Shown here in pieces: positions 1 through 64,000 of a stretch of DNA of 64,000 nt (the stretch's first letter is position 1; each line of letters starts with the position of its first letter). Origin of the DNA: Lantana camara (lineage: Eukaryota; Streptophyta; Magnoliopsida; Lamiales; Verbenaceae). The position numbers and the translations under genes were made by a program. The stretch covers positions 122,375,501 through 122,439,500 of the forward strand of contig CM074857.1 of assembly GCA_037501455.1 (NCBI GenBank), read 5' to 3'. The notes beneath the pieces are model-generated. The model ran no database searches. It saw nothing but the letters and a program-made list of their open reading frames with translations, and had not been told where the DNA came from.

Positions 1-908
1 TATTTATTTTTACATTGGAAGAAAACTGCAAATGGTGGTACGCCTCCAAGTATGTCACAGTATTTTCTGAGTTTGCGTTCATCAATGGATGAAAATGGAG
101 AGATTAAGTTTGTCGATGAGCGTTCGAAAAGAACTTATGTAAGTAATTTATTTTATTGAACTGTTGTGTATATTTTTATGGATTAATAAGATCTATGTGT
201 CTGTTATTTGTTTGGTAGAACAAATGGCAAACTAAAAGAGCAGAGCACCCAATCCCCCAAAATTTGGAGGGCACATCAATTGAGTTTCAGGTGAATACAT
301 ATCATATTTGTTGCGCAAGTATAAAATAATTTATATGTGGTGTTTAGAAAATTCATTGATATTTCGATTATTTTGATTAGGAATGGGCAGAAGAGAAAGG
401 TGGTCCGAACAAAGATGGATTTGTTTATGGACTTGGAGGTGCAGCTTCATTTGTGACAGCTCCTAAGACCTCAAATCCTCCATGTACATCTTCAATGGAG
501 AATGCAACAGAGGCTGCAACTCAAAATTTGCTAGCAGCTCAAATTGAAGAAAATAAAAAGATGAAGGAGGAACTTGAGACATTAAAGAAAATGGTCGTGG
601 ATTTATCTTCCCAATTTCAAGCTGCTCGGGCACCATTGTGGACTCCAGCTAACCAAGGGCCATATTTTATGTCTTCACCTGGATTTATGCCTTCTTCGGG
701 ATTCATGCCGTCTGGTTTAGTGTCTCATACAAGGATCACACCCTCTACAGCAGCTCAGGTACACAACACCACTTCTACATCCACTCCTATTATTGAAATG
801 GGAAAACAACAAATTGCTCTTAATAATGTGGGTGATGAGGGTACTTATACTGATGAGGAGGATGAGGAGGAAGGGGAGGGTGAGGAGGGGGAGGATGAAG
901 AGTTATAG
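1..908 (+). CDS. CACTA element 1: Transposase_24 (TNP1/En-Spm-like) protein, C-terminal exons
   Basis: This is the last part of a plant En/Spm-type accessory transposase gene and is open at the left edge of the window. Three exons fit one frame: 1-138, 219-290 and 381-908, with GT-AG junctions at 139/218 and 291/380. The protein shows the family's closing features: a VDERSKRTY segment, a segment beginning NKWQTKRAEH, the motif EWAEEKGGPNKDGFVYG, then a coiled-coil-like stretch (NLLAAQIEENKKMKEELETL), a Pro/Ser/Met-rich linker and a strongly acidic tail ending EEGEDEEL. TNP1-type proteins bind the subterminal repeats of their own CACTA element. Such repeats occur downstream at 8690-9090. The stop is TAG at 906-908. 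The gene differs from the Transposase_24 gene at 10415-12141, so it belongs to another CACTA family. Confidence 0.8.
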
Positions 909-954
909 AAGTATGAATGCTTTGTGAATATTGGTAACTTTTGTAAAAAGAATC

Positions 955-2609
955 TGATAACTCGTTATTTCATCATCTTTATAATTGAGTTTTACCCCGA
1001 ATTATACTTTAATTGATATTACTTTGAAATAAATTGATACCTTGTTGTCTTTATTGTAGAATTTGGGCCTTAATACGAAATGAAGCAAATTCGGTTAATT
1101 TATGAAGAAATCCATGCAAAAGGCGAGCCCTCGTGTATCTTGGAGCGTAGCCGAGGCAGAAGAGTGATGTGCGCAAGGAATTTGGGATCTCTGGAACTAG
1201 GCATACATGGACATAATTAATTGAGAGGCTGTATGGATATGGAACGGAAATGAGCTTGGATCAATGCAAGTGGGCCAAGGTGATGTTGTGTTGAAGTTGT
1301 TGACTTAATTTGGATTGGAATGAATATTAATGATGATGGGCTGCACATTCATTCTTGGAATTTATTGGAGGTGGGCTTGGCGTGACCTTATGGCTACAAA
1401 AAGTGGATTTAATGTTGGGCTGTGGAATTAATTAATTGGAAAGTCCCAATATGGCATGGAATGATGATGGGCTGCCGTGTTTCTTTGTAGTTAATTTGAG
1501 CAGGCCCAGGTTTATGTTGAAGACTTGGAGTGCAAGAGTTTAAATCCTATTTCTATTAGGACTTGTACGTGGGGTTAGGGACTTGGAATATTTATATATA
1601 TTTGGGACAGCTCTTTGGAAAAAGATCAGGTAACACTCGGGAGGCGACTTCGGACACTTTGAGGAGCAGCAATTCGAAGCTTTGGGAGCCAACTTCGACA
1701 TCACGATTTCTTCTTCTTATTTTAATTCTTTCGCTTTTTAGTTGATTTAAAGAATTCCTCTATTGTTTTTATGAATTTTAGTAGCTAACTCTTAATTATC
1801 TAGCTAGGGATTAAGATTCGATATTGAATATTGTGAGACCTTAACGTTTTTATTAATTTAAGTTTATTTAGGCATTTATCTTATCTCCGTGTTTCGTGTT
1901 TATTGTGATTAGGCAATTTCGGGATAGTGCACGATCTCTAGGTTGTTTAATTTGCATATAGTCAATCTTGATGCTTGAAGTGTAGTAAAGTTGATTGATA
2001 ATTTGTGGTAAATTAGTGACAGGGTCTTAGCGATAACATTCCTCGTTCACTAAGGGATTTGATAATCTAATTTAAATCTTGCGTGTGTCACGACTTGGTT
2101 GATTAGGGTTGGTGTTTTTATGGTTCTTAATGCTGCGAATTCATTAAATCCTGTCGAGTGTCTCTAGGGGTTGTGAATTTGTTAGGGAAGATAACTGTCG
2201 AGTGTCTCTAGGTTATCCGATTAATTAAGTAAAAACGAGGTTGAGTCGAGTGTCTCTATCAACTATAGCCAATCTGTCTGAATAACTTGAATTTATCCTT
2301 GAGTCGATGATCAATATAACAATTCGAATCGAATATCCCTGGCTAGGTAATTTTCCCTCTGATTGATTTAATCCTACGTGACTTGCTAGATAATTTTAAT
2401 TAGTTTTTAATTCTTGTTATTTTATTTTAATTGCATACTTAGTTAGAATAATTCAAAACCCCCCTCTTTAATTGTTTCTTTTCGTGAATAACTTGGAATT
2501 GTTAGAAATAAATCAACCAGTCTTTGTGGATCGACCCTGTTTACGCTATACTCCGTAGTTTAATTGTGAATAGGTTTATATTTATTTTTGACGGATTCGA
2601 CACCTGTCA
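955..2609 (+). repeat. 5' LTR of the Athila-like element
   Basis: The LTR is 1655 bp and bounded by TG...CA. It contains a short internal direct repeat, GTCGAGTGTCTCTA, three times between about 2153 and 2260. The 60-codon ORF at 1563-1745 recurs identically in the 3' LTR and has no recognisable product, so it is not called as a gene. Confidence 0.93.
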
Positions 2610-2614
2610 AATTT

Positions 2615-2632
2615 TGGCGCCGTTGCCGGGGA
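2615..2632 (+). other. Primer-binding site (tRNA-Asp type) of the Athila-like element
   Basis: TGGCGCCGTTGCCGGGGA lies 5 bases after the 5' LTR. It is complementary to the 3' end of plant tRNA-Asp including CCA, the primer used by Athila-type elements. Confidence 0.85.
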
Positions 2633-2662
2633 CTGTGTTTTTAATCGATTTTATTTCTTTTC

Positions 2663-4768
2663 ATGAACAGGAGCATTCACGGGAAGGACGATCATCCAAC
2701 AATGTTTGCGAATGCACAACAGTTCAACAATTATGCAAACATTCCACAACAGGTTAACGAGGTCAACTCTTCACCTTTTGATGAACTTAAGAACATGATA
2801 AGTGTTTTGGCTTCTAACCTTGGTGTAGGTGTACCACAAGTAGCGAAGGTCTGTCAATTGTGTGCAAGCACGTTGCATCCCACCGACGCGTGTCCATCAC
2901 TTCAAGAATCCCCTTTCGAAAATGTGGACCCATTCGGATATCAACCTCCGATGTACAATCCATACTCCAACATGTACAATACCGGATGGTATGATCACCC
3001 CACTATGAGTTATGCACCGAATCCACCAAACTTCCAAAACTTCGTACCTACACCTCCACAACCCCAACAACCAATCCCTCAACCGTACCCACCTTTCAAC
3101 CCACAAGATATCCAATTTAATAACTTGGAAACCTCCTTTAAGAATTTGGAAAATCAATTGGGTCAAATTGCAGCCTCATTGAGCAGATTAGAGAATCAAC
3201 GGAAACTTCAATCACAAACGGAAGATCAGAGGCGAAACATGAGTGCAATCACGATCCTAAGTGATAAGGAACTGCCTCCCCCAGTGGAGAAGACCAAAAC
3301 TCGCCAGAACAGAGCAGAAACTGATCAGACGAGCGACTTGACCGTTAAGCGTGACCACGCCTTAGGCTCCAGTCGCGACAGAGAGTCAGAAATTAAAGTC
3401 CAGCCTAAGCCATGGGTGGAACCACCACCGTTTCCAGAGCGCCTGATCCAAGCAAGAAAAGAGAAGGAGGAGCAAAGTATATTTGAGACCTTTCGGAAGG
3501 TTGAAGTCAACATTCCTTTGTTGGATGCTATTCAACAAATCCCACAACATGAGAAATATCTTAAGGAACTCTGCACCAACAAACGGAAACTAAAAGGTAA
3601 TGAAATCCTGAGTGTTGGAGAGAATGTCTCCGCTGTTTTACAAAAGAAATTACCTCCTAAGTGCGGAGACCAAGGTATGTTTTCAGTTCCATGTAAAATT
3701 GGCAAGACTAAGATTAAGAAAGCAATTTGTGACTTAGATGCGCCCATTAATATTATGCCTCTATCTGTTTATTCATCACTGAATCTTGGTCCTTTGAAAG
3801 ATACAGGTATCACAATTCAGTTCGCTGATCGATCTATTGTGTATCCAGATGGAGTATTAGAGGACGTACTTGTGCAAGTTGATGGATTAGTCTTTCCTGC
3901 TGATTTTTATGTGATTTATATGGAGGATGAAAGTTCTTTGAGTACTTCTGATATTTTGCTTGGTCGACCCTTTTTTAGCATTGCTAGGGCTAAAATAGAT
4001 GTTCATGATGGCTTATTGACTCTAGAATTTGATGGTGATATTGCAAAATTTAATGTTTATGAGTCAAAAAAATGTCCTAATGAATTATCTAGTTTTTTTA
4101 GCAGTGATATGATTGAAAACCCAAGTATTGAAACTTTTGAGCTTAACAATGTGGAAAAGCTAAGTTTTGAATCCATTCAAAATTGGGTAGTTCAAAATTT
4201 TGAGAGTAAGCCGAAACATGTTGGTTTGTATGATGATATCTATGATATGGTTATTCTATTAGGGCATGTTAATCCTGCGAGTAAAAAGGCTTCGAATTTG
4301 AAATTATTCAATGACTTAGCTAAACTGAATTCTTTTGTTTTGCAGGCACCTATTGTGGGACTCAAGAAGTTTTTGGATAATCTGATTTATACCTTCAAGG
4401 GAGGAGGAAAATTTGCAGATTCAAAGCCTACACGAGCTGAATTTCTGGATGAGCAGTTTTTCAAGACACGTGACCATAAGACGTGGCCACGCTCTGAGGT
4501 CACGCGCTGGTATGCTGATATTATTGATTATTTGACTACTACTTTCCTCAGATCTCATATATTTTTCGAGTTCAGGAATCTCAGAGCCATCATTAGTGAT
4601 CTTGGTGAACATTGCTACAAACGGTTGATGGAGCCTTTGATGAAAAAGTATCAAGCCACGTTGCGAGTCTCTTCAAGTTACCATCCCCAATCTAGAGGCC
4701 GCAATGGACTAGAAGATTCATCTCCACACAGTCGAGGGGATTTGTATGGAGGGTGTACCTCCATTTGA
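2663..4768 (+). CDS. Fused gag remnant, aspartic protease and integrase scrap (701 aa)
   Basis: An uninterrupted 701-codon ORF starts 30 bases after the primer site. Residues 1-200 are a gag C-terminal region: a CxxC-type motif in CQLCASTLHPTDACPS, a Pro/Tyr/Asn-rich stretch and a coiled-coil-like segment. Residues about 340-470 are a retropepsin-like domain whose active-site loop reads CDLDAPINIMP. The usual family form is DLGAS, so the catalytic Asp is present but the following Gly is Asp. LGRPFF marks its end. Residues about 600-690 join a linker (WYADIIDYL) to an integrase fragment (RAIISDLGEHC, then SSYHPQSRG). RT and RNase H are absent. The N-terminal two thirds of a normal gag is also missing. 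The open frame across the deletions suggests either recent origin or some selection for a fused protein. Confidence 0.8.
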   Translation: MNRSIHGKDDHPTMFANAQQFNNYANIPQQVNEVNSSPFDELKNMISVLASNLGVGVPQVAKVCQLCASTLHPTDACPSLQESPFENVDPFGYQPPMYNPYSNMYNTGWYDHPTMSYAPNPPNFQNFVPTPPQPQQPIPQPYPPFNPQDIQFNNLETSFKNLENQLGQIAASLSRLENQRKLQSQTEDQRRNMSAITILSDKELPPPVEKTKTRQNRAETDQTSDLTVKRDHALGSSRDRESEIKVQPKPWVEPPPFPERLIQARKEKEEQSIFETFRKVEVNIPLLDAIQQIPQHEKYLKELCTNKRKLKGNEILSVGENVSAVLQKKLPPKCGDQGMFSVPCKIGKTKIKKAICDLDAPINIMPLSVYSSLNLGPLKDTGITIQFADRSIVYPDGVLEDVLVQVDGLVFPADFYVIYMEDESSLSTSDILLGRPFFSIARAKIDVHDGLLTLEFDGDIAKFNVYESKKCPNELSSFFSSDMIENPSIETFELNNVEKLSFESIQNWVVQNFESKPKHVGLYDDIYDMVILLGHVNPASKKASNLKLFNDLAKLNSFVLQAPIVGLKKFLDNLIYTFKGGGKFADSKPTRAEFLDEQFFKTRDHKTWPRSEVTRWYADIIDYLTTTFLRSHIFFEFRNLRAIISDLGEHCYKRLMEPLMKKYQATLRVSSSYHPQSRGRNGLEDSSPHSRGDLYGGCTSI

Positions 4769-6453
4769 GTAGCACTTTAACAAGTCTTGTCGAGCCTAGG
4801 ATATAAAACAAGGGCGCTATTGGGAGGCAACCCAAGTTTTGGCGGTTTAGGCGTTTTTTTTCTTCCCTCAGTTTCTTTTTCTTTTGTTTTGTTTTTTTTT
4901 TTTTCGGTTCTCGTGGTGTTTGTGTTGATTTTCTGCCTTTTTCTGTCTTTCAGGAGTGCGTAACTTGGCCCAGATAGTGCTGATGTGTTGCTGATAACTG
5001 CTGTCAATTTTCTGCTAACGTGACCCTTGAGCATGGTCACGCCTAACACCCACGCCACTGCCAGAATTTCAAATTAAATGGGAAATTTACAAGCCCAGAC
5101 GCCCTACCTCCCCAACCTGAACTTCAGGGAAGTCCTCTCTACTCTAGATCTTGATTTTTAATGCCTTGAGGACAATGCATGATTTAAGTGTGGGGGGATT
5201 CGGTCTACTAGTGCTATAACTGAATTTTTTTTTTTTTTTTTTTTTTTGTGGCTGAAATTGTGATTTTACTTTGAACTTGAGATGATGATAATTATGGTGA
5301 CTTTGCCCCCGTTTTGAATGCTTTCTTTTAGGTTTGATTGTTGAATTTTGCTAGAACGAGTTAAGCTTGTTAAATACATGAAATTTGTGTGAAATTTGAT
5401 GAATTAGTATAATCTTATACCCTCATTCCTCACGCACCATTGAACGAATTAATGTGCTTTGCTTAGATAGAAAAGTCTGTGATTTTTAATTAAGTCTAAA
5501 AGTTGATTAGAATGCATCTTAGCTCCCTTCGAGACGAAATTTTTAGTTAACAATTGATTTGGGAAGTGACTTAGGCGATCGTTGTCGGTGGTAAGCCTTT
5601 TCTTGATCTTTTCACAAATAAAATTATCCCGTTTGACCCCGCTGAGCCTGAAAATTGTGCAAAATTTCTTTTTAGCCACGTTACAAGCCACATGCACAAC
5701 ATTATTTTCCTACGCTACTTTGAATCACACCTTGCTTGCTCATTTTGGGTTTGAATTTTTAGATGTCTTCGGCTCCTTTGTATTCTCCCTTGTGCTTGAA
5801 TTTTGAGAAAGTGATAAGCAATGTTGAAAATATAAAAAAAAAGAGATGCTATGAAAGAAAAAGGGAAAAAGAAGTCAAAGAAAGAAAAATGAGCAAGAAA
5901 AAAAAAAATTGCAAAAAAAAAAAAAAAAAAAAAGTGAGAGTGTGTTTGATATGAAAAAGGGGGGAAATTAGTTGTATAAAGCAAAAGTAAGGGAGTCCGG
6001 TAAGATGAAAAGGGAATTACTACGGGTTTTATTGTAAAATGTGTAAGTTTGGTGTGTTAGCCACTAATTCCAAAATTTCCCAACCTTTACCCAAGCCTTA
6101 CATTACAAGCTCGAAAGACCTATCGATCTCGAGTCATGAGTTAACTACATTAGTGGAGATTGAAGTGAAGGATGCATTCGAAGTTGATAATTGGTACTTA
6201 GGCGAAAATCATAGACTAATCAATCTAGTCTTTGTACATTTTTTTTTTGTTCAATTCACACTACATTACACAAGGGTATGTTATTTATACCAATTTATTG
6301 AATTTTATGCAATTGAGTAGTATGTTGATGAGTTACACTTGGTTAGGCGAGAGTTCGATGATTGCCTTTGTGATTGTGTTTGACGGGTGATATAGTTTCC
6401 ATTTGATTTTCAAGATTCCTCGAGGACGAGTAATGAGCAAGTGTGGGGGGATT
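4769..6453 (+). other. 3' noncoding region of the Athila-like element, with polypurine tract
   Basis: No gene is supported here. It holds a T-run (about 5227-5249), an A-run (about 5912-5933) and two nearly matching blocks. The block at 5163-5202 carries CCTTGAGGACAATGCATGA and then AAGTGTGGGGGGATT. The block at 6418-6453 carries CCTCGAGGACGAGTAATGA and then AAGTGTGGGGGGATT. The second abuts the 3' LTR and is the functional polypurine tract. The first is a second PPT-like copy 1.25 kb upstream. Confidence 0.75.
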
Positions 6454-8108
6454 TGATAACTCGTTATTTCATCATCTTTATAATTGAGTTTTACCCCGAA
6501 TTATACTTTAATTGATATTACTTTGAAATAAATTGATACCTTGTTGTCTTTATTGTAGAATTTGGGCCTTAATACGAAATGAAGCAAATTCGGTTAATTT
6601 ATGAAGAAATCCATGCAAAAGGCGAGCCCTCGTGTATCTTGGAGCGTAGCCGAGGCAGAAGAGTGATGTGCGCAAGGAATTTGGGATCTCTGGAACTAGG
6701 CATACATGGACATAATTAATTGAGAGGCTGTATGGATATGGAACGGAAATGAGCTTGGATCAATGCAAGTGGGCCAAGGTGATGTTGTGTTGAAGTTGTT
6801 GACTTAATTTGGATTGGAATGAATATTAATGATGATGGGCTGCACATTCATTCTTGGAATTTATTGGAGGTGGGCTTGGCGTGACCTTATGGCTACAAAA
6901 AGTGGATTTAATGTTGGGCTGTGGAATTAATTAATTGGAAAGTCCCAATATGGCATGGAATGATGATGGGCTGCCGTGTTTCTTTGTAGTTAATTTGAGC
7001 AGGCCCAGGTTTATGTTGAAGACTTGGAGTGCAAGAGTTTAAATCCTATTTCTATTAGGACTTGTACGTGGGGTTAGGGACTTGGAATATTTATATATAT
7101 TTGGGACAGCTCTTTGGAAAAAGATCAGGTAACACTCGGGAGGCGACTTCGGACACTTTGAGGAGCAGCAATTCGAAGCTTTGGGAGCCAACTTCGACAT
7201 CACGATTTCTTCTTCTTATTTTAATTCTTTCGCTTTTTAGTTGATTTAAAGAATTCCTCTATTGTTTTTATGAATTTTAGTAGCTAACTCTTAATTATCT
7301 AGCTAGGGATTAAGATTCGATATTGAATATTGTGAGACCTTAACGTTTTTATTAATTTAAGTTTATTTAGGCATTTATCTTATCTCCGTGTTTCGTGTTT
7401 ATTGTGATTAGGCAATTTCGGGATAGTGCACGATCTCTAGGTTGTTTAATTTGCATATAGTCAATCTTGATGCTTGAAGTGTAGTAAAGTTGATTGATAA
7501 TTTGTGGTAAATTAGTGACAGGGTCTTAGCGATAACATTCCTCGTTCACTAAGGGATTTGATAATCTAATTTAAATCTTGCGTGTGTCACGACTTGGTTG
7601 ATTAGGGTTGGTGTTTTTATGGTTCTTAATGCTGCGAATTCATTAAATCCTGTCGAGTGTCTCTAGGGGTTGTGAATTTGTTAGGGAAGATAACTGTCGA
7701 GTGTCTCTAGGTTATCCGATTAATTAAGTAAAAACGAGGTTGAGTCGAGTGTCTCTATCAACTATAGCCAATCTGTCTGAATAACTTGAATTTATCCTTG
7801 AGTCGATGATCAATATAACAATTCGAATCGAATATCCCTGGCTAGGTAATTTTCCCTCTGATTGATTTAATCCTACGTGACTTGCTAGATAATTTTAATT
7901 AGTTTTTAATTCTTGTTATTTTATTTTAATTGCATACTTAGTTAGAATAATTCAAAACCCCCCTCTTTAATTGTTTCTTTTCGTGAATAACTTGGAATTG
8001 TTAGAAATAAATCAACCAGTCTTTGTGGATCGACCCTGTTTACGCTATACTCCGTAGTTTAATTGTGAATAGGTTTATATTTATTTTTGACGGATTCGAC
8101 ACCTGTCA
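6454..8108 (+). repeat. 3' LTR of the Athila-like element
   Basis: It is 1655 bp, the same length as the 5' LTR, and no differences were seen on reading the two side by side. It is followed directly by the GAATC target duplication at 8109-8113. Confidence 0.93.
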
Positions 8109-9106
8109 GAATCGACGTAGATGATGGTAACTTTTGTGAAAAACATTGACGTGATGCTGGATTAGTTGAAGTTTTTGTAGATGTTGGATTAGTTGAAGCT
8201 TGTTAACATTGATGTACGCATATGTAGATGGAACTAATATCCACTTGTAAATGTGGCTAATTTCCATGTTTTGTCGATGTTGGTACTTGTAAATGTGGCT
8301 AAGTTCCACGCTTTTGTAGATGTTGGTATTTGTAAATGTGGTTAATTACCACATATTTGTAGATGTTATTAACTATTTGGTAGTGTTATGTGATGGAGAA
8401 TGATTTATAAACTGCTAGTGTTTTATCTGGAGAATAATTTGATTGTCATTTTTGGTATATTGGTTTCATGGATTTTGAATTGTTTATTGTTGGTATATTA
8501 CAGAATAGGTTGATTTTATTGTTAATATAGGTTTTGAATTAGGATTTTGTAAGATTATTTTTTTCAATTGAATTTAAAAAAAATAAATTATAATATTAAA
8601 TTTTATTTTACAGGTATATAATTATTTATTGCAATTGAATTTTAATTACAAATAAAAAATATTTAGTTTTTCCATCAATTTTCGGTTGCAAAATTCGATT
8701 GCAAGTTAATAATAAAAATTGAAATAAATTATCTTTACAGCCGAATTTTCGGTTGCAATTCTGGTTGATGTTTTGTAGAAATTTTGCAACAAAAATTCGG
8801 TTGCAAATTTTTATGCCCACCTCAAATTTGCAGCCGAAAATTCGGTTACAAAATTAGTTATATGATTGCAACCGAATATCCGGTTGCAAAATGACGTGGC
8901 TTGCATGCCACGTCTGCGGACTTTTGCAACCGGGGATTCGGTTATTAATTCGGTTGCAAAGTATTCGGTTGCAAATTCGGCTACAAAATTTTGCAACCAT
9001 GGTTTTGGCAACCGAAATGTTCGGATGCAATTCGGTTGCTAAACGGTTACAAAATGGTCTTTTTCGGTTGCTAATTCGGTTGTTAAAGTCATGTTTTCTA
9101 GTAATG
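8109..9106 (+). mobile_element. 3' terminal region of CACTA element 1 (subterminal repeats and terminus)
   Basis: After the retrotransposon the CACTA 3' flank resumes. Positions 8200-8370 hold diverged units of the type TTTGTAGATGTTGGTATTTGTA. From about 8685 to 9090 a short motif, TTCGGTTGCAA or its complement, recurs more than ten times in both orientations, as expected for TNP1-binding subterminal repeats. The end reads TTTTCTAGTAATG (9094-9106), one base from the TTTTCTAGTAGTG expected for a CACTA terminus. No coding region is supported here. Confidence 0.7.
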
Positions 9107-9570
9107 TATTTTTCCGACGAAACTCAGACGAATTTCAGACGAAAATATTTCTCGCCCGAAATCCAAAAATTTCAGACGAACCAGATTTGCGGCGAGTTTG
9201 CGACGAAATTTCCGACGAAGTTATCCTGACCATTTTTCGTCGTCAAAATTTCAGACGAAAAGTGCGACGAAATTTCCGACCAAAACATGTTGGTCTAATT
9301 TTCATCGAATATTTTTCCGACGACTTTGCGACCACAATATGGGGTCTGAATTATTGACCGACGAAAAGTGCGACGAAATTTCCGACGAAAAGTATTATTT
9401 TATTATTTTTTATGTTTTTTTTTAGACGAATTTCAGACGAAATTTCAGACGAAAATTGATATATTTCAGACGAACTTCAGACCATTTTCAGACGAAAATA
9501 TATGAAAATTTCCAGGAAAATCGAATGAAATTTCCGACGATTCGTCGGAAATTTCTTTTTTTTTTTTGTA
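9107..9570 (-). repeat. 3' subterminal repeat array of CACTA element 2
   Basis: More than fifteen copies of a short unit, (C/A)GACGAAATTTC or its complement, are packed into about 450 bases. They mirror the array at 23221-23600. Such arrays are the binding sites for the element's TNP1-type protein. Confidence 0.8.
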
Positions 9571-10414
9571 TTTCAAAATTTCATCCTGTATTTTCAGTAA
9601 TTATACACCCCGAAATAAAATGATAAAAAGCCTTAAATTCGAGAATAATATGCAATACGCCACCAATAAATTCAAAATTCAACCATTGTCCATAAATCCA
9701 ACAATAATGTAAAACCAAATCCTACTGCACGAAATTTGGTAAAATATGCCGAATTACAATATATTCAAGTAATATTACATAAATCCATATGTTGCGAACC
9801 CTACGTAAAATACGCCCACACTAGATATAAAGCGAAAATTTCTCTCCACCATTTGAAAATTTACCTAGTGCTGCTACATTGCCACTTATGCTATTTGAGG
9901 CGCTTGATCTGTAAAAAAAAAACATTAAACCTGCAAAGGTTAGTTGATGAATAAGGATTTAAGCTTTGAAGACACGTAAATGCATGAATATGTAAGACAA
10001 TGCATGAAAAATCTCAAAACGACCTATACCTTATAGGAAGAAAAACTTTAATGATAAAATACCTCAACTTTAATGAAAAATCTCAAAACGACCTATACCT
10101 TATAGGTATTTCTCTAATCAATGCATATATATACCTCAACTTTTAATTTCGAAATCTTGTATCCTAATTAACCCATTATCCCAAAGTTTAACTTCCCAAA
10201 GTTTGATGAAGTGAACAATACATATATATGTTGATTGTTGTTAAGAAGAAACAAGTTAGTGAAAACAAGGGGCAAAGCAAACTCGATTCATTTGATGGTT
10301 CAACCACCCTATATCACTCAATCGGCTCTCTTTCACTCTAATGATGATCAAAAACAGCAAAAATTAAAGTGACACATTCAACGCAACATAACTTAAACAC
10401 AAAGTAGTACTTGC
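9571..10414. other. 3' noncoding flank of the TNP1-like gene
   Basis: This stretch is AT-rich and has no supported gene. A sequence of about 27 bases containing CTCAAAACGACCTATACCTT occurs twice, near 10012 and 10083. Confidence 0.5.
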
Positions 10415-12141
10415 CTAGTCATTTGAGTCGCGTTGGACATCGGGATTCGGATTGCGTTGTTGCTGAAACATAGCAGCCATCTGTGTTATGGCGGATAAAA
10501 TCTGATCCTGTTGTTGGCGTAGCCCAGCCTCCTGATCCTGCATTTGTTGTCGTAACGCAACTTGTTCTTCAAGGAGTTGCTGTTGTTGTCTTCTTAATTC
10601 ATCCAACTCCGACAATGGGGCTGAGCTAGTAGAGCAACCTTGAGAGCTAGTTGGTGTTTTAGTACGTGAGCCTCTACTTTTCAAGTAGGGCATCCTATAC
10701 TCCTCGCCCTTCCTGTTTGGCCCCCCACCAGCTTGAATAAGTAATTCAAAATCGGCAGGCAATTTAACCCTCTCGTCCTCACCAAGTAGAGCTGCTTGAT
10801 GGTCTCGCTCCTCTTTCAACTTATTGTAAAGCTCCTACAATAATATGTATATATAGATGTGTTGAAGTGGTCCTTATGATCCCGCACGAAGTTTTTAATA
10901 AATGAATAATTGCTCATAAATACAATAAAACTAACCCATGTTGAGCGCGAACGCTCATCGACCCACATAGCTCTACCAGCATCATTATTTTGTTCATTTG
11001 CTTCAACACCTTCAGCAATATTTCCAACAGTCTCATTTGATGTTTGTTTTTTATCCACCTTTCTGATTCGAGTCATCTTGAATATCTCTTCATGGCCAAC
11101 TTCTCTGTCTTCCCTCTCGCTCTGCAAATAATGTTAACTTAATAGGATCTTTGAACACAAACTAAGCTAATTGTTAAATATTGTCAAGGTAATGACTTAC
11201 CACTCTTTTTCGAATAGTAGCAGCTGAAATGCTTCCGCCTGTATGAAGTACGCCTCCTTTAGTGGATGCCCTATTTTTCTTGTTTTTCAAAGATTTAGAC
11301 GTGAACTCTGCGGACTTCCACCATTCAGACAAGTTGTCATAAACCTTCTGTAACATCCATCCTGGCTTCTGACCTTTGTATCTAATCCTATTATAATGAT
11401 CAGCCAAACGCTTCGCTCCAACAAACTCAAATGCATTTCTCATATGCAGCTCATGTTGTGGATCCCAATATACATATTTCTGTAAATTATAAATCAAATA
11501 ACAGAAAACATTTAACAGTTTTAATATTTAATTTCTGTTCTAAAGAATTAAATAAACATATGTAATGATTAATACCTTCCACTCCTCGAACCATTCATCA
11601 ACAACATGAGGGGGAATGTCTTTCCATGTCCTATACGGCTCAGTCAACTTGGATTTCAAGACATTAGTGATGTTGTTTGTCCCAGCCCAGCTATCCATAT
11701 ACATGCATAAATATATATTATGAAGATGCATAAACTCCAGAAATATTACAAGACATAATAAAGAAAGTAGTTGTTATATATTTACGTATTCCCAGCGGGT
11801 TCCAATTTAGCTTTCGTGGTGGATGATGGAGCAGACACGGCAGATGGCCCAATCACTTGCGATATCCTAGTCTGTTCTGTAGAATTCGAACCACTAACCG
11901 GTGGAGACTGAGATGGCAATGGTTGCGAAGGAGACTGTGGTGCTTGTGAAGGAGAAAATGGTGGTTGTGGAGCTAATGCTGAAGATGGAGAAGCCAATGG
12001 TGATGATAATAATGCCTGATCGCCTGATACAGTGGGCGGGACTAAAGTTGTGGTAGCAACAGATGTTGATGCATTGTTGATGATCATATTACCTCTCCAA
12101 ATACTCCTGCCCCTAGTGAGGTTTCCACGAGACCGATTCAT
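10415..12141 (-). CDS. CACTA element 2: TNP1-like Transposase_24 protein, five exons
   Basis: Five exons join in one frame on the minus strand: 11786-12141, 11576-11690, 11201-11479, 10936-11121 and 10415-10834. All have GT-AG junctions. The protein starts MNRSRGNLTRGRSIW, then has a Pro/Ser/Gln-rich stretch. The Transposase_24 core follows (TWKDIPPHVVDEWFEEWK, a WWKSAEFTSKS-type segment, MWVDERSRSTW). After that come an ELYNKLKEERD helix, a conserved block around LPADFELLIQAGG, and a Gln-rich coiled coil (LRRQQQQLLEEQVALRQQ) up to the TAG-free end NPDVQRDSND. TNP1-type proteins bind subterminal repeats and assist excision. I see no premature stop, so this gene looks intact, unlike the neighbouring transposase. 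An alternative is that this exon set continues the transposase transcript, because the upstream exon ends at a good donor (12405). Confidence 0.8.
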
Positions 12142-12404
12142 CTACAAACAATCACAATCAAATAGTCAAAACATAAAGGGTTTTCATAACATAAACATGT
12201 GTCAGAATATGATAGTAGTTCAATTATTAAATTAGAAAACATTATATTACTCTTGATGATGACCCTAGGTAAATTAGAAAACTATACAATCAAAGAAAGT
12301 TGTATGTAGGTGATGACCCTACGTAAATTAGAAAATTATATTTGTTGATGACAGTGAAGAAATCTTTTTGTTAACAACTCAAATTAGAAAATTACATTTC
12401 TTAC
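12142..12404. other. Spacer or intron between the TNP1-like and TNP2-like genes
   Basis: It is AT-rich, 263 bases, with no coding signal. It contains a short imperfect repeat, GATGACCCTA(G/C)GTAAATTAGAAAA, at about 12256 and 12309. Confidence 0.4.
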
Positions 12405-15400
12405 CTAACATGACATAATCCGAATCATCATCGGATTGATCAGAGTTAAGCTCTTCCTCATCATCACTTTGATCAGAGCAAAACTCTTCCTCACCATCCT
12501 TATTTTCAATATTATTAGTATCATTACGTTGTTCAGCTTCGACTTCCTCAAAGGTATTATTATTATGAACCAACTGCCCTACAATATCATCCGAGACTAC
12601 AGTATTTACCATTACGCCTTCATCACTCTGATAAGCTATTGGCAAAGACTCCTCTATTTCTATCCTCCCTCTCGCTTTAGCTTTAACTACACCAAACCAT
12701 TATTGCTTGTCTCGAATTCGACCCGGATATTGAACAAAGTAAACTTGGCGGGCTTGGTGGGCAACTATGAAAGGATCATATTTCCTATATTTACCACTTC
12801 GCCGAACTTCTATCGTCCTGCACTCTGCATCTCCAATCCGAGTTCCTTGAATAGGCGTTGGATCAAACCACACACATTTAAATAGAACCACCCTCTTGAT
12901 TGGTTCTCCAGGATATTCTATTTCAATAATTTCATCCAACATTCCATAATAATCGTCTTCAACAGATTCATCATAACTACCTTTGACCCAGACCCCACAA
13001 TTCATTGTCTTCTTTCCACTACTCCAAGATTGTGTGTGGAATTTAAAACCATTAACAAAATACTTGTGCCAGGTTTTAACTTTCAGAAGAGGACCGCAAG
13101 ATAAATGACGAATGTATGGGTTGTTAATTCCATTTTTTGGATTACTCACCTGCATAGAGTTGGTTTACATATATTAACTTACGAGGGTAACTAATTAAAA
13201 ATGGATTTCTCATTACATATTTACTTACATAATTTCTAAACCATCCTGCAAATTCTTCATCAACTCGACCGCTGCCATCTATTTCGCCAATCCTAAACTC
13301 CTCGCGAAAGAAACTACACAGCTCACAAATATGAAAGTTTGTTATTACTATCACTTGATTCAGTTTCTTAAAATAAATTAGTTAAATTCTCTTACTTACT
13401 CCAAGAAAGTTTGGACCTCGTCGCAATTCAGTAAGACAAGATTTGTCGCAGATTTGTACTCCTTATCATCCAAAAATCGAGTACTACTTGCACCAGAAGC
13501 ACGCCCGGAATGATGGAAAATACTCAACAACTCTGGATTTGAGTCATCAATACCGCCATCATCATTCCTTACCACCCTTGTTCTCATTGAACGAACATGA
13601 GATTGAAAGTAGAAGGAGCAAAAATGGGCAGTTGCGAGTCGTAAGTACGCCTCGCAAATAGAACCCTCCACTCTAGCTTTATTTTTAACCGTTTTCTTTA
13701 TCTTTCCAAGGAATCTGTATCGATTGGAAGATGATTTTATTATATAAGTTGATGTTCATTATATAAGATAATGAATAATTCTTTTTACCTTTCGAAGGGA
13801 TACATCCATCTAAATTGTACAGGGCCTCCATTACGAGCTTCTTCGATCAAATGAATCGGCAAATGCTCCATTACATCAAAGAATGCTGGGGGGAAAACTC
13901 TCTCAAGTTTGCACAAAATAATGGGTATGTTTTTCTCCATTTGATCAAGATCTGCATGCCTCAGCGTACTCGAACATAAATCCCTGAAAAATTTACTTAA
14001 TTCGGACAGTGGTTTCCATATCTCATCAGGCAATTCTCTGAAGGCAATAGGTAATAACTGCTCCATAAAAATGTGACAATCGTGACTCTTCATCCCATGT
14101 ATCTTAGCATGTTGTGTATCAACACACCGTGATAAATTTGATGAATAACCATCAGGCATGCGGAGTTGTTTTATCCACTCACATATTATTCTTTTTTGCT
14201 CCAATGTTAACGCATACTTAGCCTTTGGTTTTCCCCAACGTCCATTACCCTTAGGCACTAGCTCTAATTGACAGGTGTCGAATCTGTCAAAAATAAATGT
14301 AAAATCCTATTCGACGACTAAACAGAGTATAGTGCAAACAGGGTCGATCCACAGAGACTGGTTGACTTATTTCTATTAATTCCAAGTTATCCACGAAAAG
14401 AAACAATTAAAAGGGGGGTTTTGGATTATTATAACTAAAGTATGCAATTAAAATAAAATAACAAAAATTAGAAACTAACTAAAATTAAGCAAGTAAAATC
14501 ACGTATGATTAAATCAATCAAAGGAAAATTACCTAGCCAGGGATATTCGATTCGAATTGTTATATTGATCATTGACTCAAAGATGAATTCAAGTTATTCA
14601 GACAGATTGGTTATAGTTGATAGAGACACTCGACTCAACCTCGTTTTTACTTAATTAATCGGATAACCTAGAGACACTCGACAATTATCTTCCCTAACAA
14701 ATTCACAACCCCTAGAGACACTCGACAGGATTTAATGAATTCGCAGCATTAAGAACCATAAAAACACCAACCCTAATTAACCAAGTCGTGACACACGCAA
14801 GATTTAAATTAGATTATCAGATCCCTTAGTGAACGAGGAATGTTATCGCTAAGACCCTGTCACTAATTTACCACAAATTATCAATCAACTTTACTACACT
14901 TCAAGCATCATGAATGGCAATATGCAAATTAAACAACCTAGAGATCGTGCACTATCCCGAAATTGCCTAATCACAATAAACACGAAACACGGAGATAAGA
15001 TAAATGCCTAAATAAACTTAAATTAATAAAAACGTTTAGGTCTCACAATATCCAAAATCGAATCTTAATCCCTAGCTAGATAATTAAAAACTTAGCTACT
15101 AAAATTCATAAAAACAATAAAGGAGGAATTCTTTAACATAAATAAAACTAAAAACAAAACGAAAGAATTAAACTAAGAACGAAGAACTCGTGATGTCGAA
15201 GTTGGCTCCTCGATGTTGCTCCCAAATCTCGAACAACTGCTGCCCCCCCAAAGATATTCCGTCCCACTAGCGGACTCCTAAGTCCACTCAAATTGGCCTC
15301 TCTTTCTTGGTCTCCAACTTAGGTCACTAGACTTATTCCCAAGAATTCCCAATGGCCAGCCCACTAGGCAATTCTCTAACACCTTGCAGTCAACCACAAT

Positions 15401-17710
15401 AGTTCTTAACCCCAATTAATTCCATGAATGCAACACGGCCCAATTCCCAAATAAAATAAAACACACGCAGCCCAATTCTACTTTAATTCCAAGATGTGCT
15501 TCAATGGGTCAATTCCAACAGTCACAAATCCAACTCACAAGCAATTCAGCAATCCCAACACGTACAACCCTATTTCATTAAACAACCATCAGCCTAAATC
15601 AAGTTGACTCCCAACATTTGCATGAATGCATAATCTCAAAGTTGCTTCCCAATTTCATCCAGATTCTTCACGCAACAGTTATACAAAAATTTCTTCATAA
15701 AACAATGCAATTTGCACCAATTTCGCATTTCAACCCCGAATCTACAATATAAACAACAAAACATCAATTCCTTTTTAAGATAATATCTATTCAAGCACAA
15801 TTCGGGGCATAATTCAACCATAAACACGGTGAATTAACGAGTTATCACTAATTCAAGTCGCCGACATAAATCCTTCATATCCATGCGTGCATTCACATTA
15901 TCTTTGGTTTTTCCAGAGATGTCCATCACCATGTTAAAGATGTTATCAAATATATTCTTCTCTATATGCATCACATCTAAATTATGACGAATTAAATTGT
16001 CCTTCCAATAAGGCAATTCCCAGAATATACTTTGTTTCTTCCAATTATGTTTCACACCACTACCTGAAATTCCTAACTCGTTGGGATGTTCTGTAACTTT
16101 TGGAAAGTCACGAACCTGTTCCCAAATCTCATGCCCATTCAATTTAGGAGGTGGATGTTGGTGCTCAGTACGATTCTTCTTAAAATTGGTTTTATTCCTG
16201 CGGTAAGAATGATTTATATCCAAAAACTGGCGATGACAATCAAACCAGCTATGTTTTCGACCATTTTTCAAATAAAATGCCTGACTATCACCCATGCAAT
16301 ATGGACATGCTAGTCTACCAGCGGTGCCCCAACCTGATAACATACCATAAGCTGGAAAATCATTAATAGTCCACATCAATGCAGCCTTCATCACAAAATT
16401 TTGATTCGTTGATGCATCGTATGTCGTCACGCCAACTTCCCATAACTCTTTCAATTCATCAATCATTGGTTGTAGATATACATCAATCTTTTGCTTTGGA
16501 TTTTTAGGCCCAGGAATGATACATGTGAGAAACATATACGGCATAGTCATACACATCTCTGGAGGTAAATTGTAAGGAGTTACAATTACTGGCCAACAAG
16601 AGTATGAAGTTGCTGATTGAGAATAAGGAGTAAACCATCCGAACACAAAGCAAGCCTAACATTCCTAGCCTCTTTGGCAAACTCGGGGTAACATTGATCA
16701 AAGTGCTTCCAAGCCTTTCCATCTGAAGGATGACACATGACCTCGTTGGGCCGACGATTCTCAGCATGCCATCTCATGTGTGGGGCTGAGCTCATTAACA
16801 CATACAACCTCTTTAATCTAGGTATAAGAGGCAAGTAGTGCATTGATTTGACAGGAACTTGTTTTCTTCTACCTTTACTCCTTATGTCTTCACATGTTTC
16901 GTATCTAGGGACACCACAGAACTTACACTCTGTAAGGTTTTCATCGTCTTTGTAATACAACATGCAACCCTTGACACAACAATCAATTCGTATACTAACC
17001 AACCCAAGCTTCTTCACCAACTTTTGTGTTTCATAAAAGTTATTAGGAACAACATTGTCGGGTGGTAGTAATTCTGAAATCAATTGTATGATCTTGTCCA
17101 TAGCATCATGTGGCACATTGTAATCATTTTGGATACTCATTAATCTGGAGGAAACAGACAATGGTGAGTGAATATCATATCCAGACCACACGGGTTTGTT
17201 CAAATCCCTCAGAAGATCAAAAAACCTTTGAGTTTCTGCATTAGGCAACTCATTATAATTTTGTTGCTCCCCCCCAACATCGGAACCCCTATTTGCATCC
17301 TGATTTACATCAGTTGGCATGTTTTCTCTAGCCCCATCAATGCACATGTCAACATACCTATTTAAAGGATCTACATGTTCGTCATGACTCGTACTCGCGA
17401 CTGCATGACTAAAATCTGGCACAGTCTCTTCTCTAGGAGCTACCTCCTCATGGTCGGTCCAATACCAATAATTTGGCTTGAACCCATTTGAATACAAATG
17501 TCGTGTAACCGTAGTAGGTGCTAAGAAGTCCAATTTCTTTAAGCATTTAATACATGGACATCGAATAACACCTTCTGTTCTAAATGGTTCCAACCCCTTG
17601 GCATATTCTATAAAAGATTCAACCCCGTCTACAAATTCTAGTCTCAGGCCACCACGTGTTGGGTAAGTCCTATTATACATCCATCTCCTATGTAAAGGTA
17701 TGTTCTCCAT
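12405..17710 (-). pseudogene. CACTA element 2: TNP2-type transposase (Transpos_assoc, TNP2, DUF4218, DUF4216), disrupted
   Basis: This is the leftward catalytic transposase gene of the element. From ATG at 17710 the domains run in the usual order. First is Transpos_assoc with a CPCIKC zinc site (start MENIPLHRRWMYNRTYP), then the TNP2 catalytic region (CCVKGCMLYY, IPGPKNPKQKIDVYLQP, YNLPPEMCM). DUF4218 follows (ICEWIKQLRMPDGYSSN, GMKSHDCHIFMEQLLP) and then DUF4216 (HTQSWSSGKKTMNCGVWVKG, VVLFKCVWFDP). An acidic tail ends the protein. Exons after the first are 13789-14263 (plus the interrupted part), 13400-13714, 13229-13313 and 12405-13149. Three lesions are visible: a one-base frameshift near 16630, a 1579 bp solo LTR at 14269-15847 that splits the first exon, and an in-frame TAA at 12700-12702. 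The gene cannot encode a working transposase. Confidence 0.88.
14269..15847 (-). repeat. Solo LTR of an Athila-like gypsy element, inserted in the TNP2 exon
   Basis: It is 1579 bp on the minus strand, starting TGATAACTCGTTAATTCACC and ending CGACACCTGTCA. It is flanked by the 5 bp target duplication CTAAT (14264-14268 and 15848-15852). It is clearly related to the 1655 bp LTRs at 955 and 6454, sharing the GTCGAGTGTCTCTAGG repeats, but is diverged and has several indels. No internal region remains, so the element was reduced by LTR-LTR recombination. Confidence 0.92.
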
Positions 17711-17854
17711 CTACATATCAAAGATCAGAAGTTATGTTCTAATATTATACATCATGGGTGATTACTTTTTTTGCTTCAAAATTTCATATTGTTATTTTCA
17801 AAACCAGATGATTTATACTAGATTACTATCTAAAATTCTAACATAACAGGCATT

Positions 17855-18880
17855 AAGCTGAAACATCAATTATCAGTTTTCTAGGTGTTGCCTTCTTGTA
17901 TGATTAATCAATTTAAAAACTAACCAAGTGACATGATTGGCAATTGCTGTCAACTAATATTTGAAAAACACAATATTTGTGCAACAACACTTATAATAAA
18001 CACAACAGGCCGGTATGTAACAATCCCAATAAAATTTCAGCCACTGAAACAATATCTATAAAATGTAACAGGCATAATGTTGAGCTCGTGGGTTTAAAAT
18101 GAGCTGAATAAATTTCAGCCACCGAAAGTTGAGCATACTTAATAATTCTGCCAGTTAAAATAAACACAACAAGATTTGAATTTGTGCTGTCAATACAAAA
18201 CACTCATGCCTTCATTGTTGTTGCATTACGTGGCTTTGAATTTGTTAACAACAAGCTTCCCTTAAGATGTTGCCAAATTACAGCAACCTCCCCTTGGTAA
18301 TTTTACAAATTACAGCAACCTCTCCTTAAAGAAACATCCCCATTTTTTATGAAATAAACAAGAAGTACAGATCAACAATTCAAGTTTTTTAAACTTCAAT
18401 TCAAAACAATTCAGGTTTTCTAAACTTCAATTCAAAACAAGTTCAGATCAACAATTCAGGTTTTTTACAACAATTCAAAACATCATAAATAGAAAAACAA
18501 TTCAGGTTTTTTAAACTTCACCAGATTTCACATTTAATACATCATCACAACCTAGAGAAACTGGTCATTAAATCATGTAAACAAAACTATTCATTACATT
18601 TATGTCTAAGTTCCAAGCAATTAGATCACCCACACTGCACACAAATATCAGCTACTAACACCAACATTAAATTCACTCAACGCCCAAAAAAACACATTTT
18701 CAGCACCATATTTCAAATTTTGAACATAAGTAACTATTTACAAGGCAATCAGCAGAAATTACAACAGCTCCGATTACTTTAGCAGCAGTACATAACAACA
18801 AAGATTTCCATAAAATCAACGTTCATACCTTCCGTCCAACCGATCAGCTGTAACGAATGTAAAGATGACGTCTGAGTCTT
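17855..18880. repeat. Diverged duplication in the CACTA 2 leader, copy A
   Basis: Landmarks shared with copy B at 20285-21340 are AAGCTGAAACATCAATT, ATTTCAGCCACTGAAAC, GTTGCCAAATTACAGCAACC, AAAGAAACATCCCC and CAGAAATTACA. The copies lie 2.43-2.50 kb apart and are well diverged. Confidence 0.65.
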
Positions 18881-19269
18881 CAAATCCACCTCATCTCACT
18901 AACCAACTACTACAACTATATCAGCTAAAGTAGGACAACCAAGAATTCAAATATTGCTGCCAAAAAAAAATAAAAAAAATTAAACAACCAAAAGGTTTGT
19001 GAATTGTATTTGACAGTAAGTTTGTGAATTTCATTTAACATCACAAAATTTGGTTAATCCATTCTCTACGACAATACATCGAGACCAAAAAGAAGAAAAA
19101 CGTAATAATAACAGCTAATTCGCCTTCGATTCTCTTTATTCAAGTCATACTTCTGTTTTTCTTCTTGAAAAATTACTTTTCATCTCTACCAAGTAGCATA
19201 ATATCTACAAGCATCATCAGAAATTAAAATTTCCAGTTTCATATTCACAAGATATCAACAGGATACTTC

Positions 19270-19580
19270 TGTAATCAACAATTTTGGACAACCAGTCTCA
19301 TTTTTCAGTTCTAAAGTGCCATCATAACTCACACCAATTTCAAAATCACCCAAAACCGTGTTGTATGAATCTATAAAGCTGTCAGATTAAATGTGATTTC
19401 TAGAATAAAACTGTCAGATTTCTATAAAGTAACAATTTTGGACAACCAGTCTTATTTTTCAGTTCTAAAGTGCCATCATAACTCACACCAATTTCAAAAT
19501 CACCCAAAACTTTATTGTATGAATCCATAAAGCTGTCAGATTTAATCTGATTTTTGGAATAAAACTGTCAGATTTCTATA
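19270..19580. repeat. Tandem duplication of about 150 bp
   Basis: Two adjacent copies both run from CAATTTTGGACAACCAGTC through CATAACTCACACCAATTTC to AAACTGTCAGATTTCTATAA. They start near 19279 and 19430 and differ at only a few positions. Confidence 0.75.
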
Positions 19581-19700
19581 AATTAGCTCTTATTCTATGA
19601 ATCTATAAAGCTAATTGGCTTAAGTGGCTTAAGTGGCTAATTTGTAGAATAAAACTGTCAGATTTATAAAACTATAAATTTAGATTGGCTTTTATACAAT

Positions 19701-19982
19701 GAGTTTTTTGCTTGGACACCCCCTGTGTTATGCCTAATTAGCACTCCGAACCCTATGATTTGAAAATTCTCAAAGAAAACCCTGTGATTATATAAATTAG
19801 CACTGAAAACCCTGTGATTGTATTAAAGTTAGCACTCAAAACCCTACAGCCGTGGTTGTAGGGTTTGAAATTCTAATTGAGTGCTAATTTATACAATCAC
19901 AGGGTTCGCTTTGAGAATTTTCAAATCACAGGGTTCTGAGTGCTAATTAGGTATATCACAGGGTTTTTGGTGTAATAAACTC
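19701..19982. mobile_element. Mutator-type fold-back MITE with a 10 bp target duplication
   Basis: This is a 282 bp element whose two halves are inverted copies. Repeated landmarks are CTAATTAGCACTC, ACCCTGTGATT and GAAAATTCTCAAAG. The centre lies near 19845-19860. It starts GAGTTTTTTG and ends AATAAACTC. It is flanked by the perfect direct repeat TTTATACAAT (19691-19700 and 19983-19992). A 9-11 bp target duplication is typical of Mutator-like elements. It has no coding capacity. Confidence 0.85.
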
Positions 19983-20284
19983 TTTATACAATCCAACAGA
20001 CATGTATCCAAATAAATCCAACTTCACTTTTAGTTAATAAACATAATACGCAAGTATGCAAATATCAGCGTATTTCGTTAAATGGCAGCATACTTGTACT
20101 GACCTTAGTCTGATGCAGCTCCAAATCAAACAGCTAACAAAGTTCAATCCAACTTTAAGCTTGGAAATTAGATCCTGCAAAGGGAAACTATATTTCTTGA
20201 AAAACTCAATTCATGTTCAACAACACTTATGATATCCAAGTGCATATTTCATATTACAGTCCCAAATTCAAACAGAACATGCAA

Positions 20285-21340
20285 TAAGCTGAAACATCAA
20301 TTGTCAACCATTCAAGTGTTGCTTTTTTGCTATGATTAATCAACAGAACATGCAATAAGCTCAATACTTGTGCAACTAGACTTATAATAAAGATAACATG
20401 CAAGTATGTAAGAGTCTCAACAAAGCTTCAGCCACTGAAACAGTCCACAACTCTGATAGAACTTGCAATAAGCTCAATATTTGTACTACAAGACTTATAA
20501 TATACACAACAGGCAAGTATGTAAGAGTCTCAACAAAGTTTCAGCTACTGAAACAGTCTCAATAAATTATTACATGCAAAATAATACACAAAACTCATGC
20601 TGTCATGGTTGTTGCATTATGTGGTTTTGAATTTGCTTAAAGCAAGCTTCACTTAACATGTTGCCAAATTACAGCAACCTCCCCTTAGGAATTTTACAAA
20701 TTACAGAAACCTCCCCTTAAAGAAACATCCCCTTTTTTTATGAAAGAAACAACATGTTCTGATTTATAACAAAAATTCAGAACATCATGTTCAGATTTTT
20801 ACCAACAATCCAAAGTTCACCTTGTCAGTCAGATATCAACAACAAAACAACAACATATTGTTTAATTTTTATCAATTCAGCAAATTCTTAAAGATGGCCC
20901 ATTTACAAGAATTCACAAAGATGGCCTATATACCAAGAAGTGAAATGAATGACTAATGCATTCGGACATGACCACAGATGAATACAGTTGCACCTTCAAG
21001 ATGGAATGTGATATGTATTTAATGGAGACATAAAACATTCAAATCAGATCCATCTACATAATTTATAACTTAGCACGTATATATTAATACCTGATCTTCA
21101 TAATTTAATTTAATGATTGTCATCTAATCATTTACAATATTTACAATCTACACTAGGAAACAAATATCTTACTTTTGCACAATTCAAAAAAACCTAACAT
21201 TTATTAAAAAGGACAGAACTTACGAGTTCGGTTCTTGCATCTTGTGAGGCTTTCGCAGAAATTACAGGGGCTCCAACTTGAGCAGCAGTATACGCTCATA
21301 ATCAAACTCAAACTTGTGCCTCATTTCTCGAAACAAATGT
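20285..21340. repeat. Diverged duplication in the CACTA 2 leader, copy B
   Basis: This is the partner of 17855-18880. It holds its own nested tandem repeat of about 120 bases (near 20355-20450 and 20470-20575), with AGTATGTAAGAGTCTCAAC in both copies. Confidence 0.65.
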
Positions 21341-23220
21341 GAACATTCTAGATTAAAAAAAAAAGGAAAAGACAAAAATGATATTTAGTAACTAATAACC
21401 AAAGTTTGTAACACTTATAGAACATTACGGAGCAAATAGTATGCAGTTGACATTTACAACTACATTCAACCACCTCACAAAATTAAAATATTTTCACATA
21501 AATCTGTACAGCGCAAGATACAGGACTAACAGCAAAGCATTCGTACGTCTAGCATAAAATGAAAATTATTAAGAAAAACAAAGGAATATTCGTTATAGAG
21601 TACTTGGGTTCAGATCACCAAAACATGCATGACTTTACTAGTAAGTCCATAAGCAGTCCATCCTATAGAGTAGTTGTCTGAATATTCGTTTCATACAAAA
21701 TCATGCATGCACGCACACAAGATTACACACAGAGGCACGTCATAACAGGGACGGAAACACCAATTTTTGGCTCTTGCCTCTCTTCATCAACTAACACTCA
21801 TAACCACAACAATATTTAAAACAACAACAGTATGATTCATCAATAATCTTCATGTTCACTGTGACTTTACTGATAAAGAGCAACAGAGCCAGAAAAATGA
21901 ATGCCATACAACTCCAATATTCCTTTCATCATTTATTTGAACTTATAACAAAAAACAACTATCTTTCTTCAAATGCAACAGATTTATGCATACATGTACA
22001 AATAGAAAGCTCTAAAATTTTCAGAACAGCAAAATATTAGCCAGTTTTTCAACCAAACAAAACTTACTTATAGCTTCAACACTTCGAGTTCGTCAATAAT
22101 TTACTCAGAATCTTTAACTCTATTCTTGTTCGCATACAACAATCCTGTCTCCTGCACCAAAATAAAAGGGAAAAAGAAAACCCATAAATTCAAAATTCTT
22201 CAAACTCAAAAGTTTGCCACCAAAAATAGCAACCTTCATAATGATAACAAAATAACAGTTAAAAACTGATGCACAGCAAGGAACAAACCAAATCCTACCA
22301 GCTAAAGAAGATAGAAAATAAGTTTAAGAGCCACAATAACACATCACATACGGGAATGCATACCAAATCACTTGAACCTCGAGATTCAACAATTATTCTT
22401 TTTCAAGAACTCCATCATCTATTCTGGGAAACTATATCCACATTCACAGTAGGTATCATCTCAGCTTAGATCTAAAGAGGTTAAACTTCTAAGGTTTACT
22501 ACAATAAAGAAAAAAGGACCCTTCCAACTCTACTCAAACAAAAAAGAAGCCTCTGCAGAGACACATGGGAGCACAAACACACATAAATCCAACAAACATT
22601 GCAAAATCGACCAAAAAAGATCCCATCTTTCGAAAAGAAATGACATTTTTGGCAATAAAAGAGCTTAGTTGGAAGAACCCTAACTAGAAAACCAATCAAA
22701 AGCAGAATCAAACGCAATGACGAACAAGGATACAATCTTTTGGTTGCTTTGCTGAATGAAAAACAAGAAGACAGACAACCATACCAGTTGGAAATTTCAG
22801 CTCTCTTTCCTCCAAAATTGCAGCTCAGCTGAGATGTTACCGCCTTTACCCTCACAGGAGTCCCAAGAAATTTCAGTAAGGGAGTAGGAAGGTAAAAACC
22901 CTAACTTGTTTGGAGGCGCCGACGATGGAGACGGTGGCTTTGGCGGGGCGGAGAGCTTGGGCAAAGGTTGATTTTAGGGGCGGCGGAAACGCTATCTTTC
23001 CAGCGAGGGAGATTGAGAGGGAGATTGAGGAGGGAAAAGCCTGAAATGAGATTTCGCCAGGCGGGATTGAACTTACCAACAAATTAGGGCATGAATATTC
23101 CGACAAACATATCGTCGGAGACTCATCGCAGCAAATCCCTTTCAGCAGCTCATTTTTGCGGCGCAAGATTTCATCGCAAGATCGCCGGACTATTGAGACG
23201 GACTCTGCTGAATTAGGCTA

Positions 23221-23617
23221 AGAAAAATCCCCAATTATTTCAGACGAACAATTTCGTCGATGTTTGGCCGCAAATGTGAACTCATTTCAGGCGAAAAAGG
23301 TCGTCTAAATTTCGTCTGAAATTTCCGATGACTCTCAGACTAATATTCGTCTGAAACCCATTACAAAAAAGTAATTTACAATTTCGGACGAATTGTCGTC
23401 GGAAAGGTTCGTCTGAAATATAAAAAAAAATTATTTTTTAAATTATTAATTTTTTTCGTCTGAAAATCGTCTGAGATTTGTCGAAAATTTTAAATCATAC
23501 AACAAAAGTAACATGTTGTTGGTTTCGTCTGAAATTCGTCTGAGATTCGCCGGAAATTTTCAGACCCATAAAGTTCGTCGGAAATGTTCGTCGGAAAATG
23601 ACTGTTTTTTTGTAGTG
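23221..23617 (-). repeat. 5' terminus and subterminal repeats of CACTA element 2
   Basis: It ends on the plus strand with TTTTTTTGTAGTG, which read on the minus strand is CACTACAAAAAAA. About fifteen copies of TTCGTC(T/G)GAAA fill the rest. ACG at 23618-23620 is the expected position of the 3 bp target duplication. Its partner at the other end is not preserved. Confidence 0.85.
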
Positions 23618-24458
23618 ACGGGTACTATTAAATTTTTCATAAAATATTAAATAATTGGATTTGGTATGCAGTTATAGAAAATATTTCACATCTAATAAAT
23701 CTAACTACCCAACTCATGCAAAAGAAACAAAATAAAGAAAACTCATTTATGATAATGGGATTATTAATAAATTATTGACAACATAGATAATTACCCGGAC
23801 GCCCCAATATCAACCTTCTATCGCTATCCATTTATTTTGTTTCCATTGTCAATTTAAGCATACTTCTTCTTATCATTTATCATTTTTTGATTTTTCATTT
23901 GTTAATATAATTGATTTTTCATATGTTAATATAATTACTTAATTGGTAAGTGCTTTCTATTTTAAAAAAAAATTAATACTTTCACATATTCTGAATTGTG
24001 TAAAAGATTTGTTTAATATAAGAGCGAATTTTGTAAATACATACTGATTAAATAAATTCGAAATTGAAAAAAGAATATATGAATAGCTGATCATTGGGTT
24101 TAATCAAGCCGCATACCGAACCCTTCCTAAATCTATTTCCAAAAATGAATTGGAATCGACATATCTGTGCCGAGATACACAAAAACCTTTTTTTTTTTTT
24201 TTTTTTTAACACACGCACACCCAAGTGGGGTTTGAACCCAGAACCTTGCCTTCGAAAATGAACCCATTAACCACTTGGACAAACCCTTGTTGGCGAGATA
24301 AACAAAAACTTGGCATCAATGTCGCCCAATTTTAATTATATGAACAAGTATATTATATTTATATACGAACTCATTACCGAAAAAAAAATAAAAATATTTA
24401 TATACGAACTTGATTTAACAGGGGTACTTTTTATATAAATTTTCCTGCTAACTGATAT
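23618..24458. other. Spacer between CACTA element 2 and the Tat element
   Basis: It is AT-rich with no gene. It contains the SINE at 24187-24293 and the GATAT target duplication (24454-24458) of the following retrotransposon. Confidence 0.6.
24187..24293 (-). mobile_element. tRNA-derived SINE (about 107 bp)
   Basis: Read on the minus strand it has an A-box-like TGTCCAAGTGGTTAATGG and, about 30 bases later, a B box GGTTCAAACCCC (complement of 24227-24238). It ends in a run of about 20 A. It is flanked by a 16 bp target duplication with one mismatch: CGAGATACACAAAAAC at 24171-24186 and CGAGATAAACAAAAAC at 24294-24309. Internal Pol III promoter boxes, an A-tail and a long target duplication together define a SINE moved by LINE machinery. 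Confidence 0.82.
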
Positions 24459-25086
24459 TGTTGACACCGAAAATTCGAAAATAAATTATTAATTGATAGC
24501 CCAAATAAATTGGTTATTGATTATTGATTTTTATTCTAAGTCCATGATAAATTTGGGCTTAAATATTTAATTTGGGGTAAGAATCATGGACTTATGTTCT
24601 TATTCTTAAATTAATTAAATGGATTAGAAAATGATCCATTAAAATAAAATAAAGCCCACTTCTTTAAAGTGTGGACTTTAAATTCAGGCCCAAACCCATG
24701 AAGCCCAAGTGAAGAACTGAAGGCCTATAAGTAAAGGCTCCAAGGCTACAAGTTCACATAACCTCAAGTCACAAATCACATTACAAATCATAAGTCACAA
24801 ATTCTCAAGAGCAAAGGCATTCAAGCTCTCAAATCTTTGAGCCATTGTCACTTGCTATCTCGAAGTGCTGTCCGTGCAACGAGCCACACTTTCAAGCAAA
24901 TTCAACCAAGTTCTTCATTTGATTCGAGATCAAACATCAAGCTCTCGAATCCGCTATTCAAGAAGAATCAGAGGAATTACAGAGTTGTAACACTTTATTT
25001 AAATTAAATCATTAAATTCTTTGTTTTCCCTATTTTCTTGTTTCTTGTAATTATTTATTGCAGATTCACGAAAATTTGTGTAAACA
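24459..25086 (+). repeat. 5' LTR of the Tat element
   Basis: It is 628 bp, bounded by TG...CA. Seven single-base transitions separate it from the 3' LTR. Confidence 0.93.
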
Positions 25087-25090
25087 AATT

Positions 25091-25108
25091 TTGGCACGCC
25101 CAGTGGGA
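25091..25108 (+). other. Candidate primer-binding site of the Tat element
   Basis: TGGCACGCCCAGTGGGAC begins four bases after the 5' LTR. The position and the leading TGG fit a tRNA 3' end. I did not assign the tRNA species. Confidence 0.6.
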
Positions 25109-25172
25109 CCTTCTCTGCCTCTCATCTCTTCATTCGGTGGAAAATCTCAAAATCACCATCTCAAGCAATTCC

Positions 25173-27797
25173 ATGGCACCAAAAATGGAACTCTTCAACA
25201 AGAAGGACTTTGCCAACTTCATTGCTGATATTGCTCAATCTCCCACCGGGAGCAGGCACAACGGTTCAGCCTCATCTGAATCTGACAATTCCAACCCTAC
25301 TACTCCAAAAATGGTCAATTCCACTCCTTTCGCCAATTTGCCTGTTATGACCACCGGGGCAACGAACGTGGACGATCAACTTGCTCAGATGGCTCAAGCC
25401 ATAGCTGATTTGCAGAAAATGGTAGAGGACAAAGATCTTCAGATTGCGCAGCTGATGAACAAAGTAGAGCAGCAAAACGCCGAGGGGTCTAGTCACAACC
25501 GTCCTTCTCCTCCAAAACACATTCCAAACGAGAAGCTGGTTGATCAGACGCTTCACGAGCCAGATTTTGCACAAAAGACCACGCGTTCAACGAGTTCCGT
25601 AGCAGCCTTGTCCGTGGAAGAGTTGCAGGCGATGATAGCTAACACCATCCAGGCGCAGTATGACGGGTCTTCCCAAAACCGAGTGGCATACTCTGAACCA
25701 TACTCTAGGAGAATTGATGCCATGAAGATGCCGAACGGATACCAGCCACCCAAGCTTCAGCAGTTTGATGGAAAAGGCAACCCAAAACAGCATATCGCCC
25801 ATTTCATTGAAACTTGCAATAATGCCGTAACGGGTGGAGACCTTCTTGTCAAGCAGTTCGTGCGATCGCTCAAAAGTAACGCCTTCGATTGGTATGTTGA
25901 TCTTGAACCCGAATCCATCAATAGTTGGGACGAAATGGAGGGGGAGTTCTTGAACCGTTTCTACAGCACCTGACGCATCGTAAGCATGATTGAACTCACA
26001 AATACCAAGCAATGGAAAGACGAGCCCGTGGTCGACTACATCAACCGTTGGCGCGCCTTAAGCCTGAATTGCAAAGATAAGTTGTCCGAAACTTCAGCAA
26101 TCGAAATGTGCATCCAAGGCATGCATTGGGGTCTGCTCTATATATTGCAAGGCATCAAACCCAGAAATTTTGAAGAATTAGCTACTCGCGCACACGACAT
26201 GAAGTTAAGCATTTTGAATCACAAAACGACGTTTCCAGTGGAGGATGCGAGAAAGGAAAAGAAAGACTATCCGCGAAGGGTGGAGAAATCACACAAGGCA
26301 CCAGTTAAGAAATACATGGCCATCAAGACAACTGCGGTCAAAGTCTCTTCTGGTGACAGAAAGAATGAAAGAATCAAGGAGCAGAAACCTCCGACTGACA
26401 AACGACGACCTACGTTGAAAGAGCTCCAAGAAAAGGTGTATCCATTCCCCGACTCCGATGTCCCTCAAATCCTGGACGAATTATTGGAGAGAAAACTCAT
26501 TGAGTTGCCGGAGTCAAAGCGCCCAGAAGAGAGCGGGAGAGTGAACGATCCCAAGTTTTGCAGGTATCACCGAGTGATTAGCCACCCCCTTGAAAAATGT
26601 TTCGTGGTTAAGGAGAAGATCATGAACTTGGTGAGAGACGGAAAGATAATCCTTGAAACTGAGGATACGGCGGATGCGAATGTTGTGTGTGCAGGTAAGA
26701 ATACACTTCCTTCATCTATGCCGAGGGCATCTATTATGCTGCAATTTGGAAGCTTAGATCCCGTTTTTGTGAAAATCCCTATCAACGTTGAAGAAGTTCT
26801 CAAGGAGATGCTCGAAGAAGAAATCACGGAGCAGCCAGATCTCGTATCCGGGAGTGATGAGGAAGATGAAGGATGGACCCTCGTGACTCGACGCCAAAGA
26901 CAAAGACGCCGTATTGAGCAGATGCAACCTTCTAGGATAAGGACGTCATATCCCCGAAAGAGCATGCAAATAGGTTCGAAGAAAGGGTTAGAAGTTCGAC
27001 CAAACCCAAAGAAATCTTCAAGAAGTGACCAACATGAATCTGTCGTGTTAGGAGACTTTTTTCCAGCTGAGTTCTTCAAAGAGAAAGCCGAGCCAAAAAA
27101 TTTGTTGCCTCGAAGGGAGAAAGATGAACAATCCGCCTTTTGTTATGTTGTCATCGCCTTTGATGATGAAGACCTATTGTTGGGATCAAAACCACACAAT
27201 AGACCGCTCTTTGTTTCAGGCTTCTCGCGGGGGCAGAAAATCAACCGCATGTTAGTTGATGGAGGGTCAGCAGTCAACATCATGCCCAAATCCACTATGA
27301 AGAGTCTGAATATCACGATCGAGGATTTGTCTCATAGTCGTCTGACAATTCAAGGTTTTAACCAGGGAAGCCAACGAGCCATTGGAATGATCCGTGTGGA
27401 GCTTACCATCGGGGAGTTAAAAGCTGATACCCTCTTTCACGTCATTGATGCCAGGACATCTTACCACCTACTGTTGGGCAGGCCATGGCTTCATGAGAAC
27501 GGAGTGGTTCCCTCTACCCTCCATCAGTGCTTCAAGTATGCAAGAAATGGAGAGATAGTAAAGGTTGATGCAGACACAAAGCCTTTCACCGAAGCAGAAT
27601 CATACTTCGCAGATGCCAAACTTTACTTGGATTCGAAGCCAGCCGAAGAATCCTCATGTTCCCCGAACCATCCTATCGTTGAACCTGGTAGCACCAAGGA
27701 AGAAAGCGAGGATAGCAAAAAGGAGAGCGTTGTTCAGGTGGCTACAAACAGAGAAGTTGCTGCTATAAAGACACTTAACCCGCCGCGTTTGCAATAG
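25173..27797 (+). pseudogene. gag-protease of the Tat element, interrupted
   Basis: The likely start is ATG 25173 (MAPKMELFNKKDF). An upstream in-frame ATG at 25038 lies inside the LTR and is less likely. Gag runs through a coiled-coil stretch (MAQAIADLQKMVEDKDLQIAQ) and the conserved gag core (PPKLQQFDGKGNPKQHIAHF, FYST, then [15 protein letters not shown] after the stop). The protease domain lies at about 27235-27500, with active site [12 protein letters not shown] and closing motif LLGRPWL. In-frame TGA at 25971-25973 splits gag, and TAG at 27795-27797 ends the frame before the reverse transcriptase region. DGG in place of DSG or DTG is common in this lineage. Confidence 0.85.
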
Positions 27798-28886
27798 CGT
27801 CCGAAAGAACATGCTGTCAGCCTTGCGTCAACCAGGTCAAAGAATGCCCGAGCAGACGACTTTCGAGTAATCAAAAAGGAATTAATTTTACCTGTCGCCA
27901 AATTGAAGAGTGTAGAGCAAGCGGGGTCATCATCTGAAAGCCAACTCCAAGGAGGTTTCAATCCAAAGGCGTATGATCTTCTGGAGAAGTCTGGGTACGA
28001 CTTTCAAAACCCATCCCAACTAGGTGAGCTAAAACCTGAGCTTACTGGCGAAAAGATCCATGGGCTTACCAAGGAGCAACACAAGTTGAAAAAGCAAGGA
28101 TTCCGCGTCGACCAACCGAAGTCCGGCTTAGGATTCTCCCCGATGGAACCAATCAGGATCCGACTAAGGAAGAACACGCACGCTAGCGTACAACATATTA
28201 CCGCGGAAGAGGATAAGAGCGATGGTAACAAAAAGGCCACTGATCGTCGTCTTTCTGTATTTGACAGGCTGGGGGCATCCAAAACCCGTAGATCAGTATT
28301 CGAGAGGCTTGGAAATACTCGTCGAGCTAAGTCTGTTCATGATAGGCTTGGGATCAACCGTCAAACATGAGGCTCTGTCTTTGATAGACTAGGGAACCGT
28401 GGAGCGAAGCAACAAAAGAGACAAGATATCATTAGAGGGGTGGAAGCAATAGAATCAGAAAGTAAAGCTCAGACTATCCATATCTCTGCATCCCGTGAAA
28501 ATAAATCCTCAATCCTGTTTATTACCTCAGATAGGCCAGTGATGATTAAACAACAAACTTTTGGACACTCGAGTGGCGTGGCTGGAGAAAGAGTAGAGGT
28601 CACGATCGGGTCCAACGAAACTTATGCTCACGAGGAAGACGAGTACTATGGATGCAACCATGTAACGGCTGAAGGAAATTCTGACTCTGAGCCCTCTGAT
28701 GACGAGGTTCAGGAAGCCCCGAAGCAGCTTGAAGATGGTGTACAAACAACTGTGGACGAGCTTAAGGAACTGAATCTCGGAACTGACGAAGATCCACGTC
28801 CCGTATACGTTAGCGCGCTGCTGAGTCAGGAAGAAAGAGAAGAATACATCAGAATCCTGAACGGGTATAAAGATGTCTTTGCATAG
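27798..28886 (+). pseudogene. Linker region of the Tat polyprotein with SVFDRLG repeats
   Basis: The frame continues between protease and reverse transcriptase. Residues from about 28240 to 28400 contain four copies of a short repeat of the form S-V-(F/H)-(D/E)-R-L-G, spaced about 14 residues apart. A TGA at 28368-28370 falls between the third and fourth copies. An acidic segment follows (HEEDEYYG, EPSDDEVQEAP), and the region ends with the approach to RT (REEYIRILNGYKDVFA), where a TAG lies at 28884-28886. The role of the repeats is unknown. Confidence 0.7.
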
Positions 28887-28898
28887 ACGTATAAGGAA

Positions 28899-30914
28899 AT
28901 GCCTGGCCTAGACCCCAAAGTCGCAGTGCACCACCTTGGTATTAAACACGGAGCACGTCCCGTCAAACAATCACAAAGGATGCTCCGCCCAGAACTTGCC
29001 GCTCGTGTTGAGGCAGAAGTAAACAAGTTGATCGAAGCTGGATTCATCAGAGAGGTTAAGTACCCCACCTGGATATCTAGCATCGTACCGGTCAAGAAGA
29101 AGAATGGCCAAATACTGGTTTACGTGGACTTTCGGGATCTGAACAAAGCGTGCCCCAAGGATGATTTTCCGTTGCCTATCATTGAGCTGATGGTTGACGC
29201 TACTACAGGACATGAAGCTCTATCTTTCATGGATGGATGCTCCGGGTATAATCAGATACGGATGTCACCAAAAGATGAGGAATGTACAGCTTTTCGCACT
29301 CCGAAGGGTATATACTGTTACAAAGTGATGCCCTTTGGTTTGAAGAATGCAGGTGCTACATATCAACGAGCGATGCAAAATATCTTCGACGATATGCTGC
29401 ACAAAAGAGTTGAATGTTATGTTGATGATTTGGTTGTGAAGACAAGGAAAAGAGCTGATCACTTGGAGGATCTCCGTGTTGTGTTCGAGAGGCTAAGGAA
29501 ATACAACTTGAAGATGAATCCTCTCAAATGCACGTTCGGAGTGACATCCGAAAAGTTCCTTGGCTTTGTGGTTCGTCATCGAGGCATTGAGGTGGACCCC
29601 GGAAAAATAGACGCTATCCAGAAGATGCCTCCTCCAAGGAATCTGAAGGAGCTGAGGAGTTTGCAAGGCAATCTCGCGTTCATAAGGAGATTCATATCTA
29701 ACCTTGCCGGGAGATGCCAGCCATTCAACCATCTCATGAAGAAGGACTCCCCTTTCGAATGGGATAAAGGCTGTCAAAATGGATTTGAAAGCATAAAGAA
29801 GTACCTTCTGAACCCACCAGTGCTAGGAGCCCCGATACCCGGGAAACCACTCGTACTGTATATCGCAGCGCAAGAACGTTCAATTGGCGCCCTGATGGCT
29901 CAGGAGAATGTTGAAGGTAAAGAAATGGCACTTTATTACCTGAGCAGAACCTTGACGGGAAGCGAATTAAAGTACTCTCTGGTTGAGAAGATCTGCTTAG
30001 CCTTGTTCTACGCCATTAAAAAGTTGAAGCACTATTTCGAAGCCTACTCTATTCGGCTCATCTCCCGTGCTGATCCAGTCAAGTTCGTGATGTCGAGACC
30101 CGTGCTTTCTGGAAGACTAGCAAAATGGTCCATCATCTTCAACCAGTATGAAATAATGTACGTGCCTCAAAAAGCTGTCAAAGGCCAGACACTTGCCAAT
30201 TTCCTTGCGGATCATCCTGTTCCTGCGGAATGGGAGTTGTCTGAAGATCTGCCTGATGAAGACGTTCTATTCACAGAAGCTTTCCCACCATGGACGATGT
30301 TCTTCGACGGATTAGCACGAACCGATGGAGCGGGGGCAGGAGTCGTCTTCGTTTCTTCGGAGAGACAAGTTCTGACATACTCAATCGTGCTCGGAGAGCT
30401 ATGCTCTAATAATGTTGCGGAATATCAGGCCTTGATAATCGGGCTACAGATGGCTTTGGAAATGGGGATAACAGAAGTTGAGATCTACGGCGACTCTAAA
30501 CTCGTCATCAACCAGCTTTTGAGCACCTACGAAGTCAAGAAGGAAGACCTTGTGCCACTTTCCCAACAAGCTGCAGAGCTGCTCAAATATTTCAAGAGTG
30601 TTACTCTAAATCACATTCCCAGGAATGACAATAGGATAGCAGACGCGTTGGCCAACTTAGCTACCACTTTAGCTTTGTCAGAAGGGGAGACAACAAATGT
30701 CCCTGTGTGCAACCGATGGATTGTACCGCATGCCACTGAATCAAATCATGAAGACTCAAATGTCACATCCATCTCAGCTGTCGATGACGAAGATTGGAGG
30801 GTACCATTAGTTGACTACCTCAAACATGGGAAGTTGCCTGAAAACGCGCGTCATAAGGCGGAAGTGCGGAGAAGAGCATCAAGCTACGTCCTGTGTAGAG
30901 ATACATTATATTGA
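28899..30914 (+). pseudogene. Reverse transcriptase, RNase H and archaeal-type RNase H of the Tat element
   Basis: This 671-codon open stretch holds RT (about residues 30-210), with VDFRDLNKACPKDDFPLP, SFMDGCSGYNQI, FGLKNAGATYQR and the catalytic box CYVDDLVVK. The first RNase H follows (about 290-420; LYIAAQERSIGALMAQE, YYLSRTLTGSELKYS). The second, archaeal-type RNase H is at about 465-600. Its four acidic positions are visible in MFFDGLARTDGAGAG, NNVAEYQALI, IYGDSKLV and NRIADALANLA. All key residues are intact. Nonsense codons at 28884 upstream and 30912 at the end cut it off from the rest of the polyprotein. Confidence 0.9.
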
Positions 30915-32042
30915 CGATCGCTTGAAGGGAATTATCAAAGATGTTTGAACGGTGAGGAAGCTATTGAAGCCATGACCGAAGCTCATTCAGGAGTCTGCGG
31001 AGCCCACCAATCCGGTCCAAAGTTGCACTTTCGAATTAAGCGGATGGGCTACTACTGGCTGACAATGGTGAAAGATTGCCTTGAATATATGAAACGGTGC
31101 GAAGCTTGTCAAATACATGCCAACTTCATACACCAACCTCCGGAACCGCTTCATCCTACTGTCGCCTCTTGGCCATTTGATGCATGGGGTTTAGATGTCG
31201 TAGGGCCTATAACTCCCAAATCCTCAGCGGGTCACATGTACATTTTGGCGGCCACCGATTACTTCTCCAAATGGGCAGAGGCACTTCCCCTCAAGGAAGT
31301 GAAAAAAGAGACAGTGGTCGAATTCATTCGCACCAATCTCATCTATAGGTACGGCGTGCCGCAATGCATTGTAACTGACAACGGGAAACCGTTCTATAAT
31401 AAGTTGATGGATAAATTGTGTGCATAATTCGGCTTCAAACAGCATAACTCTTCGATGTACAACGCTGCGGCGAATGGCTTGGCAGAAGCGTTCAATAAGA
31501 CCCTATGCAACCTTCTGAAGAAGATAGTCTCGAAGTCAAAGAGGGATTGGCACCAAAAGGTTGGAGAAGCGCTCTGGGCATACAGAACGACACATCGAAC
31601 GGCCACTCAAGCTACCCCTTATTCGCTCGTGTACGGGGTCGAAGCCGTGCTTCCGCTTGAAAGCCAGATTCCTTCATTGCGCATTGCGATCCAGGAGGGG
31701 CTTACTGCTGAAGATAATGCTCGTCTCAGACTCGAAGAATTGGAAGCGTTGGATGAAAAGAGATTGGAAGCTCAACAACAACTGGAATGCTACCAAGCTC
31801 GCATGACGAGGGCCTTCAACAAAAAGGTGCGCCCTCGAGCATTCCAAGTTGGAGACCTAGTGTTGGCGGTGCGAAGACCTATTACCATCACCCAACGCAT
31901 GGGAAGTAAGTTCTCGTCAAAATGGGATGGCCCTTATATCGTGAAAGAAGCATACACGAACGGTGCCTACAAGCTGGTGGATAAAGATGGCCTGCGAATC
32001 TGTCCCATCAACGGCAAGTTCCTGAAGAGATATTATCCATAA
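30915..32042 (+). pseudogene. Integrase of the Tat element, interrupted
   Basis: The N-terminal zinc finger is visible (AHSGVCGAHQSG, then CEACQIHANFIH). The catalytic core has WGLDVVGPI, then IVTDNGKPF, then NGLAEAFNKTL, so D, D and E are all present. A C-terminal domain follows (VGDLVLAVRRPI, KWDGPYIVKEAYTNGAYKL, GKFLKRYYP). TAA at 31425-31427 splits the core just after the second Asp, so no intact integrase can be made without readthrough. Confidence 0.88.
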
Positions 32043-32634
32043 GAAGTTGGCTCCATGACGCACGAGCCTAAACTGCACGTCACTCTTGGCCCGCAAGAGT
32101 ATAAAATGCGTACGACAACCACTAATTGTAGTGCACGTGGTTAAACTACTAATCTACTCCACTGATGATATTTCATGTGGCTAAAATGCAGAAATATCCC
32201 ACCTCGCCCAGGGTGGTTAAGCTTTGGATACTCCTGGCCCGCACGAGTATAAACTATGTACGGCACCCCCTCAAAACAGTGTTATGTTTCCCGAACTACG
32301 TTATGACTTGATCCTCTTCGCAGGGGTACGTAGGCAGCTTGAAATTTGAAATTCAAGTTCAGTCAAATCTTAAAACAAACCAAAGGTTCCTGTCACCTTC
32401 ATGTTCATTGGTTATGTTTGAATTTCAAACAAGTTCACGAAATTCTACGTTTGAAACATGCGACAAAAATTCGTAATGTACACCAAGCATGAAGAAAAAT
32501 GGAATTAAACTACAAGACTCAAAAGAACGGAGTTGAAGAAAAATGCATAATTTTATTCCACCAAAAGAGTTCTTACACATCAAAAGAAAGAACGACATAG
32601 AAAGGAATAAAAAAGTGCTATAACAACTACATGA
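32043..32634. other. Noncoding region between converging sense and antisense genes of the Tat element
   Basis: No gene is supported. Two related blocks carry TGGCCCGCA(A/C)GAGTATAAA followed by GTACG(A/G)C, near 32085 and 32237. The region probably holds the 3' ends of both transcripts. Confidence 0.5.
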
Positions 32635-35600
32635 TCAAGCAAAAGGATCAAAACGAGCAAAGTCCTGTTGAGATTCTGCAAAGATCTTCTCTGTCTCCTT
32701 CAAAGCCTCCACTTCCTTTTCAGACGAGGCTCGAATTTCCTCAAGTTGAGAGACTTGTTTCTGTTTTTCGCTCACAGCCTTCTGAAGCACAGGCAAATCT
32801 TTTTCAACGGCTCGAAGTGATGAATCGACAAGTTCCTCTTTAGCACGTAACTTAGCTAGTTGTTTCTCTAACTCTTTCCACTGCATGGCAAGTTGGAGTG
32901 CTTCGGTCTTCAAACGGGCCATCTCCTCGGTGCGCTTGATTTCCCGACCCTCAACCCCAGAAAGTTCTTGTCTTGCGAGCAAAATCGATTTCTCATGAGC
33001 CTCCTGCGTGGGCATTTGGCCGGTTTCCATCTTGATCTTCACATATTCAGAAGCACCATCAAACAGGAACCGTAGTCGACTCTCCAACGACGAGGTATCC
33101 ATAAAGACTCGCATCTCCTTGACCAAAGAATCAAAGTCGGGCTTCCTATCTAAAAACTTTTTCGGAGACGCGTCCACGACCTTGTCTCGTATCTGGCCCC
33201 AGAAGTAAGTAAGCATCATTTGTCGAGCATTGAACTTGACAACTTCGGAACAAAATTTCGATACTTCGGCGGGAGGTGGATTTTTAGGTGCCAGCTTGGA
33301 CTTCTTGGTGCCATTCCCCTCGATACTATGTCTCGCAGCTGCAAAAGCAAGGAATGTTGTTTTCAACACACAAGCCAAAGAGGGGGAAGGACGAGGAATC
33401 ATAATTCTTCTTCAATAAAGTGTTCATACTAGAAACAGGGGGAGTTTCGATCGCAGCTGGCAACTTGAAATGGCTAACACCGTTGACCGATTTCGTGCTC
33501 CCTTCGGAAATGATGTGGACTCCTTGCTCAAGACTCCCAAGCTGAAAAGCAGAGAATATGGGAGGGATGATTAAAACATGACATAAATGAAAAGAAGAAA
33601 ATGCAAAATAATAGCATTACATATTGTGCTAAGTCTTCTAATGGCATCGAGGAACTCGGGGCATCCTCAAAAAAGTCTGAATTGACATGAATATCGTCTA
33701 AGTCAAAAACCTTTGTTCCTTCGTTATGTCGGGGTTGATCACTGGATCCACCGGTCGAGAGGGAGAGTGCTGATATGATCTCGTTTCCTTCTCTGGGGGC
33801 AAGGATAGACAAGGGCTTGATGGCTAGGGCATTGTCTGAACGCTGACACTTCCTGGAAACTGTCTCAGTCGAAGCAATGGCATGGTCAGGGTTGAGAGGC
33901 GGAGTCTGGGGTGTGGCTTCTTTTTTATGGTCCTTAAAGCTCCCGGTAGAATCCTTTGACGTCTGGCCAAGTTTGACGACGATCTTTGTGTTTTTTCCGG
34001 TCGAGGCCTTCCAACACTTTGCCCACCAACCAACGTACGCCTTGGCAACCAACTGAGAAGATGATGAATCACCCGGAATGGTGAATTTGGCATTTGTCCC
34101 AAGTACGGTGGAAGATCTCCAAAGGCGAACCAGCTCGCTCAGCTCACATGTGCGAATCTCCTTTTTCAGCATGCCCGGGATGTCCTGACAGAAACCATGT
34201 TGACGGCTGAATCTGTGAGGGCTATAAGCTTGAACAACGTGGTCGGACCCGCTTCGAAAGGTCAAATAACTGGACCGAAGCGCCACAATGAGATCCTTGA
34301 AGGTGCTAGAAATGGTTGAATCGTCTGTCACTGAAGATCGCTAAGGCATGGTTAGAGTCCGAAGCTTGGACGGATTGATCTTCAAAAATAAGTCACGAGC
34401 TTCTGCAAGATCATAGGACAGGGCCATATTCTCTCCTAAATACGATTCCATCTGTGGGCCACGCGGTTCATATTTTGGAGAAAAGTAGGTGCCAAGGTAG
34501 CGCCCCATCCAGCTGTAGAGAAAATGAACGGGAAAGACTGCAGCGGATTGACTCAAGCTTTTGGAAGTAGAAATCTCTCGCAGACCCCGGTAGATGCTCG
34601 TCAGTACAGGAATGGCCAAAGAAAAGTACGTCCCACGAGCCATCATGCTAGAAACCTTGAAAACTGAAGCCCGGATTTTGTTGACTCGGCGGTGGGGGAG
34701 TACGAACTTGCACAACCAGCATGCTATGAAAGCGGCAAGATAGGTCTCTGCCCGGGCCTGCTCCTCAACTTCTAACATCAGAAAAGGATCATCAAACTCC
34801 TTGGTGCGAGGTGAAGGGGGGACATCAACCTTCCCGGATGGATTGTGAGAAGATTTAGGCCTGGTCTGTCTCTTCCTGGTGGTGCGCAACGGAGGCTCGG
34901 CATATCTCAGCGGCCCTCTGAACCAAAACTCTACCCAATCAGAAATGGACACGCCGTCAGAATCTTTGGGAAGCCGGTGGTAAGCCAGAAGTAGGTGTCT
35001 GCAGCTTTGAGGTATGGAAGGTGAGTGACCATCGATGCCCAACAAATCTTTGGCGGAAGGAACGGCTTCATCATAGAACTCTCCTCGTATTGGCAATCCA
35101 CAAAGTCCACGTACATCCCACAAAGAAATTGAGAACTCTCCGACAGAAGTATGTAAGTTGTTGGTTGAAGGGCACCACAACTCCAAGAAGGCCTGGAAGA
35201 TATTTCTGTTGCAAACGTACGTGAAAAGAGAGGCATGAACAGCATTGTGGATCTTAGCTCGATCAAGGGTCTCTGCATAATGGCTTAAGATATCCTCGGT
35301 CCATTCCCAATAACCGTCGTGGAAAGAAACTTCGCCAAGTCTAGATGGTGGCATCCTCCATAGGTGGATGCTATGATTGAGATGATAGTTCGGGAGCTTG
35401 AATTCTGTTTGTTGGCCATGATGGAGCGAAGACTTCAACAGAAGGACTCGGGATTCGAAGGTGGCGCCGGAGTATGGATTCGTGGCTTCCACGGCTGTCT
35501 CAACGGTCCATTCTGAAGGATGTGGGGCTTTGTCGGACCTGGAGTGATGGATGCTTTTGACCGGCTCATGGATCGGTAGTGTGGTGCTCTTGACCTTCGA

Positions 35601-35663
35601 ATCATCTCTACGACCCTTGATGATAATGTGCGGGGACGGCTCACGACGATCTTCGATGTCCAT
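32635..35663 (-). pseudogene. Antisense extra gene of the Tat element: plant-mobile-domain-like protein, three exons
   Basis: Three exons agree in phase on the minus strand: 33621-35663, 33430-33541 and 32635-33338 (about 950 codons). A longer start at 35714 is possible. The first 440 residues resemble the plant mobile domain seen in aminotransferase-like proteins and in extra ORFs of Tat elements (MPPSRLGEVSFHDGYWEWTE, CNRNIFQAFLELWCPSTNNL, SISLWDVRGLCGLPIRGEFY). The middle is Ser/Pro-rich, and the C-terminal third is a long coiled coil (QLAMQWKELEKQLAKLRAKEE). One in-frame TAG at 34341-34343 interrupts exon 1. Opposite-strand genes at this position are known from the Tat group. Their role is not settled. 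Confidence 0.75.
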
Positions 35664-37512
35664 GTCAGATGTTCTACCTGAAAAGCATCGAAATAAATGA
35701 ATCAAATTGCACAAGTCAAACGAAGATGGAATAAATAAATTATTTATTAATTTATTTAATGTTTGAACGAATAAATGTTCATTAAAGTGAATTGTAGCAC
35801 TGTTGGTCGAGGAGACGCCATATCTTAAAATAAAGTATGGCCCACCATTTTAAGCCTATCGGCTCGGTTTCAAAATGTTTAGTCCGGGTTGCTTATTATC
35901 CAGAATCAAGTTGTTCCCTTTACAAAAAAAAAAGAAGAAATGTTCATTAAGGGGTAATTTATGTTCTGTTCAATCCCTGGCCTTGAGTCATTGATCAGAT
36001 CACGAAAAGAGATTTTATATCCCTCTTTACCTCTAGCTCTGGCCGGATGGAAGAAATGAAGTTGAAAATATTCTTCTTTCTACAGCAAACAGCAACCCTC
36101 AAATGATATTAGTTGCAGACGCGCGGATGAACAACTTCCAGCTCAAAACAATGTTCCTTTGAATCGAAAATCTCTCCACCGAAGTCTCACACCTGTAGAA
36201 GCAGCGGACTCTTAAGCCAAAAGATGAGAAAAAAAAATGACAAAACAATTAAGAAAAGAAAAGTCCAGTTATGTCTGCTTCTTGTTGATAACGGAACAAC
36301 AACAGCGAGAAGAGCTTATACTCTTTTCTTTGACTTCTCACGCAACCAAAAAGGATGGAGGAGACGAGGGCTCTCAAAACTTAGACTGTACGAAGCCTCG
36401 ACGAATGGTTCCGGTTCAAGAATATTCAATCCGATGGTGAGATTCTCTGTCAAATTCTGCACCTTCAGAAACAAGCACACTTTTCAGTATAAGAGAGTGA
36501 AGAAACGAAAAAAAAGGGGGAGAACAAATGAGCAGAAATCTCCACCTCCACTAAGCTGCAACAAAACGGACTAGCGTTTGCATCACCTCTGTATAATTTC
36601 TTGTTTGGAGAAGACTATGGAGGCATGGCTACATTTTACAAGAATCCCTCAGTTATATACAGATCGAGAGCACAAAAATTAGGTGAAGGTCTCTGGAGAT
36701 GACCCCCAAATCCGCCCAAGAACAAGAAGATTGGGGACACAAATTTGAAAATTAAGGAAACAAATTCCCTGACAGATCTTTTGCCCTCACGAAGCTTTCC
36801 GATTTGAGCAGAATCAGACAAATTTGGTCTTTAATTTTGGGCATATCAACACGGGAATTGCTGCAATTAAAGGAGAAAGGAAAGTTTGATTTTCCCCATC
36901 TTATTGTCGCGCCAACATAGTTGGTTTTCAGCCCAAGATTTGCTCCAAGCTGCATCGCTGCACTCCTCAGGCAAGGAAAGTTTGAAAAAAGGCTTACTCA
37001 CAACTTCAAACAATCCACTCCAAAATTGGTGATTGATTCAAATGATATTCCAAATTTGCAAAGTCCAACAGAAAACTGAAAAAAAAAAAGGAAGCTTCCA
37101 GCGCTGCGTAACTGCGTGAGGAATTCTTCAATTGGAGATGATGACTGCTTCCCAAAATTGGGCTTTCATATGGCCCAAAATTAAAAAAAAAAATGAGTGA
37201 TGAAGAAAATGGATGCTGGGCCCTTATTCACGTTGGGCTAACAAATGAGATTCGATGGGCAATTCAAATTTTCTATTTGGCAGCCAACAAAAACAAATCA
37301 AAAGCTTGGTCCAACGAAGTAATTGGGCTCCTTTCATTTGGCCTCTAAGTATGTGCCGACAAAAAAAAAAATGAAAGAGAGTACTTCTCTCGGGTAGTTG
37401 TGCTACGAAATTGCCATGACCCTCAAATTAAAACGGGCCCAACAAAAGATGTAAGAAACGCTGGGGTACTTCAAGCTTCGACGCTCGTTCCGAACTTTGA
37501 AGTGGGGGCATC
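35664..37512. other. 3' noncoding region of the Tat element with polypurine tract
   Basis: It probably contains the promoter and leader of the antisense gene. No ORF is supported. The polypurine tract, GAAGTGGGGGCATC (37499-37512), sits directly against the 3' LTR. Confidence 0.65.
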
Positions 37513-38140
37513 TGTTGACACCGAAAATTCGAAAATAAATTATTAATTGATAGCCCAAATAAATTGGTTATTGATTATTAATTTTTATTCTAAGTCCATG
37601 ATAAATTTGGGCTTAAATATTTAATTTGGGGTAAGAATCATGGACTTATGTTCTTATTCTTAAATTAATTAAATGGATTAGAAAATGATCCATTAAAATA
37701 AAATAAAGCCCACTTCTTTAAAGTGTGGACTTTAAATTCAGGCCCAAGCCCATGAAGCCCAAGTGAAGAATCGAAGGCCTATAAGTAAAGGCTCCAAGGC
37801 TACAAGTTCACATAACCTCAAGTCACAAATCACATTACAAATCATAAGTCACAAATTCTCAAGAGCAAAGGCATTCAAGCTCTCAAATCTTTGAGCCATT
37901 GCCACTTGCTATCTCGAAGTGCTGTCCGTGCAACGAGCCACACTTCCAAGCAAATTCAACCAAGTTCTTCATTTGATTCGAGATCAAACATCAAGCCCTC
38001 GAATCCGCTATTCAAGAAGAATCAGAGGAATTACAGAGTTGTAACACTTTATTTAAATTAAATCATTAAATTCTTTGTTTTCCCTATTTTCTTGTTTCTT
38101 GTAATTATTTATTGCAGATTCACGAAAATTTGTGTAAACA
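37513..38140 (+). repeat. 3' LTR of the Tat element
   Basis: It is 628 bp, the same length as the 5' LTR. The differences are seven transitions with no indels. It is followed by GATAT at 38141-38145. Confidence 0.93.
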
Positions 38141-38145
38141 GATAT

Positions 38146-38530
38146 ATAAAACATAAAAAAGTAAAAGATCACTCAGATCTCTTGATGGAAGTGGGTACCA
38201 GCAATAAAGTATACAGAAATTTATGCAGATAATCCTTTAAGATTCTCAGGGACTTCATCACACATACACAAGCCACAAAAATGTAAGAAATAGATTCAAG
38301 ATGATGCTTTTAACATTGTCCAACACTTGATGGGATGCACAACCACATAGCACAAAGAGCTGAATAAGACAAAACCCATGACAACTGAAATTTTATACAT
38401 GTAGCAAACCCTTAAAGGGGAGGGGGAAAAAAAAAAAGAAATAAAGAAAGAAAGAAAAGCGCACCTCACATACATGCAATTGCAAAGATCACACAAACAA
38501 AAATGAAACACCAGCTATAATTTCCAGGTG
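38146..38530. other. Flank, probable 3'UTR remnant of the NUP98 relic
   Basis: There is no coding signal. The stretch lies directly downstream (minus strand) of the NUP98 stop codon and may be its former 3'UTR. It contains an A/G-rich stretch at 38414-38460. Confidence 0.4.
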
Positions 38531-38649
38531 TCAACTCGTAAGACCTCCATTCAGACGATCATCATCGTCGCTTTCATCTTCATCACCAAGGTTATACTCA
38601 CTGAAATGGTCAACTCTGAACTTCCACTCGCCTTTGACCGGATCGTAGG

Positions 38650-38843
38650 TGTTAGAAGATCTTCTATATTAGGCACAGTTGACTTTACCCCGTTATGGTA
38701 GGATCCGTGATGCCTGATTTGTAGAGATTTGTTTCCGGTTCCTTTGTTATATACTTTGCTTTCCTGTAACTGTGTAAAATATCATAATATACAATACAAC
38801 CATGAATACAATGAAACTTTTCCCCGAATACCATGTCTTAACA
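38650..38843 (+). repeat. 5' LTR of the copia element
   Basis: It is 194 bp, bounded by TGTTAG and TTAACA. Confidence 0.92.
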
Positions 38844-38855
38844 TGGTATCAGAGC
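38844..38855 (+). other. Primer-binding site of the copia element (initiator tRNA-Met)
   Basis: TGGTATCAGAGC directly follows the 5' LTR. It is the standard plant copia primer site, complementary to initiator tRNA-Met. Confidence 0.9.
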
Positions 38856-38956
38856 ATGGTTCGAACCTTTGGGACTCAGCATTAACATCATCGTCCCTAG
38901 CAAATCTCAACCCTTCACAGCCTTGACCCGTAACGTACCTGCACAACAGAACCAAC

Positions 38957-40530
38957 ATGTCAATACCCAAATATAAGAATCTCGATCTTGAAATGCAGAC
39001 AACAATTGCAAACAACAATCAATCAATGGTGCCCAACTCGGATAACTTGTTCATCGGAATCAAACTAAATGGGGATAATTATCCGATATGGGCACACCTG
39101 ATGAAAATGGCGATCGGAGGCAGAGGCTGCCGCTCGCATCTAACCGGTACACCACCGGCACCAGAAACTACAGACCCAAAGTTTGATCAGTGGGAGCAAA
39201 CTGATCAGAATGTCTTCACTTGGATAATCCAGAATTTGGAACCAAGTCTCATCAATAATGTTCTTCAATACCCAACTGCGAAGGAGCTATGGGATGGCCT
39301 CGCCACCACGTACGGAAGCGGCGGAGACCTGCTCCAACTCTTCGATTTACACAGAAGAGCCAACACCTAACGACAAGGGCAAGATAGCCTCGAAAGAATT
39401 TTGGAATAAACTGCAATCCATATGGATGGCAATCGACAGGAAGCAACCCAATCCCATGAAATGCCCCGACGACATCAGGGCATTCAATCTTCTGACCCAA
39501 GAGCAAAGATTATATCAATTCCTCACTGGAATAGATGAGAAATACGAACCCATCCGGAGAGATATCCTGAAACAGGATCCAAAACCTTCCGTGGAAGCTG
39601 CCTATGCTACCATCCTAAGAGAGGCAACCCGACTCCAGATTTTGAAATTGAATACAGGAGGCGACGGGGAATCCGGGATTGGATCTGGGCTCATGGCACG
39701 AAAGGAGAAGAATGGCCGGAGTTTTGGGTGCTCAGATGGCGGCCGTACCAACGGCAATCGCCGTTCATCACCGTGCGATGACAAGGCAGGGGTGGTGTGC
39801 GGTCAGTGTGGGAAACCAAGACACACAACCGAGCAGTGTTTCGAAATAATTGGATACCCGGAATGGTGGGAAGGCCCGCGGAAGAACACCGGCGGAACCG
39901 CCGCCAGGGGCGGACACAAAAGGGTGAACGTCGTGGCCAGCAACGGAGAGGGGAGACAGAGAGCAGGCGATGCGGCGGCAGGTGTAGTCCGTGGAAACTC
40001 CGGTGCCGCCGGGTCAGAAATGAGCCGGGCCAACGTCGCCGTCCTCTCCAGTGCCGACGACAGAAAAAATGGGGAAGAAGGGACTGATTTCGGCCCAGCA
40101 GCAGGTAAGGGGTTTGGGGGTTGTGTCCCAAACCCTAGTTCCTTTATTTGTACTTTCCAAATATTTGGAGACAAGTCCCCAGTTTATGATCAAGTACATG
40201 AACATCCCCACTTATCTACTAGTGTAAGCTTTTATACCCAGAATTTTACTAAAGAAACTTCTAAGTGGATAATTGACTGTGGTGCTACGGATTCTGTGAC
40301 AAATGATTACTCTGATTTACTTGATCCGATTAGTTCGAATAATTCTCATATTCAAACTGCAAATGGGAATTTAGCTATGATTAAAAAGGAGGGACCTGCT
40401 CGTATTACACCGAACCTTAAACTCAGCAATTGCCTTTATGTGCCTTCATTGTCTTGCAAACTGCTGTCTCTCAGTCAGTTAACCAGAGAATTGAATTGTA
40501 TGGTTCTGATTTATCCTCGTTTTTTTTGTG
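38957..40530 (+). pseudogene. gag and protease of the copia element, frameshifted
   Basis: The start is ATG 38957 (MSIPKYKNLDLEM). The copia gag core follows (LNGDNYPIWAHLMKMAIGGR, then EFWNKLQSIWMAIDRKQPNP). A TAA at 39368-39370 and a nearby frame change (about 39400) move the frame. The zinc knuckle CGQCGKPRHTTEQC is at about 39800-39840. The protease active site is WIIDCGATDSVT near 40275, with DCGAT where DSGAT is usual. A second frame change at an eight-T run near 40520 separates this from the integrase frame. Confidence 0.82.
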
Positions 40531-41799
40531 ATACAGGACATTCATACGAAGGAGATCATTGGAGGTGGTACTGAGCAGGGTGGTTTGTATTACGTTGATG
40601 AAGTGGAAACTCCGTCCAAAGCTTTACTTTCAGTCGGGCAGGCGAATACTCAGCTCTGGCTTTGGCATCGACGTTTAGGACATCCCTCCGTAGGGTATTT
40701 GAAAGTTTTATTTCCTGCTTTATTCCATAATGGACAATCTGTGGATTTCTCTTGTCAGACTTGTTTGAGCACTAAGAGTCATAGATCTTCCTTTAAACCG
40801 AATAATACAAGAGTTGAGACTGTTTTTTCATTGATACACTTGGATGTTTGGGGACCTGCCCCTGTTACAAATCAGCACCAATTTCGATACTTTGTGCTAT
40901 TTATCGATGATTTCTCACGCATGACATGGGTATACTTTCTCCGTCAGAAATCCGAGGTCTATGAAACTTTTGTTGCATTCTTTAAAATGGTTCAGACTCA
41001 ATTTAATCAGAAAATTAAGATACTCAGGTCCGACAACGGCAGGGAATATGTTAATCAAGAAATGAACAAGTTTTGTCAAGAAAAGGGACTCATACATCAA
41101 ACCACCTGTCCTAACACCCCCCAACAGAACGGGGTATCCGAAAGGAAGAACCGTACTATACTAGAGATGACCCGTACCCTCATAACAGAATCCCATGTTC
41201 CACCCAACTTCTGGCCCGAAGCAGTTGCTACTGCCACCTACCTCACCAACAGATTACCCACTAAAATACTCAACCACCGAACACCCCTATCCGTTCTTGA
41301 AACCCAAAGCACCGTACCTCCCCACCTTACCCTACCACCTCGTATCTTTGGTTGTACTGTGTTTGTCCATATTCCAAAAGCCTACAAGAATAAGTTGGAG
41401 CCGTGTGCAACAAAGTGTGTTTTCGTGGGATATGCTCCACATCAAAAGGGGTACCGGTGCTATGACCCTATCAGTCGACGGATTCACGTTACCATGGACT
41501 GTGATTTCGTGGAATCTGAATACTATTTCCTCACCCACTCCAGTGATCAGGGGGAGAGTCAAGGTGAATCACTATACTGGCTGAGCTATTCAGATACAGA
41601 CCCCATGCAGATAAAAGAAGATCTCAGTACCACTGCTCACTTGCTCAATGATCCTCCTCCGGATGATGTCCATAACGAGGTAATAGAATCTGAACCAACT
41701 TTTCCTGTTAATCATGATCATGTTGATTTCTCCAATACTGATATGGCCTCTGAGAATGTGACAGAAGAACACAGGTACCCTTTGCGGAGCAACAGATGA
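40528..41799 (+). pseudogene. Integrase of the copia element
   Basis: A GAG-pre-integrase zinc-binding segment comes first (LWHRRLGHPSVGYLKV, CQTCLSTKSH). The integrase core follows, with IHLDVWGPAP, LRSDNGREYV and NGVSERKNR supplying D, D and E. The conserved C-terminal block is CVFVGYAPHQKGYRCYDP. The frame ends at TGA 41797-41799 within the short region before RT (RYPLRSNR, then RYSPDHH). Confidence 0.87.
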
Positions 41800-43458
41800 A
41801 TTCCACCACACAGGTATTCCCCCGATCATCATTCCCGGTCTTCCAAGTATCCTATAGGAAACATGGTCAGGGGGAGCATGTCCGGGGTCGCTAAGGCATT
41901 CTTTGGAAATCTTTGTAAGGAAGCCATTCCAAAAACAGTGGAGGATGCCAGACAAGACAGTGAATGGGAAAAGGCCATGAATACAGAAATGGAGGCATTG
42001 ATTAAAAATGAAACTTGGGAGAAATGCCAACTCCCCATAAGAAAGACACCGGTCGGGTGTAGATGGGTGTTTACCATAAAGCACAAAGAAGATGGGTTAG
42101 TGGAAAGATACAAAGCCCGACTAGTGGCTAAGGGGTATACTCAGACGTTTGGGGTGGATTATTCAGAAACTTTTTCATCGGTGGCAAAATTGGACACAGT
42201 TAGGGTGTTACTGTCTGTAGCTGCAAATGAAGACTGGCCACTTCACCAGTTTGACGTGAAGAATGCATTCTTGCATGGGGATCTCTCAGAAGAGGTCTAT
42301 ATGGAACCCCCTCCGGGATTTGCAGGGGAATTTGGGCAGAACGAAGTCTGCAAACTTCGCAAGGCCCTGTATGGGTTAAAACAATCACCTCGAGCGTGGT
42401 TTGGCAGATTTACAGTGGCGATGCAACGCCATGGATATGTTCAGAGTAATTCTGACCATACCTTGTTCTTGAAAAGACGAGGGGAGCTGATCATGTGTTT
42501 GATTATCTATGTAGATGACATGGTAATTATGGGGAGCGATGTAGAAGAAATAAGCGGACTCAGAGAGAACGTCTTCAAGGAATTTGAGATGAAAGACCTT
42601 GGGGGTCTGAAGTATTTTTTAGGGATCGAAGTTCTGCGCTCTAAACAGGGCATCTTTATATCTCAGAGAAAGTATATCCTCGATTTATTGGCCGAAACAG
42701 GGATGCTCGAATGCAAGCCAGTTGATACTCCCATATAGGTGAATCACAAGTTGAAGATAGAAGAGAGTGGGGAGCCAACAGAAAAGGAACGGTACCAACG
42801 GCTGGTCGGCAAGTTGATCTACCTATCTCACACGAGGCCAGACATTGCTTATGCTGTAGGGATTGTTAGTCAGTTCATACATAAACCACAGAAGGAACAT
42901 ATGGAAGCCGTGGTACGGATAATTAAGTATCTGAAAGGAACGGTTGGGACAGGAATTATGTTTGGCAGGCATGGCCACCTGGACATAGAAGCATACACAG
43001 ATGCTGATTGGGCTGGGAACCCAAATGATAGAAGATCCACCTCAGGGTTGGTGACTCTAGTGGGAGGAAATGTGGTAACCTGGCGCAGCAAGAAACAAAA
43101 GGTTGTGGCCCTATCCAGTGCAGAAGCAGAATTCAGGGGCATAGCGAAAGGAGTGACTGAAATAATTTGGCTAAGGCGGCTAATGAGCGAGATTGGTATT
43201 ACTTCGACAGGTCCAAGTCCACTGAAGTGTGATAACAAAGCTGCCATCAGTATTTCAGAAAACCCAGTCCAACACGATAGAACAAAGCATGTGGAAGTTG
43301 ACCGGCACTTCATCAAAGAAAAACTAGAGGGAGGCATCATATCTATCCCGTTTGTCAGATCAGAGGACCAGTTGGCCGACATCCTAACCAAAGTGGTCAC
43401 AAGTCAGACATTCCAGACTGTGTTGAGCAAGTTAAGGATTGGAGATTCCATCACTTAA
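41800..43458 (+). pseudogene. Reverse transcriptase and RNase H of the copia element
   Basis: RT shows TPVGCRWVFTIKHKEDGLVE, ARLVAKGYTQTFGVDY, FDVKNAFLHGDL, ALYGLKQSPRAW and the catalytic IYVDDMVIMG. TAG at 42736-42738 interrupts the frame after KPVDTPI. RNase H follows (RPDIAYAVGIVSQF, YTDADWAGNPNDRRSTSG, KCDNKAA, KHVEVDRHFIKEKL) and ends at TAA 43456-43458. Catalytic residues are preserved. Confidence 0.88.
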
Positions 43459-43470
43459 CTTGAGGGGGAG

Positions 43471-43664
43471 TGTTAGAAGATCTTCTATATTAGGCACAGT
43501 TGGCTTTACCCCGTTATGGTAGGATCCGTGATGCCTGATTTGTAGAGATTTGTTTCCGGTTCCTTTGTTATATACTTTGCTTTCCTGTAACTGTGTAAAA
43601 TATCAGAATATACAATACAACCATGAATACAATGAAACTTTTCCCCGAATACCATGTCTTAACA
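43471..43664 (+). repeat. 3' LTR of the copia element
   Basis: It is 194 bp and differs from the 5' LTR at two positions. The polypurine tract TTGAGGGGGAG (43460-43470) precedes it. Confidence 0.92.
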
Positions 43665-44396
43665 GTAGGACACAAACTCAGCACCTTGATCCTCCGCTTT
43701 TCTCTTGAGCATTTCTTTGTACTTCTCAATCCTCGGCCCCTCAGTGTACTGGTGACCGATCTTCTTGTCGAAGCATTTGATATTAAGAAGTGTTACCTCA
43801 GCAGGTTTGCTGAGGCCTTGTCCAACAGGCGGTTTCTTGCTCTCGTCCATATACACTATCACTTCACGGTTATTGAATTGGATGAGAGACTCTAAATCGA
43901 GCCTCCTCACATCTGTCTCCCCAAAGAATTTGATGCTTCCGTAGCCATGTCTTCCAACTACAAAATCCTTCACGTGGCGGCAGAAGCCTGGCTCGGCTCG
44001 TTCCTTCGCAGCCAGCTCCTAAATTCTTGGCTCGGTGTAATAATCTCAGTACTGGCGAAGCTTTGGCATTAGTGCTTCAATGTCGGCACCGTGTTCGTAA
44101 ACGGTTGCAGCTTCCCCAGCACGGTGGCCTGTGAGAGTGATGTAAGAATCTCCTTTCTCTGTTGGAGGACCATTCCATCATGAGCCCCGTTTGATTTTTG
44201 GGTTGTTTTTGCAATGTTGACTTGTTCCTTTGGTAGGCCGTTCTGGGTTGAATCTTCTGTTGGGAAAGCTGAATTAAAATCAGATGTGTATTTCAAATAA
44301 CGTGTCAAATCAAATCAGATATCTACATTATTTTCCGCAAAAGGGGTTAACTACGCATGATGTAGGAGTCACTCAGCAAATTAATGGGAAAAACTA

Positions 44397-44694
44397 AGAG
44401 GGTGTCTTGCTAAGCTTATTTAAATAGCCTACAAGCTCTATAAGATGTTTTTACTTTAAAAATAAGTTCTCAAAGTGCTCGGATAAAAATATGATCATGA
44501 GCTTATAAAAATGCTAGTAATGACATTTGTGTATGATGAGGCCAATAAAGGGGAGACGTGATAAGCGTCCCCAACTAATATTAAAGGAGCTTATTTGACA
44601 ACTTACAGCATCTTTTTTAAGAAAGGTCGCCAAAAAATTTATGAGTGCTTATAAGCTGTTTAGAACAGCTTATAAGCTCAGCCATATACCCTCT
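44397..44694. mobile_element. MITE-like element with imperfect terminal inverted repeats
   Basis: It is 298 bp. The left end AGAGGGTGTCTTGCTAAGC and the complement of the right end, AGAGGGTATATGGCTGAGC, match at most positions. Internal copies of AGCTTATAAGCTGTT resemble hAT-type MITEs. No clear target duplication was found, so the superfamily is uncertain. Confidence 0.55.
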
Positions 44695-44935
44695 AGTATG
44701 CCAATTGTAGTTCCACGAAACTTTAATTCTATGACAAGTTTAAAAGTGCAAAGAAAAGGAGCAATTTTAACCACCATCATTCGAGCAAAATTTGCAAACT
44801 GCCTCCTTGTCAAATGATGTATGACTGGGACATCCACCTTAACCCCAGTTAGCAACTATATACTAAATAAGATTACATAACGATTACATGCAGTTGGGCA
44901 CAAAATAGATGGGAAGTGCAAAGAAAGTTGTTAAA

Positions 44936-45820
44936 TTACAAGGCTGTGGCATCAGTTTCTGCTTGTTGAGCATCAGTTTCTTGATCGTTTTTCTCAACAG
45001 TTTCCTCCTTGGACTCCACTTGAGATGGGGGAGGAGGCAAAATCCGTTCGATGGTCTCGACAAACTCGTCGACATTCTTTTCCATACGCGAGTCGCATTC
45101 CTCTATGATCTAGAGAAACAGGCAGATAAATGAATAAATTTGCAAATGTGAAAGAACACCAATTTTACAAAGGAAAACTAAAACATGAGTTTACCGTGTA
45201 AACCTCAACTGCAGAGGATGGCCGAACATTGAGGACATTAATGATCTCAGCCTTAGCGAGGTCATACTTCTTACACTCATCGACAAATTTATGGACGATC
45301 TCCTTTGTTTGATTGAAAGCAGCAGTTTGCTCCAAGTAATCGAAAACCTATGAACATAATTCAAAAACATTGAGCACCACACATTGTTCATTCTTGATAA
45401 GTTTGGGTTAATTACATAAAACCCCCCTAGAATATAGTCTTAACACTCAAAAACCCCTGTAAATTCTTCAAAATTCTTAAACCCGGCAGTAAGGTAGTCT
45501 GGGTAATTAAGATTTTGAGTATTTAGGCCATACCCTAGGGGGGTCTATGTAATTAACCCTAAAAATGTGAAACAGAAAGCTCCAACCTTGAACTCAGATG
45601 GTGACACGGAAGCAATGACACGCGTAGGATCTTTTCCAGCTCCTCTCGATCTCAAAAGATTAAGAACTTCAACATTAGTAAGAGCACCAGCACTTGTTTC
45701 TAATCTGCAATGAAAATGAAGAAAAAGTATTGTACATGACTGGAAGAACAATTTCAGCAAAACTCAAATCAATGTTTTCTTCATGATGGAGGAAAATTGT
45801 AACAGCACATACATCTTCAT
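44936..45820 (-). CDS. RPC9: DNA-directed RNA polymerase III subunit RPC9 (CRCP homologue), four coding exons
   Basis: This is a subunit of RNA polymerase III. With RPC8 (C25 in yeast) it forms the Rpb4/Rpb7-like stalk that helps initiation at tRNA and 5S genes in the nucleus. Four coding exons fit perfectly on the minus strand: 45813-45820, 45587-45704, 45195-45347 and 44936-45109. All are GT-AG and give 150 residues, a normal plant length. The start codon exon contributes only eight coding bases (Met-Lys-Ile). Diagnostic segments are SAGALTNVEVLNLLRSRGA, KDPTRVIASVSPSEFKVFDY, FVDECKKYDLAKAEIINVLN and VRPSSAVEVY. An acidic Gln/Glu-rich tail ends at TAA 44936-44938. No lesion is seen. It is the one intact host gene in the window. 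Confidence 0.93.
45405..45559. mobile_element. MITE in an RPC9 intron
   Basis: It is 155 bp inside the intron 45348-45586. The ends GGGTTAATTACATAAAACCCC and GGGGTCTATGTAATTAACCC form an inverted repeat of about 23 bp with few mismatches. No long target duplication is visible. Splice sites on both sides are unaffected. Confidence 0.7.
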
Positions 45821-46690
45821 GTTCTAACAGTGCTTTCAATTCCCACGAGCAACGGATTCCCGAAATTACTAAACCTGCGAATAACACGCCAGTCAACTGA
45901 TGTCGAGTTTCCATTCTTCAACAAAATAAGAACAATGTGGAAAGACACCATACAAGACAACCCCTCAAAACAGAGAAAAAGAAGCTAAAATTGATGCCAA
46001 TTATACTGAAAAATAACACATTAGTTATTGCATTACTCATAATATATGATAACATCTGAAACCTTTAGTGATAATTTTTGAGCTAGTTTTACAAAATACA
46101 ATGCGATGCCCATAACAATTCTTGGTTTTTTGGTTTCTTCTTGCCCATAACAATATAAATTTCGAATCCAAATTTCAGAACATAGGGAGGATTCTCTCAA
46201 GGGAATTTCACTTTCTCCCAAGATACTTTTAGGACATTATATATGGCACAAATTAACACCTCAACTCCATCAATTGAGTACACAGTAACTGATGAGCAGG
46301 GGAAACAAGCAAAAGCCACAGAGACACGAAAGCAAAGCCAAAAACTCGGTTAGATTCATGAGAATAAAATACAAATAATACCCTCTAAAGAATTAAAGCT
46401 TAAAAGGCTACCTCATTTGCTCAAAATACATCTAACGAAGTCTGATTCCTTGAAACGCAATCGATTTCAGAAGAAAGAACAAACACAGAACAAGAATGGT
46501 AGTTTAACTTCTGATGTAAAAAAGAAACATGCCCAGAACCAGCCCATTGTTAAGAAAGGTACCTTGAACGAAATAGAGGTCGTCCCCACAAAGGTAATAT
46601 ACGTCACGGCGGTGCTCGGCGTAGGTAGGCGGCGGATTAAGGTGCGGCTTAGTGAGTGGAGAGAATTTGGTCCAAGGGACGCCAAACTCT
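45821..46690 (-). promoter_or_regulatory. Probable 5'UTR, leader intron and promoter-proximal region of RPC9
   Basis: A GC-richer block at about 46561-46690 looks like a 5'UTR exon. It ends at a good donor (minus strand TTCAAG|GTACCT, at 46560). The intervening AT-rich DNA is then a leader intron reaching to about 45920. The transcription start is not certain. Confidence 0.45.
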
Positions 46691-47459
46691 TTTTTTTAGG
46701 GATATAACCCTTAATTTCTTTTCCCCTTTTCTTTCTCGTTTATTATCTGACGTGACACTATTAAATCATAAACTAAATATGTTTCGCTCGATTTGTAAAA
46801 GAAGAAACCATTGGGGCCATTTTGCAAAATATAATAAATATATCAGTTGTACACAAATTGCCTCAAAACCCAAATTCTCTTCATTTTCCCCTCTTCTCTC
46901 TTCTCTCCTTCTTCGTCGCCGTCGCTGCAGAATTTGATAAGTTTCATTTACTTTATTTATAACTCCATAGCCATGACCCAATAACAAACGAAACCCTAAT
47001 CTCTCTTTCTTCTTCATACTTCTCGCCGCCGCCCTCTAACTTATTCCACCAGATCTCCTCTCTGCCAGTGTGTCTTATCTCTAGATAGTAGCATGCTGCT
47101 TCGTAATTTTTGCACACAATTCCACACAAATTTTGATCAAAAATTACGAAGCGCATGTTACTTTCTAGAGCAATGATGAAATTCTGGTCACTTCTTTCCG
47201 CTGCTGCTTTGAAAAGCGTATGGAATAATCTGCGTATTGATGATTCTGTGTTTGTACTATAACACCGAATCATCAATATCAACTGTATTATTTAACCGAG
47301 TTTGAACAAATCTACAATTGACTCCCCTGTATCCATTCTGAAAACGTATTGCCTCGCCTGTGGCCACTCTGCAAACATTTGTGGAACATGATGTTGGCAA
47401 GAAATCCCAACTAAATGGAGAATTCGAAATCCTGGTCCAATATCGAGAAATCGAAATCC
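46691..47459. other. Spacer with a leader-like pyrimidine-rich block and two hairpins
   Basis: Positions 46870-46925 form a CT-rich tract (CTTCTCTCTTCTCTCC, then CGTCGCCGTCGC), typical of a plant 5'UTR on the plus strand. No following ORF is convincing, so it may be the leader of a displaced gene. A perfect 15 bp inverted repeat (GCTTCGTAATTTTTG at 47098-47112 and its complement at 47138-47152) and an 11 bp one (47236-47246, 47268-47278) lie downstream. Confidence 0.4.
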
Positions 47460-47970
47460 TGCTAGAATCGAGTTCTAGATTCATGTAATCTAGTACTAGA
47501 TCAATCACTTGAAACGAATTTCACTTATTTTTTTCAACGCATTATTTGTTGGGGTACGTAATATGTGTAATGTAGCAATAATATTTCTTGTTTACCTTTT
47601 AAAATCCATATTCCATCCCAGTAATGAATAATATAGTACTAGATCAGTTGGTGTAAGAAATAATCTAGTACTAGATTAATCTTTTGAAACGAATTTTGCT
47701 TATATTTTGAACTCATTATTCGTTGGCGTACGTAATTTGTGTAACCTGGCAGTGATATTAATTGTTTTACCTTTTAAAATCCATATTTTAAGTCAATAAC
47801 GAATAATCCAGTACTAGATAAGTCACTTGTAAAGAATAATCTAGTACTAGATTCATTTAATCTAGTACTAGATATTGAATAATCTAGTACTAGATTCAAT
47901 TAATCTAGTACTAGATTAATCAGTTCAAACGAATTTCCCATATTTTTTTGAATCTAGTACTAGATTCATG
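47460..47970. repeat. Array of CTAGTACTAG palindromes, left arm
   Basis: Seven exact CTAGTACTAG copies occur at 47490, 47665, 47841, 47862, 47884, 47905 and 47954, plus near matches at about 47633 and 47811. The flanking sequence also repeats: TTGAAACGAATTT with (C/G)GTACGTAAT follows the motif at about 47.5 and 47.67 kb, a unit of about 175 bp. Confidence 0.85.
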
Positions 47971-47999
47971 AATGCAGAGATTCATTATCCATCTCTTTA

Positions 48000-48690
48000 A
48001 TAACAATAAGGTGACTTTTTGAGATTCATGAAGCCCAATACTTAAATGTCGAATCCAAGCTCCAAACCGGTGGATTGGTTTAGTCGCCTGCACCTCTATA
48101 ATCAGCCGTATTTTATTGAAATATGGTTGAGCCAGCACAGGAGTAGAGCTTGAAGATGAAATATCGATGATTGAAATAGATGAATGATCTTATTAAGCTT
48201 CATGAACCCCAATCCTCAATATCCATCTCCAAGCTCCAGTCCGATACTGGCATGTTTTCGCTGCTAGGGTTTGGTTTTGCTTTTGCTTGATGGAGTTAGG
48301 ATGAGCCTGGTAATTGGACAATTTATAGAAAAAATTAGTGATACATGCATTCAGTTAGCCAGAACAGGAGTGGAGCTTGAAGATGAAATATCCAGGATTG
48401 GGGTTCACGAATGATCTTATCAACAAGAATAAGGTGACTTATTGAGCTTCATGAACCCCAATCTACCTCTCTTGAAGAAGAACAAGAAGAAGAAGATAAG
48501 AAAGAAATAAGGAGAAAACGGGTAGGGTTGTGCGGATAGGTTTACTGCAATACTTGTTGTTACATTGAAGCATTTATAAGTAAAAATTAGGTTGAGTTTG
48601 TTTCCTAAAAGCATTAAATTCAAGTGGTTGACAGATGCATTAAATTCAATTGTGTTGGCAGATGCATTAAATTCAATTGGGTGCCAGATG
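48000..48690. repeat. Diverged ~200 bp repeats and a 26-27 bp minisatellite
   Basis: CAGGAGT(A/G)GAGCTTGAAGA followed by TGAAATAT occurs near 48137 and 48364. ATTCATGAA or CTTCATGAAC with CCCAAT recurs near 48023, 48200 and 48448. At 48611-48689 the unit GCATTAAATTCAA(G/T) is repeated three times with a 26-27 bp period. Confidence 0.6.
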
Positions 48691-49057
48691 CATTTCTCAT
48701 AATACCAGGTGGCGCCTTTCTACCACAAGTCCAGCATGATTTGTTATTATTACATTTGGCGTCTTTTCAGTATTTCAAATATTTATTATTATCATTGGAT
48801 ATTAGGGTTTAGGATTTACGGTTTAGGGTTTGGACAAGCTGGTTCTAAAGAACCCTAAACCATAAGGTGCCACTGAATTAATTGAAAAGATTGCACCCTT
48901 CCCGTAGTTTGACCGACCAATATTGAAGAGGTAAGACAACGAAGGTGTGCGACGATATGTATCCACTTTACATCATAATGTCTAATCACCTGTATTTATA
49001 CCTTGCCTTCTTCTCAATCTCTCCCATATTTCATATACTTGATTGATAAACAAAGTC
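48691..49057 (+). promoter_or_regulatory. Upstream region of small gene copy 1
   Basis: It contains the telomere-like inverted pair GGTTTAGGGTT (48820-48830) and AACCCTAAACC (48851-48861). From about 48900 it matches the upstream region of copy 2 (about 49983-50138), sharing CCCGTAGTTTG, TATATACTTGAT-type text and CAAAGTCATGG. Confidence 0.5.
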
Positions 49058-49706
49058 ATGGCAGCAGCACCCATTCAGGGCGAGGTTGAAGCCTGCATGG
49101 TTGAACGTCTTCGGCAATATGCCGCAGAAAACCAAATTTCCCAACTAGAAGTCTTCCAGACAGGACTGTTTAGCGTGTCTGTTGAATTGTCACAGCGTTT
49201 CCAACAATAATACTTGCCCCAAGATGTTATAGAAGCGGTCAGAGGTCTGCAGATTAAATTTTACAACTTTTGTAGATTCTTGGGGTGTCATGGGGTTGAA
49301 GGAATGTCAGATGATGGTTTTCGCGCCAAATGGACGCCGTGGAATATTATAGTTCGAATCCCATAGCTATAAGTCAACTAATACATAAATCATGTTCTTT
49401 TTAATTTATGTTCATAATTTAATATACAATTACATTCCTTAGGTCGTTCACTGGGATGATGAACCCAGGTTTCAGGGATGCCGTTATTACGATCACCTTA
49501 GGTTTATCTTCAAAGTGCGGCAAGCACACCTCTTGGAAGGCGAAGAGCACCACCTCCACGTAGACAACATTGATGGTAGGAACTCAGACCCCGAGTCCCA
49601 GTCCCTTGAGGGCGACGATCACCCCGAGGACTCTGAGGATAGTGCTAATTCAAACATCCCTCAGAATGATAATGATGAAGTTAATCAGATTAATCCTCCC
49701 CCTTAA
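49058..49706 (+). pseudogene. Unrecognised small two-exon gene, copy 1 (disrupted)
   Basis: I do not recognise the family. Exon 1 starts at ATG 49058 (MAAAPIQGEVEACMVERLRQ) and exon 2 is 49443-49706 (VVHWDDEPRFQGCRYYDHLR, IFKVRQAHLLEGEEHHLHVD, then an Asp/Glu/Asn-rich tail). The intact ancestor would be about 190 residues with an acidic C-terminus. Exon 1 has an in-frame TAA at 49208-49210. The donor site aligned with copy 2's GTAAGG reads ATAAGT here, so splicing is also damaged. Exon 2, in contrast, is open. It lies on the opposite strand from the DUF1985 and transposase genes and was duplicated together with its promoter. It might correspond to a third VANDAL-type gene, but that is only positional inference. 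Confidence 0.6.
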
Positions 49707-50138
49707 GTTTTGATGTTGGTAGTCTCATTAATTTGTAAAAAGAACACAGAAGATCGCGTGATAGAAGGGTTCAATCTATCACTGGACTAAGTGCCCTTTG
49801 TTGATTTTATTTAATGCAATAACTTCTGTTGTTGTTCAAATGCATTTCATTCACTTGCAATATAATAAATTAAATATTTACAAGGCTTAAAATAAAGTAA
49901 ATCGGTTGATTTTTATACGTTAGATTGTGAAGTTCCCAGAAAGCCGAAAGGGCATCTACATTAAATAAAAAGTTGCAATCACACTTTCCCGTAGTTTGGC
50001 TGACCAATTTTGAATACCAAAAGGGCGCGACGATTGGGTTACACTTTCTTTCTTTCTGCCTCTTACCTGTATAAATATATGTTGTCTTCTTCTCACTCTC
50101 TACCATATTTTATATACTTGATAATCAGAATCAAAGTC

Positions 50139-50736
50139 ATGGTAGCACCCATTGAGGGAGCAGTTGAAATCTACATGGTTGAACGTCTTCGGCAGTATGT
50201 CGCTGATAACCAAGTTTCGCAACTAGAAGTCTTCTATTCAGGCCTTGTTCTATTGTCCATTGAATTGTCAGATCGATTCAAACGAAGATATTGGCCCGAA
50301 GATGTTATATCGTGGGTGAAAGCAAAGCGGAAATTTTTTTACAACTTCCATAGTTACTTGGCTTGTCCTGGTGTGTACTTGGCTGAAGATCGCAAAAATG
50401 GCCGAATTGTTTTTGATGCATATAAGAATGGGAATACTATGGATGTAAGGCGAAATCATACTCAATCATTTTCTTTAGATGTTGTTCATTTTTTGACTGT
50501 ACTAATGTAACGTATTTACATAGGTAATTCGATCGCATTAGGAGATCAGGGTGCGCGGATGCCCTTTCTACGACGAACTTAGTTTTATCTTCAAGGTGTG
50601 TGAGGCACACATGTTGGAAGGCGAAGAGGACCACCTCCACGCAGACCGCATTAAGGATAGGAACTCAGACACCGTTGGAATTGCCGGCGAGGAGAGTGTT
50701 AATCCAACAACCCTCATTATGATCCGGATGAAGTGA
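50139..50736 (+). pseudogene. Unrecognised small two-exon gene, copy 2 (disrupted)
   Basis: This is a tandem copy of the gene at 49058, 1.08 kb downstream. Exon 1 is 50139-50444 (102 codons, no stop; MVAPIEGAVEIYMVERLRQY, then LLSIELSDRFKRRYWPEDVI) with a good donor GGAT|GTAAGG. Exon 2 begins at 50524 but has TAG at 50539-50541. It also carries a one-base frameshift near 50715 before the shared C-terminal motif. The lesions are therefore in the opposite exon from those of copy 1. The family is unknown. The only features are a predicted helical N-terminal half and an acidic C-terminal half. Confidence 0.6.
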
Positions 50737-51099
50737 ATCAGTTTCATCCTCCTCTCCCATAATTTATGTTTTTTGTACTATGCCTACTTTTATTTTATTT
50801 TTAATAAAAGTTATCAGTTTGTAGAATTATTATTGATTTTGTATATTTACATTTATCCAAAATCAAGATCTAAACCCCCAAATTAACAATAATAAAAAGA
50901 AATATTCTAGTATTTGAAATTATCTAATCCAAAATATATCTCGGAGTCAAAACGGTATCTGAAAAAGGGGATATGATCGTCCTTCAGCAGATCTAGTGAC
51001 TTCCCCCGCATAAGAAGTTCAATGCAACACAACGTGTAGATTCCACAATCTCCACTGCAAAGTAGCAAATGAAATTAAATCAAAGTTCAAGGATCGCTT

Positions 51100-51195
51100 G
51101 CTCGATAAGGGTAATCTACTACGAGAACAGTGTGATCAAGTTATAGAAAGATGCAATCTAGTACTAGATAAGGATAATCTAGTACTAGATATGGA
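51100..51195. repeat. CTAGTACTAG pair downstream of the DUF1985/ULP1 gene
   Basis: There are two exact palindromes at 51158 and 51179, each as AATCTAGTACTAGATA, and a near match at about 51114. Confidence 0.8.
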
Positions 51196-51959
51196 AGTTT
51201 TTTCTATATTGTTCTCAGTTAATAAATATTCTTTATGTGCCTTCGTGTATTTTTTGGGCTGTTCTCCACAAGTTTCAGCTTCCAGATGATGGTGAGCTTG
51301 CTGCCCAAATACTGGAACTTTCCAGTCTGTGCCAATAGTCTGGGGAAGAAGGCACATAGATGATTCAAGGTAATTTGGTAGTTCCTTGCATCAAGTGGTG
51401 CAGAGGTGTTATTATATATCCTGATCGTTTTCTCATTAATCAGAATCTCCACGGTAATCCAATGAGAGTTTCCAACATTTACTGCACCGTAAAATTTATT
51501 TGCTTCGTCCCATGGTTGTCTATGCAGTGATAGTGATGCAGCAGATCTTGTGTGATCCAGAACATTGGACTGCCATTTGAAGGGAACATTCCAAATGCCC
51601 TTCACCTCCTCCATTGAATGATCCGCAGTTTGGAGGTCAATGTTCTCTGTATTCTTCACACTCCTGCCAGCCTTGCCACCCCTGGCAGCACCCCTGACAC
51701 TCTTCGCCTTATTTGCCCTTCTGAGAATCACGATATTGCCATCCTCGCCAATCCCTACAGAATCATCCTCATCAATGAGCCCCCTTGCCACGTAGTAATT
51801 CACCTTAAGATCTTGGAAGAAGGTCTCATCAAGGACCCTACAATCCTGAGCATATAGATCCACGCGTGTCTTCTGTTTAATCCTTAAATTGGCCAAACAC
51901 TCTGTCACATGCTGAAATGGTGTGAACGAAAATAATTTGTTAGGCCAAAACAAAAAAAT

Positions 51960-52185
51960 AATAAATAAAGGGATCGATTGATATACAGGGGCAATCTAGC
52001 ATTAGATAGATAAGGGTCTACTGATAGATATGGGAAATCTAGTGCTAGATAGATAAGGATCTAGTGATAGATATGGTAAATCTAGTACTCGATACATAAG
52101 GATCTAGCGATAGATAGGGGAAATCTAGTACTCGATACATAAGGGTATAGTGATAGATAGGGGAAATCTAGTACTACTACACATT
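51960..52185. repeat. Intron array of CTAGTGATAGAT/CTAGTACTCGAT motifs
   Basis: About ten motif copies occur within one intron of the DUF1985/ULP1 gene. The repeating unit is (A/G)GGGAAATCTAGTACTCGAT followed by ACATAAGG and TCTAGTGATAGATA, with a period of about 50-55 bases. Confidence 0.8.
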
Positions 52186-53214
52186 TATGTTTTACTATAT
52201 TTGTTATTGGAAATTTGTTTACCCCGGAGTGCAACCATTTTCCCGTTGCGAGGAGGACTTGCAGTTCTTCATTGTTAAACTCATGAGTCTTTCCTCGAAT
52301 TGGCTCTTGTGGGTTGGCACTGAACGCCCAGTGGTATAACGAGCTGGAATTTGAATTCTCTCCCATTTTGGAAAACCATTTGGCGAGAGTAAGAGGAATG
52401 TCAGCTGCAGTTTCTTCCTCTTCCGGAAAAGACTGATGGACAACCTGTGGCTGAGCCTCCAAGGTGGTTGGCTGTGTAGCTCTAGCTCTGGCTCTGGCTC
52501 TAGCCATGCAAATCTGTTTATATTAGGCTGCAGTATATGGAGAGAGGAGGCATGCGGCCCTTCTTTTAGTTCTCTTTGGTCTTGTTTTACCTTTACTTTT
52601 AGGGGCCTCCAACTCCTGCTGCACCATTACATTACCGCGGGCCTTGTCTTGGGCAGCTTTTTCCAAATGCTGCAATATTTTATCCAAAAATAACTTTGTA
52701 GATTCTTAATTAGCATCTGTTTTGGAGAGAAGGTTATCCATAAACTGTTGAATTTCTGGAGGAAGTTTAAATGCAGCAGCTCCTGAGGGTGTTGTGGGGG
52801 ATCTAGTGACATTTGGGGGTGTTGTTGGACCGGGTAGGTTGGTTGTTGTGTATGGTGGGGGTGGTGTGCACCAATAATTGCCCCAATCGGTATGTTCTGG
52901 AGCGAGTGATAGAGGTACTGATGGGCACCAATCATTGCCATCATCATGATCTGGCTCATTTGAATACAGTGGCGGAGGGGGCAATTCATTTCCAATGATC
53001 AACTGGGTGCACCCTTCTAAAATTTGTTTCAGATCATCAATGGGTGCATCATCAACATCCGTCGGTTCTTGCAATCCAAACATATAACTCATTGTTTTCT
53101 CCTTGGTGGATGGAAACAAGAATGGATGGACGGCTACCTGATTCTGATACATAATTTTTTATTTTTTTTTTAAAAATGGCTGTCAAAAACCAAATAGATC
53201 GAGTAAGAGAACGG

Positions 53215-53405
53215 AAGGTTCTAGTACTAGATTACATTTGTAAAAAAGCTTTTGCTTAATAGTCTAGCACGTGATTGAGGTGTTCTAGTACTGGATTACA
53301 TTTGTAAAAAAGTTTTTGCTTAATAATCTAGCACGCTATTGAGGTGTTCTAGTACTAGAGTTCTGGTACTAGCACGCGATTGAAGTGTTCGATAACTAGA
53401 TTATT
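53215..53405. repeat. Intron array of CTAGTACTAG and CTAGCACG motifs
   Basis: Exact palindromes occur at 53221 and 53349 with variants between them (CTAGTACTGG, CTAGCACGTGATT, CTAGCACGCTATT). A unit of about 64 bases (AGTTTTTGCTTAATA, CTAGCACG, ATTGAGGTGTTCTAGTACT) is repeated two to three times. It lies wholly in an intron of the DUF1985/ULP1 gene. Confidence 0.8.
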
Positions 53406-54994
53406 TTTTTATAGAAATTTCATTAGTTTTTGAGATCAAACCTCGAGCCTATGATTATCTTTTTGGGCATACAGATCCTCCATTTCCAAGGGCAGACCTT
53501 TGGACTGCATCCATCTAAATAGCCTGGGGAGTGGCAGCATGGACGTTCCATCTTGAGGTTGTAGTCCACTCCTATAACTTGCTATAGTTGGGCACATTTC
53601 GTAAGCCCAAGCCTAATCACAAAACACAAAACCACTCAGAAAATTAACGAATGCAAATTATTATCATGAAGAGTCGAAGGTTCACCTGCAACGTCCAAGG
53701 AAAACCACTAAGATGATAGGTCCTCTGTTTAGGCACTTCCACAGGATCCCATTTGACAATATCACTTAACCTCTTTTTTATTGTGTCTATTGTCCCTTTG
53801 AATGACAATAGACCCCATGGGTATCTGTAGAAAAACTTCAAATCACTGGCAAAACAAATATAATCCATTTTCACCACTCTTCCCTTCTCAACCCCAAGCA
53901 AAATATATTGAACGAAGAGCACAAGAGCAATTTTCTTGCGATCGCTCACATCAATATTCGTATTTTTTAACAGGGGCTCCAACTCTGTATCCTTGACCTT
54001 CTTATCCTATTTATCTCCGAGCACCCTCTTACGAAAATCCTCCGACTCCTTTTTAACGTTTTCAACCTCAATTCCTTCTGGGATTACACCAGAACCACAA
54101 TTAAGCCCGGTAACCAGAGCAAACTCCCTTAAACCAAATCTGACAGGCTTTCCTCCTATCAAGAACCAAAGTTCATTTTGTTTTTCTGTTGGAAGGGAGT
54201 ACATCATGAGAAAATGGAAGAGGGTGCCTGAGAAACCTTTATTCCAACCTAGAGGAAGCTTCTCCGTATATTTTCTAAACACTCTTGCGAGCCTTATACG
54301 GTTTTTTTTAAGGAATCTTGTAATGGGGGTAATGCGTTCCCATGAAGCACGGATTGTAATCCTCACTTTTGACGAGAAGAAGCAACGGTCACAGAGAGGG
54401 AGCAAATGGAATTTTGAGAAATCGATGCCGTGGGTAACCTCTGACTCCACATCCTCCGACTGCATATCAGATTCGTTCCCCACCGCCTCTATATATGGTG
54501 TCATGGTCATGACATTCTCAGTCTCAGAATCATCTTGGCGGCGCTTACTCCTATTTTCTTGAATAAAAAATCTCGCCGCTTCATTTTCTTCATTGTTACT
54601 GGAACTGGTACTTGTACTGTGATTATCATCAGGCGCATGGGCATCTTGCATGGGCGCTGTGGTTTTTTCTGAATCTACGACGGGGTTAACGTTCGCTTCC
54701 TTTGATGCCATATCTACTTTTTGGAAAATTTGATAAAAAGGGGTGAAGTCAACTGGACAGAAATGGAGAAAACCAAGAAAACCCTAGTTTTTTTTTTAAA
54801 TGATCTCTGAAGATTCAAAGATGAAGACGATGAACAGAAAAGTATTGAGATGTTGAACAGTCTTTTTTCTCTTTTTCTCTCTTACGCAAATAAGGAAATG
54901 ATTGCGATTGGATTGACCAAATGACAGTAAAATAATAAAAAATCGCTTAACTGTCAGACAAAAACACAACTTCATTTAAAGCTTGCCGCCTTTT

Positions 54995-56215
54995 TTTGAA
55001 CGTCCCAGTCATACAACTTTTGGGGGGCCTTGGGAAGCCTGTTCCATCACGTTTGGGCGGTTGTGTGTATGGAAAGCCTACGGATGGGGTATAGAGGCTT
55101 GGAAAAATATAAAAAAAATTAAAAGCAGCCATTCTGATGGAGGATCTAGTGACAGATACCCACGATCGATCGATAGATATGCCCCAGTCCTTGGCCCAAA
55201 ATGAAGATCAGCGTCCCTTATCTTGCTCTACACCCTTGGGGAGCCTGTTCCATCGCGTTTGGGCGGTTGTCTGCAATCCTGGCGAACCCAAGTGTGGGGG
55301 TCCTCCCAATTCTCAAGAAACTAGTCCACGATAATGGCTTGGGTTTTGGGGTTACAGCCCAATGTTGCACCAAATAAATCCAAATTTACTAAGATCAACA
55401 TGCAGTTGTATGGAAAGCCTACGGATGGGGTGTGGAGGCTTGAAAAAATATTAAAAAAATTAAAAGCGGTCATTCTGATGGAGGATCTAGTGATAGATAC
55501 CCACGATCGATCGATAGATATGCCCCACTCCTTGGCCCAAAATGAAGATCAGTGTCCATTATCTTGCTCTACACCCTTGGGGAGCCTGTTCCATCGCGTT
55601 TGGGCGGTTGTGTGCAATCCTGGCGAACCCAAGTGTGGGGGTCCTCCCAATTCTCAAGAAACTAGTCCACGATAATGGCTTGGGTTTTGGGGTTACAACC
55701 CAATGTTGCACCAAATAAATCCAAATTTATCAAGATCAACATGCAGTTGTATGGAAAGCTTACGGATGGGGTGTGGAGGCTTGGAAAAATATAAAAAAAA
55801 AATTAAAAGCGGCCATTCTAATGGAGGATCTAGTGATAGATACCCACAATCGATCGATAGATATGCCCCACTCCTTGGCCCAAAATGAAGATCAGCGTCC
55901 CTTATCTTGCTCTACACCCTTGGGGAGCCTGTTCCATCACGTTTAGGCGGTTGTGTGCAATCCTGGCGAACCCAAGTGTGGGGTTCCTCCCAATTCTCAA
56001 GAAACTAGTCCACGATAATGGCTTGGGGTTTGGGGTTACACCCCAATGTTGCACCAAATAAATCCAAATTTATCAAGATCAACATGCAGTTGTATGGAAA
56101 GCCTACGGATGGGGTGTGGAAGCTTGGAAAAATATTTAAAAAAAAATTTAAAAATGGCCATTATGATGGAGGATCTAGTGATAGATCCACACGATCAAGT
56201 GGTAGATTTGGTCTT
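54995..56215. repeat. Tandem array of a ~342 bp unit (three full copies plus a truncated one)
   Basis: The anchor GGAGGATCTAGTGA occurs at about 55139, 55480, 55822 and 56168, giving periods of 341-346 bp. Each unit also carries GATCGATCGATAGAT, CCTTGGGGAGCCTGTTCCATC and CAACATGCAGTTGTATGGAA. The first unit (54995-55133) lacks its middle part. The repeated ORFs across it are by-products of the array. It lies between the DUF1985 gene and the transposase gene. Confidence 0.9.
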
Positions 56216-57480
56216 ATTACACAATACAACACCAGTTACATTGTGAGTTTTACAATCCAAATAACCAGAATTACTATTAAAAGAAGCATCTGGCCTACTA
56301 CCAACTTGTACACCATATTCTGTTCTCCTCCAGCTGTAACAATTGGTGTCCTCTGGCTCGTAGCGTCACCACCTTCGTCATTATATGGGTACTGATCTTC
56401 GACCACGGGGTTACACCAATAAGAAAAGCCATGCTGATTGCACTAATAAAATAGTCTTCCCCGATTCAAATTATCTCTCTCTACCACCTTTATTGTAGTC
56501 CACTGATCGCATTCCCTGCACTTCTTCTTTCTATATCTCAGTGTTTTTTTTCTAGGTATAAGTAGAGCTAGCTGAACTTGCCATGATCTTTAAATTCGTT
56601 AAATGATAATCAAATGACCTATATAAATATAAATCCAAGGAACCCACCAACGGCTATAATAACGGCTACTATATTAATGGTTATAAATGTTTTGTAATAT
56701 TAAGAACTTTCAGGGGCGCTTTTGTAAACACCCAAAAAGTTAAGTATTTAAACCCCACTAAGCCCTAAATTCCTTTCAATTCCATTTTTTTTTCTCTACC
56801 GTAGCCGCCGGCATTCCTTGCTTCCGCTCCCCCCTCCTCTTCCTCTGCCTCTCCTCCTCATCCTCTCTCTCTTCCTCCCCCGCTTAAGGCCAAAAATCCT
56901 GCGCAAATTTGTGAGAGTCTGCCCTATTAGTTTGAATTGCTCTTGAAAATTATCATGTTTGTTGTATGATTTCCGCCATACAGTAGGAATCAATAGGTGT
57001 TTCTTTATTTGGTCCATGTAGTGTTTACTCGTTGTAGATGAACTATACGATGGGCAGTACAGGAGAGAGTTTTGAGATGCTTTGCATAACAATGGAAAGA
57101 AACCCTTGAAAATGCAAATGAAGATTTATTATGCATGTATAATAAATCTATAATAAAGCTTCAATTGCATTTTCCAGGGTTTCTTTCCATTGTTTGCAAT
57201 GCAAAGGTTGCACAAAGCTCTCAAAACTCTCTCATGTATTGCACATTGCATAGTTTTTCTACAATGTCTAACGATCTATTGCAAGGCCAAACAAAGAAAT
57301 CTATTGATTGTTACTGTTTGGCAACAAGTCCTACAGAAATGAAGATTTTCATGAACATTTCAGTCAAATACGGCAGATTTTGTGATTAAGGAAGAAGACC
57401 AGATCAACTTAATATTTTACATGTTAATATTTTCTTCTGTTAATATTTTATTTTATTAGAAGTTATATGTTATTAAATCC
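56216..57480. repeat. Noncoding stretch with a long imperfect inverted repeat (about 56935-57360)
   Basis: There is no gene. A pyrimidine-rich leader-like block lies at 56780-56885 (minus-strand reading is R-rich, low complexity). From about 56935 to 57140 and from about 57145 to 57360 the sequence is an inverted duplication with roughly 200 bp arms. Matched landmarks include CAATGGAAAGAAACCCT with AGGGTTTCTTTCCATTG, GAGAGAGTTTTGAGA with CTCAAAACTCTCTC, and CTATTGATTCCTACTGTATGG (complement) with CTATTGATTGTTACTGTTTGG. The transcript could fold into a long hairpin. Confidence 0.7.
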
Positions 57481-58240
57481 TAGTGCTAGATCCTTGGAAT
57501 CTAGTGCTAGATCCTTAAACTCTTTTTTTGCAACTGGGTTTCTAGTACTAGATCAAATAAATCGAGTGATAGATCCTGAGGTGCACTGTTTGATCTACTG
57601 ATAGATCCTTTGAATCCTAGTGCTAGATCCGTTGAATCTAGTGCTGGATCCTTTAAATATCTTTGGGATCTACATAATACATGGAAAAAAAGCAAGACGT
57701 AAAAAAATTAATTTGAAAAAGTCCAAAGCTCAATTTATTAACATCTTATATAGCTCTTGGAGATGAACATATCACAAGGGAAAAAAGTCGGGTTTCTTTG
57801 CAGCCGGGTTTCTAGTACTAGATCAAATAAATCGAGTGATAGATCCTGAGGCGCATTGCTTGATCTACTGATAGATCCTTTGAATCCCAGTGCTAGATCC
57901 GTTGAATCTAGTGCTGGATCCTTTAAATATCTTTGGGATCTACGTAATACAGGGAAAAAAAGCAAGATGTAAAAAAATTAATTTGAAAAAGTCCAAAGCG
58001 CAATTTATTAACATCTTATATAGCTCTTGGAGATCAACATATCACAAGGGAAAAAAGTCGAGTTTCTTTGCAGCCGGGTTTCTAGTACTAGATCAAATAA
58101 ATCGAGTGATAGATCCTGAGGCGCACTGCTTGATCTACTGATAGATCCTTTGAATCTAGTGCTAGATCCTTAAACTCTAGTGCTTGACCATTTAAATATC
58201 TTGGGATCTACATAATACAGGGAAAAAAAATCAAGACGTA
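57480..58240. repeat. Tandem array of a 270 bp unit rich in CTAG palindromes
   Basis: TCTAGTACTAGATCAAATAA starts at 57541, 57811 and 58081, an exact 270 bp period (two full units and a partial third). Each unit holds about six motif variants: CTAGTACTAG, CGAGTGATAG, CTACTGATAG, CTAGTGCTAG and CTAGTGCTGG. The array lies just downstream of the transposase stop codon. Confidence 0.92.
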
Positions 58241-58320
58241 AAAATCACTATATTACATAATCAACCTTCTTTAATTACAAGAAAACACAAAAAATATATT
58301 CAACACCCTTTTACTTGTGA

Positions 58321-61300
58321 TTAATTATTCGTTTCCTCGACACCCTGGTCACAGGTAGTTCTTTTATGTCCCTTTCCTCCACACTTTGAACAAGTATTGT
58401 ATCTTTTCCTTCCCTCATAAGGAGCCAGGAAACGCATCATCCTTTTTCTTCCGACGCGAGAGTTTAGTGTTGGTGGTTTTACTTGTTTTATCCCTGTGTC
58501 TTCAGGCAAATCCCAGTCGAACTCTGGAGGTGTTGGGAATATTGTCTCAGAATATGCAAGTATGTAATAATCAACTTTGTAAAATTTGGAGCATACGTCA
58601 TATATTCCTTGTCCAAAATGTTCTTCGTTGCACTTCTTTAACGCCGACAATGCATGGGGACAGGGGATCTTCTCCGCCTGGAAGACACCACATGTGCATG
58701 TCATATTGTTCAAGTCAACCATAACCGAATCTCCAAGGCCACGGACAGAAAATACATGAGCGTTGAACTGTTGTGCAACGCAACCTTTAGATTTGTCCAA
58801 ATTAATCCGCATAACTTTCTCTTTTGAAGGCACCAGGATTGTATTGCACTTTAACATATCAGTTCGTCGATCGTGGAACCATTTTCCCAAAATTCGTATG
58901 ATAGACTCAATCAAAGAATGGATAGGATACCCTCTTTCAACACGTAGCCTAGAATTAATAGACTCGGCGATATTGCTGGTCAGGACATCAAACCTGTTTG
59001 ATTTAGAATGTACCGGGCTCCATAACTCAAAACCAACCTCATCTTTCAAGTATTCCGCAGCACGTTTGTAAAGACGTTCTATCTCTTCGTAGTGCTCCAT
59101 GAAATCTCCGACAGTGTATGCTTTCACTGCCCTGAAAAATGGATCAAGGATCGCACTCTTTTTAAACCGTTGTTTCAAGTTCTCCGACAAGTGCTTTGCA
59201 CAAAATCCATGGTGCGCAGTAGGATAAACCTTAGCAATCGCATTTTTTATGGAAACGTGTCTATCTGATATTATACAGAGATTGGCACTATCAGGTACAA
59301 TGCTCTTTAGATTGTTAAAAAATCATTCCCACGATGCATTATTCTCTGAATCGACCACTGCCCATGCAAGAGGAAACGTATGGTTCTCACTATCTTGTGC
59401 AGTAGCCACAAGCAATGTACCGTCATATTTACCCTTCAAGAAGCAACCGTCAACGGCTAACACCTTGCGCATGTATTTAAAACCCCGTATGCAAGGGCCA
59501 AATGCAACAAAAAAATACAGAAACCTGCCTTCGGTGTGAAGAACCAAATCAGTGATGCTTCCTTCATTCGTTCTTGTTAGCATATACCGATATGCATCTA
59601 TTATTTCATATCCATGCTCTGGTGAGCCCTTGACAATATTCATAGCATGATTTCTGCCCATCCAACACTTCCAGTAGCTAACCTTCACGCCCAATTGAAG
59701 TTCGATGTGCTTTTTAATATCGCCTGGTGTGGGGTCTTTCGCGTCAAGAAACATATGCTGCACTAACTCCCCTATCATTTGGGCTGTTGCCTGATGATGA
59801 TGATTAGTTATCTCCTCCAACCCACAATTATGAGTCCGAATATACTTTCGGAGGTAAAATCTGTCAGAATTGTGAGATTTAACACACCGAACCCACCATT
59901 TGCAATCATTGCAACAACATCGCAGAACCAGAAGGGACTTTGATGATTTTAGTGTTCGGAATTGGAAGCTTCCCTTACATGCAACTATGTTGAATTTCAG
60001 AACGGCTTCTTGTTTGTTTTTAAACTCTTCGTCATCCTTAAAACCTGAACCATCATCCCACGTATGTCTTTCAATCCCGACCTCGGGATTATAATAACAG
60101 ACGATGGCTTCTTCCTCATTAATATATTCATTGGGAACTTCTTCCTCAGAGGGATGTTGAAGATCTGCTTCGGTCCCACACTTTTCAATTTCTTCGTTTA
60201 CACCATCAGGCTGAGAGACGTCTTCGTCGTTGTTATCAGGAAGAGCTGGGATCCAGTTTTCATCATTGTTATCACGAAGAGCTGGGGTATAATCTTTATC
60301 GTTGTTATCACGAAGAGTCCAGTCGTCATCGTTGTTATCAGAAAGGGTGAAATCCTCATAATTATGTTCGTATTGATCATTATCATCCTCAGATGTAGTG
60401 AACACTGTTGTCCCAACCCGTACGGCTTATGTTTGACTCTCCCTCCTATCAAAAGAAACATTCAAGGTCGACCTCCAGCCCTGAGGATGGATATCTGCGA
60501 AGTAAACTTGAAGGTCACGATCAGACTTTATTTCAGTTGGATGACCGGTTGGAAGTGCACTTGAAAGAAAATATTTCACATGTACGTCATCATGGGAGCA
60601 AGCAAGTCCTGATTGTTCAAGAACATCACTTATCAACATTCGAAGTGTAGTCTGATTGGTGACAACAAGAGCAGTTGTTTGCTTTTTGTCAGCAACCCAA
60701 TTCCAACGAGTGGATTCTTCTTGCCAAACTCCAAATTCAACTCCAACAACAAACGTCCTATACACAGTAGGAATGAATATTTAATTATCCATACATGCAT
60801 AAGAATCATCTAGCACGCGATCAAATGAATCATGGGCTATTGAATAAAGAAAACCCTATAGAAACACGTTGCATGGAAAAAATAAACCATGCATGCATTA
60901 AAAAAGAAAAAGAAAAAAAAGGGATCGAATACTAGATATATCTATTCCAGTGCGCGATACATGATCTAGCACTAGAATATCATGGTCGAGCACTAGATAT
61001 ATATCAATCCAACAAGCGATCAAATGAATCATGTGTTATTGAATTAAGAAAACCCTATAGAAACACGTTGCATGGAAAAAATAAACCATGCATGCAGTAA
61101 AAAAAAAAAAAAGAAAAAAAAGGATCTATCACTCGACATGGTATGATCTATCAGTAGATATATGATCTATCAATAGATACTTTTAATCTAGTAATCGACC
61201 ACTGTTAAGAGGATGAAGAAAGCCCACGATCATGTTTTTACGTCGAATCAATCAAGGATGAGTTGAAATACCATATGGACATGTTGTATTGGCGACCAAA

Positions 61301-61464
61301 ACAGGTTAGAAGCTGTTCTATATTAAACCCAGAAAGATAACAAAGCCGAACCAAGGTGGGTAAAGAGTGATTCTTGATTTCTCAGTGAAAACGCCTAATA
61401 GGGTTCCGAAAACACTTCGTACGAACCAAAATCTATCTTACCTTTGATTGTCGTCGTTTGCCAT
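58321..61464 (-). pseudogene. mudrA-type (MULE) transposase, VANA-like, with two nonsense codons
   Basis: The start is ATG 61464 in a 23-base exon (61442-61464) joined to 60757 by a GT-AG intron. The rest is one long exon to 58321. The N-terminal domain (VGVEFGVWQEESTRWNWV, then a PB1-like segment) is followed by Asp-rich DNND repeats. The MuDR DNA-binding domain (CCCNDCKWWVRC, IRTHNC) and MULE catalytic domain (VLAVDGCFLKGKYDGTLL, LCIISDRHVSIKNAI, GFCAKHL) come next. A SWIM zinc finger (CTCGVFQAEKIPCPHALSAL) and a C-terminal zinc knuckle (CSKCGGKGHKRTTC) close the protein. The first two catalytic Asp are visible. TAA at 60427-60429 and TGA at 59323-59325 interrupt the frame. The first could instead lie in an unrecognised intron. 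Confidence 0.87.
60800..61200. repeat. Duplicated ~199 bp unit with CTAG-type motifs in the transposase leader intron
   Basis: GATCAAATGAATCATG starts near 60819 and 61018. GAAAACCCTATAGAAACACG and CATGGAAAAAATAAACCATG follow in both copies. Motif variants between and after are CTAGCACTAGAA, GAGCACTAGATA, TATCAGTAGATA and CTAGTAATCGACC. The array lies in the intron between transposase exons 1 and 2. Confidence 0.8.
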
Positions 61465-61470
61465 TGTCCG

Positions 61471-62279
61471 TGTAATCAGATAGAGGTGTTGATACTTTAG
61501 GGTTCTTCGAATAATCAAACGAACAGCACAGATCGGAGAAGAAATTACAGAAAAATTGGGGTTTGGGTTTTTCGTCGCAGAGCCAGGAGAGGAGAGGAAT
61601 TAGGTTGAATGTGTTTTTGGGTCAGATTTTAATTTTGTGTAAATACTGGGGTAAAAAAGAAGCTCCAAAAAAATGACGTGGCAATGATTTGATTAGGCTG
61701 AGTAATTAACTAAGGCCTAATTACACCTTAATGAAGCGGAGGGTCATATACCTAATTCTTTAGAAACTATGGGTTACATAACGGAAAAAAGACTTGTGGG
61801 GGTCATTTAATGAACTCCCCCTAGTGAGTGTGAGTGTCTGAGCCGTGGCGACTAATTTGGGGTTTTTGCTTAGGAGTTAGGATTCAATTGTAATTGAATA
61901 TTTAAGGAGGTTAATATATTAATTATGATTTATTTACGTCTAAACCCCAAACGAGTGTTTAAATAAAAGAACACTCCCATATTTAAATGTATTAACATTA
62001 GACACTCAAATAAATTTTAAAATTACAAATTATCCCATCTCCACTGGAAATTCTTTTTAAAAACTATTGTATTCATTTGGGGTTTAGATGTAAAAATTCA
62101 CTTTTGGGATGTTGTGTGTTTTAAAAACTCATTTAGATTAAAAATTTGGACGAAAATTATCAAGAATTCTAATAGAAAGAGGGTCATTTATAATTTTAAA
62201 ATTCATTTGGGTGTTCCATGTTATTTAATCTAATTATGAAGGTATTTTATTATTTAAAAACTTATTTGAGGGTTTATAC
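61471..62279. other. AT-rich spacer with an inverted repeat
   Basis: No gene is seen. TTACGTCTAAACCCCAAA (61934-61951) is matched by its complement with one mismatch at 62077-62094, so a small fold-back element is possible. The right end of the Mutator-like element must lie somewhere between about 61.5 and 61.9 kb but could not be placed. Confidence 0.45.
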
Positions 62280-63099
62280 TGATGGGTCCGGAAATGGGGG
62301 AATCCGAATCCGATCACTTTACAATTTATATTTGTGGAAGAAACCACCGGAGCTTCGCCGGAAAAGAGGAAGTGAGTTCAACCTGTTGGGACAAGCACAA
62401 GAAAGTCAGAAGGCCAAGCTGGGGGAACTGGGGGTGATACCCAGTTTGGCTCTCCGACGCTCAAGTCAGTTCAGTGTATGAAGAAAATGTAAGTTCAGTC
62501 ACAGTTGCAGTGATGAAGAAAGCTTAAAGAATGCTTACAGTGTAGAAGATGACTTGGGTTATTTATAGTTGAGGGTCAAGGGCCCTTTGGTCATTTGCCT
62601 CAAGTGGTCCTGGCCGAATGCTGCCCTAACACGTGGCGCTGTGAGAGAGAAACCTAGGAGGAATCTTCTGCAAAAGCGGCCCAAAAGTTAGTGCTAGCAA
62701 CAGTGGCAGGTGCGCGGGCATGTACGTTGTGTCAGAGAGCCATGTGGGTGGTTGGTAACGAGGGCTTGAGAGCGCGCTCGTGACAACCTTGAGTCTTGGA
62801 GGCCAAGATATCCGCTGAGGGGAATGTTGGCTCCAATTCAAATGACGAGCCAAGGGAGGGGCCACTCTGAGGGAGTGTGATGCTCGAAGAGGGCTCCCTT
62901 GGCACGTAGGCGTACCCATCGTTTGGTGGGTAGGACGCTCGTGGGAGTGATAGCGCTCGTTTGGCTTAACTCCTGAAGAAGACTTGCGCTCGTTGGTTCC
63001 GGCGCTCGTGAACTGATGGTGCAGCCTTGGGGAGACAGATGTCATTATTTCGTGATGCCACGTGTCTTGACGTGGGACGATCGTATTTTGACCCCATCA
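62280..63099 (-). repeat. 3' LTR of a minus-strand LTR retrotransposon running off the window
   Basis: On the minus strand it starts TGATGGGGTC (63099) and ends GGACCCATCA (62280), an 820 bp LTR. A TATA box (complement of ATTTATA, 62561-62567) is followed about 100 bases on by the leader motif TTGAGCGTCGGAG, common in plant LTR U5 regions. AATTGGGGGGCAAAA (complement of 63100-63114) is the adjacent polypurine tract. The internal region therefore continues rightward beyond 64000. The 5 bp outside the LTR are TATAC, and the partner duplication is out of view. Confidence 0.75.
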
Positions 63100-63714
63100 T
63101 TTTGCCCCCCAATTCTGTAGTCCTTATTGATAAGGACTGTAGAATTTTGACACGCTCTATCTCTTGTTCATAGCGCTCGTGTAAAGCTTGGCGTGTTGAG
63201 CAATTTTCCTCTGAATGCGCCATTAATGCGGTCTTTTCAATTGACCGTTCGCATCACCTCCGCATTAAATGTTGGTACTATTCTGAAGCCCTTGAAACGT
63301 CAGAGCATTAAATGCGGGTGCGCGTGGGGCGCGTGAGCATTGGGAAGCATGTGCCGGTTCCATAAAGTGGGCGGTTTCCTAGGCGGGAAATGATTGCCAT
63401 TTTGAATTTACTGCCTAAAACGGTACCAACTCCCATCCCTATAAATAAGGGATTCTGAAATCTCCACAATCTTTACGCATTCAAAATTCTCAAGCATCTT
63501 TTGCAAAGAAAATTCTCTTGCATTCCAGTTCCTAGAGCATCTTCAACCTCTTCTTCAGTTTTCTTCAGAATCTTTTCAAGGTAAATCTCCAGTGTGACTT
63601 TCTGACTTTGCTAACCGTAGATTCGGACCTTAGGATTTTGTAATCCCTCAGATTCCCGTCTTTCTGAACCTTAAACTCTCTCCCAGAAAAACCTTCAAAA
63701 CCTCAATTTCTGCC
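63100..63714 (+). promoter_or_regulatory. Promoter and 5' leader of the plus-strand gene inside the LTR element
   Basis: TATAAATA at 63440-63447 lies about 270 bases before the ATG. A pyrimidine-rich leader follows, with a possible donor TTCAAG|GTAAAT at 63580/63581. The polypurine tract of the retrotransposon (63100-63114, read on the minus strand) is at its left edge. Confidence 0.6.
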
Positions 63715-64000
63715 ATGGCCGACCACCACATTGAAGAATTTGCCCGTGAAATCCAAGAGATGGCCACCGAGAGTTCTTCTTCTCACAATTCCCCCAGAGA
63801 TGAAGAGTTGGGGGCGGCGGTAATGGCTATGGAAGACAGAAACCCAGGCGGAGTGGATCCTCTCTTTGAGGAGATGGATTTGGTGATAGAGGCAGAGAGA
63901 CAAGGAGTCACTCTCCCCATAACTCAGAGTGCCACGCATCCCCACCGCCATAGAGTGACCGTGGCCGTTGCAAATCCGCTTCCAGTGGCGGAAGCCGTAA
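63715..64000 (+). CDS. Unrecognised protein, 5' part (antisense gene of the minus-strand LTR element)
   Basis: An ORF open to the window end starts at ATG 63715 in a strong context (GCCATGG). The 95 visible residues begin MADHHIEEFAREIQEMATES and are rich in Glu, Ser and Ala (DEELGAAVMAMEDRNPGG). No domain can be named. It lies opposite to the retrotransposon's own direction, just inside the 3' LTR. The antisense gene of the Tat element at 32635-35663 occupies the same place. It is therefore probably an extra antisense ORF of the same type. An alternative is an unrelated host gene beside a solo LTR. Confidence 0.55.
   Translation, partial: MADHHIEEFAREIQEMATESSSSHNSPRDEELGAAVMAMEDRNPGGVDPLFEEMDLVIEAERQGVTLPITQSATHPHRHRVTVAVANPLPVAEAV

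Follow-up and report, generated by a model that had tools for sequence, protein, structure and literature searches.

Genes and boundaries of the element

The window, the whole stretch of 64,000 nucleotides of Lantana camara that was analysed, contains a mudrA-type transposase gene, a DUF1985 gene and two small genes, together with arrays of a palindromic motif (Table 1). The part from 46659 to 61821 is one single transposon, larger than the 14 kb (47460..61470) that an earlier sequence-only reading had assigned to it. Its ends were fixed by aligning a second copy from the same genome, copy C (G000:C1:7144000-7163800, L008+L009), the two largest alignment blocks being 91.5-91.7% identical. Both copies begin with GAGAGAATT; the target duplication is 9 bp long at the window element (TAGTGAGTG) and, as judged by eye, 10 bases long at copy C (TAGTTTCATC). 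Since no extended inverted repeat was seen when the first 20 bases were compared by eye with the reverse complement of the last 30, the element was classed as a non-TIR Mutator-like element.

Table 1. Positions of the element, its genes and its motif arrays in the window
Feature	Position	Strand	Remarks
Left target-site duplication	46650..46658		TAGTGAGTG
Whole non-TIR Mutator-like element	46659..61821		Starts GAGAGAATTTGG, ends GAACTCCCCC; from alignment with copy C
Left (subterminal) dyad array	47467..47965		10 sites with up to 3 mismatches; tandem structure
Small gene 1	49058..49366	+	In-frame stop
Small gene 2	50139..50510	+	Open; homologue in sister element
Two perfect dyads 21 bp apart	51156..51190		3′ of Ulp1-like exon
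Exon 4 of DUF1985 gene, Ulp1-like domain	51219..51911	-	HW present
Dyad array, DUF1985-gene intron	51994..52179
Exon 3 of DUF1985 gene	52223..53143	-	Two internal stops; splice sites by eye
Dyad array, DUF1985-gene intron	53219..53360
Exon 2 of DUF1985 gene	53442..53612	-	Splice sites by eye
Exon 1 of DUF1985 gene, DUF1985 domain	53686..54711	-	VANC21 relative; one internal stop, 54007-54009
341-bp tandem repeat, 3.3 copies	55066..56196		Dyad variants at 55144, 55485, 55828, 56173, 56194
Dyad array with 270-bp tandem repeat (2.7 copies)	57478..58244		3′ of mudrA
mudrA transposase reading frame (VANA counterpart)	58321..60780	-	Internal stops 60427-60429, 59323-59325
Right (subterminal) dyad array	60808..61199		Upstream of mudrA
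Right target-site duplication	61822..61830		TAGTGAGTG

The mudrA product matched MULE (PF10551) and SWIM (PF04434) over the Pfam cut-off, and DBD_Tnp_Mut (PF03108) with 24.8 bits, just under its cut-off of 25. The DUF1985 gene has four exons on the minus strand, with splice sites placed by eye, and its DUF1985 match consists of two pieces, both over the cut-off. While both gene identifications from the letters alone were thus confirmed, the gene content had to be amended: the mudrA frame has two internal stops, the DUF1985 gene has three and continues into an Ulp1-like domain. The genes of copy C are likewise broken, with split frames. Because its DUF1985 gene is broken, the window copy cannot act itself. 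The pair of small genes described earlier was also present, although the first is interrupted by an in-frame stop. The two are related to each other, and small gene 2 is a candidate VANB counterpart, for which a protein database search returned no homologue at E <= 0.01. Membership of a known family was rejected for both small genes, as Pfam searches on two of their frames and a protein search with one gave nothing.

Comparison with VANC proteins revealed that the window DUF1985 protein is related in sequence to VANC21, which has been solved bound to its target DNA, and that the DUF1985 of a sister element has the VANC21 fold. The spliced DUF1985 part had eight database relatives, four of which carry DUF1985 followed by Ulp1 (PF02902). 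Exon 4 of the window aligned to two DUF1985+PF02902 proteins at HW...FP..LL (E 1e-5, single comparisons). The same exon had no Pfam match at E <= 1, a profile search against the PDB gave nothing below E 0.088 (Ulp1 itself at 0.51), and no catalytic Cys motif was seen in it by eye. The model of the sister exon 4, of low confidence (pLDDT 43), had Ulp1/SENP5 proteases as its top six PDB matches, the best with E 7e-3 and probability 0.99.

A palindromic motif confined to noncoding DNA

The 10-bp motif of the earlier reading, CTAGTACTAG, was found at 14 places in the window, all of them within 47490-58091, compared with 0.01 occurrences expected from shuffles. Read out in full, the repeat unit is a longer, 14-bp dyad, ATCTAGTACTAGAT, of the form ATC-N8-GAT. 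With up to three mismatches, 50 non-overlapping sites were found in the element and one outside it, at 13476. The region had therefore rightly been described as packed with the motif. None of the 50 sites lay in coding exons, where 19.5 were expected (p 1.8e-11); under the looser ATC-N8-GAT definition, 3 of 46 element sites were in coding DNA, against 17.9 expected. Arrays are situated close to either end of the element, within two DUF1985-gene introns, 3′ of that gene, and in the 341-bp and 270-bp tandem repeats.

The motif is bound to its family rather than common in unrelated repeats, as the earlier reading required. The other 48.8 kb of the window contained 22 ATC-N8-GAT sites, against 11-18 for six other spacers. 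Genome-wide, CTAGTACTAG had 1,628 sites; among the first 50 of these, 46 fell in four clusters, each with window-family sequence, and the other 4 stood alone, apart from a second near-match at one of them (L001). An origin of the motif by chance or as a general genome word was ruled out by the shuffles and the genomic clustering. Neither the element nor the remainder of the window contained YAGTATTA, the Arabidopsis motif, so the motif of the element is not simply that of VANC21.

Family copies and sister families in the genome

In the genome (1.27 Gb), 895 DUF1985 candidates were found, 150 of which were scored. The window DUF1985 exon had 47 matches of at least 75% identity among the 150 matches listed, itself and locus pieces included. 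The modules recur together in other copies, as had been anticipated. Six more loci were taken, four of the window family (81-94% identical) and two intermediate ones (C1_56 and C7_58, about 56%). In each of the four window-family loci, 13-34 ATC-N8-GAT sites were counted (background 1.8-3.3). TAG, TAT, GAG, and TAC ranked among the commonest half-sites there, and no stop interrupted the DUF1985 exons of these loci. C1_56 had 8 dyads against a background of 3.8, with GAG in 6 of 16 halves, and C7_58 had 13 against 1.7, with GAG in 10 and TAG in 9 of 26 halves. Copy B, which forms one of the four CTAGTACTAG clusters, is a shortened copy.

The sister element C1_96 spans 14.7 kb between two copies of CTGTATGTG and has the same start as the window element. 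It contains an open transposase frame of 780 aa (69% identical), and its DUF1985 and Ulp1-like exons are open under predicted splicing; judged by its sequence, it is structurally intact. It has 65 ATC-N8-GAT sites, of which one falls within a coding exon, and their half-sites are mostly GCG/GCT. Within the same ATC...GAT frame, the core is TAGTACTA in the window family and GCGTGAGC in C1_96. The C1_96 transposase had 31 relatives, the named ones being from eudicots such as Cannabis, Humulus, Solanum, and Ulmus; the best were about 40-46% identical, and one wheat protein was at 26%. Another locus, C3_101, whose DUF1985 is 56% identical, carries GCG, GCT, and GAG half-sites. The distant C6 family (33%) showed no clear ATC-N8-GAT excess (5 vs. 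2.5) and has 49 copies of AGCGATCGCT in 16 kb. The best 30 of the 150 scored DUF1985 loci, which belong to two other DUF1985 groups, had no site with up to three mismatches within about 1.5 kb.

Across 11 loci, with the C6 family left out, DUF1985 distance correlated with half-site composition (Mantel rho 0.55, p 0.002), and in the sister family whose DUF1985 has diverged the motifs have diverged too, the frame being kept and the core differing. The exception is locus A, whose DUF1985 is about 45% different from that of the window, yet which has mostly TAG half-sites and a left-end array resembling the window's in sequence. Motif and protein therefore do not track perfectly, and TAG may be ancestral, or A may be recombinant.

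Spacing of the dyads

At six loci (the window, A-D, and L001), neighbouring dyads were mostly 21-22 bp apart, followed by distances of 32-34 and 40-44 bp. After similar spacers had been removed (129 pairs reduced to 38), the spacings were phased at 10.5 bp (R 0.68, p 2e-4) in a set of eight loci, comprising six window-family loci (the window among them) plus the shortened copy B and the diverged locus A, with D, L001, C1_56, and C7_58 left out. Two sister loci also looked phased in their raw spacings (p below 0.0005 and 0.0005), but once the removal of similar spacers had cut 68 pairs to 23, phasing there was not significant (R 0.35, p 0.07). Spacings in the C6 family lie near 44, 57, and 81, not 21. 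Genome-wide, two dyads at a 21-bp step occurred 8,869 times, against 23 for the reversed pattern. When three anchors were stepped by 26 bp, 8068+7563 matches were counted, and 1724+1747 for the reversed control, so that anchor composition alone yields about 4.5-fold and the reversed control overstates the 21-bp enrichment, which is therefore roughly estimated as 50-fold rather than 385-fold.

A proposed anti-silencing function and its alternatives

We consider it highly probable that the window element belongs to the VANDAL-type, KIU-like non-TIR Mutator-like elements (DUF1985 plus Ulp1), and that the DUF1985 protein of its intact relatives would bind the dyad and counter methylation of the family. 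In such copies this counterpart of VANC would most likely recognise the 14-bp ATC-N8-GAT dyad, probably as a dimer reading two inverted half-sites, and arrays stepped by 21 bp, i.e. two helical turns, would place several dimers on one DNA face. The bound protein would then remove or block DNA methylation over the noncoding DNA of the element, in cis as well as on other family copies, including shortened ones that keep the arrays, whereupon mudrA could be expressed and the family moved. We infer that the protein binds the motif, dimerises, binds co-operatively, removes methylation, and acts in trans; the VANDAL-type reading is based on the anatomy, the motif enrichment and its restriction to noncoding DNA, the window-family spacing, the VANC21 homology, and the fold and motifs of the sister. 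Counting against this explanation, the transposase and DUF1985 genes are broken in both the window copy and copy C, locus A keeps mostly TAG half-sites despite its diverged DUF1985, C1_56 and C7_58 have few dyads, the spacing at sister loci is not clearly helical, and that of C6 is not 21.

Alternatively, the dyads could be binding sites of the mudrA transposase, i.e. subterminal repeats that replace the missing terminal inverted repeats, with another role for DUF1985. Arrays do lie near both element ends, and copy B retains near-end sequence from both sides with its dyads. However, many sites are internal, in DUF1985-gene introns and internal tandem repeats, DUF1985 is related to a solved DNA-bound protein, and in Arabidopsis it is VANC21 that binds the published counterpart motif; we therefore regard this alternative as unlikely. 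The transposase could also bind the terminal arrays in addition. Still less probable are host transcription factor sites that drive the genes of the element: some arrays are located upstream of mudrA and in introns, but the motif differs along with DUF1985 between sister families of one genome, locus A excepted, which a shared host factor would not predict. Passive tandem duplication without any binder is the least credible explanation of the motif density. Several arrays do consist of tandem repeats (periods 21, 43, 64, 175, 270, and 341 bp), but the dyad returns at 21, 32-33, 43-44, and 62-65 bp even where the spacers are dissimilar, avoids coding DNA, and keeps its frame in sister families with a different core.

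Within the anti-silencing explanation, we tentatively suggest, at somewhat less than even odds, a modular dyad code in which conserved DUF1985 parts would read the constant ATC...GAT arms and fast-evolving parts the variable half-site triplet (TAG/TAT, GAG, GCG/GCT), while a 21-bp step between dyads would let the dimers stack along one face of the DNA. If so, anti-silencing proteins of altered specificity, together with matching targets, would exist as a natural series in the genome. The ancestral target could be the TAGTA half-site, which is common to the VANC21 motif and the diverged locus A. The findings place a complete VANC-like system in a plant genome that also holds a sister element which, as far as its sequence indicates, is structurally intact. 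The paired DUF1985 proteins and motifs, which differ in few bases within a fixed frame, make the claim of motif-protein coevolution directly testable and would suit work on VANC target choice and sequence-specific epigenome editing.

Comparison with known systems

The study of eudicot anti-silencing systems by Sasaki et al. in EMBO J in 2022 reportedly found that VANC domains and motifs diversify rapidly, and that VANC specificity is said to arise from the sequence, density, and helical periodicity of the motifs. For Arabidopsis, passages of PMC5735166 state that VANC21 binds YAGTATTAY and that VANC6 targets carry AGTTGTCC/AGTTGTAC, both in tandem repeats of noncoding DNA, and locate the VANDAL21 arrays upstream of VANA21 as well as within introns of VANC21 and VANB21. 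VANC expression strips methylation from matching copies (a passage of PMC10398659). VANC genes with Ulp1 (KIU) act likewise, their Ulp1 domain is strongly conserved in eudicots, and KIU-carrying Vandals recognise motifs in other KIU-carrying Vandals, according to parts of a 2026 review (PMC13317346). Statements on clade, TIRs, and target duplications of the class are taken from a portion of PMC6446971.

The window element has the corresponding traits: a mudrA-type transposase, no long TIR and a target duplication of about 9 bp, a DUF1985 (VANC) protein homologous to VANC21, a family-specific short motif arrayed in noncoding DNA, whose core locus A shares despite its diverged DUF1985, and helically phased spacing in the eight loci including the window (p 0.07 at the sister loci). 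The proposal of a VANDAL-type counterpart in another plant is thus supported at the level of sequence, by the VANC21-related DUF1985, the recurring modules, and the family-bound motif.

In the open-licence literature, no publication on this motif or family was found; as far as checked, the family, the 14-bp dyad with its constant ATC...GAT frame, and the sister families with swapped cores are new. With its roughly 50 palindromes or near-copies and its VANC-related gene, and with sister families in which the palindrome takes other forms, this dead copy appears to be a new representative of a self-protecting transposon system that is already known. With VANDAL21/Hiun and VANDAL6 (VANC21, VANC6) it shares the Mutator-like organisation with degenerate TIRs, a transposase and a DUF1985 gene, the short motif arrayed in noncoding DNA, including VANC introns and the region upstream of the transposase, and the DUF1985 sequence, as well as, for the sister protein, the fold. 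It differs from them in its 14-bp ATC-N8-GAT dyad, whereas the Arabidopsis motifs YAGTATTAY and AGTTGTCC/AGTTGTAC have 8-9 bp, in the lack of YAGTATTA in the element, and in its Ulp1-like C-terminus. The latter, placed after DUF1985, would be a trait in common with the KIU (Kaonashi) non-TIR MULEs, although this part has diverged, without a Pfam match or a catalytic Cys motif visible by eye. The system is known in kind, as VANDAL-type, with good sequence and fold evidence and a putative anti-silencing function.

Motif cores and sister loci

The 14-bp dyads of the sister loci L043 and L046 have CpG sites in their cores (GCGTGAGC and GAGTGCGC) within the ATC...GAT arms, whereas the window core ATCTAGTACTAGAT contains none. 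Therefore, the predicted binders of the window and sister motifs could differ in methylation sensitivity. Among the 150 scored of 895 DUF1985 candidates in the searched genome (G000), the sister set contained many open frames of about 329–331 aa with equal scores, which suggests that the family of C1_96, the structurally intact sister element, was amplified recently.

The small gene was present in seven of the 12 loci examined, namely the six window-family loci and C1_96. In the window it lies on the other strand from the DUF1985 gene, and in C1_96 the two genes run in one direction. A protein database search with one of the window's two small genes returned no homologue at E ≤ 0.01.

Other transposons in the window

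Domain matches revealed frames of further transposons, and the ~0.9-kb repeat of the CACTA-type region also matched a flank of family locus D.

Coordinates of the features (window positions unless a locus is named)
Feature	Position	Strand or orientation
Region with CACTA-type frames and ~0.9-kb repeat	1699-17710	
~0.9-kb repeat, three copies	1699, 7198, 14269	last inverted
CACTA-type transposase frames (tnp2, PF02992; Transpos_assoc)	15837-17710	minus
Gypsy-like retrotransposon frames, as judged by domain order (gag-asp protease, RVT_1, RNase H)	25974-35849	
Plant mobile domain frame (PF10536)	34344-35849	opposite to retrotransposon frames (25974-35849)
Copia-type retrotransposon frames (RVT_2, Pol_BBD)	39228-43458	
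Small-gene region	49058-50510; L043:707-1201	

A distant family with its own palindrome

The more distant C6 family of DUF1985 MULEs carries the palindrome AGCGATCGCT, with 49 copies in 16 kb (L041+L042, G000:C6:95192001-95208000) spaced near 44, 57, and 81 bp. This family would be a good candidate for a second system.
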